A stretch of 64,000 nt of DNA from Owenia fusiformis (lineage: Eukaryota > Annelida > Polychaeta > Sabellida > Oweniidae). The stretch covers positions 6,686,989-6,750,988 of the forward strand of contig CAIIXF020000006.1 of NCBI GenBank assembly GCA_903813345.2. The letters are read 5' to 3'. Of the stretch, positions 1 through 64,000 are shown one piece after another (position 1 is the first letter of the stretch; each line of letters opens with the position of its first letter). The translations under genes were made by a program, and so were the position numbers. The notes under the pieces are model-generated. The model did no database searches, was not told the origin of the DNA, and worked only from the letters and a program-made list of their open reading frames with translations.

Positions 1-95
1 CAATATTGTATTCAATTTTGAACAAAATACTCAATCGGCCGGGCGCCGTAGAGAAAATTGGAGCAAATGTGACCAAGGCATAAGTTGGGGAAATA
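1..95. repeat. Dispersed repeat copy, cut by the window edge
   Basis: This stretch contains the segment ACTCAATCGGCCGGGC followed by a conserved 3' part ending near 'gtgaccaaggcataagtt'. A closely similar copy lies at about 38,092-38,175, where it forms one arm of a palindrome. It begins about 20 bp beyond the stop codon of the lyase-mucin gene. The left end is outside the window, so its full structure and class are unknown. Confidence 0.6.
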
Positions 96-113
96 GAAGC
101 TCCCTGTTTGATT

Positions 114-3100
114 TCACAGACCACTAGGTACATGTGAAATTGTTGTGTTGGTCAGTATATTTGGTGGAGGAGGAGCTAATGGTGTTGTTTGCGTTAAATA
201 GTGAAACAAATGAAACTTCGATGAGGACATTTTCTGCTGGTCAGCTGAAGAGAAATCATGCGAAGACTGAGTTTTAGATGAAGAAAGTGTTGGTTTTGAA
301 GTGGAATGTGTTGGTTGATTTGAATTAAGAATTGGTGCTGGAGGAATGATTGTTGCTTTGGATGTTTGCCATAAATAAGGGAAAATAAACATTGTGGTTA
401 ATCGATCTGAAGAGGACTGTATTGTAGGTGATGGTGATGTAAAAGTAGAAGAATGTGTTGAAGATTGAGTTGATGAAAAGGTAGAAGTATGTGCTGAAGA
501 TTGAATTGATGAAATAGTGGAAGTTTGTGTTGAAGAAAGAGTTGATGAAATAGTGGAAGTATGTGTCAAAGATGGACTTGATATAGTGGAAGTATGTCTT
601 GAAGATAGAGTTGATGTAAAAGTGGAAGTATGTGTTAAAGATGGAGTTGATATAGTGGAAGTATGTATTGAAGATAGGGTTGATGTAATAGTGGAAGAAT
701 GTGTTAAAGATGGAGTTGATGTGATAATGGAAGCATGTGTTAAAGATGAAGTTGATGTAATAGTGGAAGCATGAATTAAAGAAGGAGTTGATGAAATAGT
801 GGAAGTATGTGTTGAAGATAGAGTTGATATAGAGGAATTATGTTTTAAAGATGGAGTTGATATAGTGGAAGTATGTGTTGAAGATAGAGTTGATGTAATA
901 GTGGAAGTATGTGTTAAAGATGGAGTTGATGTAATAATGGAAGCATGTGTTAAAGATTTGATTGATGTAATTGTGGAAGCATGAATTAAAGAAGGAGTTG
1001 ATGAAATAGTGGAAGTATGTGTTGAAGATAGAGTTGATATAGAGGAAGTATGTTTTAAAGATGGAGTTGATAAAGTGGAAGTATGTGTTGAAGATAGAGT
1101 TGATGTAATAGTGGAAGTATGTGTTAAAGATGGGATTGATGAAATAGTGGAAATATGTGTTAAAGATGGAGTTGATGAACTAGTAGAAGTATGTGTTAAA
1201 GATGGACTTGATATAGTGGAAGTATGTGTTGAAGATAGAGTTGATGAACGAGTAGAAGTATGTGTTAAAGATGGACTTGATATGGTGGGAGTATGTGTTG
1301 AAGATAGAGTTGATATAGAGGAAGTATGTGTTAAAGATGGAGTTGATGTAATAGTGGAAGCATGTGTTAAAGATGGCCATGGATTTGATGTTATAGTGGA
1401 AGTATGTGTTAAAGATGGAGTGGATGTAATAGTGGAAGAATATGTTGAAGATGGAGTTGATGTAATAGTGGAAGCATGTGTTAAAGATGGCCATGGATTT
1501 GATGTTATAGTGGAAGTATGTGTTAAAGATGGAGTGGATGTAATAGTGGAAGAATATGTTGAAGATGGAGTTGATGTTATAATGGAAGTATGAGTTAAAA
1601 AAGGAGTTGATGTTGTAGTGGAAGTATGTGTTATAGATGGAGTTGATGTTATAGTGGAAGTATGTTTTAAAGATGGAGTGGATGTAATAGTGGACAAATA
1701 TGTTGAAGATGGAGTGGATGTAATAGTGGAAGTATATGTTGAAGATGGAGTTGATGTTATAGTAGAGGTGTGTGCTGTTGCTGGAGTCTGTAATATATTA
1801 GACTTATTCATTGTATATTGCGTTGATGAAATAGTAGAAATATGTGTTGTAGAAAGAGTTGATGAAATAATTGAAGTATGTGTAACAGATAGAGTTGATG
1901 AAATAAAAGAAATGTGTGTTCTAGTTTGATTTGATGAAATTGTAGAAATGTTTGTTGTAGTTGGCGTTGATGAAATAAGGGAAGTATGTGTTGTAGCTGG
2001 AGTAGATGAAATAGTAGAAGTGTGAGTTGTCGCAGGATTTGATGAAATTGTAGAAATGTCTGTTGTAGTTGGCGTTGACGAAACAGGGGGAGTATGTATT
2101 GTAGATGGAATTGGTGAAAAAGTAGAAGTATGTGTAACTGGAGTTGACAATATAGTATAATTATTTGTTGTAGATTGTGTTGAAGAAATAGTAGAAGTGT
2201 GTGCTATAGTTGGCATTGAGACAATAGTAGAAATGTCTGTTGTAGTTGGCGTTGATGAAATGGTAGAACTATGTGTTGTAGCTGGAGTTGATGAAATAGT
2301 AGAAGTGTGAGTTGTCACAGGATTTGATGAAATTGTAGAAATGTCTGTTGTAGTTGGCGTTGATGAAATAAGGGAAGTATGTGTTGTAGCTGGAGTAGAT
2401 GAAATAGTAGAAGTGTGAGTTGTCACAGGATTTGATGAAATTGTAGAAATGTTTGTTGTAGTTGGCGTTGATGAAATAAGGGAAGTATGTGTTGTAGCTG
2501 GAGTAGATGAAATAGTAGAAGTGTGAGTTGTCACAGGATTTGATGAAATTGTAGAAATGTCTGTTGTAGTTGGCGTTGATGAAACAGTTGAACTATGTGT
2601 TGTAGCTGGAGTTGATGAAATTGTAGAAGTGTGAGTTGTCACAGGATTTGATGAAATTGTAGAAATGTTTGTTGTAGTTGGCGTTGATGAAATAAGGGAA
2701 GTATGTGTTGTAGCTGGAGTAGATGAAATAGTAGAAGTGTGAGTTGTCACAGGATTTGATGAAATTGTAGAAATGTTTGTTGTAGTTGGCGTTGATGAAA
2801 TAAGGGAAGTATGTGTTGTAGCTGGAGTTGATGAAATAGTAGAAATGTCCATTGTAGTTGGCGTTGATGAAATAGGGGAAGTATGTATTGTAGATGAATT
2901 TGGTGAAAGAGTAGAAGTGTGTGTTGTAGCTGGAGTTGATGACATAGAAGAAATGAGTGTTGCGGATGGATTTGATGAAGTTGTAGAAATGTCTGTTGTA
3001 AGTAGAGTTGATGAAATAGTGTTTGTTTTAGTTGGTGTTGGTGAAATAGTGGAAGTATGTGTTGGGGAATGAGTTGAAGACATCATGGAAGTGTTTGTTG

Positions 3101-6100
3101 TAGGTGGCCTTGATAAAATAGTGGACGTAAGGGTTGTAAAATGAGTTGATGAAGTAGAAGAATGATGTGCTGTAGATGGAGTTGGTGAAATAATCGAAGT
3201 TTGTGTTTTAGATTGTTTTTTTGAATTAATGGAAGTCTGTGTTGAAGATGGAGTGGATGAAAAAGTGGAAGTGTGTGTTGTAGCTAGAGTTGGTGAAATA
3301 GTTGAAATAATTGTTGAAGATGGCGTTGATGAAATTATGGACGTATATATTATAGATTGAGTCGATGAAATGGTGGAAGTATCTGTTGTAGATGGCGTTG
3401 ATGAAATAATGGACGTATATATTGTAGATGGAGTCGATGAAATAATGGAAGTGTGTGTTTTAGAAGTTGTAACAGCGGAAGTTGTTGATGAAGATTGAGA
3501 GAAAGTATAAGTCGAAGTATGTTTTGTAGATGGATTTGATGAAAGAGAAGTTTGTGTTATGTATGACGTTGTTGAAATTGTGGAGGTTTGCGTTGAAGAT
3601 GGTTCTGATGAAATTGTTGGAGTATGTGCTGTAAAAAGAGTTGATGTATTGGTGGAAGTATGATTAGAAGATGAAGTTGATGAAATTGAGGATGTTTGTG
3701 CTGTAAGCGGTGTTGATTTTGTAGATGATGTTGATGAAATCATCGAAGTATGTTTTGTAGATTGAGTTGATGAAATAGTGGAAGTATTTGTTGTAGCTGG
3801 CGTTGACAAGTGAATAGAAGTATATGTTTCAGATGTTGTAGATGAAACAGTGGATGTATGTGATTTAGATGCCGGAGATGAAACAGTGGATGTATGTGAT
3901 TTAGATGCCGAAAGTGAAATAATAGAACCAGTTGCTGTAAATGGAGTTGATGAAATAATGGAAGTTCGGGTTAAAGATGGCGTGGATGAAAAAGTGAACG
4001 TTTGTGTTCTAGATGGTGATGAAATAGTGGAAGTAAGTGTTGTGGAAGGAGTTGGTGAAATAGTGGAAGTAAGGGTTGTAGGTGGTGTTGATGAAGTAGT
4101 TGAAGTATGAGTTGAAGATGATGTTGATGAAACAATGGAAGTAAGTGTTGTGGAAGGAATTGGTAAAATAATGGAAGATTGTGTTGTAGGTGGTGTTGAT
4201 GAAGTAGATGAAGTATGTGTTAAGGATGGTGTTGATGAAACAGTGGAAGTAAGTCTTGAAGAAGGAGTTGGTGAAATAATGGAAGATTGTGTTGTAGGTG
4301 GTGTTGATGAAGTAGCTGAAGTATGTGTTGAAGATGATGTTGATGAAACAATGGAAGTAAGTGTTGTGGAAGGAATTGGTAAAATAGTGGAAGATTGTGT
4401 TGTAGGTGGTGTTGATGAAGTAGTTGAAGTATGTGTTAAAGATGGTGTTGATGAAACAGTGGAAGTAAGTCTTGAAGAAGGAGTTGGTGAAATAGTGGAA
4501 GATTGTGTTGTAGGTGGTGTTGATGAAGTAGTTGAAGTAAGTTTAGTTGAAGGAGTTGGTGAAAAAGTGGAAGATTGTGTTGAAGATGGTGTTGATGAAG
4601 TAGTTGAAGTAAGTTTTGTTGAAGGAGTTGGTGAAAAAGTGGAAGATTGTGTTGTAGGTGGTGTTGATGAAGTAGCTGAAGTAAGTTTTGTTGAAGGAGT
4701 TGGTGAAAAAGTGGAAGATTGTGTTGTAGGTGGTGTTGATGAAGTAGTTGAAGTAAGTTTTGTAGAAAGAGTTGGTGAAATAGTGGAAGATTGTGTTGTA
4801 GGTGGTGTTGATGAAGTAGCTGAAGTAAGTTTTGTTGAAGGAGTTGGTGAAAAAGTGGAAGATTGTGTTGTAGGTGGTGTTGATGAAGTAGTGGAAGTAA
4901 GTGTTGTAGAAGGAGTTGGTGAAATAGTGGAAGATTGTGTTGTAGGTGGTGTTGATGAAGTAGTTGAAGTATGTGTTGAAGATGATGTTGATGAAACAAT
5001 GGAAGTAAGTGTTGTGGAAGGAATTGGTAAAATAGTGGGAGATTGTGTTGTAGGTGGTGTTGATGAAGTAGTTGAAGTAAGTTTTGTTGAAGGAGTTGGT
5101 GAAAAAGTGGAAGATTGTGTTGTAGGTGGTGTTGATGAAGTAGTTGAAGTAAGTGTTGAAGATGCTGTTGATGAAATCGTAGAAGTATGCGTTGTAAAAA
5201 GTGTTGATGTATTAGTGGAAGTCTGCACTGTAGATGGAGTTGTTGGAATTGAGGATGCTTGTGTTGTATATGGCGTTGACGAAGATGTTGTAGATGATGC
5301 TGATGAAATCATCGAAGAATATCGTTTTGAAGATGGCGTTGGTGAAATAGTGGAAGTACGTATTATAGATTGTGTTTGTGATGTAGAGGGAGTTGATGAA
5401 ATATTAGAAACATGTTTTGCGAATGCAGTTGATAAAATAATTGAAGTATTTGTCGTAGATGACGTTGATGAAAGAATGGAAGTATATAGTTTAGATGTCG
5501 TAGGTGAAACAGTGGATATATGTGATTTAGATGTCGGAGATGAAATAATGGAAGAAATTGTTATAGATGGCGTTGGTGAAATAGTGGACGTGGATGTTGT
5601 AGTTGATGTTGATGCAATCGCGAAAGATTGTACTGTAGATGGCATTGATAAAACAGAAGAAGTAAGTGTTGTTGATGGCATTGGTGAAATTGAAGGGCTC
5701 TGCGTAATTGACTGAGTTGATGGAACAGTTGAAAAATATGTTGTAGGTGAAATACTTGGAACATATTCTATATATGGAGTTATTGAAATAGTTGATGTGG
5801 TGGTTGGATTTATATTGAGTTTAGATTTATTTTCAAATGTAGTTGAGAGGGGCAGAACTTTGGTTGAAATGGTAGTTCGAAACTTAGAAGTTGCATGAGA
5901 AGAATGGAAGGAATGAACTATCGTAGAAGTATGAGGCTCTCTTGAACTTTCAAGTTCAAACTTATTGAATGAATTAATGATATTAAAATGCTTTGTTTGA
6001 CTTTTTCCTGATAACTGACTGTCATTTGAAAATGTAAATGTTATCAGTGATTTTTCTTCCTCGGGAATGAATGATGAAAGACCTCCTGAAATATGTAAAC

Positions 6101-9100
6101 CTAGAGTTATAGTGGTAGTCCTATATGAAGGATTTGGAGAAGACATGGTTAATTTCATACTTCTGATGTTCTGTTGTCGATGTTGAATAAGTAAAATACA
6201 TGGATTATCAATTGATATATTGTAAGACAAATGTGGATGAGCAATTGAAAATTGTCCGATGAATACGACCATTGAGAGAATTTTGAGTGTTTTATGGTAC
6301 ACAATATGCACATGCTCGTCATGCTGTATAATAATGGCAGCTGGATCATTAAAATGGTCATCTAAATGCCCAATGGTAATATTTGGATATACAATGTAGG
6401 CATACGGCTCAGCTCCATGCTTAATCCACATTGTTGTGACATTTAGCAACTTGCTATTTGATGATTTTTCAGTGGATTCAATACTTGTATTTGCACCCAT
6501 AGGGAACACGTACCCTATGTTGGCATGGTGAATCCACCTTGTCTGGACGAGCTCCGATGTTGTGTTCCAATCTACATACTGATGTAACGATTTTGCAGTT
6601 GAATAGCCAATGGGTCCATATCGTACTATTTGATTCAGCGTAGTGATTATATTTGACGTGTCGAATCTTTCACCAGACCGCATGGAAATATCGCTACCCA
6701 TACATACAATTTCGTTGTCAAAGAAAAACCATGTTTTCTTCATGGTAAATTTGACAGTTGGACGATCGTAGACCATAGCGGCAGCACCGTACATTCCATC
6801 TGATGCACTCCCAACGAAATCAGCATTGCTGATATGATGGAGAAAGTTTGGAGTTCCGACTCTCTCCATACCTTCTTGAGGTACATTTCCACTGTACAGA
6901 ACTGTCGTACCTGAATTCACATAATCATTAATATATGCATGATTGCAATACATTGTTTTAAGCTCCTTTGGTCACGTTATGTGTAAATAGTACTCTATGG
7001 ATAAACCTAATTTTCTTTCAAGGGCTTGCAAGGTGGCGCTGTCAGCACTAGGCATATACCACACAAACACAATAAATTATTTGATATTGCATCGCTCCTG
7101 GCTTACCTGGAATTTTTTCCCAATCATAATATTGAAACACCTCGTTGTATCGCTTTCCAAACTCGTTGTCGTTCTGTAGCACTGATACGAAACCATCCCC
7201 AGTGTAATATCTGTAACATATATATTTGTCATGGGGTCATGGAAATTCTCAAGCTTGCTTGACTTGGCGTTTGCCTTTCCTTTTGTTCTTCAACAATTCT
7301 ATGTTTCTCTTAGTCCACATTTTATTATCTCGGAGCATGTACATTATCTTTGCACATAATTCTCTCAATATCAAATGGAATTTTCAAAATTTGCTCGCTT
7401 TCTGTTCTTTATAATGGACCGATGAAACAAACTGATAAAACGATGTAGGACATGCATGAATGATTGAATATACTATTTTAGTAGATCATTTAAACAAAGT
7501 GACGCCATTCGTCCATAAACTGAAATCTTAAAAACGTAAAAGAACGAAGCAGTAACCGTGGCACAGTACAATATAGAATGCTCTTCAACAGCCTGCATTA
7601 AAACCTGTTTAACCCGAACGCCATTTGCACGGACCAACATTGGATAGTATTGAGCATGACGACGTACCCATTTGGATTATTAGTCCTGCGCCCAATCCAA
7701 GTTTCTGGTCTAACTGTTCTGGACGAAAACATTCGGACACTTGCCATGTAGCCTATTCTATGGTGGACTATCATATCCGAGGCAAATAACGCCCTATTCC
7801 CAACGAGGGCAGTTTTCTCGTTAGGTCCATGGTTTAGAAACCTTGAAATCGCATTATCTAGTTCCTTCGTACGATACCCCAACTGCAATAGTGCGCTGGC
7901 GACCTATGATATGAAAAATATTGTTTGAAAAGCATATATTATACATACAGTGCATTTTATATACATTACTTCCTGGCTGTTATACCAGAAATCGTTCATT
8001 TTATTTCGTTTGTTAATGATTCATTTGCAATGAAGATGGGGTGAAAATACCCTGCTCAAGTACTGAACGTAGAGATGACACGCTAAATGAAGTAAAGATT
8101 CAGGCTAGGCTAATACACGTGGGCTTTGCCGAAGCTTTTGTTGGAAAAATCTAAAATAGTTTTCGGAAACTTTGGTTAAGCACTTTATAGGTACGCTGGT
8201 TACAGATACCAATGATGAAATGATGAAATGTTCCAATGTATATGAATGGATATTTGAATTAAGGCTTATCTGGTATGTTCATGTTAACGTAATGGTATGT
8301 TATACAGTTTAAAACATACTTTGTAAATCGAATTGTATGCTGCCCAAAATGTCACTTTCTGATTGTCATCAATATTCCGCCCAACTGAGGTCGGCTCAAA
8401 GGTCCTGCCGCGGCACAAGTACTGATGACATTCCAAAAACATGTTGAAGAACTCAGACAATACAATCTCGCCAACCTGTAAAACAATATAAATGATTTCT
8501 AAATGTTGCACTCGATGTGCTGGTAATATCGGTATTGAGCATTCTCCCTCTCTGGGATGGGGAGGGAAATCCCATGTACAAGGGTTTATGCAACCAGTGC
8601 TTGAAATATCAGAGATGATAAAAGGTAATAATATGGATCTAAATGAAACGTTTTGGTAATTTACTCTTCTGCTTCTAGTATAGTAACATAGCGATGCCAC
8701 GGGAAGTATGGGTCATAAAGTTATGTTTCCATGACAATAAAACAATGATGAGGAAGCGATAACGGGGCTCGATGTTACCACAAACTCTAATAATTGATAG
8801 GCGGTGGCGCGCAAGCAGAAGTAACAAATGACATCATTTAAAAAGAGGGACCGGACAAATCTTTTGTCGGTTGTTTTCTTATTTGTTAAAACTCAGAGTC
8901 AATGTTTCTCCTGTCAGCTTTCTGCCAATTAAACTGTTAATAAATCAACGTCCCTGGGTCACAGCATCATAAATGCTAATTAAAGCGTTCACAGATAGCC
9001 TATATAATATATTGAGAAATGGGTGAGATGTACTCTCTTCCATAATTTGATCACCCTATCTGCCCCTTGAACTTATTTTGAAACATTTGTTATTCAAATT

Positions 9101-11004
9101 CGTATCTACGTAACATGAGATGACTCAAAGGGCTGGTAGTTAATTCTTTCTTTATAACGTTATTCAAACTTATAAAGCATAGAAATATTGGTAAACTTGG
9201 AACCTCAATCACGTGAGAGAATGTGACGCTGTCACTTTTTGAGCATACCTGAAATGTCGTGTTTTGGAAAAGGATGATTATTTGGGCAAATCTCTTGAGA
9301 TATTCCCCGCCATATCCACCATTGTATATCATCAGGCGTAAATGTGAGTTATAATATGGCGCCTCCCATAATCCAACATGCATGTTGTGAACATGAATAC
9401 AGTAGTCCGCGCCTACGCCCTCACCTACGTAGAAATGACACTAAAAAGAATGAAATCATCAAAGGAGAATGCTTTGGTATGATTGCGTCTTATTTGAACA
9501 TGGTTCGATATGTGATATACATGTATCTTGAAAACTGAGCTCGTGAACTTATCAGAATATGGCATAAAACTTAGAGGGTTGGATTGCATGCGATTACATG
9601 TAATTAAACCCCACATAGGTAGCAACACAATAGAATGATGTGTATTTTATTTTGAGGAATATACAATTGCAACAAAAAAGAGTGCATTCTTTGAATTTGT
9701 TTTTAAAGAATTGATACTTCACAAACTATCAAAAAACCAATGTGGCACAACAAATAGTTGACTGTCACACGCTGTGCACTAAAGCTGACCTAATTACACC
9801 CTATTCACTCAATAATAGCTGAATAATAAACACAAAGAGAATAATTTTTTAACTGTACCCGGCCTGTTACATGCAGTCTACTGAAGCTGGACTAATTACA
9901 CCCACTCACTTGTCAATGCACTTACTTCATAGTCAATAGAAAGGAAATCAATTTTTCCTAAAAATGAATCGTGGGCCGTTTACCTTTCATAAGAGTCAGT
10001 GTAGGGTTTAAGTGAGATAAAACATTCGCACTTGGTCTTAGGAGAACTAGAGAATAACGTATCATTCCTTAATTACCCAGTACTCAAACTTTATCCATAA
10101 CATAATATTTGACTTTATAACAAAAATTGATTGTATTGATAGTCTAAAAAACTTGATATCGATAGCATGTGGACAGTTTTAATTGTGATGACAAAAGTAC
10201 TAACATTAAAATGCTGACAATAATTGTGATGCATTCAGTGATAATGCATACACTTATACAATGGATGCCATGCATGATAATTAAATCATATAATAATATC
10301 AAACCTTGATATGAGCTCTTGTTTACGATTTCCTCTCCCAGGAGCTCCATCACCTCAGTTTTTCTCTCGATGAACTTTTTCTCGTTTTGATGATACATCT
10401 CAAACAATCCCTGAAAAGCTCTGTTGGCCAAATTAGACGCCGACATTTTCCCGTCTTTGCGTGCGTAATCCCAAACTTTAACACGTGTCCAATACCTTTC
10501 AATCAAGTCATTGTACAACTTTTCTGGGATGAACTCTTTGGAGAGAAAGAGACCAGGCCACAGGGACCTTGGGGTCGCGATCTGTACTCCCCACCAGTTC
10601 CAGTCTTTGTTTTCAGGTGCATCATAAGCAAGATATTCCCACGACTTTATGATCCATCTCTTTGTGGTTGTGTTTTGCCAGAAATAGTTCAATGGGCGTC
10701 TTATGTTATAGGCCTGTAGAAGCCTCGCCAATCTCTCTCCGTGCGAACAGAACGGCGTCGACCCGGCGTGTTTATTGTCCCTGTATTTTATATCAGAAAA
10801 ACTACCATCCAAATTAACCGTTCTTAAATTAACAGACTGCATAGATTTCGAAATGGCATGTGTTTCACCAGCATAATCGCTAGGCATTGCCGATGCCCTG
10901 AATTTGGCACCAAGCACTGTTTGATGATAATTCTCAGCCACAGTACCAGCATTCATTATCATCACCAAAGTGAAAACAATTCTTAAACGGTCGTGGAATG
11001 TCAT
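114..11004 (-). CDS. Secreted PL8 polysaccharide lyase fused to a giant Ser/Thr mucin-like tail (six exons)
   Basis: Exons on the minus strand: 11004-10305, 9424-9249, 8475-8320, 7903-7668, 7210-7107, 6910-114. All have GT..AG borders and matching phases and give 2,722 residues. Residues 1-23 look like a signal peptide. The PL8 helical domain carries NWWGVQIATPR (about 136-146), the Asn of MSASN (N191), ADYCIHVHN (H246) and YNGGYG (Y271). It also has the GR motif at R324, MASVRMFSSRTVRPET (397-412) and DWEKIPGTTVLYSGN (452-466). Exon 6 continues the beta-domain (AAAMVYDRP, KTWFFFDNE, IGYVFPMGAN) to about residue 740. PL8 enzymes cleave hyaluronan, chondroitin or xanthan by beta-elimination; the substrate here cannot be told. 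The remainder is Ser/Thr/Pro repeat without cysteine, so probably densely O-glycosylated. No transmembrane segment follows. The fold is certain; activity is inferred. Confidence 0.9.
470..5760 (-). repeat. 36-bp coding minisatellite of the mucin tail
   Basis: The tail of the lyase gene is a tandem array with a 12-codon (36-bp) basic unit of the type TSTISSTPSTTH. Higher-order periods are visible. A 24-residue unit (TSTTSSTPPTTQ plus SSTFSPTPSTKL) occurs in the 4.2-5.2 kb part. A 36-residue (108-bp) unit occurs at about 2,240-2,870. A 114-bp direct duplication starts at 1,361 and again at 1,475. The array stays open over its whole length, so unit gain and loss has kept the frame. Confidence 0.92.
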
Positions 11005-13094
11005 CCCAACTTACCAGACTTTATGTACTTTTATTTAAATATAAAATCTTTACGATTTTCAATGCAGTTTTTATCGACATAACTAAATGTAAAAGTAACT
11101 TTTATAGTCAATTTTCTATATCTTTTCAACAGAATTTTAGCATACTACACATGAATCACTGATACTCAATACAACTAATGATTCGATGGGATTTTGACCT
11201 AAACAAACATTTTTCTGTTTGTGCTTGCTTGTATATCATATCGTCACGTACTTAGTGAATGCACTCAGTAAACGTTGGATATTTACTTCTCAATAGCAAG
11301 GCTAACGTTAAAAACAAAACATCTATAGAATGGTAATCGTATCGTGCTGTGACACACACGTCAAGCACCTTACTTTCTTCTTGGCTTTAATGATTATTTT
11401 TTCAATACTTTCATTATGTCCCCTGGGTGTCATAACCTAGAACACGAGGTAGACGAGGCTCTCTTTTAAATAATATCAAACTGTTGGAAACTGTATTCAA
11501 TGCGTCACGATGGGAGGTGCAGCTACTGGTGTGACACGTGAAAAGAGTAGAGAGTACAGTTGTACAATTCTCGTACTTTATTTAATAAAAGATAGAATGT
11601 AATATCGAAAAGTGTACACCTCCAAATGTCACAACGTTGTGTAAAGAAAAACTTTCTAATGTAAAGTGATTTTCTGTTTGAGGTACCTAGGCGCACTAGA
11701 GGTACAAGCATTTAAAGTGAAAATGAGAACTTTCTAAAAAGAACTCACTGACATCTTTATAAGTAATCAATTATATGAAATGGTTGTGATATTACACGCA
11801 GAACTCATTGGAAGTGTTGAGATACATATTAATATGCGACACATCCTACAACCCCTGAATACAATAACTTGCCATTTTGCCTTTTTCATAATGGTTTACT
11901 GTTATATATAATGTTTTCAGCGCTCAGTTTATACATATAATGGACATATAATGGACAACAGAAACGGGAATAACAGTTATTTAACACCATCAGTCTAGAA
12001 AATCTACGGTCGTCTCTCTGTCTCTGTACGGCGTATCCGTAGGCCGTAGAGTCGCCACAGGAATTAGACTCGAAGTTTTAAGGTAGAAGTAAACGTAACA
12101 AGCTTTAGACAAACCAAAGAAACGTTCCAAGATGACCGTACGTCAAAATACGCCGTACGTCTTCCGTAGCAAATGTGACTGCCAAAGTAGTTCGATGGCA
12201 GTATAATAGCTGGATAACCAAAGTTTGAAGTTTTTTTTTATTGCAAATCAAACTGGAATGCAAGTATGAGAATAACTATTGGCCGTAGAAATAAAAGACC
12301 GTACTCTCGCCGTTGCAAATGTGACCGAGGCGCAATGTTGCTATGCGCGATTTACGTCGATCAACTAGTTTGTTTCATCAGTTTAGCATTTTCAATACTA
12401 AATTTGTGTTTGAGCCATGCTGATAGCCAGATAAATTAAATGCAATTCTTGCGGTAGTTCAATGGAGTTCGAATCAATTGAGGAATACGAATGATAGAGT
12501 GCTGTATCATCGGCATACAGAAAGCAAAAGAAATTTAGATCATCTGGCAAATCGTTAATATAAATCAAAAACAATAACGGCCCAAGAATTGAACCCTGTA
12601 GGACACCTGCATTAATTTGACCAGGAAGTGAGATCTGAGATAGCATTCCATTCATTGTAACTTCAATTCTTATATTTGTCAGATATATGGTAATGAAGTC
12701 AAGTATTGACTGTGCAAGTCCATATCGTGATAATTTGTGAAAAAGTTAAGCCGTTGTCATCTAACCAACAAGACACATTGAGTTATCAATATATAATTAT
12801 CAATGTTGTTTTCGAGAATTAAAACTCGGTTAATGAGATCGATTACTGGACCAGTGACGTCAAGGTTCATTTGGATCTCTCCTTGTTTGACCCACCTCGT
12901 TAACTACTCGTGCGAGAATTTTGCTTTCATTCGAATAGTCAAAATATTGAGTGAAACACTGAATGATAGTCGCTCATATAAAACTTTAAAGGTTTTTTTT
13001 TCTATCTGAAGCTTTGCAGTATACGTAGCAAAATTGATATTAGAAAGCAAAGTTATGTATCTGAAATCAATCTTAACGTTTTTAGTTATAATAG
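11005..13094. other. Divergent intergenic region between lyase-mucin and MSP130-like genes
   Basis: About 2.1 kb separates the two divergent genes. Apart from a LINE reverse-transcriptase remnant at 12,370-12,757, I see no coding exon. The signal-peptide exon expected for the MSP130-like gene was not found. A segment at about 12,000-12,340 holds several CCGTA/TACGG words and 'gcaaatgtgac' copies that resemble the repeat at position 1. Both promoters should lie here, but no clear core element was recognised. Confidence 0.5.
12370..12757 (-). pseudogene. LINE reverse-transcriptase remnant (Jockey/CR1 group)
   Basis: The minus strand encodes the reverse-transcriptase core INAGVLQGSILGPLLFLIYI, then NDLP and FLYADDTALYHSYSS. 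These are motifs B and C (YADD) of Jockey/CR1-type LINEs. Upstream, 'RYGLAQSILDFI' continues the finger/palm region in a shifted frame. No endonuclease or 3' end is present. This is a short dead fragment in the intergenic space. Confidence 0.8.
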
Positions 13095-16000
13095 TACCGC
13101 TGGACACCAAAATTTACCTGAACCACATGGCATCGTTGTTTTTACCTTATGAGCACGGCCCTTTGAAGTTTTCATTAGAAAAAGAATCAGCAGAAAAAGG
13201 AGAGGTAGACAATGCTAGAGGCTTGTTTTATACAGTTGGTAAGTTATCCTTCCTTAAATTGAATAAGATACTAATGATTCAACATTAGAGGTCTTATATA
13301 TGGGACTTCTTATATAACTTTACATACTTTGTAAATTAAAAAAAGTATATGGTGCTTTCTCTGTATTATCATACCAAACTTTCAAGCATAACCTATATGT
13401 AAACTTTGAGCAAATTGTGAAAACGAGTTTACTTAATAGAAAGAGTTGAATAGAGAGACTCACAAAATCATTACTTTTTACATCCGTTAGAAATGAGGTT
13501 TAAAAAGATTTCAGTATTTTTCTATTTTTTCACTTCATTCCAGGTGGTGATTTTATTCACGTTGTTGACATAAGAGATCCAAGATCCCCCCAGATATTGT
13601 TTTACATGAAAAAAGCGAACGCCGGTTTTACAGACGTAGGTGTTTGCGGGGATTACGTTGTAGCGACAAGCGACAATGCCACGCATCCTCTTAATGGCCG
13701 ACTTTATATCTTCTTAGCGTATGATTTTGACACTCAGAGTTTGGAATTGGTTAATACATTGACAGGTACATGTATACGGATAGAACTTACACAGTTTGTG
13801 GCAAGTGATCTACCAATTGACCTTTATTGACCCGAATGACTTTAACAAGGCTTTTTGTAATAACAAAGTACTTCAAAGAATTATACTGTCCCTCAGTTAA
13901 CTAAAATTATTTTAATTTTATGGTCTAAACCACATTTGGAATAATTTTACTAATTTTCAAATTTTGCTCGACGATAAAATTAGCAAATATTTTCAGTTGG
14001 ATCACTTCCCGACATGGTGGCGTTTACAAGTGATTGTAAGAAGGCTGTTATCGCCATCGAGGGAGAGAGGCGAGAGATAAACGGACAAGCCGTGGATCCT
14101 GAGGGAGAGATAGCAATCGTTGAATTCATCCCTGGACTCCCGCTGTCTTTTAAAATTACAAATTTGAATTTTAAAGCCTTCAATTCAATGTAAGTGAAGT
14201 TGTGCTAAATAAGTGTAAATCAAAGTTGTTTTAACAGAAAATTGCACACAGAATACAAAGATGCGACGAGATTTCAAAGCTATTTCGCAAATCCTCCAGC
14301 AAACATATTTCATGTATTAATTTTTCAATATTTTTTTAAAAACATTAGTGATTTAGCTAATATTTTCTAGAACGTGACCCAAATGACTCAAAATATTTAA
14401 ATGATGTGTTTAGGGCGGCAGCTTACATGAGGAGGGGTGTCCGAAAGATTTTCCCAAACAATACATTCTCAGAGGACTTGGAACCAGAGTATGTGACCAT
14501 TAGCGATGATGACAGGACTGCTTATGTTGTTCTTCAGGTTTGTACAGGAAATACGTCATCAATGCCGCTTGTGTTGTGTATGTATTTATAAATTATTTCC
14601 ACTTGACACATTTCAACTGAATGAAAGTGTCGCTCTGTGAACATTCTGATTAAAAAACCTATTCACTAAAATTCACTTTTTACAGGGTGTCCCAAAGTAT
14701 GGGACCCCCACCTCTAGGCAGACATACCCAATGCCTCCATAGTGTGTGTTATAGATCACTTTAAAGCTTTTCCAAAGTTACATTGATTTACATAGTGTTT
14801 GGCCAAAATTAAAGTTCAGTTCAGCATCCTGGAAACAGCTTTGAGCTGAACGTGAGCGAAAATATGTCTGTTGTCGTCAAAGAGAGGATGGATAGTGAGT
14901 TGGAAAAGATGACGATGAACGCAAATACTCCGAGGAAACTCTTTTAAAATACCTTTTGTGAGGATTGAAAAAGGCTACTCCTCTATTCTAAGTGTGTACC
15001 CATGGAAGAGGGAGACACATTGGCTATTAATTTGGTGTAAAACTGAACTTTAATTTTGGCCAAACACTACATTTTGAAATGCCTAACTTTTTCATATTTT
15101 TGAGTTGAACCATGATACTTGGCAAATCAATGTAACTCTGGATACGCTTTAAATGACAAATGACACATACTATGGAGACATCGGTATATGTCTGCTTGGA
15201 GGCATACTTCCGGGACACCCTGTACATAAAGGTTTGCCGCTAGATTTTAATTGGATATATACATAACTCTAATTCAAACAAATGAAATCCTATCTCGAGG
15301 GCTGATGTTAGAGTCATCCATCCTTCGGTACAAGTAAATATGACTTTGATGATTTAGTTGTATGAGTGTTTGTATTTACAAAAGGTCATTCTTTCTTCTA
15401 GAATGTAACATTTAATAGCGCATTATATGTAAAAAAGATCTTACACTGTATTAGATGTAAAAAGCTATGCTACGTTGCATTGACAGGAAAACAATGCAAT
15501 GGTAAAGGTTGATCTAACAAGTGACAAGATCATTGATATATTTCCACTTGGAACAAAGGATTGGTCTGCTCTTAAACTTGATCCGAGTGATCGAGATGGA
15601 GGTGAGAAGCCACTTAAACATTATAAACATAACAAACATATAGTAGTTGGGTGGAAGAGAAAACTGTTAGTATAAATGTGGAAAATTAAAGAAATAAAAA
15701 ATATAAATACAGAAATTGGAAACGTTTACGTGTGAGATCAAAGGTAAAACAGCTTTGTCTCATGGAATGAAATCGTCATTATTTCTTTTTAAATCTTAAC
15801 GTCCACGCAAAATCAAATTATTTTTTCTTATCAAAAGGTATCAATCTAGCATCTTATCCAATAAGAGGTATCTACAACCCAGATTCTATCAAATTTATGA
15901 ACATTAATGGCGAAGACTATATCATCACAGCCAACGAAGGAGATGAGAAAGAATATGAATTCTCAAATAGCGAGCCCTGGTCAGAATCGACAGAGGGTTC

Positions 16001-18043
16001 CAAATTAGGTAAGAGATGTAGTTGGAAAGCCGTTACGCCCTATCTGCTGGATATAAAATGGTAAGACTGATCATACAAAAGATTGTTTGCTGTGTGATAA
16101 TTAACGCCATGCATTTTAAGTTAGAAATATATAATAGAAATAATGCATTATGTTACAAACTGTAGTTTGTTACAGATGCCTAACTCCAACTGCCGAACGC
16201 CGAACACCTTACACAAAAATGTTGGAGACTATAACAATATATCAGTACATTGGTGACATAATGATGACCGTCGTGCTCTGAAACAACAAAGACTAGTCAT
16301 ATTATAATAAAAAAAAAGTTCCCATTTTGCTGAATTCAATGCCATAGAACGAGACAAAAAGAACATTTGTGAAGAGGAATAAAGTTACAAAACCAATGAA
16401 TCAAATCCCATTTTACAAATATGTTATTACATACTGAAACTTGACTCTTATGTATGTATTGCAGGTAGACTGCTCTCAAATGACGTGTCTGATGAGTTAA
16501 AATCTCTCCTAATGGACGAGACTAAACTTGGTAATTATAAGGATCATTTTATTAATGCTGAACACAAATTCACATAAACTACCCCATAGTCGTCTCAATT
16601 TTTATTTAACTTTATATCTATTTATAAGTACAGTACAGACTGATATATGGCAATAGATGGCATATGATTTAATAGGACAAAGAGATGGTTTTGTAATTCC
16701 GATTCTAAATAATTCCAATGTTTGTCATTTGCAATGATGTTAAACTCACATTGCACCACTAGACCTCGGTAGAGAATACAAGTCACAGTTTGAAAAACAC
16801 CTCTAAGAAAGGAACCTGGGAATATGTGAAACCAAATTGAATACCAATTTTTGATTTTAAATGAAAAAGGGGGAATTTTCGAACCTTTCAAAGTATGGGA
16901 AAATAGGGTTTATATCCATGTCTATTGATTTTGAGAGTTCTCTGATGATTCAAAACATGAACGGAATTTGTGTTCACCCTCAAACCACACTCCTTTTACA
17001 GGGAGGATGCCCTTCAGTACGACTGAACAAGATTTATCACAAGATGGCGGGAAACTTTTGGACTTCCTCACTTATGGAGGGCGTAGTTTCTCTCTCTTCC
17101 GAGCTTCAGATATGTCCCAAGCATACGATAGTGGAGATAAATTCGAACAGGAAATCAAAAGATCGTTTCCAGATTATTTTAATGCTGCGATGAAAATTGG
17201 AATACCACAGATTGCGGGTTAGTTTACTGTTTATATGACGTGGTGCCTTTTTGAAAATTTTGAAGATAGCACAAATGTCCACTCCCTTTCCATTGTTCTT
17301 CCTTTAAGGGACCAGAGCCAGAGGGTATAGCTGCAGGGAGGATTGGCAACAAAACAGTAATATTTGTTACAATGGAGAGACCGGGAATGACGGCCATATT
17401 CTCCATCGGGAGCAGGGGCAGACTTAAACCAAAGTTCGAGAGCATTCACAATGGGGCTGGCTGCAATCCAACCAAGAAGGTGGAAGAACTATACAGAGAC
17501 AGAGAAATTCAGTATGGTAGTGCAGAGACTGGAGTGTAAGTAAAATGTACAAAACATATAATGTTTTGCCCCCGGATGATCTATTTTTCAAGCGCTTGTA
17601 CTTATAGCCCAAAGTACACCAAGGAGGCAAAGTCCCAAGTGACATTGAGTCTAGTGTAGTCCAAATAAGTCCCAACAAAACCCTCAAATGTGACTTCGTT
17701 TATTTGCCTCTTGAGGTCCTACCCCGGGTCCTACTAAGATCACCACGTGCAAAGTCAATTTAATTGAGCCCCGACCCCAAATTAGACTCATACAATATAA
17801 TATCAAGAGAGTCGACCATTCTAGCTAATATTTATCTTTCCATCACGCGTGTCCATGAGAATCGAAAGGGTATTCGAAATACATGAAATATTATTCTTAA
17901 ATTTCAGATTCATTCCAAAAACTGACAGTCCAAATGGTAAAGACCTTTTCATAGTCGTGGGAACATTTACCAGCACGGTATCTATCTATGAAGTCAAAAA
18001 CAATAGGGGGAGAAAGAGGTATCGTCCGAGATACTGTCAATAA
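13095..18043 (+). CDS. msp130: MSP130-like (choice-of-anchor I) biomineralisation glycoprotein, 5' end missing
   Basis: Exons: about 13095-13238, 13544-13765, 13997-14189, 14414-14537, 15487-15601, 15838-16008, 16465-16530, 17002-17217, 17316-17535, 17908-18043. Junction phases agree, except the choice noted for exon nine. The joined protein of about 535 residues shows the family's blade signatures in order. These are GDFIHVVDIRDPRSP, VGSLPDMVAFTSD, DPEGEIAIVEF, EPEYVTISDDDRTAYVVLQ, ENNAMVKVDL, DRDGGINLASYPIRGIYNPD, YIITANEGDEKEY, GGRSFSLF, EPEGIAAGRIGN and GTFTSTVSIYEV. MSP130 is a secreted or GPI-linked glycoprotein of skeleton-forming cells in sea urchins and also occurs in molluscs. The first exon with the signal peptide was not found. 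The C-terminus (RGRKRYRPRYCQ) is basic, with no GPI-type hydrophobic tail. Confidence 0.85.
14683..15222. mobile_element. 540-bp inverted-repeat transposon with TA target site, in an MSP130-like intron
   Basis: It starts CAGGGTGTCCCAAAGTATG and ends with the complement CATACTTCCGGGACACCCTG, and is flanked by TA on each side (14681-82, 15223-24). The long terminal inverted repeats extend inward about 140-190 bp at roughly 80 percent identity. The interior has no transposase coding. TA duplication and hairpin form fit a non-autonomous Tc1/mariner-like MITE. It lies in the intron after the fourth recognised exon. Confidence 0.8.
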
Positions 18044-20708
18044 AAGGGAACAACTCGACAATAAACGAATTATAAAACAAATTCGACAATACAAAACAAC
18101 AAAAGATATCGTAGATCACAATGAAATAGCAGTGCGCGTCACGCCATTTATTTTGTATGGACTTATCCACTCAGATATGTATAAACGGGGAAATTAAGTA
18201 GATATCAGCAAGAAATGAAACCTTTAGGATCACAAATGGCACTTACAAAGACACCCTAATGACAGAAAAACCTACGAAAACTAGTCCGCTTGAAACACTC
18301 AATGGTGTTTCATCATCAGTACATCTTTCAACTGTGTGTATTCTCATAAAACATGCTGAAACTCTAATGTCAACATCGGCATCCGCTCTCGATCTCCAGT
18401 CGTCCTCCTCGGGCAATGGCTTGTGGTGCTAAACAAAAATTTCAAAAAGGCTTTAGTTAAGCTTTAATGTCCTGTTTAAGAACCTCTATTCCAACTTTCA
18501 AAAATGGATTCTAGCAATACTATCCCACGTGAATCTACTTGTTGAGACTCAATCAACTTGAGTTCTCAGAAAATGAGGATATCAGCAAGGGTGCATTGAA
18601 TGTACTTGGTGTTATACCTGATGGTATCCCGACGCTAAGTCCTTTTTTAAAATAATACGAGTGAAACCTGTATGAAACCTGTACGCAGGTTATATACAGG
18701 TTTGGTGTACTGTACTAAACCTGTATGAAACCTGTATCTAGGATATATACAGGTTTGGTACACACGGGTGAAACCTGCATGAAACCTGTATACAGGATAT
18801 ACGCAGGTTTGATACGTGCCGTATGAAACCTGTATGAAACCTGTAAGCAGGTTTCAAGGGTTTGATACACATTTTTTGCTGTGTAATACTCTTTATTTCT
18901 TATAAACCATAAATAAATTTACATATTAATCACGGCGTAATCGCCCAGAAAGGACGTTTCTACTGCCGCTTTAAGTGAATTTAAATTACAATATAATTAC
19001 ATTTTGTCATAGTTATAGTATTAGGAAGATATAGATTTAAATAGAATCTGTCTGTCTGTACCCCCGTTGGTGCCCTGAATTTGAATTACTGTTATCGCAT
19101 GTTTAATTGTGTTTAATGAAATTTAAAACTGCCTTAAACATTTGGTATTTGTTTTCATTTGTCAGATCCTTGTCGCCAAAAAGTAGGAAATTTTCTTGTT
19201 TTTTAATGTTTTGTATTTTATTTGACGCATTGGTCAATGGTGTATGTCCCCATGTTGAGTCAATACACCCTTGCCAAAATCCTTATTTTATCAGAAGAAC
19301 TCAAGTTGATTGAGTCTCAACAAGTAGATTCATGTGGGGTAGTATTGCTAGAATCCATTTTCAAAAGTAAGAATCGGGGTTCTTAAACAGGACATTGGGC
19401 TTGTTTTTCGGACCTTTTTGTTGGCACTATTCAGGGCTTGGTAAAGTGTGGGAGGGTCATTCAAAAATTGACTATCATTGTCAAACTTGTTTTTACATAT
19501 GTTATAACAGAGTTTGTTTGTTTAGAATATATGTTTTTATCTTAAACTATAAATCAATACGTAGTTTTATATAGTCGTTAGAAAGTTACAAAGTCCACAG
19601 CGAGCTGTAAACTCGAGAAGTAACACATAAAATTACGACTCACAATCTTCACTTGTCTGTTAAGGTGAGTTATATTCTTGTTTTATAAAACTTTATATTA
19701 CATATTGGAACTACTATAAACAATGTCTTGGGTACATCGAAAACCTGTAAAAGTGAAATTCAAATTCAAACATGTTGAAAATATGTTGAAAATTAAAGGC
19801 AGAATCTGCAATATACAGTTGACAAAATTGCAAGCAATCCATAATTACCAACTGCCCGTGCTCTATAACATTTCAATCATAGTGTCTCAAAACAATTTGT
19901 ACTATATCTAAAATAATCAAAACGATCTATGACTACATTCTGCATTAAAAAGTATCATAACGGTTTGTATACATTTGAATTTTCCTGTGATAAATTAACT
20001 ATAATATTTGACATGATCACAACTATCTGTACTACTGTATTTATTTGGCATTGTTTTTAAGATGCAGATACGTGTGCGTTCTTTAAAATGATAATTTTAT
20101 ATCGATATTTATATAAACACAATGTTAATATCTATAAGTTATCGAGAACACTGTTGTAAAAAGGATTTAGAAGAGGGAACAAAACCTTTATATACCGGTG
20201 TGAAAGAAATGATGGTCCCCCAGGGATTATGGTCCCCTTTCTTAACGGCCCTTACTGGCCCTGATTGCGTATACGATAATGAGTGAAAGAGTTGTATTTA
20301 GGTCACCATATAAATCAATGGAGAGGACCATAATTTGATAGGACCTCCTACCCTTTAACACCGGTATATCAAAACAATTTTGATAAATATCTACAAGGAC
20401 AATTTTTTCGTTTTTTCTTAATCATTCTTTAATTGTAACAAAAATGGCTTAGCATAAAGGATTAGCATAAACAGGATCTTACATATAGCAACAAATTAAA
20501 AACGCATGCTTCTTCGTTAAATATAACGATATTTATCTGTTTAACGATTATAACATTGTAGATAAAATGTGCTTTAATAATTAATATATCTGATAACATT
20601 CTTCGTTTAACAATTATTCACCAAAGCAAGTGAATTTTTCACAAATCATAAATATTACCCTTTTTGAGAAATCCAACAATTACTGATTCTGTGCACATGT
20701 GTAGTGTA
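18044..20708. other. Non-coding stretch after the MSP130-like gene
   Basis: No convincing coding sequence was found. The only structure is the inverted-repeat bracket at 18,466-19,396, described separately. The rest is AT-rich single-copy-looking sequence. Short open frames here have no domain signature and lack splice context. Confidence 0.5.
18466..19396. mobile_element. 931-bp element with about 100-bp inverted termini and internal tandem repeats
   Basis: The left terminus 18466-18565 (AATGTCCTGTTTAAGAACC...) matches the reverse complement of 19296-19396 over about 100 bp with roughly 90 percent identity. Near the left arm the interior holds about four copies of a 50-60 bp unit rich in GAAACCTGTATGAAACCTGT and its complement (18,655-18,875). 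No transposase coding is visible and no clean target-site duplication was found, so the true ends could be further out. Confidence 0.7.
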
Positions 20709-20710
20709 TA

Positions 20711-21047
20711 CAGGGTGTCCCAAAAATAACAGGCTACGCCAGATGTTATCATTTCGTTAATACTGCACTGATTCTGTTCAAATTTTCACGGAAGATACGT
20801 TTATCTATCGGGACTAGCATTGCATGTAAACAACAATGCCCTAGTTATGTTGCTGTTGAGTCAGTATCCATACTCAAACAAAATTTCACCGGGCATTGCG
20901 ATTTCACGTTACCATAACATCCATAACTTTAACAGAAATTAAAACTTTGTACTAATCCCAATAGATACATGAAGTTATGTTATAAAAATTGGTAGGTGCA
21001 AAATTATCAAATGCCAGTTACAGTCCTGTTACTTTTGGAACATCGTG
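20711..21047. mobile_element. 337-bp TA-flanked MITE with CAGGGTGTCCC-type end
   Basis: The left end CAGGGTGTCCCAAAAATAACAGG pairs imperfectly with the right end, whose complement reads CACGATGTTCCAAAAGTAAC. TA lies on both sides (20709-10, 21048-49). The left terminus matches that of the element at 14,683, so the two probably belong to one Tc1/mariner-like non-autonomous family. This copy has diverged more. Confidence 0.65.
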
Positions 21048-21172
21048 TACATGTACGAGGTGTCAGTTTTATTTCCAAAACTGCACATTTTTTAGTAATG
21101 CAGAAAAGAAAAAATGTTACCAAATCGTGACAGAAAGAATAAATTTGCTTCGTGTATCAAGAACAATAGAAT

Positions 21173-21693
21173 CACACTGGAATAGCCTGACAACGGTAAA
21201 GTCAGATACCGTTGTCACAAATGGCGGACATAACCGTCGCTTCAACTGTTTAAACACTTGGTCCTCATTTCATGGGATTTTATCGTCGCTAATTCTGTGC
21301 ATGTATTAAGCTGTTGTGATGATGTTTCATATGAAATCCCAATTTCGATCAAATTGGGTCGTGAATCGCCACAATATAGCGTCCTCGATATCGTCAATGA
21401 CAACGGAATCTGAATTTGAGTAATTTAGAAAGACAACGGCATATGGTAATTACAGTGTCCGTTGTCCCGTATCTCATTTTGATCGGTTAAATTAAAGACT
21501 TTATTTTGATGGTAGAACATTATTAACTGTACAATGAGTATTAAGACATTTTGATTGATTGTTGTTCCAGAGGAATTTAGTCTAGGTGCTCCATTAAACA
21601 TACAGTTCATGAAAATCTAATTGAAGCCACGGTTGTGTCCGCCATTTGTGACAACGGTATCTGACTCTATCGTTGTCAGGCTATTCCGGTGTG
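21173..21693. mobile_element. 521-bp MITE with CACACTGG termini and 5-bp target duplication
   Basis: The left end CACACTGGAATAGCCTGAC matches the complement of the right end (CACACCGGAATAGCCTGAC). The inverted repeat continues for about 75 bp, including TCAGATACCGTTGTCACAAA. AGAAT is present immediately on both sides (21168-72 and 21694-98). There is no transposase. The 5-bp duplication and CACACTG start recall Transib/RAG-like ends, but a different superfamily is possible. Confidence 0.75.
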
Positions 21694-21698
21694 AGAAT

Positions 21699-24600
21699 AT
21701 AAATAACATAGATTATGAGATATGTGAAGATACGTTGATTACTGATTAGGTCGAAGAATTTACCGGCAAAACATGGCAACTATTATTGATCCTACTCATT
21801 TTAGCCTAAAATTAAATATGTACATTGCAGGATCACAATGATTCTAAAAACACATATTTAAGACATGAATGAATAAAGATTGATCAAACATCGAACAAAT
21901 GAACAATTTTCACTGCATTTTACAAAAGTTACATAGCTAGCAAACACATCAATGAATTTTTGAAACAGGCAATTAACGATTAATAGTAGCGTCACACATA
22001 AAGCAAATAAGAATCTTTAATTATTTCTAGTTTTTTAATATTAACTACTTGTTTGCCGCTCCATTCAATTGTTATCTTATTATTTGACCTAACCACCTGT
22101 ATGAGTTAAAGGAATTCGCCTGACTATTGTCATAAACTTGTAAATTAACATTGACCGTTGTTAAAAAGTAAGATAACGTTATCTTAAAGGAGGGACACAA
22201 TATGTGTTCATGTGTAAGATATTGGTGTTTGACCAAAAATGAGGGTTGGACTGCAATTGATGTATATCTATGTCAAGTAAACAATTACTGTAAATTCCCT
22301 CTATTTATATTAAATCTAAAGGAACAATAAAAAGGAAGTTTGGGAAAATCATTGTTTTACAGTATCGATCGAATGTGGTCTTGGCTCAGGACCTTGCAAA
22401 ATTCTGAATTATTTCCTGTTTGGATAAAATAATATCCCTATATTTTCATGAATAATTGCGATACATCAGAAATTAGCACGATCGAGATAAATGCAAAAAA
22501 AGTATACGAAATATGCTTTAACACAGCGATGCATATTGATGAACTGAAAAGAGGCGGTTGTACTTTGCTTACAAGGGAAGTAAGTTAATGTATTGTCTCT
22601 GGTCTGTCTACAATGTTGATGTACAGGGTAATACAAAAACATGTCACTCCCGGGATGTCACTCAGATCTGATTACTAGTACATTCGGAAATTAACAAATG
22701 CAACCTGATAATACCAACTAATAAGCCTGCAATACTGCGATATACGAATATATTAGAACCTGATATCGTATACTATTATATACTGACATCGCAGATATTA
22801 AATTGTTCTCCGACAATCTTAGTTCTAATATATTGCAGAATTATATATACAAAGCCAATCTGTACTGCGAAATTCAATATGTACATTGACTCATGTCAGC
22901 TGTGAGATCAGTAATATACATTCTATTATAACCATAACATGGATTAATACAAATGAAGTAGAGGGACTTGATCACACCATATATATAGAAATTGGTAAGT
23001 TAATCCCCGAGGATATGTTTCATTTTTGTAGGAACATAGTTTATTAAGATGGAGGGAGGCTTCTTATTCTGGAGTTTAACGCCGATTTAGTCACTCGAAC
23101 AGTGCCACATATTTATGCAAAGAGGTTCTCCTTGGTCTCAATCCGTCTCGAAATAATATAGCGCTCTTATAATAAGATTTTCCAAAATAAGGTAGATAGA
23201 TTAGAAAGGGAATCTCTGAATTAATATATTTTTCTACTGATGTGAAGCATAAGCCTGGGTCTGAAAATTATGGAATACATACATTAAGGTATACGTACTA
23301 TGCTGTTATCCGTTCATGTAATAATAATGAATTCGAAAAATCATCTATGAATCATACAGTACGCTAGCTTTTTATCAGTGTAGGTTACATTGATTAATCA
23401 TGTTAATTTATAATAAAAAGTGAAATTTTATTTATTACACCAATTAATGTCCAAGTTCAAAACATTTATAGCATTCGTGTTATCGTTAGCACTCTGGGAT
23501 TTCAATGTCGCAGTTCAAATCATAGCACTCACTTTTAATCAGATTTTAAATTGTTGGCAAAAAATTAAAAATGTAAAACTCCCACATGTGACTTATAACA
23601 GATCTCAAAACAGAAGTGAAATATTTCAAGTACTTGCTTTTATAGATACCCCTGAGAAAAATATACACGACCACACTAGTCCCTATCAACATAACAATTC
23701 GAGAGATTTAAGTCAGTGACATTAAATTTTTCTTCTAGTTTTAAACGTATTTACCAAATTGTTTGTTACAAGTTAATTTAATAGTGTTAATTCATTAAAT
23801 AAATCATTAAATTACATTGGCTTTTTACAATCGAAGTTTGATTTATTTTTTAACCTTTTGATAAGTGTGAGCACTCCTTGGATAGATGTTTACCCGAATT
23901 GTTCAATTTATAGCTACATTTTATTTTAGTTTCGATTTAAAAGAGCCAAAGATCAAATTGAACGTGTGGATCGAGTGTAGCTAAACCACAATTTATAATT
24001 CAAAGATCGTGATCTATAATTTAAATGCGTTTAAGTGCTTCCTGAAGAGAAAGCATAAACTCAAACTGAGGCCTAGAATTTTTTTTAATTACTGCGCTGC
24101 TACGGCGATGGAAATGTCTAAGAGCACGTCAAGATCGCCATACGCGCGGTGAAATTGTGGTGGAAACGTCAGATCAGACATGGTGCTGCGGTCTACATGG
24201 TCACCAATGATCAATGAATCACGGCATGTTTAATTCTGCGATCTGACATGGCACGCTGTGAGAACGCAGTGTGTATAATCGCACAGGTCGCGGCAAGAAC
24301 GTGGCTTTTTTCAAAATTGGGGATATTTACTTGCGATGTGCTGACGTTTGCCCAACTTTGCCGACGACCTTGTGAATTTTCTGGTCACCGCATGGACGCA
24401 GTAGAGCAATAAGGACGCCAATGGGGCCTTAAATCAGAATTCTTTGAAATAATGTTCTATTTCCAAAACGTTTTTAGGACAACAAACGTGTTTTCAGAGT
24501 TAATCTCATCCGAAATCGTACACAAAATTCATTCGATATCGATAAAACTTCGATTTCAGCCAAACCAAAAAATTGGATTCAAAATATTTTGCCATGTGAC

Positions 24601-26389
24601 CCAATGACGTTCCGATTGGAAAGAAAACTACGAATAAATCTTCAAACATTTCCGTAACTCAAAAGAAATGTGAAGAAAACGGCTTCGCTAAGGACGAGTC
24701 TAACTCAGATGGATACATGATATTCACCATCGATAAAACGAATTTAGTGGTTATTTACAGTGCATTTCCCCATACAATTAGTTTCACCCCCGCTTGAGTT
24801 TCCTCATTGTCTAAAGAAGTGCCAGTTTTAAAAATTAAGTCCGCACGCGGATGGATTGGAGTCAAAATATTGTTAATTGTGACAATTGTTTCTTGAACTT
24901 ATTCTCAACTCGTCTTTCAGGCGATCATCCGAGAGAATTTGTATTGTAAAGTAGTTTCACTGTAAATGTTACACGAACACATCATCTGTTTTCACTAGTT
25001 AGATATTAGCTTGACAATCAACTTATTAGGCGTCTCCCATTTAGGATTACAATGTTAAGTACCCAGTCCGATTGAGGAAGTCTGAACATGTAGTTAACTA
25101 CTACAACCAGTCTTAATCTATGAAATATGTTTCAGAGTCATTCGTGATAACCCAAACATAGAGGTCTAACTGGAGGAGGATGTGACCATAGCGAGGGTGA
25201 CCTCAAAGGTCACACCTTGCAAGAAAATGATCATGGCGAGAAAAACCAAAACAAGAATTTGGAGGTTAGTGTTTGAGTTTGATTAATAGTTGTTTTGTAA
25301 GGCCGTAGTGTCAAAAAGAATTGGAAGGTATCAATAATAACAAAATGTCTCTCGAAACATCCATCACAATTAATAATAAAACGAAAGCACATTTTGTATT
25401 GTGCTGGACTTTTTAATTTAAATGTGTATTGAATTAATAATGTTCTCATGAACAGTAATCATCCCGCCAAGACATAATTCATTAGATGTCATAACTTACA
25501 AAATCAGAAAAACAAAACTATCCTGAACAAAATTGACCCACTGGGTATGGGTAAACTCTAGACAGTCTGCAAAAATAACATGGTAGACAGTATGCACTAT
25601 TCTAAACTCATCCTATCTACCAAGGTTAATCGATACTAATAATATTACTTGGCTTCTTAAAAGTGAGAGACGGCTTGACATTGTACGATGTTGTACGAAT
25701 GGGCTCTGCATACTTTTGACATTCTGACTCTTACGTTATACTGGATATTTATATCGTATTATCTCATTTGGAGGAGCTGTGTTGTTTACATAGATTAACG
25801 TCTCCATTAAGATTTATGATTTATCAAAATCAAATTATGATAGTAATAATCATTTTAAATAGGTTAATTCTCGACACCAGGGACTGCTCTATTTCGTCAT
25901 CACAATTTTCATCATTTTCCAAACCTCATCCAAAGCCTTCCATTATATGTGGTATTCTTAATTTAGAAATGCCTTACCTAGAGAAAATAGGGAGCGTAAG
26001 AAATGCGATAACTCATTGGAGGATCTTTACCATTTTATTATGGGTTGTGATAATTATGTTGATATCAGAAAGATGATGATTGAAAATTTAATTAAAGAAA
26101 AATCCTGCATTTAAGAAACTTTCAAGCGAGGTTTTATATAACATTAATTTAGGCATGGAGTTCCCAATGGAAAAATGGGATAATGTCTTGGATTGTCTCA
26201 ATTGTGTACCAAAGAAGATTTCTGGCTGATTTATCAATGTATCCATTGTTATTTTGGGTCTTAGTATGCTCATGTGTACATGTATAATTCATGACATTGT
26301 AATTGTTTAATTAGCATAAGGTATGGCGTAAGATTGTTTTAATTGTCAAAATATTCTTCAGTATTGGAGGCTAAATAAATATATGGCCA
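21699..26389. other. Gene-poor AT-rich stretch
   Basis: No gene could be supported. A GC-richer block at about 24,085-24,430 stands out from the surrounding AT-rich DNA and has CpG-containing words such as 'gcgcgg' and 'gtcgcggc', but no open frame or known repeat signature. A degenerate LINE 3' fragment occupies about 25,760-26,290. The remainder shows nothing recognisable. Confidence 0.5.
25760..26290 (+). pseudogene. Probable LINE 3'-terminal remnant
   Basis: A broken frame at about 25,990-26,110 reads CDNSLEDLYHFIMGCDNYVDIR. This resembles the Cys/His-containing C-terminal region of LINE polyproteins, where a CD..ED..HF...C..Y...R pattern is common. Stops and frameshifts interrupt it on both sides. 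Identification rests on this one motif, so the class is uncertain. Confidence 0.4.
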
Positions 26390-29272
26390 ATGTTTGTTAA
26401 ATATTGGACTTATCTGTTTTATATTTTGCTTCTCTGTTTTAGGAATTATGTTGCCGAAACTCTCATATGGGCTCTTATCTATACTGGCTGCTTATTTGTG
26501 TTTCGTCAACAAGCATCATTTGTTGTGGCCGGTACCTCAGTGAATAACAACGTAACAACAGCAGACACTATAAAGCCGAAAGCTATACCCATACAGGAAG
26601 GAGAATTACAACATGTACCTAAAGAAAAACTTGCAAAATTCACAAAAAAATTCAAGTCACTCGTGGAGGAAAATGAAAGGATTGTTGATGAGTATAAGTC
26701 TCTTCTGGGATACACATTGGATGTTGAAGTTGAGAAGGAACGAACAGATCGACGATTTGATTGGTTGGTTAAAAAGATTGTTCTTCTAAAGAAACAACAT
26801 TTTGATGTCAAATCAAAACTTGATATGACAAGGAATGAAAGGAACAATTTACAAAAAGTTCTAAGACGTTCTAAACATTTAGAAAAACAGAACCCTGATC
26901 AAACTTTATTCCTAAGAGAAGCTGTTGCAGATTTGACAATAGAAAAAGTGAAAATGCGTCAGGATATTTCAAAATTGAGGAGAAGGTCATTGCAATTTCA
27001 GAAATTGCTACAGGAATCAACATCAAATTCTCGCACACATAATTTTTCAAATTCTGAGTCAAATGATTACATTTGGGGGTCTATGTTTCATCAGTTATCG
27101 ATTTTGCTTTTTCTCATTGCAGTTAGTCATTGCTTTGCGAACTTAATTTCAATTCCATACTCTAAATCCAAAGAAATCCAAACTGACCCTATTTCTGAAA
27201 TCGTACCACTTAACCTATGTAACGAATCATTCAATTTTAGTAGATTTACAAGCCCAATAACATCTGAAACAGTAGGTACACATATTGACACCTTGACTGA
27301 TTCTGACAGAACGCGAGTACATTCCAAAACAATGCACACACCCCTTAACCAAGATGACCCAGACCATGACATGACAATAGCAGTTGACATGAACTCAAAC
27401 GATGAGTACAACAAGAACCTCCAAGTCATCCCAATAGTTGAGCAGTGTGACTCCTCGTCTCAGACCGAATATCTAGACATGATGGTGATAAGTAGGGAGA
27501 ATAAAGTGAAAATCGACAAGCTTCCACCAACTAAGTACTGGAAGGAATTGAGAGCGAACCAACGACAGCAGTGGAATATATGTCTCGTCAACGTGACCAA
27601 CAACGACACATTTGTAAAAGATGCGTGTATAGAAACAGAAGTGACTTCAACCATTTCCTGTCAAACAGACGACGAGATGTCATCTAGCATTTTTGACAAC
27701 TATATTCAAGAAAGATTCCTACATGACCTTACATTCAGCCCTCAAAAATGTCGACTGTATGATGATACAGGCACCGAGAAGCTAGAAGATATAGAATTCT
27801 GGAATGCTGAAGACGTCAAGTCAGTCTGGTCAGCTTCTTCCTCAAGTTCACGATCTTCTCGATCCAGATGTGCCAGTCTGAGCTCATTGACGTCCGGGGC
27901 TGATAGTTTTGAACAGATGTGTGGGACACCGGATAAACTAAGTCACAAATCGTTTAATGATAGCGCTATCGAGCTTTGCAGCCTAAGAAGTCAAACAAGT
28001 TCACCCGGGGAAGCACAGCCCAATAGTAATCAGACAGAAATAATGGAAGTGAGACGCAGACCAAAACAGAATAGACGAAGAAGTTCCCAGGATATCAACA
28101 ACAGAGACAGTGCCATCAGTATGACGTTTACCGATTCTGAGTCGAATATAAGCGAGAGCTTAAATGATATGAATCAGGGCGTAAACTTTGATTTGGGAGA
28201 TTCCTTGGTACTAAGCCCAAAACAGGCCGATAGAAACGAACTCAGAAGGGCCTATAGACAGAATCATACTGATGAAGAACGATTAAAGTCAAAGAAGGAT
28301 TACAATGGAACTAACAAACACACATTTAAAGGAAACAAAAGTATAGTTTCCGAGATGGAACTATTGACGAGTTCCGATACTAGCACCCAGTACGAGAAGT
28401 TGGGGCAGATGTCAATATCTTCCCAATGTAGTGTTAAGTCGCGTGACAGTGAAACGCAATATGAACCCAAAGAAATGAAACCCATTACAAATAACTGCGG
28501 AATTCAGTGCTCCGGAGCAACGAGTGACGCAGACATAACAGAGGTCGGATCACAGCACGAAAAGTATTGGTTGAGTCAGGGAACACAATACGAGATGAAT
28601 GATATACAGCACGACCTACCCGGGGTATCTATTAATAGAAACACACCGATAAGTAACTCCCCCAGATTGAACAAAGATGAGGTGACGAAGAACCATTCGC
28701 GAGAATCTAGTAACAGAGGGACCCAGAAAGACGCTGCTGTAGAAGAACAGACAAACGCAAAAGGGAACATAGAAGGTCTTTCTAACAGCATCATAGAAAC
28801 ATCTAACAGAACGCAAGAATATGAAGATCATGGAGATGGAAAGGATGATGTGGACAACACATCAAATGAAACGACACCTGGTAAATTGGCAAAACCTTTC
28901 TCGAGAGAAAATCTTCTCAGGGTTCTTGAGGAATCCTTCCCAGACGTTAAACATCCGAGATTCTTTTCCGATATTGTGGAATATGCCATGAATATATCTC
29001 CTAGATTCGTTGCTAAGAATATGAAGCAAGGTGAGAAGAAGGATATAGAACAAGAAGAGATATATGAAAACTTAATATTGGCAAAGACTGTTGAAGTGGG
29101 AATTCCTAACATGACTGAAACTGGTGTCCAAACGGATAAAATACCATGGCTTGCGAGCCAACCATTAATTGACTATCCTCCCATGAGTCAGATTATTAGA
29201 GTTGTTAGACCAGGACCTCCCATGGTATTTGAACGATGTAAACCATACAAACCGATTATATTCAGAAGATAG
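26390..29272 (+). CDS. Unrecognised TM/coiled-coil protein with an array of Q-T (LC8-like) motifs
   Basis: An uninterrupted 960-codon frame. I do not recognise the family. Residues about 5-42 are hydrophobic, about 73-215 are a charged heptad-like coiled coil, and about 229-255 form a second hydrophobic helix. The rest is Ser/Asp-rich and probably disordered, with the basic stretch RRRPKQNRRR near 555. Recurrent motifs are EIQTD (262), SQTE (357), CQTD (424), STQYE (665), ETQYE (688), GTQYE (731), GTQKD (777) and VQTD (913). These fit the short Q-T core bound by dynein light chain LC8. A strong acceptor (a long T-rich tract ending CTCTGTTTTAG, about 26,442) lies inside the first hydrophobic segment. 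The real start may therefore be in an upstream exon, with coding beginning at NYVAETLIW. The tail ends KPYKPIIFRR at a TAG. Confidence 0.75.
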   Translation: MFVKYWTYLFYILLLCFRNYVAETLIWALIYTGCLFVFRQQASFVVAGTSVNNNVTTADTIKPKAIPIQEGELQHVPKEKLAKFTKKFKSLVEENERIVDEYKSLLGYTLDVEVEKERTDRRFDWLVKKIVLLKKQHFDVKSKLDMTRNERNNLQKVLRRSKHLEKQNPDQTLFLREAVADLTIEKVKMRQDISKLRRRSLQFQKLLQESTSNSRTHNFSNSESNDYIWGSMFHQLSILLFLIAVSHCFANLISIPYSKSKEIQTDPISEIVPLNLCNESFNFSRFTSPITSETVGTHIDTLTDSDRTRVHSKTMHTPLNQDDPDHDMTIAVDMNSNDEYNKNLQVIPIVEQCDSSSQTEYLDMMVISRENKVKIDKLPPTKYWKELRANQRQQWNICLVNVTNNDTFVKDACIETEVTSTISCQTDDEMSSSIFDNYIQERFLHDLTFSPQKCRLYDDTGTEKLEDIEFWNAEDVKSVWSASSSSSRSSRSRCASLSSLTSGADSFEQMCGTPDKLSHKSFNDSAIELCSLRSQTSSPGEAQPNSNQTEIMEVRRRPKQNRRRSSQDINNRDSAISMTFTDSESNISESLNDMNQGVNFDLGDSLVLSPKQADRNELRRAYRQNHTDEERLKSKKDYNGTNKHTFKGNKSIVSEMELLTSSDTSTQYEKLGQMSISSQCSVKSRDSETQYEPKEMKPITNNCGIQCSGATSDADITEVGSQHEKYWLSQGTQYEMNDIQHDLPGVSINRNTPISNSPRLNKDEVTKNHSRESSNRGTQKDAAVEEQTNAKGNIEGLSNSIIETSNRTQEYEDHGDGKDDVDNTSNETTPGKLAKPFSRENLLRVLEESFPDVKHPRFFSDIVEYAMNISPRFVAKNMKQGEKKDIEQEEIYENLILAKTVEVGIPNMTETGVQTDKIPWLASQPLIDYPPMSQIIRVVRPGPPMVFERCKPYKPIIFRR

Positions 29273-30996
29273 ATACATACGGCTTTGACGATTTCTTACA
29301 CACTTAACTATTTAACTTAGTAATAAGAAAATATTTTGGAAGATATATTTTTTAGTTCTAGATAATACTTTTTGAACAAAGCTTAAAATGGAACCTATCA
29401 GAGAAGCTAATATAAAAGTATGCTTGAGTTTTCTAATGATTGGACATCGTTTGTGATAGAAAATGGCACAACCACCCATTTAATCAAGAACTAAAAATAC
29501 AACTACTTACGAAGTAATATTTACCTCTTATTTTATACCATGTTACTTCAGTTGTTAAAACAAATTGCATTTACAATTGGTTTCACAAGTGATAAGGCAA
29601 AGTTACTGTATATTATAACCTAAGGTGCTTAGAATATGTTGCTCAACAGGCAATTTGCAGAAAGATTTGGAGAGGAACATTTAACTTCAATGCTTATTGT
29701 CCTCTATGTTGTAGTTATCGACATTTTGCTCTCATTTCGTTGTTTTGATCTCTCATACACACCTATTTTGTTGCTCAATTATATATTTAGATGGTGTATC
29801 TACATTTGTAAATATGCATTTCATAATGAAATGAATCCTGAATCATACGCAATCTAGAAAAAGAAGAATGTCAAAAAGTGTTTCAAAACCTCTCTCTAAA
29901 ACAGAGCAGCAAAGGGTGATGGTTTCTTTAGTATAGGTGACGGGCGAGTCGTATTATTGTATTGCCATGGTGATAGTAATCAACAATTCCCCTGCATGCA
30001 TTTGACTCAATTTATACAAGACTGCTGTTCAAAAACTTGACAGTGCTTGAGAATGTGCATCACTTGTTTGGAAGATGTTATGCTTTCGGATTTTTCGGTG
30101 GAGGGTTGTTTTATTATAACATCTTCAGTTTGCAGCTGCTATAGAGTTTATTTGGAATCATTCGAGTGAGCAGTAAAGATCCTTTAAATGTTAACATTGA
30201 AATACAATCTACGTGAGTTAAGGAAACTGGGAAAAGGGATACTCTTATGAAATATACCAGATTCACTTTAAAAATATAGATATCTATCTTAATTTTTTGT
30301 ATAGTCTGTTGCAAGAAATCATGACCAGAAAGTAATTGACTCATTCGCTCAACTTGAATTAATACTTGAAGCCATGCTCCGGACTGTATAACATATCATT
30401 TAAGGGTCTCTACTGTTTATTGGAAGTTGGTAGCTGTTTTAGTTATATAATTTATACCTCGTACACATTTTATTTTACTTTATGTATCTTAATTTGTGAA
30501 CTAGATATATTTGTGGTTTTGGGCACATATTTAGAAATTGAAATGTACATAGGATATATGAAGTAAGTTATTGATGGGTAAATACATCTGTACTTCAACA
30601 TATTCACTATAAGCTCATTCTAATAATGCTTTATAACTGATTGCAGTAATAGAAGAACAAGTAAACTTACAAATTAAGAAATGATGTTTATTCATTAAAT
30701 GTTTTATGATTTAATTCAATTTATTGTACTATATACCTACATGTATTTTATTGTTGCTTGTGATTTGAATAAATATATCTCAATATCAAATAGAATAGAG
30801 AACAGATTGTTGCATTGAAGCATCAACTGAGTATTTATATATGTATTTCTAATAACACAAGTGCCAGAAGGGAAATAACAAAAGAGCATTACAAAGCACA
30901 AAATAGGTATGAATTAATGATTCTATATACTGATATAATAGTAAATATGTCCCTTTCAAGAAAAGGATTGAGAAAAACTAAGGCAATGATAAATGG
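29273..30996. other. Intergenic, AT-rich
   Basis: This is the 3' flank of the 960-codon gene and of the convergent protease gene. It contains TTTATT words near 30,690 that could serve as minus-strand polyadenylation signals for the protease. I saw no coding exon, RNA gene or ordered repeat. Confidence 0.5.
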
Positions 30997-33498
30997 TCAA
31001 CATTTATTTGTATTACAAACCGAAGATTCAATTTCAAATTGATGACCATCTTTCATCACAAATTCTACAAGTGTCTCATTTTCGTTATTGGCATTATTGT
31101 ATGGACACTCACCAAGTCTATAAGGTGGTAACATAGAAATACACACTCTCGTTCGATATCGCATTCCGACACCACACTGTACTGAACAATTTGTATAAGG
31201 ACTGTATTCACTCCACACATTATCTTGCTCCATTGTGCTGTAAATCCAATCCAAAAATGGGCCCACATTTGTGTAAACTCCTGGGAACTTAGCAGCTCCG
31301 CACCGTACAGTGATCTGTCTGTTGTTTTCCGTAATTTCAGTCTCGCCAGAAGCTTTACTAACAATACCATACTGTGTCCATACTCCTTGTCTAAGACACA
31401 TCAACGGACCACCAGAATCACCAGGACATGAATCTGTTCTTTCCTTTGATGCACAAAACATAGTATCTGTAATGACCGTATCTGATCGTGATCCTAACCT
31501 TTTTGGGCAAAATTTCCTTACTTCTAAATTCGCCTCTTTAAGAACATCGCTGAATGTGTTTGCATGTATGCTTCCATGTGTATTGCCCCAACCTATCACC
31601 TGGCATTCTTCATTTTCCACTCTTAATGCTAGATCATCAACATTTTCAGGTAGTTTAACAGGCTGTGTATCATCGTTGAACTCAAGCGGCGGGTCAACTA
31701 CCAATATTGCTAAATCATCAACAGGCCCTCCTGTCGATCCGATGCTGTAGTTCGGATGTATAGTTATGTTTTCTGTGTGAATGGTTCTAAATTGTGTCCG
31801 CGATGGGTCAATATTAGATATGTTGTGTAAGGCAACAGAAAGATTAAATGTACAGTCGACTGGCCCTCCTCCTCTACATGGGCATAGCCCTTTGTTGAAT
31901 TCGCATATACAATGGGCCGCAGTCAGGATATGCTTAGGAGATATGATTGATCCTCCACAATGATGACGACCGTCGACGTCAGAGAGCTGAGCAATCCAAC
32001 GCCAATTGTATGGTAATGTTTCATTTCCACCAACAATGAAATGTCTCCTTGTTTCACTAAATTTCCTTTTGCCCATTTTTACTTCATTAGACTGGCAAGC
32101 ATCGACTTCTGGTATAAGATCAATGCACGGTGCATCAACCTCACCCCCATTGAATGTTTCATCCCTTCTCCCTAGCTTAACGCCACCAGATGGGCACCAT
32201 TCTCCCCTTTCTCCTACTTTTCCGTTGGTCTTAGCCCGTGAGATGCATTTGTGAAGACGGACTCGTTTCATCTGTATGCCAGAAACCTCGGATGTCGGGC
32301 ACGGGGAAAATTCCGTGGATTCTGCAAAATAAAATGCTGGTTTCACATAGATTGCATATATATTTAAGAAAAAATTAAATTTTTGGAGAGTACCTTTGGG
32401 TCACCTTATAGATATACATACTTATATGGTTAATGTGTAGTATTATAAATGAATATCTGACCTTTCTGTCCTGTTTGACACGGCCCTGTACAGTTTACGA
32501 CGTTTCCTTTTATACATTCACAATGTGTGCACCCGTCTGTTGTCCAACATGCTTTGCCTTTTACAGAAAACAGAAACAAGCATTTCAAGAAAATCTTATT
32601 GGGGTTCATAATATTTTACATCAAGAAATAATAAAGATTCATTCTATTTCGAAACAATATCCCGAGATTAAACTCAAATGGGTGTCTTTTTCATATCATT
32701 GTGAACTTTTATATGTCTAAAAAATGGAAGTAAATTGAATTAAATTGGAATAATGTAGTACCTTGCCTCAATTTCTTGTCTTTGCCATTGACGGAGCCAA
32801 CAGTGCATTTTCTACACCGTGGCATATCCGTACAACGAAAGCCACCTGTCGAGTTACAGAAGCATCTATTGCACATATCCTTGGGATTTAACCACTGCCC
32901 GTCCTCGTCAACATGCACCTAAAAGACAGCTTTCTGAAGAGATGCGAGATAAAAATACCCAAAACGCATCAAAACACTTTTGCGATAAAGTCAGAGACAT
33001 GTTTTATTATCATATTGCAACGATGTCCAAAATAATTTATTCCCAAAGGCCATTCACATCACATCATCCTACCCACTGTCGAAATCATTTCTAAAATTAA
33101 CACTCGACACTGTAAGTAATCATACCGATCTACCGTACCTTATTGTCTTGATCCTTACATACAGTTTCCTTACAGCACACGGACCACCAATATTTCGGAT
33201 GAACCACACATCGATACCCGTCCGGACATGTCCTTTTTGCTGGCCCGCGACAAGGGTATGGTATACCTTCTGGGTCGTTTAACGAATCACATTCTACTGC
33301 ATCCATTTTGCAACATTGCTGAGACTTGCATTTATAGGTATTTGGACACTGTATTCGTAAATCCTTAGAGCATGTTGCTGTGGGGTGTTTATCTTGACCG
33401 TTGTTGCACTTTTCCGAAATCGTTGTATGGATCACCATAAATACGAACGCCCATGTACATAGCCGTTTTGTGGAAGTGATAATTGAGCATCGATACAT
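30997..33498 (-). CDS. Secreted trypsin-like serine protease with N-terminal Cys-rich/VWC-like modules and C-terminal TSP1 repeat
   Basis: Exons: 33498-33139, 32918-32762, 32557-32462, 32321-30997. Phases 0, 1, 1 agree and give 645 residues. Exon 1 has a signal peptide (CTWAFVFMVIHTTISE) and two Cys-rich units (TYKCKSQQCC, GYRCVVHPKYWWSVCC). Exon 2 reads DGQWLNPKDMCNRCFC and exon 3 reads CWTTDGCTHCECIKGNVVNC, both VWC/antistasin-like. Exon 4 holds the S1 domain: HFIVGGNE activation site, TAAHC, DDLAIL and DSCPGDSGGP. All three catalytic residues are present, and the Asp before SCPGDSGG predicts cleavage after Arg/Lys. The C-terminus is a TSP1 repeat (WSEYSPYTNCSVQCGVGMRY). It is probably an extracellular zymogen cut at the VGG site. 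The substrate is unknown; defence or matrix processing are guesses. Confidence 0.88.
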
Positions 33499-35039
33499 TT
33501 TAACTTTCTATTACATGTATAACCCAGCTATCGTTTAATCATCGATATCATTAACTTTTAATGCATCATTGAATTGTGTCTTGTCGTTATTAAAATGTGG
33601 AAGTATTGTTTTATATATACTAGAACAGTAGTACCACGCTAGAATGATGTTCTGCGTTCATGCGCATATGTTTAACGGCTATATTTTGCAGGAATAATCA
33701 TCATTAATTATTTAATAAGATATCACAGGTGTTTTGACATCCACTATGAAGATAAAAACCTTTAAAACCTCAATATACATGATCATGATATAATTGTTAC
33801 TATTCATTTTTGATATGTATCTGTATTTAAAAAATGCTGTTATACCCATTGCGAAGGCTTCAGTTTTGATATTAAAAATGCTACAAAATTAACAGGACGA
33901 ATGAAATTATGTGAGCCATACAAAAACAATGAATATTGATGCATGAATGAAATTAGATAAATAAAGCAATGATACTTGTGTTTAATCGTTTAAATAAGTG
34001 TAAAATGCAAAAACAACAAAGTGACCCGGTTTCTCAGTCTCAAACATGCCACACAGAATTGCAAATGATGTTATGGATATCATAATTTTATAATCATCAT
34101 ATCCCATTACCGATATTCTTAAGACATACTTATCTGCCCATTGGTCTAACCCTATGTCATAGCATTCTGAGCATCAGATGTAATCAATATCTTAAACGAG
34201 AGACAAGTTCGCTGTTTTGTCCAATTAACAAAAATATGTTTTCTTTCAAAATATAGATGTCACCCTACTCGATCCAATTCTGTTCGCGACAAGTGAAGGA
34301 ATGCGCATCTAATGACTGCGTTTGGTAAGTTGGTCATTCACCACAGTCATTCACACAAACAAAATAAGGGCCTTTCAATAACGTGCAAAAATAAGTATTC
34401 AACCCTTAAATAACATTTGTATTTTACAATGAATATCCAAGGCAAGAATCCATACGTCAGTTCATCATCCGCGTTATAATTTTGGTGAGTTTGTCAATAC
34501 ATTACAACTAAACAAAATACCCTAAAATGTAAAAAACGTATAGATACTTTCTAGTACAATACAAGATGAGCATTCAGACAAAATGTCCATAAGAATGTTA
34601 AGTTACGGGTGGAACGAAAACATTTTTGATGGTGTAGCTATTTTTCAAAAATGTTTTTCTTTTCTGATCCTAGGTTCCACCAGTACCTTAAATGGTCAAC
34701 ATCCATCGACAAAACTGCCACCATGATAAATAAAGCACAATAACTTCCATTTGATATGTGTTTTTGCCTGTATTTTGATTGTGATGCTTTTCTGCCATGT
34801 TATTTTTGAAAAAAAATCACGACTAAAACTCTGAATTATGAGAGGCCACGGTTTACTGGAAACAAACTTATTATCGGAAGGAAGTCGGAAGGAAAAATAT
34901 TGCATTTAAAATATCAACGTTTTTTCCATTTAATGTTGCATCATGGTCCTTTTATATGTTTTTAGTTTTGATTGACGCCCAAAAGTGGTTTTGAATGTAA
35001 AATGCTCAACCCTATATAATATATTGAACTAGTTCACGA
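33499..35039. other. Intergenic region
   Basis: This is the upstream flank of the protease gene. Nothing coding was found. The only defined element is the 86-bp TTAA-flanked repeat at 34,602. The sequence is AT-rich with no extended open frame on either strand. Confidence 0.5.
34602..34687. mobile_element. 86-bp mini-MITE flanked by TTAA
   Basis: TTAA at 34598-34601 and 34688-34691 brackets a short element. Its left end GTTACGGGTGGAAC pairs with the complement of its right end, GGTACTGGTGGAAC. Inside, further short inverted pieces (AAAACATTTTTGA) complete a hairpin. TTAA duplication fits piggyBac- or Kolobok-type mobilisation. Confidence 0.6.
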
Positions 35040-35284
35040 GGTTAACAGTTCAATTATTTACTTTATGCGCGTAGAGCTTCATTCAATAGAGTAAAGTAGT
35101 TGAAAGCCGGTTGTAAGCTTCAGTTCACATAGAAAATCAAATAGAACCATGTAAAACTTATACTGAGCCAACACTCAGCCATTGGCCTTCACAGTCCCAC
35201 ATTCACACACATGTGGTAAACTTGGACAAACTTTTGACTGGATACGAATATTAGCTGGTAACCAAAAGAAGGATACTCACAAAG
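35010..35284 (+). promoter_or_regulatory. Candidate TATA promoter and non-coding first exon
   Basis: CCTATATAAT at 35011-35020 is followed about 30 bp later by a stretch ending in a strong donor AAAG|GTAAGT at 35284/35285. A 5'-UTR exon here would splice to the acceptor 'tctacttccag' at about 42,770, just before the ATG at 42,803. The link is inferred only from signal order and strand. Confidence 0.35.
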
Positions 35285-36299
35285 GTAAGTTCTTGACAGT
35301 TAACTGCTAATTAACAATTTGATGCGTTGGGATGTCGTTGATAAAACTTCATCAAATAACAAACGCCTGTGATACTGGGTGTTGTACTTTTATGATTCAT
35401 TCATTGAATTGAATGTAATTGATTTTGCTGGTACATTCCGATCATTTTTTTGTAAGATGTACAATAACAATGGGTAATGTTGGTACCAAGTTTAGTACGA
35501 AGGTATGCATAAATCAAAAGGTATCAACTTAAGTCCACAGGACGACACCTGTTTATTGTAATCATGTCCTGAGGTCGACCCGAAATCTTTTTGATCAGTC
35601 CATAAAAAATTCAACTGCATTCAGATTGTGTCGTTTTGAATAGATTACTAAAAAGATTATTATAAGGTCTATATTCTCATATACTTATATTCATGATATA
35701 TTTACGTTTGAATGTGTGCTTGTATGTTTAACAAAAATAGCTGAATTTAAATTGGGGCAAGTTTTTAGTGGTGTGTTTGACTTAAACTTATCAATGTTTA
35801 CTCCCGTGTTTGCCCTGGTTGTACAAGGGAGTGTAACCAATCAATCCTAAAATGTCTGATTTTATAAAGTTTTATATATCTGGACTAACTAGATCTAGGC
35901 TACTTGAATGACGTTTCAGTTTTGCAATTAAGGATAATTACTACAAATTTAATTAAGGTGTAAATATAAAAGTGAGGAGAACGAGGGGGGTCAATAGTAT
36001 AACATGAAATTATGATATTCATCAAAGTGTTGGCTCACGTTTGTGTCGAAGGGGCCCCTACGCCCAACAGCAAACACACTTTCCACCGTACCCATAACCG
36101 AGAAGTCACATGGACAGTTTGCTCCCAAAACCATTGGCCCCAAATTTAAATGATAGATAACTCAAATCCCCGACTCTAGAAGTTAGAAGTTGGTATTCAT
36201 CTTAACTCCAACCAAGAGAGAGAATAGCCCAGAATTCAAAGACTAGCCTGTCTTCAATATTAATCATAAATCCAGAGGTAACATGAATACAGGTTTGTC

Positions 36300-36565
36300 T
36301 TACGAATCCTGTGTTATTTCCCATTCTTACTGCAACTTATCACCCAAAGAGCAATGGTATAGCTGAGATCCAAACCATTTCCTTAACATTGACATTGAAC
36401 CTTCAAAATCGATTAGGTTTAGAAGAAATGATTTATGTTACATCTGACTTGAATAACAGCAGGAAAATTAGGGACAGCACCGAAAATACAAAAGAAATCC
36501 CACATCAAATAAAAGTACTTTTGGATTATGCTATATATAGATTGCATATTGACAATAATTCATAA
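36300..36565 (+). pseudogene. Integrase remnant of an LTR element
   Basis: The frame reads LTATYHPKSNGIAEIQTISL. This matches the HPxSNGxAE segment that carries the catalytic Glu of Ty3/mdg4 and retroviral-type integrases. It continues for about 60 residues before a stop. No other domains or LTRs are evident nearby, so this is an isolated fossil piece. Confidence 0.55.
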
Positions 36566-37776
36566 TAACTCCCTCATCATCTCCGTTACTTGCTGATCAT
36601 TAAGCAGTTCACTTGAAATAATGATGATGCTTTGCATTGAGTAGCGCTGAACCGTGATGAGACGTGCCCTGTCATGGCGTGAACCAACCATCCTCGTACC
36701 CACCATGTAATCGAGATCGTAAGAGTGCATGAACATCATCTGCTACATGAATACCACGTGTATTATCACTGCAAATAACCTTGAACTCGTCTAATTCCAA
36801 AAAGTATATATAATGCTTTCATAATACAACGCCATCATATCTTACTGAAAAGCTAATACTATATTTAGATTCACATGGCTAGTGCAAACTGATTTCACTA
36901 AAATAAGAAATCAATTCATTACTGGAGAATAGTAGTTAAATGGTGAAATACATTTATATTCAGCACCTAACTTTTGTTTATTTCAGAAAGTTAGTTAACT
37001 GCGCAGTAATCTCGTGACTTCCTTTTAGTTTGAAAACATCAGCCATGTCGAGGCCATGCTCCAAAATTTACATGATGTGACATTACAGAAAAGCATCGAA
37101 ATACAAGAGGTTAAACAGTAGTCAGTCAAAGCACAGACAATCCAATCTAAACAAAACTTTTGTTGATGTTGTAATAATTACATATTTTATTGGTTGCATC
37201 CAAGATGGAGTATATCGAAATTCCTTAACACGCAACGAGAATAAAGTTTACAATGGAAATTTACAATTACAAATTGCGTGGTTTTGACTTCTATTTCCAC
37301 CATTGAAATACTTTTCAATGGTTCCTAATGTTGCATTGTGTGTTTTCTTCACAAATCGTTTCCTCATTGAAAAATAACAATTTAAAACATGTTACAATGA
37401 ATTGCAAAGAATTTGAAAAATTGGACCATAGGTAGGGTTTATTCTATCAAACATGCTGTATTTAGCCTTTTATGAGGGATTTATTTTGAGATTTTGTGTT
37501 TGAAAAGGTAATACTCTTTTTTATGCGACTATATAATCATGTTGAGTAAATAATATATCTCGAACGATGTCAATAGTTGGCCTGTTTGATCAGCAAAATA
37601 GGATGTGGTATATACTTATTGTATGTTAACGACCAGAGGGCGTAGGCTTAAAAAAACTATAAAATTGAGATATTTGAGAAATTGAGAAATAAAATTGTCA
37701 ACATAGCTATTTGATTGTGCATAGAGAGGAGAGGTGCCCACTTCGAGCAGTTTTGAAAGGCACTGTAGTTTTGGCC

Positions 37777-37951
37777 TGTATTCGCGAATGCAATTTTCGG
37801 CTGACGGCTAGCGGATTAACCTACTATGTTATGAGCATCTCATTTAAATATGAATATTTCCTGCTACCATCACATTCATATTAAATGAGTTGGTCATAAA
37901 ATAAAAGATTAATCCGGTAGCCGACAGCCGAAAGCTGCATTCGCGAATACA
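37777..37951. mobile_element. 175-bp inverted-repeat element
   Basis: The left end TGTATTCGCGAATGCA is repeated as its complement at the right end. The inverted similarity continues inward for about 80 bp, including TTCGGCTG.CGGCTA.CGGATTAA. This makes it essentially one long imperfect hairpin. No clear target duplication was seen and there is no coding. Confidence 0.65.
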
Positions 37952-38046
37952 AACCTAGACTCAATAGGCAGATTAGAATCAAACTTTCACAACAAAAGTT
38001 ACATTGGATGAACTACATAATTCAAGGCAGAATATGCATGATTGAT

Positions 38047-38175
38047 CCCGGCCGATTGAGTATTGTGTTCAAAATTGTATTCAATTGAAAATTGTATTCA
38101 ATTTTGAACACAATACTCAATCGGCCGGGCAGCGGTGCTGAAAATCGGAGCATATGTGACCACGGCATAAGTTGC
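38047..38175. repeat. Perfect 31-bp-arm palindrome joined to a dispersed repeat
   Basis: CCCGGCCGATTGAGTATTGT at 38047 begins a 31-bp arm that is exactly complementary to 38099-38129, with a 21-bp AT-rich loop. The right arm runs on into sequence shared with positions 1-95. The structure suggests the end of a hairpin-type element present at least twice in this window. Confidence 0.75.
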
Positions 38176-41100
38176 ATACGTTGTATAGTTGGTTACATCT
38201 TCAACTGTTGTTTTGGGGATATATAATTATATTTCAAATGGATAATGTATTCAGGCATGTGCGTAATTTGCCATACGTATATTTTTATGACGACTGTTGG
38301 TATATGTGATAAAATCAGACAGATTTGATCAGAATTACGTGACATTAAACCGAGTATAATTATAGTTTAGATTTGAGTGTACATGTGTATATGTTGAAGT
38401 ATTTTTTTGTTCACTGGACCAGAATGAAAGATGTGTCATACGTATTTGCGTTTGTCAATATCTAAAATCAAGATTGCATCTTACCAGTTTTGTAACACAA
38501 CCAGTCTAAATATAACACATACGTCTTCAAGATGCTCGCCTTGGATTGTCAGAAGACCCTTCTTTTCATATTTCAAATTTGCTTTTAAGTTTACAACTTT
38601 GGGGAAAATCAAAAACGAGTTTTTACATCACTCTTTCATATCTTGAACCACGGAATCTCTTCAATGAGAGGCGGAACCTCGTACATTAGATGCATCAAAC
38701 GGTATGAAATCTTCATCGTGAGAAGCAATATTTAGTTGCAGCCAATAAAACCCAATGAACCTGAATTTGGAAATAAAAGATACATTGTATCATACATGAT
38801 ATTGAAATTGTACTGATATAAATTTCAAAGCAATGTGTCGTTAAGTAGTGCCGGTAAGGCTTGCATAAGACTGCAGGGACTCCATTGTCAGGCATTCCAC
38901 TTGACTGTTATTAAAAGTCTAAATTCAATAATGGCCGTTTATTCAATGGATTCAATGGATTTTATAAATCCTTTTGAACGCATATTTGCTGGTTTACTGT
39001 ATTATACACGTACTTTAAGTCATTCTCCAAGACAGGAGTTGTACACATACCATTGGAATGCAGTCTTTGAATAACACAGTGAATTACCGAACGTTAAGTA
39101 TCGTCGACATGCATACTTCAGGGCAACGTGTAAACAAATGGCAGGAAACGAATGGCAGTTCGTAGATAATCATCTAATTCCTCACACTTCTGAGAGTCAC
39201 CATAGTTTCATTTTTCGAGCCCAATGTCATCGTCTTCATTTGTCAATCCCTCTCGGAGTACTTGATAAAGAAGTTGATTTGTTCGTTATCTTCACTTTAA
39301 TCCTGTATAACCTCATGTACATATTATTTAATGCACTTTTTGTATCATGTAGATTAGCATCAATACGTTTCTATGATTCTAAAGCCGTATATAATTACAA
39401 TTGCAAAACAAGTTGTTTCAAATAATCAAAAATGATTTCCAGGGAAATACGTCCAGGAAAATACAAAACGATACAAATCTGTCATGTAAATGTTTAGATG
39501 TCATTAGTACGTTTTGGGATTATTAAAGCCCTACAGTGTAATATGATTGCCTCGGACGATCCCTCGATTAATGTAAAGATAGAAAATTTGATTGAAAGAT
39601 TTCAACAAATTTAGGATGAAATTCGAGGAAGTAAAATACGGACGTTAAACAGAATTTCGAACTACAGTAGCCTAAGTTCTTCTGAATAGTTCTCAACTTA
39701 ACCTCAAGAATTCCCATGCTCTATCACGTATGTTTCAATCAAGTTTTTAAGAGTGTATTCAAATTTTAGTAACCTTATTTGAAAGAAGTCCACCTTATTA
39801 CTTTTTATCGTCCCGAATTCACTAGGTCTCTTCTAGAGTTGTTATAAACAATCTAAATCATCTTTGACACTGAGTGTGTGACATTTACGCTTATGTGTAC
39901 ATTTATAACGGTGCCTTTTTCTATGTTGGCCCATGGCCTATTGTTTTTATGTTATTTTGAAATGTTTCTATTCATATATTTGACATTTATCTTCAGGACA
40001 TGACGAATAAAAAATGTAATAGACTCGTGTTTGTCATTTGTACCTGGTGGGAATATAAATAAGGTTTTATGATCAAAATATATTGTCATTTTCATATTTC
40101 AATTAAGTTTGCATTGTTGTCACTGTCCTTCAATAATAGAATGTCAAGGGTAATAGTTAAAGTGGCGTCCTGATCACTTTACTTTTGATTGTTCTCTGAA
40201 TGCAAGAAGATGTCTTAAAGTTTAGGGGTTTCATTTTTCTGTTTAACTGGGAATAGTCCATTTTGATACTCCACGCATGTTTTGCAACTGCATGATCTCT
40301 CACTATTATAATATCATTTACTATTCAGGAAGGTTTCGAATTCATAGTAAATTATTATTTTTTACATACATGTCCTGAGAAAAGTGTCGTTTTACAATTT
40401 CCCTAAATGGGGTAACCAATGGAACATGTTCGTTTAGTCATATGTCGTACCTTGGTACCTTATTATAAGTTATACCAAAATTAAAAAATTAAACAAAATC
40501 GAGACTATTTAACATATTTTGTGGCAATGCGCACAACTGTATTTACGGATCAACATGTTTACGTTCTCCCAATCATGTTTATATACCCTAACATTCCACC
40601 AGCTAGACGAACTACTGCACCACTCCCTGACTATAAAAAATGAGTTTATAGTATTACGAGATACTGATACCATCTCAACGATCTCAAATGCAACTTGAGT
40701 GGCATTAATTTTATTGAAGTTTAAATGTGAAATGAATGTTATCATAAAATGTTCTGATTTTCCGACAATAATTTTGTTTTTAGATAATTCATTATTGACA
40801 TCTGAAACGTTTTGATCATTATTTATGTTGTAATGTCACTATATGTAGCATCGTTATTGGTATTCTTCAGAATTTATAAAGAAATAAACAAAGCCTAGTG
40901 ATAATTAGATTCAGGTCAGATCCGAGAAGTATCTCTAATTTGTACGTGGAGTTTGCCTCTTTCGAAGGATAAAACATATATTCATGTCGTCAGTTCCCAT
41001 ACATCAATCAAAGACATGTAGTTTTTATATGACCCCAATTCATTATGAATATATACAGGTGCGGTAACATATGTTCCAAGACCGGCTCGTAATAATACAC

Positions 41101-42802
41101 CTCATAGAGTATAGATACAATTATGTATATTACTTTTTTATGAATTAATTAATATACTCTGATATAGCTTCATTAAGGAATCGTACGTTTACAATTTGTG
41201 TCTTGCGACGAGGAGAGAAATGTGCTCCAAACCTAAAGCACATAGTAAGGACTCGGAGGTGAGTCACTTTCAATGGAATTTAAATCGAACAAAAAATTGA
41301 CACAATTCAATCAAATGCAAATGAAACTATATATGAGAGAGTAGAAAATATGCCTGGGGCAATGACGATGTTTAAGGTGTTAATGTTCATGTTTGAATCT
41401 GACCTCGTTAAAGACCTTTAGAAGTTTAAATATAAGTGTTAAATATGTTAAGTGGCTTTGGAGCGTCGATGTTGTTGAATTATTTGTACAGGATAGTTCT
41501 TTTTCGAACAGCGAAATCAATGACATAAAGTATACTCGGATGTAGACTAAATGAATTATCAAAGAATTGCGAAATCAGAAATTATACTTGCTGGATGATG
41601 ATTACATAGATAAACATAAATGAAGTCGTTCTTTAAAGGGGCAACACAGATTAGCGAAAAATTTGAGGTGTTCAAAATTTGGCAAGATGTAATAAAATTT
41701 AAACCAAGGTGTTCAAAATTTGGATCAAGGTGTTCAGATTTGGACCAAGGTGTCCACATTTTGAGGGGAGGTGTTCAACATTTCCAAGTCACTCATGTTA
41801 GGTGTTCCCAAGTTGACAGGCCTGGATTATGGTCACAATATTTTTGTTCATAACATTCCAAACCATGCCTATTTTTAAAGGTCCAACATGTTCTGAGTTA
41901 ACTTCATAACAATGCTTTGAATGTTATAATATTAGGCGACAATGTTTTGAACGTCCATTTTCCAGAAGAACCCTGCTTTACCGAACCCGGGTTTCCAGGA
42001 TTCGCCTCGCATACGTTCGACTGTTTCTCCATTTTTTATCATCACTCAATAGCTTCCATATTCCGTCTGATATATCATTCTACATTTTGGACAACAAAAT
42101 TAACATTGATTTGAAAGAATAGAGTTACATTCATTTTCAAAAGATTGATTCCAACATATAATTGTCACTTTAAATCTAAGAAGGAAATCTCACGTTAACA
42201 CCATGAATGGGATGTGTTTTAAAACATGAGAACACTACTGGGGTACTCAACGTGAGTAGCAGGAGCATGATAGTTGAGATTGTAAATCAAACAAACAAGG
42301 GTTTTTGGACATATTGAAATAAAGTCAATGGGTCTTGATATTCAAGTGCTCTTATTAGAAGTGATAAATCAACGGTCGATGAAAATTTTGATATGGTAAA
42401 AATACCTCTATAGTCAAGAGTATTCTATTTTAAATATTAGAGTGGCCAGGGTCTCTCCGGAAATACATAGTTGTCATTGATCATAAGTGTACAGCCACTT
42501 CAGCAAACGATATATTCTTGAGATTGGAGGAACCTGGCAATACACCAAAATGTAATAACTTTGTTGTCACAAAAGATTTCAATACTCAATCAAGAAGCCA
42601 TTCTTCAGAGGCATTGCTAATGGATTTGTAGCTATATATTAAAGGGACCTTACCTTATCTGAATGACTTTTACATCACAGGATTTGAAAGACTTTTCGTT
42701 TTCAAGAATACAAGCGTGGCCAAGATTTCGACAATTGTTACCAAAAAATCTTAATATTTTCTACTTCCAGGACAGGATATGACGTAATTGACCTACTTTA
42801 AG

Positions 42803-45800
42803 ATGGGCAATTCACAGCCCAGTTACTTCACCCAGAAGCAGTACGCTGAGCATATACAACAGCAAAATCGTAATACCACACTCCAAAAGGATGCAAATAA
42901 GTCTCCAGAACCGGTAAAGGAACCTCCGCCCAGACCTTCCCAACCTCCCAAGTACGTATACGTTGCTAAATAACACTTTTTTCTGTACATCAAACATCAA
43001 AAAGAAAAAACTGTAGCATATCCTTTATTTAAATGATTGACATTCATGAATCAATCAAAAATCTTAAAAACAGATGTTGAATTGTCATCCTGTAAAGATT
43101 ATTATGATAATTTTGTTACACACTTGTCAAGTAGTGTCTGTCATATCATGATCATGAAAACAACATGCAATAGTAGGCAAAGCAACCATCTTCAGGCCAA
43201 GAGTCCAAACGGAATATATATACAACCAATCCTTTGCCTCGGCCTACTCACGTTATCCTAATGACAATCATATTTTTCCAGGTTACCGGCTATTAAACGG
43301 ACACCAAGTTATGCCAGGCCGGAGAATCGCGTCTTGCCGAGGGCTCGGCCGGATGACAAGAAAAACTTGAGACCCGTCAGTCGATCAAACTCCAACAGTG
43401 ACGACTCAGCACATCTTAAAGTGAAATACTCACAGAATTCAGATGCTGAGAACTCGCTGGAGACATCCAGATTGAGTAAATCTCTAGACGTACTCAATGC
43501 CTCAGTGGATAGCAACCAGAACAATGTATTTACCAGTGATAATGACACAACGCTTACTCGAAAGAAAAAGGCGCCACAAGCCCCGGGGAATAACCTCGAC
43601 AAGAGTGGTAATAAAAAACGACGGGCACCTAATACACCAGGTTCTAAGAACATGGGACGTCATTTGAGCGAGGAGAGCCTTGGGCCAGCGTTTTCCACGC
43701 ACAGTGTAGAGGCACAAGTTCACATGTTGCCTAGTGAACTAGAACCACCCGTGGATTACACCGTCGCAAACAGAAAGAAATCCGAACGTGTTTCTGTTAC
43801 AACTCCACCTAAAATGGTCACCAGTACGGGTACCGACACCCGAGACCGGCCAAAGACCTCAGTTGGCGTAGTGACTCCTACTATTAATACCAGTGTTATA
43901 GCTGAGAGTGTCCCCCCGCGTGTTAAGTCATCCAATAGTATTGCAATACAGACAGTGGCGTCCTCTGGGACGCAAACAGATTTGGACAGTGACGTCAGGA
44001 CGGATGATGATGACTGTTTCCCTCCGGGTTCTGGAAATACATCTGGTTTGGAAGATTCAATGAACACAAATAATCTTAAAAAGCTTCAACATAGCATTGC
44101 AATAGAAACCACTGATACAATACGTATCCCCATCCCTCCACCACCAGCTCCCCCTATTGGTGAACTCTTATCAAACATTGAAAAACATGAGAAATCTGAA
44201 TCCGAGAGTAGCGTCTTGGACCAGGCTCCAAAACTGGATAACGAATTAAAACAACAAATTGTTCAATCAGCGAGAAGATTATCCCAGAACCCAGACAGGA
44301 AGTTTACCGTATCCAAAAAGAAGACGAAACATCAAGTTTTCAAAGATGAACTAAAAAATGCTGTTAGTGATCGGGATGACCGAACTGCCAAAAATGAATT
44401 CAGACTTAAACCCATCTCCCCTAAACCTCTGAAACTCACAGAAGAACAAAAACTTGTCGAGAGCCTCAATGAAGCTGTGCAGAAACGCAAACACACTGAT
44501 AGCAATCTGAATCTTGCTACTGACGATGAAAGTGACGATGACGTTTATAGCGTTGAAACTGTAACGCCGGACGCCAGTAGTAGTATCCCGACAACGACCG
44601 GAGATGATAGCTCACCTAGGGAGAGTCAATCTAAAGTTCCTGGCAACTTGGAACTCGAAACTGGAGAGATAGAAACAAAATCGAAAACTAAGAAGAGAAA
44701 TAACAGGGAAATGCCAGGAAACTGGAAAACTTCACAAAAGAAACGCCATAGTCGGAATATGGACGCATGGGCACCAGCGGAAGATTTGGGTGTTGATGAT
44801 GAAATGGAACATCAGAGGAACGTTGAAGAGGACTCGGATGTAGCAGCGTTTTATCAGCATCACGTCAAGCGTAAAAGTAAGAAAACATGGAAAGATTCTA
44901 AAAGTAAAAGAGGTAGTTCTCCCAACGGTGACCACAGAAAGTTTGACAGCATAAGAAAGATAAAGAAATCATTCAAAAATGCAATAGGGTCGATTGGAAA
45001 AGCAGCCTCAAGAAATTCAAAAAGACAATCCGTTCAAGGCACATTTGATAATGAGGCCGGAGTATCACAACAGAACTGGTTCATGGCACGAAGCGATCCA
45101 GATGATACAGATAGTGGAAACACCTCCAGCAATCACCATCACCAACGAACGAGTGACAGAAGAAATCGCGGCCGGCAAGGTCGTAGCTCAATCGCGCAGT
45201 CCAATGGTACAGTGTACTACGCTGATGACGGTCGTATCGTTCTTGTACCTGATGGGAAAGAACTTATGTATACAAAGGACGGGAGAGCCGTGAAAATTAA
45301 TAGAAGTGAAAGAAGAAACAGATCGCCAACTTCTAGGTCAAACCGAGCAGCAGAAGCAGAACGCACGCGCGATATGTCAAGGCAATATGAGCAAGAAATG
45401 GACGAGAGGTACCGCAGGATTCGCAATTCTGAAAAGCAAAAACAAGAAGACTTCTACTGGAAAGCTATCCATGTGAAAACATCCCGACCAAGTGCGTCGA
45501 GGTCTCCAGAGAGAAGCGCTTTCAGGGTGAATAGAGAGCAGTCGAGATACAAAGAACCTACAAGTGATGTAAAACATATTTCTACCAGTGAGATTAATGG
45601 CTTCTTGGCGGAGCGAATGGAGGATGATGGAAGGAAGAGAAGTGTTGTGAAAGGTGAGATTTTCAAAAATGACTGCATCTAGTATGATCTGGCAAAGTGA
45701 TATGCTGTATAATGTCGGAAGATACTCTTTAATTTTGATAGAATTTCTGAAATATTTTTGAAAGTCAAAGAAAGTGGACATTGTAAATTATGTACAAGGA

Positions 45801-46907
45801 AATTCACACTTGGCATTTTAAGTTTTATGTTTATGTTTTGAGTAACAGATTTTTTTAAACTCCACGAGACCAATATTCTCCCAGTTTCAGATTCTCTATA
45901 TGTACATCCAATTTATCTAGGTAAACACGGTGCACAATACTCCAGTGAAGAAGATGAGAAAACCAACTTTCGATCAATCGTCGGTCCTGGTTACCACATC
46001 CATTCTCCCAGTACCATAACAACCAATCAGTCTCCCGTCGGCTATCCCGGCTCCAGAGAAACCCCAGATACAGGTGCCGGAGCAGCATCGGCGGCGGGAG
46101 CAGGAGCCGCCGAGCCATCGTCCCCTGTCGGTGCATCTGGACCGTCGAGGAAGGAATTGGTACTGGGACCTATAGGATATAAACCTGTACACTTCAACCC
46201 AAATGCAAGGACAACCTCTGTCTTCAAAGAGCTCAAAAATGAGTAAGTGTGTTATAATTACTAGTTTGGCATTCCGGTCGTTACACCTTGGATAAGTTTA
46301 ACTTGAATGTACGTACAAGTCGTACATGTAAATCAAGAGCCCAACGGGGCCTCCATATTTTTGGCATTGGATATAACATTTCGCCCTTATGTACTCTGTG
46401 TGATTGTTGCGACCAGTGTGTGGCAGTCTCATGAAGTGATCACATGTAGTCTATATGACTCAGTGGGAATCTTCAGGTAAAATAACATTGAGACAACGGA
46501 CTTCCCAGTGCAAAAATTGATAGTCCCAATTAGTCACATCGGACTCCATTGGAGCTTTGACAAATTGGACCAGTAATTTTCAAATCTTATTGAAATAGAA
46601 CACCGTGTTCTCATTTTTATTGCTTAAAATTTATAAATGTAATTCTTATTTATAGTTTCAATGCCTCGTTGATGTCAAAGGGCATTGCAACCGAAATTAT
46701 TCAGAGTCATTTAAATATAAAGGCTTAGCCTAATGTATGTTTAATACATATTAAATGTACGAGGCGTGATCGAGAATTATCCACAATCAAGACCTAATAT
46801 GATGATTTATATCCCAGATGGGAAATGAAACAATGGTTTAATTCATCGTCAATGTTTATTTCAGAGTGGAGAAGAAACCTTCAGAAGAGGATATCTCAGT
46901 ACTGTGA
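42803..46907 (+). CDS. Unrecognised disordered scaffold protein: predicted N-myristoylation, KRRAP motifs, PDZ-ligand C-terminus (four exons)
   Basis: Exons 42803-42951, 43282-45653, 45891-46242 and 46865-46907 join in phase to give 971 residues. The start MGNSQPSYF fits N-myristoylation (Gly2, Ser at 4), and an acceptor lies 32 bp upstream, so the 5' UTR is probably split. Most of the chain is polar and disordered. Visible motifs are PPPRPSQPP, RKKKAP (143) and KKRRAP (161), IQT and GTQTD (272-283), and PIPPPPAPPIGELLSNI (about 330). Lys/Arg-rich blocks follow (RKSKKTWKDSKSKR). Helical segments VFKDELKNAV, LVESLNEAVQKRK and VFKELKNEVEKK resemble each other. It ends EEDISVL, a class I PDZ ligand. 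KRRAP motifs in Cordon-bleu bind syndapin SH3 domains, so a membrane-linked actin or cortex scaffold is possible. No folded domain was recognised. Confidence 0.8.
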
Positions 46908-48734
46908 CATACGATTGTAAAAGGGTAGGTATCCAACACAACAAGATTTTTATTAACCAAGCATTGAAAAGATGCAATTAGATGCTTCATTGTGTTATAA
47001 AGATATGAAGTAAAACGATCAACAGTTTAATAAGATAGAAGCGTGGGTGTTGGTAGGGGTAGAATACATGGAAATGTACTGCCAAATTCACTTAATTTCT
47101 TGATCTAACAAGTAATTTCATTTGAATCAACTTTGTGGAGCACCTTGCATTTCTAGTGATACTACGAGTAATGTCATTGCATTTGGATCTTAATGGTACA
47201 GTGTCAGGCCCGTTAGCCAGGGGCTCCGACCCCTCCCCCTTGCCAAAAAATTGTTCAGAATCATGCAGTTTTTCACCATTCTGAGCACTTTTTAAGTGAT
47301 TTGGGCCATTTTTGGACCTAAATTGCCACAAGTGAACTCCCCTGGAATTTTTCAAAAAGTGAACCCCCTTGGGAAATCCTGACTACGGGCCTGAGTGTAC
47401 ATGTGCATTAATTAGGCATAATCGTCTTTTCTTTTGTTATTACAGTTGCCATAGAGATTATACCACGATGTGGACCTTACTGAAGATGGAATAGTGCAGT
47501 GATAGTAATTTCGACAATTTCGCATTTGATGGAACTTCATATGTCTCTACGAATGACGCTGATTTGAAATATTGTGTTATTTTGTAATATTATTTTTCTA
47601 TATATTTAATAGTAAATATAACTAGTAAAGCGTATACTTATATAGTGGAATATATAGAGGGTGTATCAGTGAACAGTAGGACGGCACATTTCAGTTGCAT
47701 AAGACTGCTTTGGTGTTGGTGCACATACTAGCGATATTTCTTCATTATTCGATGGATATAACATTATTTTATATTATATTGACCTTGACGTAGCTACTGG
47801 GATTAAGTATGTTTGTCCCATCCCTGGTGAAATTATATATTTATAATCACAATACCTCTATTTTAAGTATATTGTACAGTATATTTACATATTACAAGGT
47901 GGAATCATGCCCAACAAAGATCCGAAAGTTTAACCTGGCTTCTTGCATCAGTGGACATATTTTTGATAACTGGCTGATTTCTGGATTGTGAAAATGGCAG
48001 TGATAATGAGTATATTCGTGAGGTATAAGACTGAAAATGCAACCTGAGCCGAGGGGGAGAAATAAGTACAAGATAATCTTCCAAGAGTATGAATCTCTGA
48101 CCAATTCGTTCAGTGCAATTGTGCTGCCTTCTATCTTGCAGTAGAGTAATTTACCGTGATTTTAGTTGAAAAATTCACTCTACCTGCTTCATGTGTCAGA
48201 AATTGTGAGAAATTTAGTAAATAAAGTGATTCAAACTCTTAATTTCAATAGAATGACGTCATTTCCAAGTGATGGTAATATCCACAGGAATAGTTAAATA
48301 AAGAATCTTTGGGAGTGGTAATAGCCAAGAAGGCACTGAACGGATTGCTACTGAGTTATGGACAATGAATTCAGAACAGAGCGTACACTGCAAGTGCAAT
48401 ATATATACTTGACTATAAAATAGAGGATTACCCAATAAATGTTGAGATTGCTGTTATGATTTTTGGAGAATTTTGTATTCTACAATGTCTCAAAGTTTAA
48501 AGTGACTTTCTACAATACAATAAAAACATAAACATGATATATGCATTTGTTATTTTTGTATGTGCTAAAATATTGAACTTCAGCTGAAGTCCAGCTGAGT
48601 TTACCTATTCTAGTTCTTGCAAAGTGTTAAAGAGCTGATCATGAGTTTCTGGCTTCCGAAAATAACAGCTTTTCTGCTAATGAGAAATGACTATGTGTTG
48701 AACGCTGGCCAGTGGAAATGACAGAATTACATCT
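46908..48734. other. Likely 3' UTR of the scaffold gene and convergent intergenic space
   Basis: A donor (GTAGGTAT, about 46,924) and an acceptor (TTATTACAG, about 47,445) suggest a spliced 3' UTR. AATAAA words at about 48,222, 48,300 and 48,515 could end the transcript. The intron-like part contains the small repeat at 47,205. No protein coding was seen. Confidence 0.45.
47205..47393. mobile_element. 189-bp MITE with CAGGCCCGT termini
   Basis: The left end CAGGCCCGTTAGCCAGG pairs with the complement of the right end, CAGGCCCGTAGTCAGG. AGTGT occurs on both sides, giving a candidate 5-bp target duplication. There is no coding. It lies in the presumed 3'-UTR intron of the scaffold gene. Confidence 0.65.
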
Positions 48735-50099
48735 TTAAAAATAGCCGAATAATTCGAAGTCATTTTTGTATATCTGCCTTAACGCATGCATTAGTTCTGT
48801 TGGGATTTGTTGGAGAGCTTTCTCCTTTGCGTATTTAGGTAAATTCAATAAATGTGTTTTATTGCTTGTAATCATATGTTTGAGAATCAAATCTGTTACC
48901 CCCGTTTCATTAAAATTCTCATTTGACAAAGAGACTAGTTCTTCAAGGGAATTTCCAGTTAGGGGTTCAATATAGCCGTGTTGGACAAAACTCTCCACAA
49001 TTCGTTTTGGCAATTCATGTTCGGGTAAACAGCCCTTATTCGCCATGTTTTTACGATCAAATGCATCTTTTACTTCATGTTTGATAAGAAATTCCCGTAT
49101 TTTAAGCGATTCCATCACCGGTAAATCTATCCGATCTCGTGCTCCTATTTTACACAAAATGTCGTGGAGATCATCTTGGAATGTTTCCAATTTACCGATG
49201 ATGTCATAGCGTATCATACACGGGTCGCAATGCTTGTGAATTGGTTCCCAGTGTTTGCTGATGTTGTTGACGCCCCTATGTTTTAGATCATCAATTACAA
49301 AATGAAGAAATTCCTCCAATGTCATATCATGTCCACATGTCAGGGAAGAATCTTTGCGAATTTTTCGTAAGAAATGAACTCCATATTTCCAATATTCGGG
49401 ATAGATGGAAACAAATTTGTCTTGGTATGCAGAAAACAGTCTACTAAAAGGATTTCTTGTAAACATTACTTTCACATAGTTTTTTAATACTTTTTGCCTT
49501 TCGAGATTATTAAATTCACTCAAGGTTTTGAAATGTTTGTTCCGTTTATTCATATGTGAACTTTCCACCAAAGGGTTTTTACTTTCCGTAAAATTATTTT
49601 CCAAAATTTTCATTACATTTTTCAAAAATGATGATCCAGCTTTTGGAACAATACAAAGTAAAAGTTGATAGTCATCATTCACAAGGACATTATTGTACGG
49701 GTTATTGGGTGTATTACTTGTATTAGGATCTGCATCATCATTTCGATCCAAACATTTTTCACGCAGAATATTTATCCTTGTCGCCATTTTATCATCCCGT
49801 GTTTTCAAACATGAATCGTGAATCCCTGTTCCCAATGGTGATTTTTGGAACCCGATGGGAGGCCAAGAAATATTTGCTTTTGAGAATTGTTGAAGTGACC
49901 TCTCGTGTTCCAGTTTTGAATCCATCATCTCTTGAATTGATGAGAAGCCTCTATTTCTGTTATTTTCCACGTTGTTGTTTTCTGCATTTTTGAGCTTAGG
50001 TCTCAAAATATACATTTTTAGATCCCAAAATATGTTTGTTACTAAAACTCCAAAGATACATAGGAAGTAGAAAGGCATGTAAAATTTTAGTATTTCCAT
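48735..50099 (-). CDS. Golgi carbohydrate sulfotransferase (CHST8-14/HNK-1 type, Sulfotransfer_2)
   Basis: A single-exon frame of 454 residues from the Met at 50,099. The frame stays open 84 bp further up to another Met at 50,183, but the downstream Met places a type II anchor at the N-terminus (MEILKFYMPFYFLCIFGVLV), as usual for Golgi sulfotransferases. The PAPS 5'-phosphosulfate loop is IVPKAGSSFLKNVM and the 3'-phosphate site is FTRNPFSRLFSAYQDKF. Also visible are the family segment KHWEPIHKHCDPCMIRYDII and GKLETF. Relatives transfer sulfate to GalNAc or GlcA in chondroitin/dermatan or HNK-1 glycans. Which acceptor applies here cannot be read. The length is close to that of family members and both cofactor motifs are intact. 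An LTR retrotransposon begins 220 bp upstream and could affect expression. Confidence 0.88.
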   Translation of the reverse strand: MEILKFYMPFYFLCIFGVLVTNIFWDLKMYILRPKLKNAENNNVENNRNRGFSSIQEMMDSKLEHERSLQQFSKANISWPPIGFQKSPLGTGIHDSCLKTRDDKMATRINILREKCLDRNDDADPNTSNTPNNPYNNVLVNDDYQLLLCIVPKAGSSFLKNVMKILENNFTESKNPLVESSHMNKRNKHFKTLSEFNNLERQKVLKNYVKVMFTRNPFSRLFSAYQDKFVSIYPEYWKYGVHFLRKIRKDSSLTCGHDMTLEEFLHFVIDDLKHRGVNNISKHWEPIHKHCDPCMIRYDIIGKLETFQDDLHDILCKIGARDRIDLPVMESLKIREFLIKHEVKDAFDRKNMANKGCLPEHELPKRIVESFVQHGYIEPLTGNSLEELVSLSNENFNETGVTDLILKHMITSNKTHLLNLPKYAKEKALQQIPTELMHALRQIYKNDFELFGYF

Positions 50100-50318
50100 A
50101 TTAGCTCTAACTGTAAATTCTTTATGAAAAATAATATAAAAGTAATATAGTAAATGGCTGTTGGTTGCAACACATTGCATCATAGTGATAAATTATGTAT
50201 AAGCGACTGTAAACTATGAATAATGAACCTGATAACGTTTTATGGACTTGTTATGGATGTTAGTATGGATTATCATATTAGCATCAAATATGATATATTA
50301 ACTATAAATGTTAGTATT

Positions 50319-50498
50319 TGTTATGTATCTGGTTTCAGTACTGGTCATTAAGACATGTAAGATATCTGATACCCTTAACTGAGATTACCATGCTTATAGC
50401 AGACACTTGTAAGTCTGGCTTCCTACTAGAAACACATTAACTATGTAGTTCTTATATTATGTTTGATGTATAATAAAGTCTTGATACAAAACACAACA
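50319..50498 (+). repeat. 5' LTR
   Basis: 180 bp, TG..CA ends, identical by eye to the 3' copy. An AATAAA at about 50,472 lies near the end. The target duplication GTATT precedes it. Confidence 0.93.
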
Positions 50499-50547
50499 TG
50501 ATGTCAGATGTGGTCTCACATGAATAAGTAGATCAGAGACAATAACA

Positions 50548-53500
50548 ATGGCAAGTGGATACTCAAAGATAGTGAAGGAATTAGACTTTTATGGCCCTAA
50601 TCTCTCAGAAGATTGGAAGAGATGGAGAGAACTTATTGAATTAATGTTTGATTCTCCTGATGCCACAAAATGGAAAGAGCAAGAGAAAGCCGCTCAAATT
50701 CTCCTTCTCATCGGCGAGAAAGGAAGGGACATTTGCAGATCGTGGATTGCCACTGGGGTACTTTCGGAATCACAAAAGAAGGAGTCTAAAACCCTCCTTG
50801 ATAAATTTGAGGAATATTGTACACCCAAGAAAAACAGGTCGATCCAGAGGAAAATGTTCTATGAATGCTACCAGTCGAAGGATGAGTCTATTGACGAGTT
50901 TGTTACAAAACTTAGACTTATTGGCAGAGACTGTAAATTCCCCGATCTTGACGAGATGATCGCCGACATGATTTTGACACATTGCCATTCAACACAAGTC
51001 CAAGAGAAGCTACTAAGATACGAGGAGGACCTCACATTAGACCATGCTCTAAAGATAGCACGCTTATACGAGCAGAGTAACGTCCATAAGAACTCTCTAA
51101 ATTCCCGCACAGAAAGTGGACATGAGGAAGTCTGTATTGTAAAGAAGTCGCAGTCACAAAGGTGTGACAACTGTGGACTGATACATAGAGGAGGCACGTG
51201 TCCTGCGGCTAATGAGCAGTGTAACGGATGTTTAAAATTCGGGCATTTTAAAAGATGTTGCCGTAGTGGGAAATCTAGTGAAAAGGATTCTAGACAACAG
51301 AGGCAAGGCAAATCTGGAAAACGTAGAAAACCCCGAAAAGTGAACCAGGTGGAGGAATCAGTATCTTCAGAAGATGAAGTGTACTTGGGATCTGTAACCA
51401 CTGAAATCCCAGACACCCAGACATCAAAGATAGCCCAGATTCCCGCCAAAACCCCAGATATACCCAGCTCAAAATCCTGGATTATACAACTAAAAACAGG
51501 TGGGCACACCCTTACTGCTAAGGTGGACACAGGTGCCCAGGCCAATGTGATCTCACATGCACTGTTCAAGAGGTTAAGACACCCCCCTATGAAAGCTTCT
51601 ACCACAAGGCTATTTACCTACAACAGGCAGCCCCTGGACGTCATGGGTGAATGTGATATGCCTTGTAACTTTGAAGGGACAAACTACAAAGTGAAATTCA
51701 TAGTAATTAAGGAGAAAGCTGACACTTTAATTAGTCTGCAATCAGCTATTCTCTTTGGCTTAGTATCCAGAAGGAACATTTCTACAGTTGGCTCTGACAG
51801 CACACTGACCACAGACCAGTTGGTGTCGAATTACAGCTATTTATTTGAAGGCCTAGGCTGTCTGCCTAGCAAAGTGCACATTACCCTTGAAGAAAATGTC
51901 ACGCCTGTAGTACACCCCCCTTACAAGGTAGCTGTTCATCAGAGAGACAAATTGAAAACTGAAATAGAGCGAATGCAAAAACAAGGAGTAATTGCCAAAG
52001 TGGATGAGCCCACTGATTGGGTGAATAATATAGTTTTGGTTGAGAAGAGCGACAAATCTCTTAGGATATGCCTTGATCCTGCAAACCTCAACAAAGTTAT
52101 TAAAAGGGAACCGTACCCTACTGCCACAACAGAAGAGATCAGCACAAGATTGAAAGGTGCTACGAGGTTTACCAAATTGGATGCTACAACCTCATTTTGG
52201 CAACTTGAGCTTGATCACGAGAGTTCGTTGCTTACTTGCTTCAACACACCCTTTGGACGATATCGATTTACACGTCTGCCATATGGACTAAACATATCTA
52301 CTGAAAAGTTCCAGATGGAAGTGTGTAAAGTTCTAGAAGGAATAGATGGCGTTGAAGTCCAAGTGGATGATATATTGATTTCTGGCAAAGATGAAGAACA
52401 GCTTAAGCATCGAATGGAAGCAGTGTTCCAAAGAGCAAGTGAGAACAACCTCAAGTTTAACAGGAAGAAATGCCAGTTTAATGTGCCATCAGTCACATAT
52501 GTAGGACATACATGGTCGAGAGATGGACTGAGTATCCCGGATGATCGGATAAAAGCGATAGTTGAGATGAAAACCCCTACAGATAAACAATCACTGAGTC
52601 GATTCCTTGGCATGGTGAATTATGTTGCCAAGTTCGTACCACGCTTATCAGAGCTAAATGCTCCCTTGCGAGAACTACTGAAAGAGGATATTATTTTCGA
52701 ATGGAATAAGCCACAGATAGAAGCGTATGAGCAGCTGAAAAAGCTTATAACTACAGCGCCAGTTCTCAAGTTTTATGACCCCAATAAGCCATCAGTGCTG
52801 AATGTAGACTCTTCGAAAGATGGTCTTGGAGCTGTCCTACTACAGGATGATATGCCTGTATGCTACGCGTCAAAATCGCTAACCCCTGCCCAACAAAACT
52901 ACTCCCAAATAGAGAAAGAGATGACGAGTATATGTTTTGGAGCAACTAAGTTTCACCAATACCTCTATGGTAAGCCCTTCGTCGTGGAAACTGATCACAA
53001 GCCCCTGGAAGTGATCGCAAAGAAAGCTCTAAATAAAGCCCCAGCTCGATTACAAAGAATGCTTTTGCAAATGCAAAAGTACGATGTCACAATCAAGTGG
53101 AAACCTGGAAAAGACATGGTTATATCAGACACTCTCAGCAGAGCATGTGTAGACAGTGACACAGAAAGCTCGAAAATTATTGCTTCTATCATGAACGACA
53201 TTGATCAACAAGCAGATGGATTACTTCAAGCTTTACCCATGTCTAAACCAAAACAGCAAGAGCACAGGAACGCGACCTCGAATGACCCTGTACTGCAACG
53301 CATTATGGAATATTGCAGAATTGGATGGCCTGAAAAGACTGATGTACATGAATCAGTCATGCCATATTACACCTTTCATGATGAACTCAGTACAGTTGAT
53401 GGTCTCGTGTTCAAAGGCCTGAAACTGGTAATTCCCACATCAATGAGAGACGAAGTAAAGTCGCTTATCCATGAAAACCATATGGGAATCGTGAAAACAA

Positions 53501-54363
53501 AATCCATAGCAAGAGAGACACTCTTTTGGCCCAACATGAATTCCCAGATCGAGGATATGATAAAAACCTGTGACATTTGCAAAACCCACAGAAATGCCAA
53601 TCAAAGAGAACCTATGATTCCACATAAGGTTCCTTTGCGCCCCTGGGAAAAGATAGGTGTTGACCTATTCTCACATAATAACAAGGATTACCTAATTGGA
53701 GTAGACTACTACAGCAAGTACCCTGAGCTGTACTCACTCACCAGCACCAAGGCAAAACCCATCATAAATTGCCTAAAAGCCTCGTTCAGCAGAAATGGTA
53801 TTCCCCAAACAGTATTCAGTGACAATGGTCCACCATTTCAATCATCAGAATATGTAAAATTCAGCGAAGACTACAACTTCGACATTGCTACATCGAGCCC
53901 GAATCTAGCAAATAGCAATGGCCAAATTGAAAGGACAATACAGACTGTAAAAAATATTATCAGAAAATCAGATGATATTTTCACAGCCATGCTGAATTTG
54001 AGAAACACCCCAATTGATTCAAAGATCAACAAATCCCCAGCAGAATTACTTATGGGTAGAAAACTGCGATCTAAAATTCCTACCAGTGGTGTTCTACTGA
54101 ATCCCCAAAGCCCAGATCCCAACGTTCGCACAAAACTTCAGCAGAAAAAGCAGATGGAGAAGAGAAAGTATGACCTCCGCGCTCGTCCCCTTGCCCCTCT
54201 TCAACCTAATACCCCTGTCAAAGTCCGTGAGAAAAGGAACAATAAATACATCTGGAGAAATGCAACAGTGACTGAGAAACTAGACTCGCCCAGATCATAT
54301 CTAGTTGAAACCCCAGATGGAGGACAATTTAGAAGGAATAGGAGACATTTAATTCCAACATAA
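50548..54363 (+). CDS. Gag-Pol polyprotein of the Ty3/mdg4 element
   Basis: One open frame of 1,271 residues with no stop between gag and pol. Order: a Gag capsid-like region, then two zinc knuckles (CDNCGLIHRGGTCP and CNGCLKFGHFKRC, about 205-238). Next is an aspartic protease with VDTGAQANVIS (about 328). The reverse transcriptase carries KLDATTSFWQLELD, LPYGLN and VQVDDILISG, and RNase H carries LNVDSSKDGLGAVLLQ and ETDHKPLE. The integrase has an HHCC zinc finger (HENHMG..CDICKTH) and a catalytic core (VDLFS, FSDNGPPF, NSNGQIE). The protease-RT-RNaseH-integrase order defines the Ty3/mdg4 group. The RT catalytic box reads QVDD where YxDD is usual. All catalytic residues seem intact, so autonomous activity is plausible. 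Confidence 0.95.
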   Translation: MASGYSKIVKELDFYGPNLSEDWKRWRELIELMFDSPDATKWKEQEKAAQILLLIGEKGRDICRSWIATGVLSESQKKESKTLLDKFEEYCTPKKNRSIQRKMFYECYQSKDESIDEFVTKLRLIGRDCKFPDLDEMIADMILTHCHSTQVQEKLLRYEEDLTLDHALKIARLYEQSNVHKNSLNSRTESGHEEVCIVKKSQSQRCDNCGLIHRGGTCPAANEQCNGCLKFGHFKRCCRSGKSSEKDSRQQRQGKSGKRRKPRKVNQVEESVSSEDEVYLGSVTTEIPDTQTSKIAQIPAKTPDIPSSKSWIIQLKTGGHTLTAKVDTGAQANVISHALFKRLRHPPMKASTTRLFTYNRQPLDVMGECDMPCNFEGTNYKVKFIVIKEKADTLISLQSAILFGLVSRRNISTVGSDSTLTTDQLVSNYSYLFEGLGCLPSKVHITLEENVTPVVHPPYKVAVHQRDKLKTEIERMQKQGVIAKVDEPTDWVNNIVLVEKSDKSLRICLDPANLNKVIKREPYPTATTEEISTRLKGATRFTKLDATTSFWQLELDHESSLLTCFNTPFGRYRFTRLPYGLNISTEKFQMEVCKVLEGIDGVEVQVDDILISGKDEEQLKHRMEAVFQRASENNLKFNRKKCQFNVPSVTYVGHTWSRDGLSIPDDRIKAIVEMKTPTDKQSLSRFLGMVNYVAKFVPRLSELNAPLRELLKEDIIFEWNKPQIEAYEQLKKLITTAPVLKFYDPNKPSVLNVDSSKDGLGAVLLQDDMPVCYASKSLTPAQQNYSQIEKEMTSICFGATKFHQYLYGKPFVVETDHKPLEVIAKKALNKAPARLQRMLLQMQKYDVTIKWKPGKDMVISDTLSRACVDSDTESSKIIASIMNDIDQQADGLLQALPMSKPKQQEHRNATSNDPVLQRIMEYCRIGWPEKTDVHESVMPYYTFHDELSTVDGLVFKGLKLVIPTSMRDEVKSLIHENHMGIVKTKSIARETLFWPNMNSQIEDMIKTCDICKTHRNANQREPMIPHKVPLRPWEKIGVDLFSHNNKDYLIGVDYYSKYPELYSLTSTKAKPIINCLKASFSRNGIPQTVFSDNGPPFQSSEYVKFSEDYNFDIATSSPNLANSNGQIERTIQTVKNIIRKSDDIFTAMLNLRNTPIDSKINKSPAELLMGRKLRSKIPTSGVLLNPQSPDPNVRTKLQQKKQMEKRKYDLRARPLAPLQPNTPVKVREKRNNKYIWRNATVTEKLDSPRSYLVETPDGGQFRRNRRHLIPT

Positions 54364-54721
54364 AATGTGTGAAGTGACTATCATTAGTATAGTGTAAACC
54401 CAAGACTGGAAGTGAAATGGAAATATCCATATTTGCAATGAAGGTCAAGGATAGACCAAATTAGCATATCAAAATAAACATTGTAGTAAGACTGTAGTAA
54501 ACTCTTAGGTCAAGAACCTCATTAGCATGTAGTACAAACATATGCACTGGACATTTTATCAATGAATACTAAAGTTCATGAGACAGGTCAGATAGTTCAA
54601 ATTACATGGCTAGTAAAGTTTAAATTAGCTCCCTTACAAAATATTCAGAATTAGTAATGATCATATTTCAATGAGATGACTGTTAAAAGTTTAACTTGTT
54701 TTTAAACTAAAAGAAGGGAGA

Positions 54722-54901
54722 TGTTATGTATCTGGTTTCAGTACTGGTCATTAAGACATGTAAGATATCTGATACCCTTAACTGAGATTACCATGCTTAT
54801 AGCAGACACTTGTAAGTCTGGCTTCCTACTAGAAACACATTAACTATGTAGTTCTTATATTATGTTTGATGTATAATAAAGTCTTGATACAAAACACAAC
54901 A
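54722..54901 (+). repeat. 3' LTR
   Basis: 180 bp, preceded by a purine tract and followed by the duplicated GTATT. Its sequence equals the 5' LTR by eye. Confidence 0.93.
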
Positions 54902-55649
54902 GTATTGATTATAGTATTAGCTTAAAATATAATATATATAAATATATAAAAAATAAAAACATGCAAATATAATTAATATTACTAATGAATAATCATAATG
55001 AAACATCTTTTAAGTTACTATCTCTAAATATTAGAGGTATTAATGACAAAAATAAAAGGTCTCAATTTTATAAGTTTGTTAAAAATCAAAATGCAAAAAT
55101 AATATTTGTTCAGGAAACGTACTGTACAAAAAAGCTTCAAACTATTTTGGAAAAAGAATGGGTAGGTAAAAGTGCTCATAGTATTACTGATTCCTCACAT
55201 AGCAGAGGGGTTTCTATTTTCATTGACAACACTTTAGACAGTGAAATTATAAATTTTTACAATGATGATTGTGGAAGGAAATTATTAACAAATGTAAAAA
55301 TCAATAATGAAATATTCTGCTTAGTAAACCTATATGCACCTGTAAATGAAACTCTCAGAAAAACCTTTTTAAACAGCATTCCAAGATGGATTGAACAACA
55401 TTGTTTAAATTTCTCAAATCTTATAATGGCTGGAGATCTAAATTGCATTTTACATGTTAATGATAGATATCCTACTCTTAAGACCATTAATAAAGATAAG
55501 AGTAGAAACGGTCTTAAAAAAACTAATCAATTATTTTGATTTAAATGACACAGGGTTAGATGCAGGTTTTACATGGTCTAATAAAAAAGCCACACAAAAA
55601 AGTAGGATTGACTATTGTCTAATATCGGAGGAAACTGATTATGATTTAA

Positions 55650-56220
55650 AGGGTTCCGATTAGCATCCCGTATAAAAACAATATGGCGGCTGCAGGCGAA
55701 TCAACTGGATCAGTCCATTTTAAGAAATAAGGGGAGTTCTGTAAAATCCAGTTTATTGAAATTGTCTTTGAGATAAAGTAATCCGTTTACAATGATTTTG
55801 AAAACGTTATCCAAAGAGTGATTGCGTTCAAATAATGCGTGTACAACAGCCAATATAAATTCTTGTATTAGAAACCGGTTTGTCTTGCTTTGTTTCATTT
55901 GTAGGATATTTCATATGCCAAGCTGTGTGCTATTACGTTATGGGGAAATTTAGATGCCAATTTTTCCTTATTATACACAAATAGAAGATCCTGAAACTTC
56001 ACCCATAAATGTGGAATTGATTTGTCAAAATAAAAATCACCCTTTTATAAATGTGTGACGATCTATAATATACTCATGCTATATAACAGTAAGAGGTGTT
56101 GACACAACGACCTCCAACCTGTGAACCCTTGAGTATTATTCCGGGATCGGGCCTTTTATACTAAACGGTGAGCAACACCAGAAACGAGCGTTCGATTTGC
56201 TAAACGATATGCGTCACCCT
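55650..56220. mobile_element. 571-bp TTAA-flanked DNA element inside the LINE
   Basis: TTAA lies at 55646-49 and 56221-24. The element starts AGGGTTCCGATTAGC and ends GCATATGCGTCACCCT-like, so only AGGGT/ACCCT pairs perfectly, with gapped similarity further in. Removing it plus one TTAA rejoins the LINE coding frame, which proves insertion. AGGG ends with TTAA target sites fit Kolobok or a piggyBac relative. No transposase was seen. Confidence 0.8.
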
Positions 56221-56880
56221 TTAAGCATAAAAAATATGTATTGTCCACTTTCAGACCATAGAGCATTACTTATTCAAGTTTGCAAAATTAGGAATAAAAA
56301 AGGGCCTGGTTATTGGAAATTGAATTCAGAAATAATAAAAGAACATGAATACAAGATAGGGATTAAAAAGATCATAACTGAATTAAGAAACTCAGAAATA
56401 AAATCTAAAAGAATGCAATGGGAACTTGTAAAAGTGAAAGTAAAAGAATTTTCAATAAGATACTCAATTGAAAGATCTAAAATAAAAGCATGTAAAAGGA
56501 TAGAAAATGAAAATAAACTTATTTGTCTTGAAAGGCTAGTTACACCAAATGAATCTCAGAAAAGTGAAATGATAAAATTACAATCACAAGTTAAAAAGGA
56601 TTTGGAAGAACAAGCCCAAGGTGCAAAATTAAGGGCAAAATTAGACTTTATTGAAAAAATGAAAAAAACACCAAATATTTCCTCGGACTTGAGAAAACAA
56701 AGCAAAGAAACAATGTTATAACTGAGGTCAAGACAGAGACTAGCACTGTTACTAGTGATTCTGATATAATGAAGGAACTGTGCAAATTTTATTCAAGCCT
56801 ATATGCTTCTAAAAACATTTGTGATAATGATATTAATAATTATTTAAATTCTCTTGAGGTACCAAATATTCTTACATTAA

Positions 56881-58368
56881 AGTGTATCACATATTCGATC
56901 AAAATTTGCCATGCAAACATGTTAGTCTACTTTACTGGCCCCCCTTGCTGTAACAAGGAACACAAAACACATTAAAACGTAAACATAAACCAATTAGTCA
57001 GACGATCACTTCACTATGAAAGTTAGGGGTGTTCAAGGCAAATGTGTATTATACGCTGTGTGAATGGACAAACACAATGTCAGTGGTCATTTACTGTGTC
57101 AACTTAGTAACCCTTGCATATCGTGCTCACTCAAGTATTGAATGATTTTTTTATGATCTAAATGTTTGTGGTTTATAAAAAAAATGTGATATATTTTAGT
57201 TGGAAATACATTAATAAATATATTCATTCAATCAGCACTAGAATGCGGGAAGAAAGAGCAATGGTGACAAAATGCAGACCGAATTTTCCGTAAGGGTTTC
57301 AAACATTTCTGGACACAATCATACATGTACTTCATGTGTTCTGTTATTTTTAGTGCTGTATTTATAGATATAATTTCACGTATTAAAATCATATTTTCCA
57401 GCAATGACTTCAAATTCGGAACCACCCCCATATCACATTTTCTTCAATAACTCCAAACATGTGTAAACATTGACCATGTGCATATAAATTCAGATTTCAC
57501 GAGCTCTTTTCTATTCGAGTATCTCATACACCCCTGCATGGATTTGAGTTGGATTCGCCTTTTATACGTGAGCCGGTACACATCGCAAACGCTGATTGGA
57601 TAAAGATTGCGAGAATCTTTAAATGAAAAAGCTCTTTGTGATGGTGAAATAAACACTGGCATGTAGCGATTATAGCGGTCCTGTCTTGGCTTATTGAATT
57701 GTTACGAAGTTACGTATGCGGTGCGGAAGTAAGAGAGCAAATGACCATCATTTCAATGTAATAGTTTATGCAGGAAAATTGAGATTAGGCCATTGGAGTA
57801 TTTGTTTCATGCATTTGTAAAACGTTACCCACTCATAGGTCATACTTATCGTTAAACCAATAACTCAAATATATGCCCTTGTACACCGATCACCTGTTGA
57901 AATTAATACAGGCCGATTTCAACAAATGTAAACGGCGATATATTTAAAATCGTATTCAAGCATGACCACGTCCCAACTTCTTTTGTTTTCTTTACAACTA
58001 AGCTATGACTGCAGTCTATTCAGTGTTGCGTATCGAACCTTGTTTATTATAAAAATAGTGCAACAACAAGCAGAATTCACACATTTACCTTATACTTATT
58101 CTCAACTGAAGACATTGAATTTATCTCTTAGGTTTTACATTATTAATATCTTAACATGCAGAATACGAAAATAGACATAGCATAGCATAGCCCAACTTTG
58201 TATGAATTTTATGAGAATAATCTGATTTTAGAGAAATGAAAAGAAAAATGTCCACACACTACACAAAATATTTATGGTTCCCCGGGAATACGTATGTGCT
58301 GCTTGTATATTAGAATCGTATTCCAGTTACAGAAAGAAGTACATATCATGCTAAACTATATACAACAG
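56881..58368. other. Non-coding stretch beyond the broken LINE
   Basis: LINE coding ends abruptly near 56,880 at another TTAA word. The following 1.5 kb has no recognisable gene, RNA or ordered repeat. Short open frames on both strands lack domain features. Confidence 0.45.
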
Positions 58369-58500
58369 TTATGCACTTGGAGGTTTTGGATACAGGGAAT
58401 ATCCCGAGGGATACATAATATGTCTTCCCTTGGTCCCTCGGGAAGAAATATTGTATATCTCTCGGGATATTCCCTGTATCCAAAACCTCCAATTGCATAA
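58369..58500. repeat. Near-perfect hairpin with 60-bp arms
   Basis: The left arm (58369-58428, containing GGAGGTTTTGGATACAGGGA) is the complement of the right arm (about 58441-58500) with only a few mismatches and a loop of about 12 bp. A diverged relative with the same layout lies at 61,871-62,024. Such palindromes are typical of foldback or MITE ends. Confidence 0.8.
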
Positions 58501-58889
58501 CCCCTATATATTGGCCAAGGGATAATCCCAATATCCTGACTATAGGATAATATGTTTATCCCATACCAATCTTGGTCATCTGGTTCACATTGTTAAATCG
58601 TGGAAATATTTTAGAATATTCATGTCCAGTTTTGTTTTCTTGGCCGTGGGCGGATTTTCATGTTCTCTCAAATAATCCCATATTTATTTTCTCGAATTTT
58701 TTATTGATAAAGTGGATGCTCTTTCCCTTTTTTAACTATCAAACAGACCCTGATTGTCTGTGTTTTCTCCATTGCCGTTTACAGTCATTCCGCGAACGTT
58801 ACAAATTATGAACAAATATGCAAGCGGCGATTATGACGTAGCGGGCAGATATACTACATCTGCCCGCTTGGAGCGGGACGTAAAGCTTT

Positions 58890-59035
58890 ATCCCATGGTT
58901 GCAAGGAGGATATAGATCGAATATCACATGATGATATATATTTGATATGTGGATCAAGATATCATATTTTAGCAAACAATTTACAAACCATCGAATATCA
59001 CTTTTAAACTATCGAATATCACATCTTAAATAGAG
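58890..59035 (+). repeat. Repeat unit with inverted partner at 61,735-61,870
   Basis: It runs from TTATCCCATGGTTGCAAGGA through ATAGATCGAATATCAC, AGATATCATATTTTAGCAAA and multiple ACCATCGAATATCAC copies. Its reverse complement is found, diverged, at 61,735-61,870. The pair brackets the palindromes and the LINE between them, so it may be the ends of one large foldback element. Confidence 0.7.
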
Positions 59036-59146
59036 GATATCCTATGATTTATGAGTGATATGATTTTTATCCACGAATGGATATGATATCTGCACGAGTG
59101 AGCGTAGCGAGAGATTAAAATCATATCACGAGTAAATCGTAGGATG
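59031..59146. repeat. Hairpin with GAGTGAGCGTAGCGAG loop
   Basis: The arms CCTATGATTTATGAGTGATA and its near-complement are separated by a loop containing CACGAGTGAGCGTAGCGAG. A second hairpin at 59,455-59,572 uses the loop CGCGAGTGAGCGCAGCGAA, so the loop motif is shared although the arms differ. Confidence 0.65.
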
Positions 59147-59454
59147 TTCTTTATATTCCATAGTTAAAGTCATCATCAGAATCTTCGGGAATTAAGTGAT
59201 CTAAAACGAATTTTCCAAACGATACGGCGATATTGACACTTAGCCTCGTTTTGAGTCTGAAGTAGCAAAAAATCCATAAACCATGGCATACGGCGCCGCA
59301 TGTCATGGCTAAAACACCGTATGCTATGGTTAAGTGAAAATTTGCCAAAAATATCATATTTTACCACTGATTTCAAAAATACCGTTTTTATTTTGACATG
59401 TTATCCTATGGATATCATGCTAACTATGGAATAATATAGGAATATCCAATGGCT

Positions 59455-59572
59455 CTGAAAAAATATCACTTATATCCATGAGTGGATATTGATATCTTCG
59501 CGAGTGAGCGCAGCGAATGAGTGAAGATACTGATATCCATGAGTGGATATAAGTGATATTTTTGAAAAACTA
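59455..59572. repeat. Hairpin with GAGTGAGCGCAGCGAA loop
   Basis: The arms AAATATCACTTATATCCATG and its near-complement flank a loop of about 40 bp. The left arm contains the internal near-palindrome ATATCCATGAGTGGATAT, which also appears in the right arm. Confidence 0.7.
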
Positions 59573-59769
59573 TAGGATTGTCCGTTTCATCCCATTTGGA
59601 ATTATTATCCAGCGAACATAGTCAGATAAATTGCAATGGAAATTCCATTTCGTCTGACATTTTGATTGCGATAATTCAACGAACGTCATATACGTGACGT
59701 AACAGAGTGGTTTGTATTTAATGCGAACGCCGTAAAAACAGGATCCCAAAAAATAAAAATATATAATAA

Positions 59770-61640
59770 ATATATAATTCAATTCAATTCAATTCAATTT
59801 ATTTCATATTTCTTATATAATATACACTATAAAAACAAGCCGCTAGACACCCTAGTGGGTATATGTTGCGGTCTAACAGAAATCATTAAAATGACATCTA
59901 GACTACATATAAAAGAAAACACTTATATTATGTTACATGTAGGTATATAAAAATGGTATTAACAATTAATCTAAGGATGTACAATGTAAAAATGTTACAA
60001 AAATCAGGTATCAGTATAAAATCAACAGTATAGTATGATATTGGTATTATACATTATCGATAGATGAGTAGTTTTTTATATGAAGATTTGAAAATATTTA
60101 GAGTGGAGCATTTTTTAATATCATGTGGTAGAGCATTCCAAAGATTAGGACCTAGATAGCGAAGGGAAAGTTTAGAGCATTTAGGGATATGAAAATAATG
60201 CAATTGTCTTGTGTAATGATGATGAATATTAATGTTGATATCAAACAAGTCTTGAAATAGATTTTTTGGAAGACTGGGGTGCTTATTAAAGATTTTGTAC
60301 ATGGACTGACCAGTACAATATCTGTTGACATCAAAAATATTTAATACGTTAAGATCTTCAAATAAGGGAGCGGAGTGAGAAAGTCTATCCTTATTTAAAG
60401 CTAGCCTTAAGAATTGTTTCTGCAGTTTATGTAGACGATCATAAAATGATTTAAATGTGTTACCCCAGATTATGTTGCAATAATTTAATTGAGAGTGTAT
60501 CAATGAGTAGTAAATTGTTTTGAAACTGTCTATTTGAAGTAGATGTTTAATGTGATAAAGAGAACCAATGACGCGAGAAATCTTTGTTTCAATAGAATTT
60601 ATGTGCTCTTTAAATTTTAAGTTTTTATCAATAATAATTCCAAGAAAGTCAATTTTATCCCGGAAATTTATGTTCTCATTGCGTATTTTGAGATTCAGAT
60701 TTGTTTGATTTTTTTTGGGGTCCAAATAGAATAGCATTGGTTTTGCCAATATTAAGTGAAAGTTTGTTTGCTTTTATCCAGTCATCTATTGAATTCAAGT
60801 TTGCATTAGTTCATTTAAATCATTATCACTATCAAGAAGATTGGTGTCATCAGCAAACATAATAATTTTAGATTAGGGTCAACAAAAGGCAGATCATTTA
60901 TGTAAAGAATAAATAATAGTGGTCCAAGCACCGAGCCCTGCGGAACACCACAATTTAGAGATGATTGTTTAGATTCATAATTGTTAATGGTGACATATTG
61001 TTTGCGGTCTTTTAAATAACTTTCAAACCAGGACTTAGCTATTCCTCTGATGCCATAATATTCAAGTTTTTGTATCAAAATGTCATGATTAATAGTGTCA
61101 AAGGCCTTGGAAAAATCTAATGTTATGCCAATGCTCGTTTTCCCCAAATCAGTTGATTTTCGAATTTGTTCAATGAAATATAAAATGGCCATGTAGGTAG
61201 AGTTGAAAATTAAATGTAATCCGTTTAGTTTGAAAAAACACCAAAATTGATAAGTAAAAATAATTTCAAAACGTTCTAAAAAACCAGTGAGTTTGGCGTG
61301 CATGAGCTTTTCTAACAATTTAGAAAATACCGATAAAACTGAAATTGGTCTATAGTTCGAAGGATTTGTAGTGACTCCTTTTTTAAATACAGGTGTTACT
61401 TTGGCCAATTTGAGGGCGTCTGGGAAAATACCAGATTTAAAAGATAAGTTAAATATATACAAGAGCGGATCAATTAAAAACTGTCTTACAGACTTAATAA
61501 GTAATGGTAGAATCCCATCAGGTCCAGGCGAGGAAGATTTTAGAAGACATATTTCTAATTCAAGCTCAATTTTTGAGGTCTTTTTGAGATAAATAGATGA
61601 TTGAACTTTTTGAGCTCTTGCTCATAAACAATCGTTTTGC
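59770..61640 (-). pseudogene. 5'-truncated, degraded LINE of the Jockey/CR1 group
   Basis: On the minus strand the 5' side reads SSPGPDGILP, then KVTPVFKKG, NPSNYRPISVLSVFSKLLEK, LDFSKAFDTINHDILIQKLE, GVPQGSVLGPLLFILYINDL and FADDTNLL. Frame changes are needed near 60,867 and elsewhere. A second open segment at 60,749-60,054 is the thumb and C-terminal region ending LGPNLWNALPHDIKK. The element finishes in four or five GAATT units at about 59,777-59,800, a simple-repeat 3' tail usual for this group. No endonuclease remains. Confidence 0.85.
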
Positions 61641-61734
61641 TGAATTAATAAAAAAAATTGAAAAAATCAAAACCATCGAATATCACTTTTGAAACCATCG
61701 AATATCAATTTGAAACCATCGAATATCACCTTTC

Positions 61735-62290
61735 AAAAAGTGATATTCGATGGTTTCAAAAGTGATATTCGATGATTTGGGAATTGTTTGCTAAAATATG
61801 ATATCTTCATCCACGTATCAATTATATCTTCACGTGATATTCGATCTATATCCTTGTAACCATGGGATAAATAAGGGTTATGTACTGGGAGGTTTTGGAT
61901 ACGGGGTTTTTCCAGAGGGAGATATGCATATCTACCTGAGGGACCGTAGGGACAGAAAGTAGATGTGCATATCTCACGAGGGATGAACCCAATATCCAAA
62001 CCGACCGTACATAACTGCTTTATCCTATACCAAGTAGAGTTTTCAGTAGTACAAGGTGTAAAAAATAAACAAATCATTCATATGCAAAGTCATTTTATTG
62101 CATTTCCACTTTTTGGAAGCGGGAAGATACGCCCCGAAGCGGGAAGATATGCACCGAAGCGGGAGATATGACGGGAGATGTGGAGGTTCTTGATATGGAA
62201 ACCTCAAAATCAGGATACGGGATATATCTTACCAACTTATCTCCCTAAAACCCTACTTGGCATAGGATAAATCAAGATAATTTCTACTCG
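61735..62290. repeat. Inverted partner repeat, second palindrome and GAAGCGGGAAGATA tandem
   Basis: 61,735-61,870 is the reverse-complement partner of 58,890-59,035. It is followed at 61,871-62,024 by a degraded version of the 58,369 hairpin (GGAGGTTTTGGATACGGGG ... CCCAATATCCAAACC). At about 62,115-62,170 a unit of about 20 bp, GAAGCGGGAAGATAYGCMCC, recurs three times. Together these form the right flank of the repeat cluster. Confidence 0.65.
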
Positions 62291-62378
62291 CATCTAGTCT
62301 ATTCCACATGTTTGGGAAAAGTGTACAGGAAAATCTCCATGTTCAATTGATGTATGATCAACCCTCATAGGGGTCAAT

Positions 62379-63540
62379 CCAGTTGTCCGAAACCCAGTTG
62401 TCCGAAACTCATTTCTCCGAAACCCAGTTGTCTGAAACCAAGTTCTCCGAAAATTAGGGGATCTTATCAAAAAATACAATTTCTTAAAACGAATCTTGTC
62501 GCAACCTCTGCGAATCACGACAGCATAACATTTGAATCACGTTGACATCATTGCAAAATTAGGCTAAATATGCTAAGTCAAGACGTTAATTAGCCCACGA
62601 AAGTTCATGGGTAACTCGAGAACTACAAAATACAACCAAATACTTTTCGAACGTACAATAGCAATATTTCTCACCCAACGTCTTCATAGTTTTAGGAACG
62701 TATTTTAAACGCATGATAGCCAAATATATCAAGATACTATATCTGCCTAAATGAAGTTATCTAGTGTTGACAAAGTTTTGAAATATATTTTATCCAGATC
62801 CATCAGAAATTAACTTAGCCAATACATTTGTTCATAAGAATTCTTTAATTCTACCTCGTTCCCAATACGTCCTCAGACAGACAAGAAATTGAAGTCACAC
62901 CCGTTTGTTTGCGTGGCATATTTATACGTATACGCACTTTCTCTGATTATTGTCAAACAAATACATTTCAGGAGAAGAACATAAAAAACAAATGCCTGAA
63001 ACGAATGCCGAAACATAAATCCCAAGTGATTAAGTTTAGAATGTTTTATTCTTTTACGATTTGATAAGAGACTGAGACTAAGAAATTAAATGCGACGAAA
63101 TATTTTGACAACGTAATTTGTATACTGTTTTATTCTTAAAGTTCTATGCGATACCTTATTTTATCTGTTTCAAAATGTTTCATTTTATTTTGCCTATATA
63201 AAAGAGATTGAAGAAGATAAGATAAACTGTTCCGTAATATATATTGTGTTTTAATAACCTTTTTTAGAATCACAATGTAAAATAAATCTCCCGTTCCTGC
63301 CATTCTGGTAACGCCATGCAATGGATGCAATTCAAAGTGAGAGAGAGAGATCTATGAATATCAGAATGCGTCCATGCCATTAATTTGGCCAAATACATGG
63401 CATGAAACTGACGTAAGCTTAAGTAAGCTACGCCCCCCCCTTTCTCTGGTAAATTATGACTTTATTTTTCGGAGTAATGGGTTTCGGACAACTGGGTTTC
63501 GGACAACTGGGTTTCGGACAACTGGGTTTCGGACAACTGG
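62379..63540. mobile_element. 1,162-bp element whose inverted termini are five 15-bp units each
   Basis: 62379-62453 is five 15-bp units related to CCAGTTGTCCGAAAC. 63466-63540 is five units of the complementary type TTTCGGACAACTGGG. The innermost unit on each side is a variant (CAAGTTCTCCGAAAA and CCATTACTCCGAAAA). The interior has no transposase or other coding. GTCAAT lies directly outside the left end and 3 bp outside the right end, as a possible imprecise target duplication. Confidence 0.75.
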
Positions 63541-64000
63541 GGTGTCAATATATACGAATCGAATGTATTCTCGTGTGCATTACAATATCCCCATTGAAAC
63601 ACTGTTTTTGGCCTGCAATGGACGTATAATGAATTAGAATATGAGGCCGTGTTATCATTCTAATGTAAAGTCATGGTATTTACTGTAGTATTGGGTTGCA
63701 AGTTAATATCAGATTCAATGCAAATTAATCATCTAATATCAGATGCGCGATCAGTCCAATAATCTAATTTCAGGTCATCAGTTCGATATCTAGCACTTGT
63801 TCTAACGACACGGTATTACTAGACTATCATATTATAAATACACACACATATAAAACAATCAAACTGGTACACGATATAAGCACGACTGCTCTTTCAATTG
63901 AGTATAAATGTTGATAAACTTACCCGGAAGCCAAGACATACACGTTTAGACGATGCTATTTTCAGTTCAGTGTAAGAGTAAATGCCCGGATATCGAGGCT
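63541..64000. other. Right edge, no feature seen
   Basis: AT-rich sequence without a supported coding region, repeat or RNA gene. Confidence 0.5.

Follow-up and report, generated by a model that had tools for sequence, protein, structure and literature searches.

The window analysed here, a 64,000-nucleotide stretch of the genome of the annelid Owenia fusiformis, carries on its minus strand a gene that runs from 11004 to 114 and comprises six exons of compatible phases, which were first read (all on the minus strand) as 11004-10305, 9424-9249, 8475-8320, 7903-7605, 7210-7107 and 6910-114. Exon 1 (10305..11004) holds the start ATG, a hydrophobic, signal-peptide-like N-terminus (MTFHDRLRIVFTLVMIMNAGTVA), the N-terminal part of an alpha toroid (PF08124, 1.7e-11), the motif NWWGVQIATPR and the catalytic Asn, N191, and is followed by exon 2 (9249..9424), which encodes the catalytic His246, a 16-residue insertion and the catalytic Tyr271 within YNGGYG. 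Toroid sequence continues in exon 3 (8320..8475) with Arg325 and Asp329, the counterparts of Arg288 and Arg292 of chondroitinase AC, while Glu411 (Glu371 of that enzyme) lies in exon 4 (7668..7903 with its 3' end corrected, see below). Exon 5 (7107..7210) contributes a segment to the super-sandwich domain (YYTGDG ... DWEKIPG), and exon 6 (114..6910) encodes the rest of that domain (PF02278, 1.5e-51), the C-terminal beta domain (PF02884, 3.9e-6) and an entire Ser/Thr/Pro-rich tail, up to a TGA stop at 114-116. A tblastn search of the window at E 1 for a second copy of the lyase matched only the gene itself, and neither an Rfam scan of it (at gathering scores) nor a tRNA scan gave a match.

The original prediction of six exons with consistent phases stood in most respects: all five introns are GT-AG, their phases (1, 0, 0, 2, 1) fit, and the single stop codon lies at the end, but the boundary of exon 4 at 7668 had been missed. 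The donor after 7605 (CAG/GTTTTA) scored -4.8 vs +2.5 for an in-phase donor after 7668 (TGG/GTACGT), which ranks first among the ten listed for 7903-7211. Ending the exon at 7668 drops 21 residues (YVVMLNTIQCWSVQMAFGLNR), regains the bacterial spacing and turns a Lyase_8 match split over two stretches (156.1 bits) into a single one of 175.8 bits; the match to chondroitinase AC (1cb8) rises from 131.8 to 149.4 bits. With donor strength, spacing, and profile and structure-sequence scores all worse for 7605, we rejected that end; exon 4 most likely stops at 7668, judging by these comparisons, and the corrected protein is 2,722 amino acids long. The donor of exon 1 is also weak (AAG/GTTTGA, -1.4).

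All three Pfam domains of polysaccharide lyase family 8 (PL8) were matched, in order: the N-terminal alpha toroid (PF08124) at 44.3 bits against a cut-off of 24, in two pieces of which the best covers aa 64-160; the super-sandwich domain (PF02278) at 175.8 bits against a Pfam cut-off of 27; and the C-terminal beta domain (PF02884) at 27.6 bits against 22, with a predicted fold that runs beyond the match. The four PL8 signatures quoted in the original prediction were all found. Among NCBIfam models, that of chondroitinase AC (NF043001) scored 186.9 bits (5.5e-55, aa 26-704) and that of the hyaluronate lyase HylB 51.8 bits (aa 374-728), both far below their equivalog cut-offs (1000 for NF043001); by the latter the protein is classed as a relative and not as the same enzyme. 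Comparison with PDB sequences, of which 19 were found at 0.001, gave as best match 1cb8, the chondroitinase AC of Flavobacterium (Pedobacter) heparinum (149.4 bits, 1.1e-42), with 7r2x third at 66 bits, followed by xanthan lyases at 62 bits and hyaluronate lyases at 33 bits. The lyase-coding part of exon 6 (5937..6908, minus strand) ends its predicted order near 5980: an AlphaFold2 model of 5847-6908 was ordered to about residue 310, with pLDDT <50 from residue 313, and the best Foldseek match of the exon-6 lyase part was again 1cb8 (2.9e-17, 25% identity). We place the catalytic body of the lyase at about aa 24-768.

When aligned with 23 bacterial PL8 rows, the protein retains N191, H246, Y271, R325 and E411, which by counting along the printed chain of 1hm2 are equivalent to N175, H225, Y234, R288 and E371; the corresponding bacterial columns hold N in 20/23 rows, H in 20/23, and Y, R and E in 23/23 each. 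The first four of these residues form what we take to be the catalytic set of PL8, Asn, His, Tyr and Arg, and it is complete here. Two substrate residues of chondroitinase AC have been replaced, Arg292 by D329 (R in 21 of the 23 bacterial rows) and Glu376 by N419 (E in 22 of the 23). Furthermore, the distance from the catalytic His to the catalytic Tyr is 25 residues vs 9-10 in the bacterial rows, all 23 of which lack the 16-residue insertion. We considered an intron within exon 2 as the source of this insertion and rejected it, as the sense strand, inspected by eye, has no AG ahead of YNGGYG that could serve as acceptor, and the stretch is just 48 bases long. Neither the insertion, nor the loss of the second substrate-binding Arg, nor the minus-strand orientation had been stated originally. 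In the accessible text of one study, His225, Arg288 and Arg292 are given binding or catalytic roles, and Asn175 and Tyr234 bind CS-C in docking (PMC8733870).

The tail (114..5930, minus strand; aa 785-2722) spans 1,938 residues, 59% of them Ser or Thr (569 S, 578 T, 168 P or 8.7%, 0 C), and has neither a Pfam match nor a hydrophobic anchor, the best 19-residue hydropathy after aa 780 being 1.1. Most of it is built from a 12-residue unit repeated about 133 times, which is encoded by a 36-base tandem repeat at 435..5222 on the minus strand (consensus PSTTHTSTISST). A long Ser/Thr-rich run with some Pro, tandem repeats and no Cys make this a mucin-like (PTS) domain, while the marks of gel-forming and membrane mucins, namely Cys-rich D domains and a transmembrane helix, are absent from the protein as read within the window. 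The exon-6 frame, which chance does not explain, is open for 2,285 codons from stop to stop, the longest in the window's ORF lists, and the other five frames contain 31 to 332 stops across the tail. The reading frame of the tail is, by the evidence of its repeats, kept, because the 820 substitutions among them have produced 0 stops vs 17.3 +/- 3.7 expected by permutation (minimum 7 in 1,000). Among codons with a single difference between units, 134/400 were synonymous (expected 29-31%), and the S/T/P share of the array was 0.704 vs 0.683 when permuted. The amino acid sequence of the unit thus looks to be drifting nearly freely, so what looks kept is the reading frame together with the composition, and not the precise sequence of the tail. 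None of 25 bacterial PL8 reading frames held a 100-residue window with at least 40% Ser+Thr, the highest value being 38% (L021).

Lyase and tail share one reading frame in the same last exon, which bears out the central claim that a complete PL8 lyase is fused to a mucin tail. Only 1 of 487 14-mers across the lyase-tail junction (5701-6200) recurs in the window, vs 44/787 in 5301-6100, where the repeats start; a mis-join at a repeat is unlikely because the junction lies in nearly unique sequence, and at the DNA level there is good support for the join. It could still be that lyase and tail are mostly separate products, through an alternative 3' end, internal splicing, or a minisatellite that is read only in some transcripts, a reading compatible with those weighed below. 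A sense-strand AATAAA at 5831, about 150 bases past the point where the predicted domain ends, and two donors within exon 6 (+4.5 at 6872 and +4.0 at 6514) would suit this idea. Both donors, however, sit inside the lyase domain and not after it; of the 15 donors listed for exon 6, the best one below 6000 (at 122) reaches -0.4; and the frame is kept across about 133 units, and so we regard separate products as improbable.

A possible transfer from bacteria was examined in a tree whose rows, apart from the query, were all bacterial (21 of 25 loci). It places the animal protein to the Bacteroidota side with 100/100 support; the branch of the protein measures 2.98, and its own position is only loosely fixed (80/79). 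Viral contigs, searched for a close viral source of the gene, gave no close relative; three phage records match distantly (22-24% identity). The baculovirus envelope protein ODV-E66, a chondroitin lyase of family PL23, is viral and absent from the 19 PDB matches at 0.001. Compared to the F. heparinum chondroitinase AC (1cb8, 1hm2), the animal protein has the same three domains and keeps the equivalents of Asn, His, Tyr, Arg288 and Glu371, but is only about a quarter identical, has lost those of R292 and E376, and adds the His-Tyr insertion, introns and the tail. Outside bacteria, PL8 is known in fungi, and PsMan8A of Paradendryphiella salina (7r2x) shares with the animal gene a eukaryotic host and several introns, and carries a signal peptide; it has 786 aa, acts on polymannuronate only, and is described in the available part of that report with no mention of such a tail (PMC7911691). 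Streptococcal and pneumococcal hyaluronate lyases share the fold and family, and for the pneumococcal enzyme a tether through its C-terminal part has been suggested (PMC4175358); as far as the accessible text goes, lyases of this type, unlike the animal protein, have a sortase tether to peptidoglycan and a hyaluronan-specific CBM. The protein is a PL8 variant with a layout that appears to be new, and the original statement that no such enzyme had been described agrees with the literature searched, in whose accessible parts we found none.

Taken together, we favour, at a probability of roughly 60%, a secreted animal PL8 lyase closest to chondroitinase AC, whose chain runs on into a long, disordered and probably O-glycosylated Ser/Thr/Pro tail; secretion, already proposed originally and consistent with the signal-peptide-like start, is something that we infer, as are glycosylation, activity, substrate and location. 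Such an enzyme would cut chondroitin or chondroitin sulfate, or possibly another uronate polymer, by beta-elimination, in which Asn would neutralise the uronate carboxylate, Tyr and His take the C5 proton, and Tyr protonate the leaving oxygen, the mechanism of the PL8 family. The tail would tether or space the lyase: as a stiff bottlebrush it would retain the protein in mucus, egg coat or extracellular matrix, and would shield it from proteases. The original framing around hyaluronan fared less well than the assignment to PL8: the NCBIfam scores favour a chondroitin-type substrate and make hyaluronan less likely. In the accessible texts, hyaluronan is rarely detected in invertebrates and its synthase is confined to chordates (PMC12383584, PMC10295696), though small amounts were nonetheless found in mussels, whose foot held 24.38 ng/mg chondroitin sulfate vs 0.12 ng/mg hyaluronan (PMC12383584).

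The sequence changes leave room for a protein that cuts poorly or not at all, in which the loop insertion and altered substrate residues would have turned the PL8 fold into the binding site of a glycan-binding mucin. D329 and N419, an insertion found in no bacterial row and the long branch in the tree all point this way, but the Asn/His/Tyr/Arg/Glu core is complete, even though some bacterial rows have lost parts of it (His in L008, L009 and L012, Asn in three rows), and we consider a non-cutting protein unlikely. Somewhat less probable still is a digestive or defensive lyase held by its tail in gut mucus and acting on a non-animal uronate polymer, such as alginate-type mannuronan, glucuronan or a bacterial exopolysaccharide. 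The P. salina enzyme, described in the available text as inactive on chondroitin and hyaluronan (PMC7911691), and the places of 7r2x and the xanthan lyases in the PDB list are in keeping with it, but chondroitinase AC is far ahead at 149 bits, and its NCBIfam model scores 187 bits vs 52 for hyaluronate lyase. An animal protein resembling dermatan sulfate epimerase or Glce, which share the toroid and super-sandwich fold, is very improbable and already disfavoured by sequence: DS-epi1 is reported to be structurally similar to PL8, PL12 and PL21 while its sequence alone cannot find bacterial lyases (PMC8006597), whereas that of the animal PL8 does. In addition, Pfam at 0.01 returned the three Lyase_8 models and no epimerase model.

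Textbooks credit the turnover of glycosaminoglycans in animals to hydrolases, namely GH56 and lysosomal enzymes, and chondroitin eliminases are, to our knowledge, otherwise credited to microbes. We tentatively propose, at somewhat less than even odds, an active animal chondroitin lyase with its own mucin scaffold, self-immobilised and remodelling or clearing glycosaminoglycans in mucus, egg coats or matrix, with a new specificity conferred by the inserted active-site loop. If so, the gene would provide a secreted chondroitinase of eukaryotic origin, and the enzyme would leave unsaturated products; because these absorb at 232 nm, its presence in tissue or mucus would be directly testable. Uniting mucin and lyase in a single protein would, moreover, offer a natural way to keep a glycan-cutting enzyme in a gel. 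The human bile-salt-stimulated lipase CEL is likewise secreted, and its last exon likewise encodes a C-terminal tail of O-glycosylated Pro/Thr/Ser repeats; it is a hydrolase unrelated to PL8, and its tail, in which an 11-residue repeat occurs about 16 times, is some ten times shorter than that of the animal PL8.

The lyase gene runs on the minus strand from a start ATG at 11004 to a TGA at 114 as one open frame, its six exons separated by introns that are all GT-AG and compatible in phase. The exons, phases and single frame of the original prediction were recovered, with one exon end in need of correction: exon 4 most likely ends at 7668, not 7605. Ending it at 7605 would place 21 additional residues, present in 0 of the 12 bacterial relatives listed, directly before YYTGDG; with the end at 7668 the protein reads NNPNGYYTGDG. 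The donor after 7668 has the same phase and scored +2.5 versus -4.8 for the 7605 donor in a generic donor matrix set from general knowledge, and its use turned a Lyase_8 match of 156.1 bits, split over two stretches, into a single one of 175.8 bits and raised the match to 1cb8 (chondroitinase AC of Flavobacterium (Pedobacter) heparinum) from 131.8 to 149.4 bits. The 7605 end was dropped on these grounds, and the adopted model encodes 2,722 residues. Just upstream of the start ATG (11004-11050, minus strand) lie a strong donor-like CTG/GTAAGT and a TATA-like stretch; the gene may have only a very short 5' end or may begin with a further exon upstream.

As originally predicted, the tail shares the last exon with the lyase: exon 6 (6,797 bases) encodes the latter half of the lyase together with the entire tail in a frame of 2,285 codons from stop to stop. 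Among the frames listed for the window, the next longest are a retroelement frame of 1,279 codons and two others of 965 and 805. The tail, estimated earlier at about 1,900 residues, starts at aa 785 and counts 1,938 (569 Ser, 578 Thr, 168 Pro and no Cys), with Ser+Thr at 52-72% in 50-residue windows from aa 891 to 2640. Within it, aa 1016-2614 form ~133 repeat units with the consensus PSTTHTSTISST and 17 in-frame jumps. None of the 820 substitutions relative to this consensus creates a stop, versus 17.3 ± 3.7 stops (minimum 7) when the same substitutions were placed randomly (1,000 permutations). This result is the strongest argument for translation of the tail. Strong constraint on its sequence is counted against, since the synonymous share of single-difference codons (134/400; expected 29-31%) and the S/T/P share of the repeats (0.704, slightly above the permuted 0.683 ± 0.006) lie near expectation. 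Consecutive 100-residue windows with a Ser+Thr share of 40% or more number up to 1,834 in the query, whereas each of the 25 bacterial PL8 frames has 0; some of these frames are truncated at the borders of their loci. No hydrophobic anchor was found in the tail by a hydropathy scan.

Judged at the DNA level, the fusion of lyase and tail is well supported. The junction between domain and repeats is nearly unique, with 1 of 487 14-mers recurring at 5701-6200 and 44 of 787 at 5301-6100, and the best donor below position 6000, among those listed, scored -0.4. A short form is conceivable because an AATAAA sits on the sense strand at 5831, and additional exons may follow past the window's edge, as only 113 bases remain after the TGA.

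The assignment of the lyase to PL8 held up and can, from sequence and modelled fold, be considered firm. All three Pfam domains of PL8 (N-terminal, central and C-terminal) exceed their cut-offs, with the N-terminal match broken into pieces, and chondroitinase AC leads the PDB search by >80 bits over the next enzyme. The NCBIfam chondroitinase-AC model matched aa 26-704 with 186.9 bits, far below its equivalog cut-off of 1000, and the hyaluronate lyase HylB model with just 51.8 bits. An AlphaFold2 model of 354 residues of exon 6 (5847-6908; 18 bacterial relatives as input) reached a mean pLDDT of 74 and a pTM of 0.76, with order stopping near residue 310 (~aa 768) and pLDDT <50 from 313 onward. 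Its top Foldseek match was 1cb8 (2.9e-17, TM-score 0.59 by model length), and all 36 matches with E <=0.001 bear the title of a chondroitin, hyaluronate, xanthan or mannuronate lyase. Such lyases count as PL8 enzymes, and one of the titles states this.

Counting along the chain of 1hm2, another chondroitinase AC entry, the residues N175, H225, Y234, R288, R292, E371 and E376 correspond to N191, H246, Y271, R325, D329, E411 and N419 of the query, while N374 falls at a three-residue insertion and could not be assigned. The catalytic core is thus in place, with Arg292 and Glu376 absent. His225, Arg288 and Arg292 have been named as substrate-binding or catalytic, and Glu376 is among the residues hydrogen-bonding CS-A in docking (PMC8733870). 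His246 and Tyr271 lie 25 residues apart, a stretch 16 residues shorter in 23 bacterial rows (15 in three); the 16-residue insertion, in frame within exon 2 (9249-9424, minus strand) and absent from 23/23 bacterial rows, could mark an animal subfamily or an altered specificity. In three Chitinophaga PL8 relatives the catalytic His is replaced by Arg and the Asn by Asp, so bacteria do have PL8 paralogues that look inactive.

The protein would be secreted via a predicted signal peptide and would cleave uronate-containing chains through beta-elimination, and O-glycosylation would make the tail a stiff, extended spacer, slowing diffusion and withstanding proteolysis. The more likely substrate is chondroitin or chondroitin sulfate, because chondroitinase AC is the nearest sequence, hyaluronan is described as seldom detected in invertebrates (PMC12383584) and its synthase is reported in chordates only (PMC10295696). 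Mussels do contain hyaluronan (0.12 ng/mg in the foot vs 24.38 for chondroitin sulfate; PMC12383584). The preference for chondroitin is kept tentative, since chondroitinase AC of Pedobacter rhizosphaerae also cleaves hyaluronan (PMC8733870) and the fungal PL8 PsMan8A is active on polymannuronate only (PMC7911691).

A tree of the query and 21 bacterial rows grouped it with Bacteroidota, with 100/100 support for its separation from Bacillota. Its branch is very long (2.98), with no clear nearest neighbours; old descent and old transfer would both be compatible with this bacterial-only tree. No description of an animal or mucin-tailed PL8 was found in the accessible parts of the literature searched (including PMC3531485, PMC12383584, PMC10295696, PMC8006597, PMC4175358, PMC7911691, PMC8733870, PMC5380684 and PMC13359775), subscription papers and protein databases lying outside this scope; public databases may well hold unstudied animal PL8 predictions. 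The main text of PMC6011409, on animal biomass enzymes, contains neither PL8, polysaccharide lyase, hyaluron- nor chondroitin-. In one snail study (PMC10295696) a table lists PL1 and PL14, whereas the text has PL1 and PL4; another gives 41 polysaccharide lyase entries and does not name PL8 (PMC13359775), and one paper terms the viral protein ODV-E66 hyaluronate lyase-like.

Introns, together with the neighbouring genes and retroelements described here, mark the DNA as that of an animal, tentatively a mollusc or a relative. Head to head with the lyase gene lies a multi-exon choice-of-anchor I gene (PF22494; about 13500-18040, plus strand), its pieces individually below the Pfam cut-off. The domain search further identified a frame at 31000-32400 (minus strand) that combines a trypsin domain with a downstream thrombospondin type 1 repeat, and a weak, below-cut-off lustrin-type cysteine domain lies at 33133-33507. 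A Sulfotransfer_2 frame (PF03567; 48738-50192, minus strand, 2.5e-51), a type to which chondroitin sulfotransferases belong, lies ~38 kb from the lyase gene; this proximity is probably chance, and both products could act on chondroitin. At 50524-54360 (plus strand) a Gypsy-type retroelement frame encodes protease, RT, RNase H and integrase in 1,279 codons without a stop.
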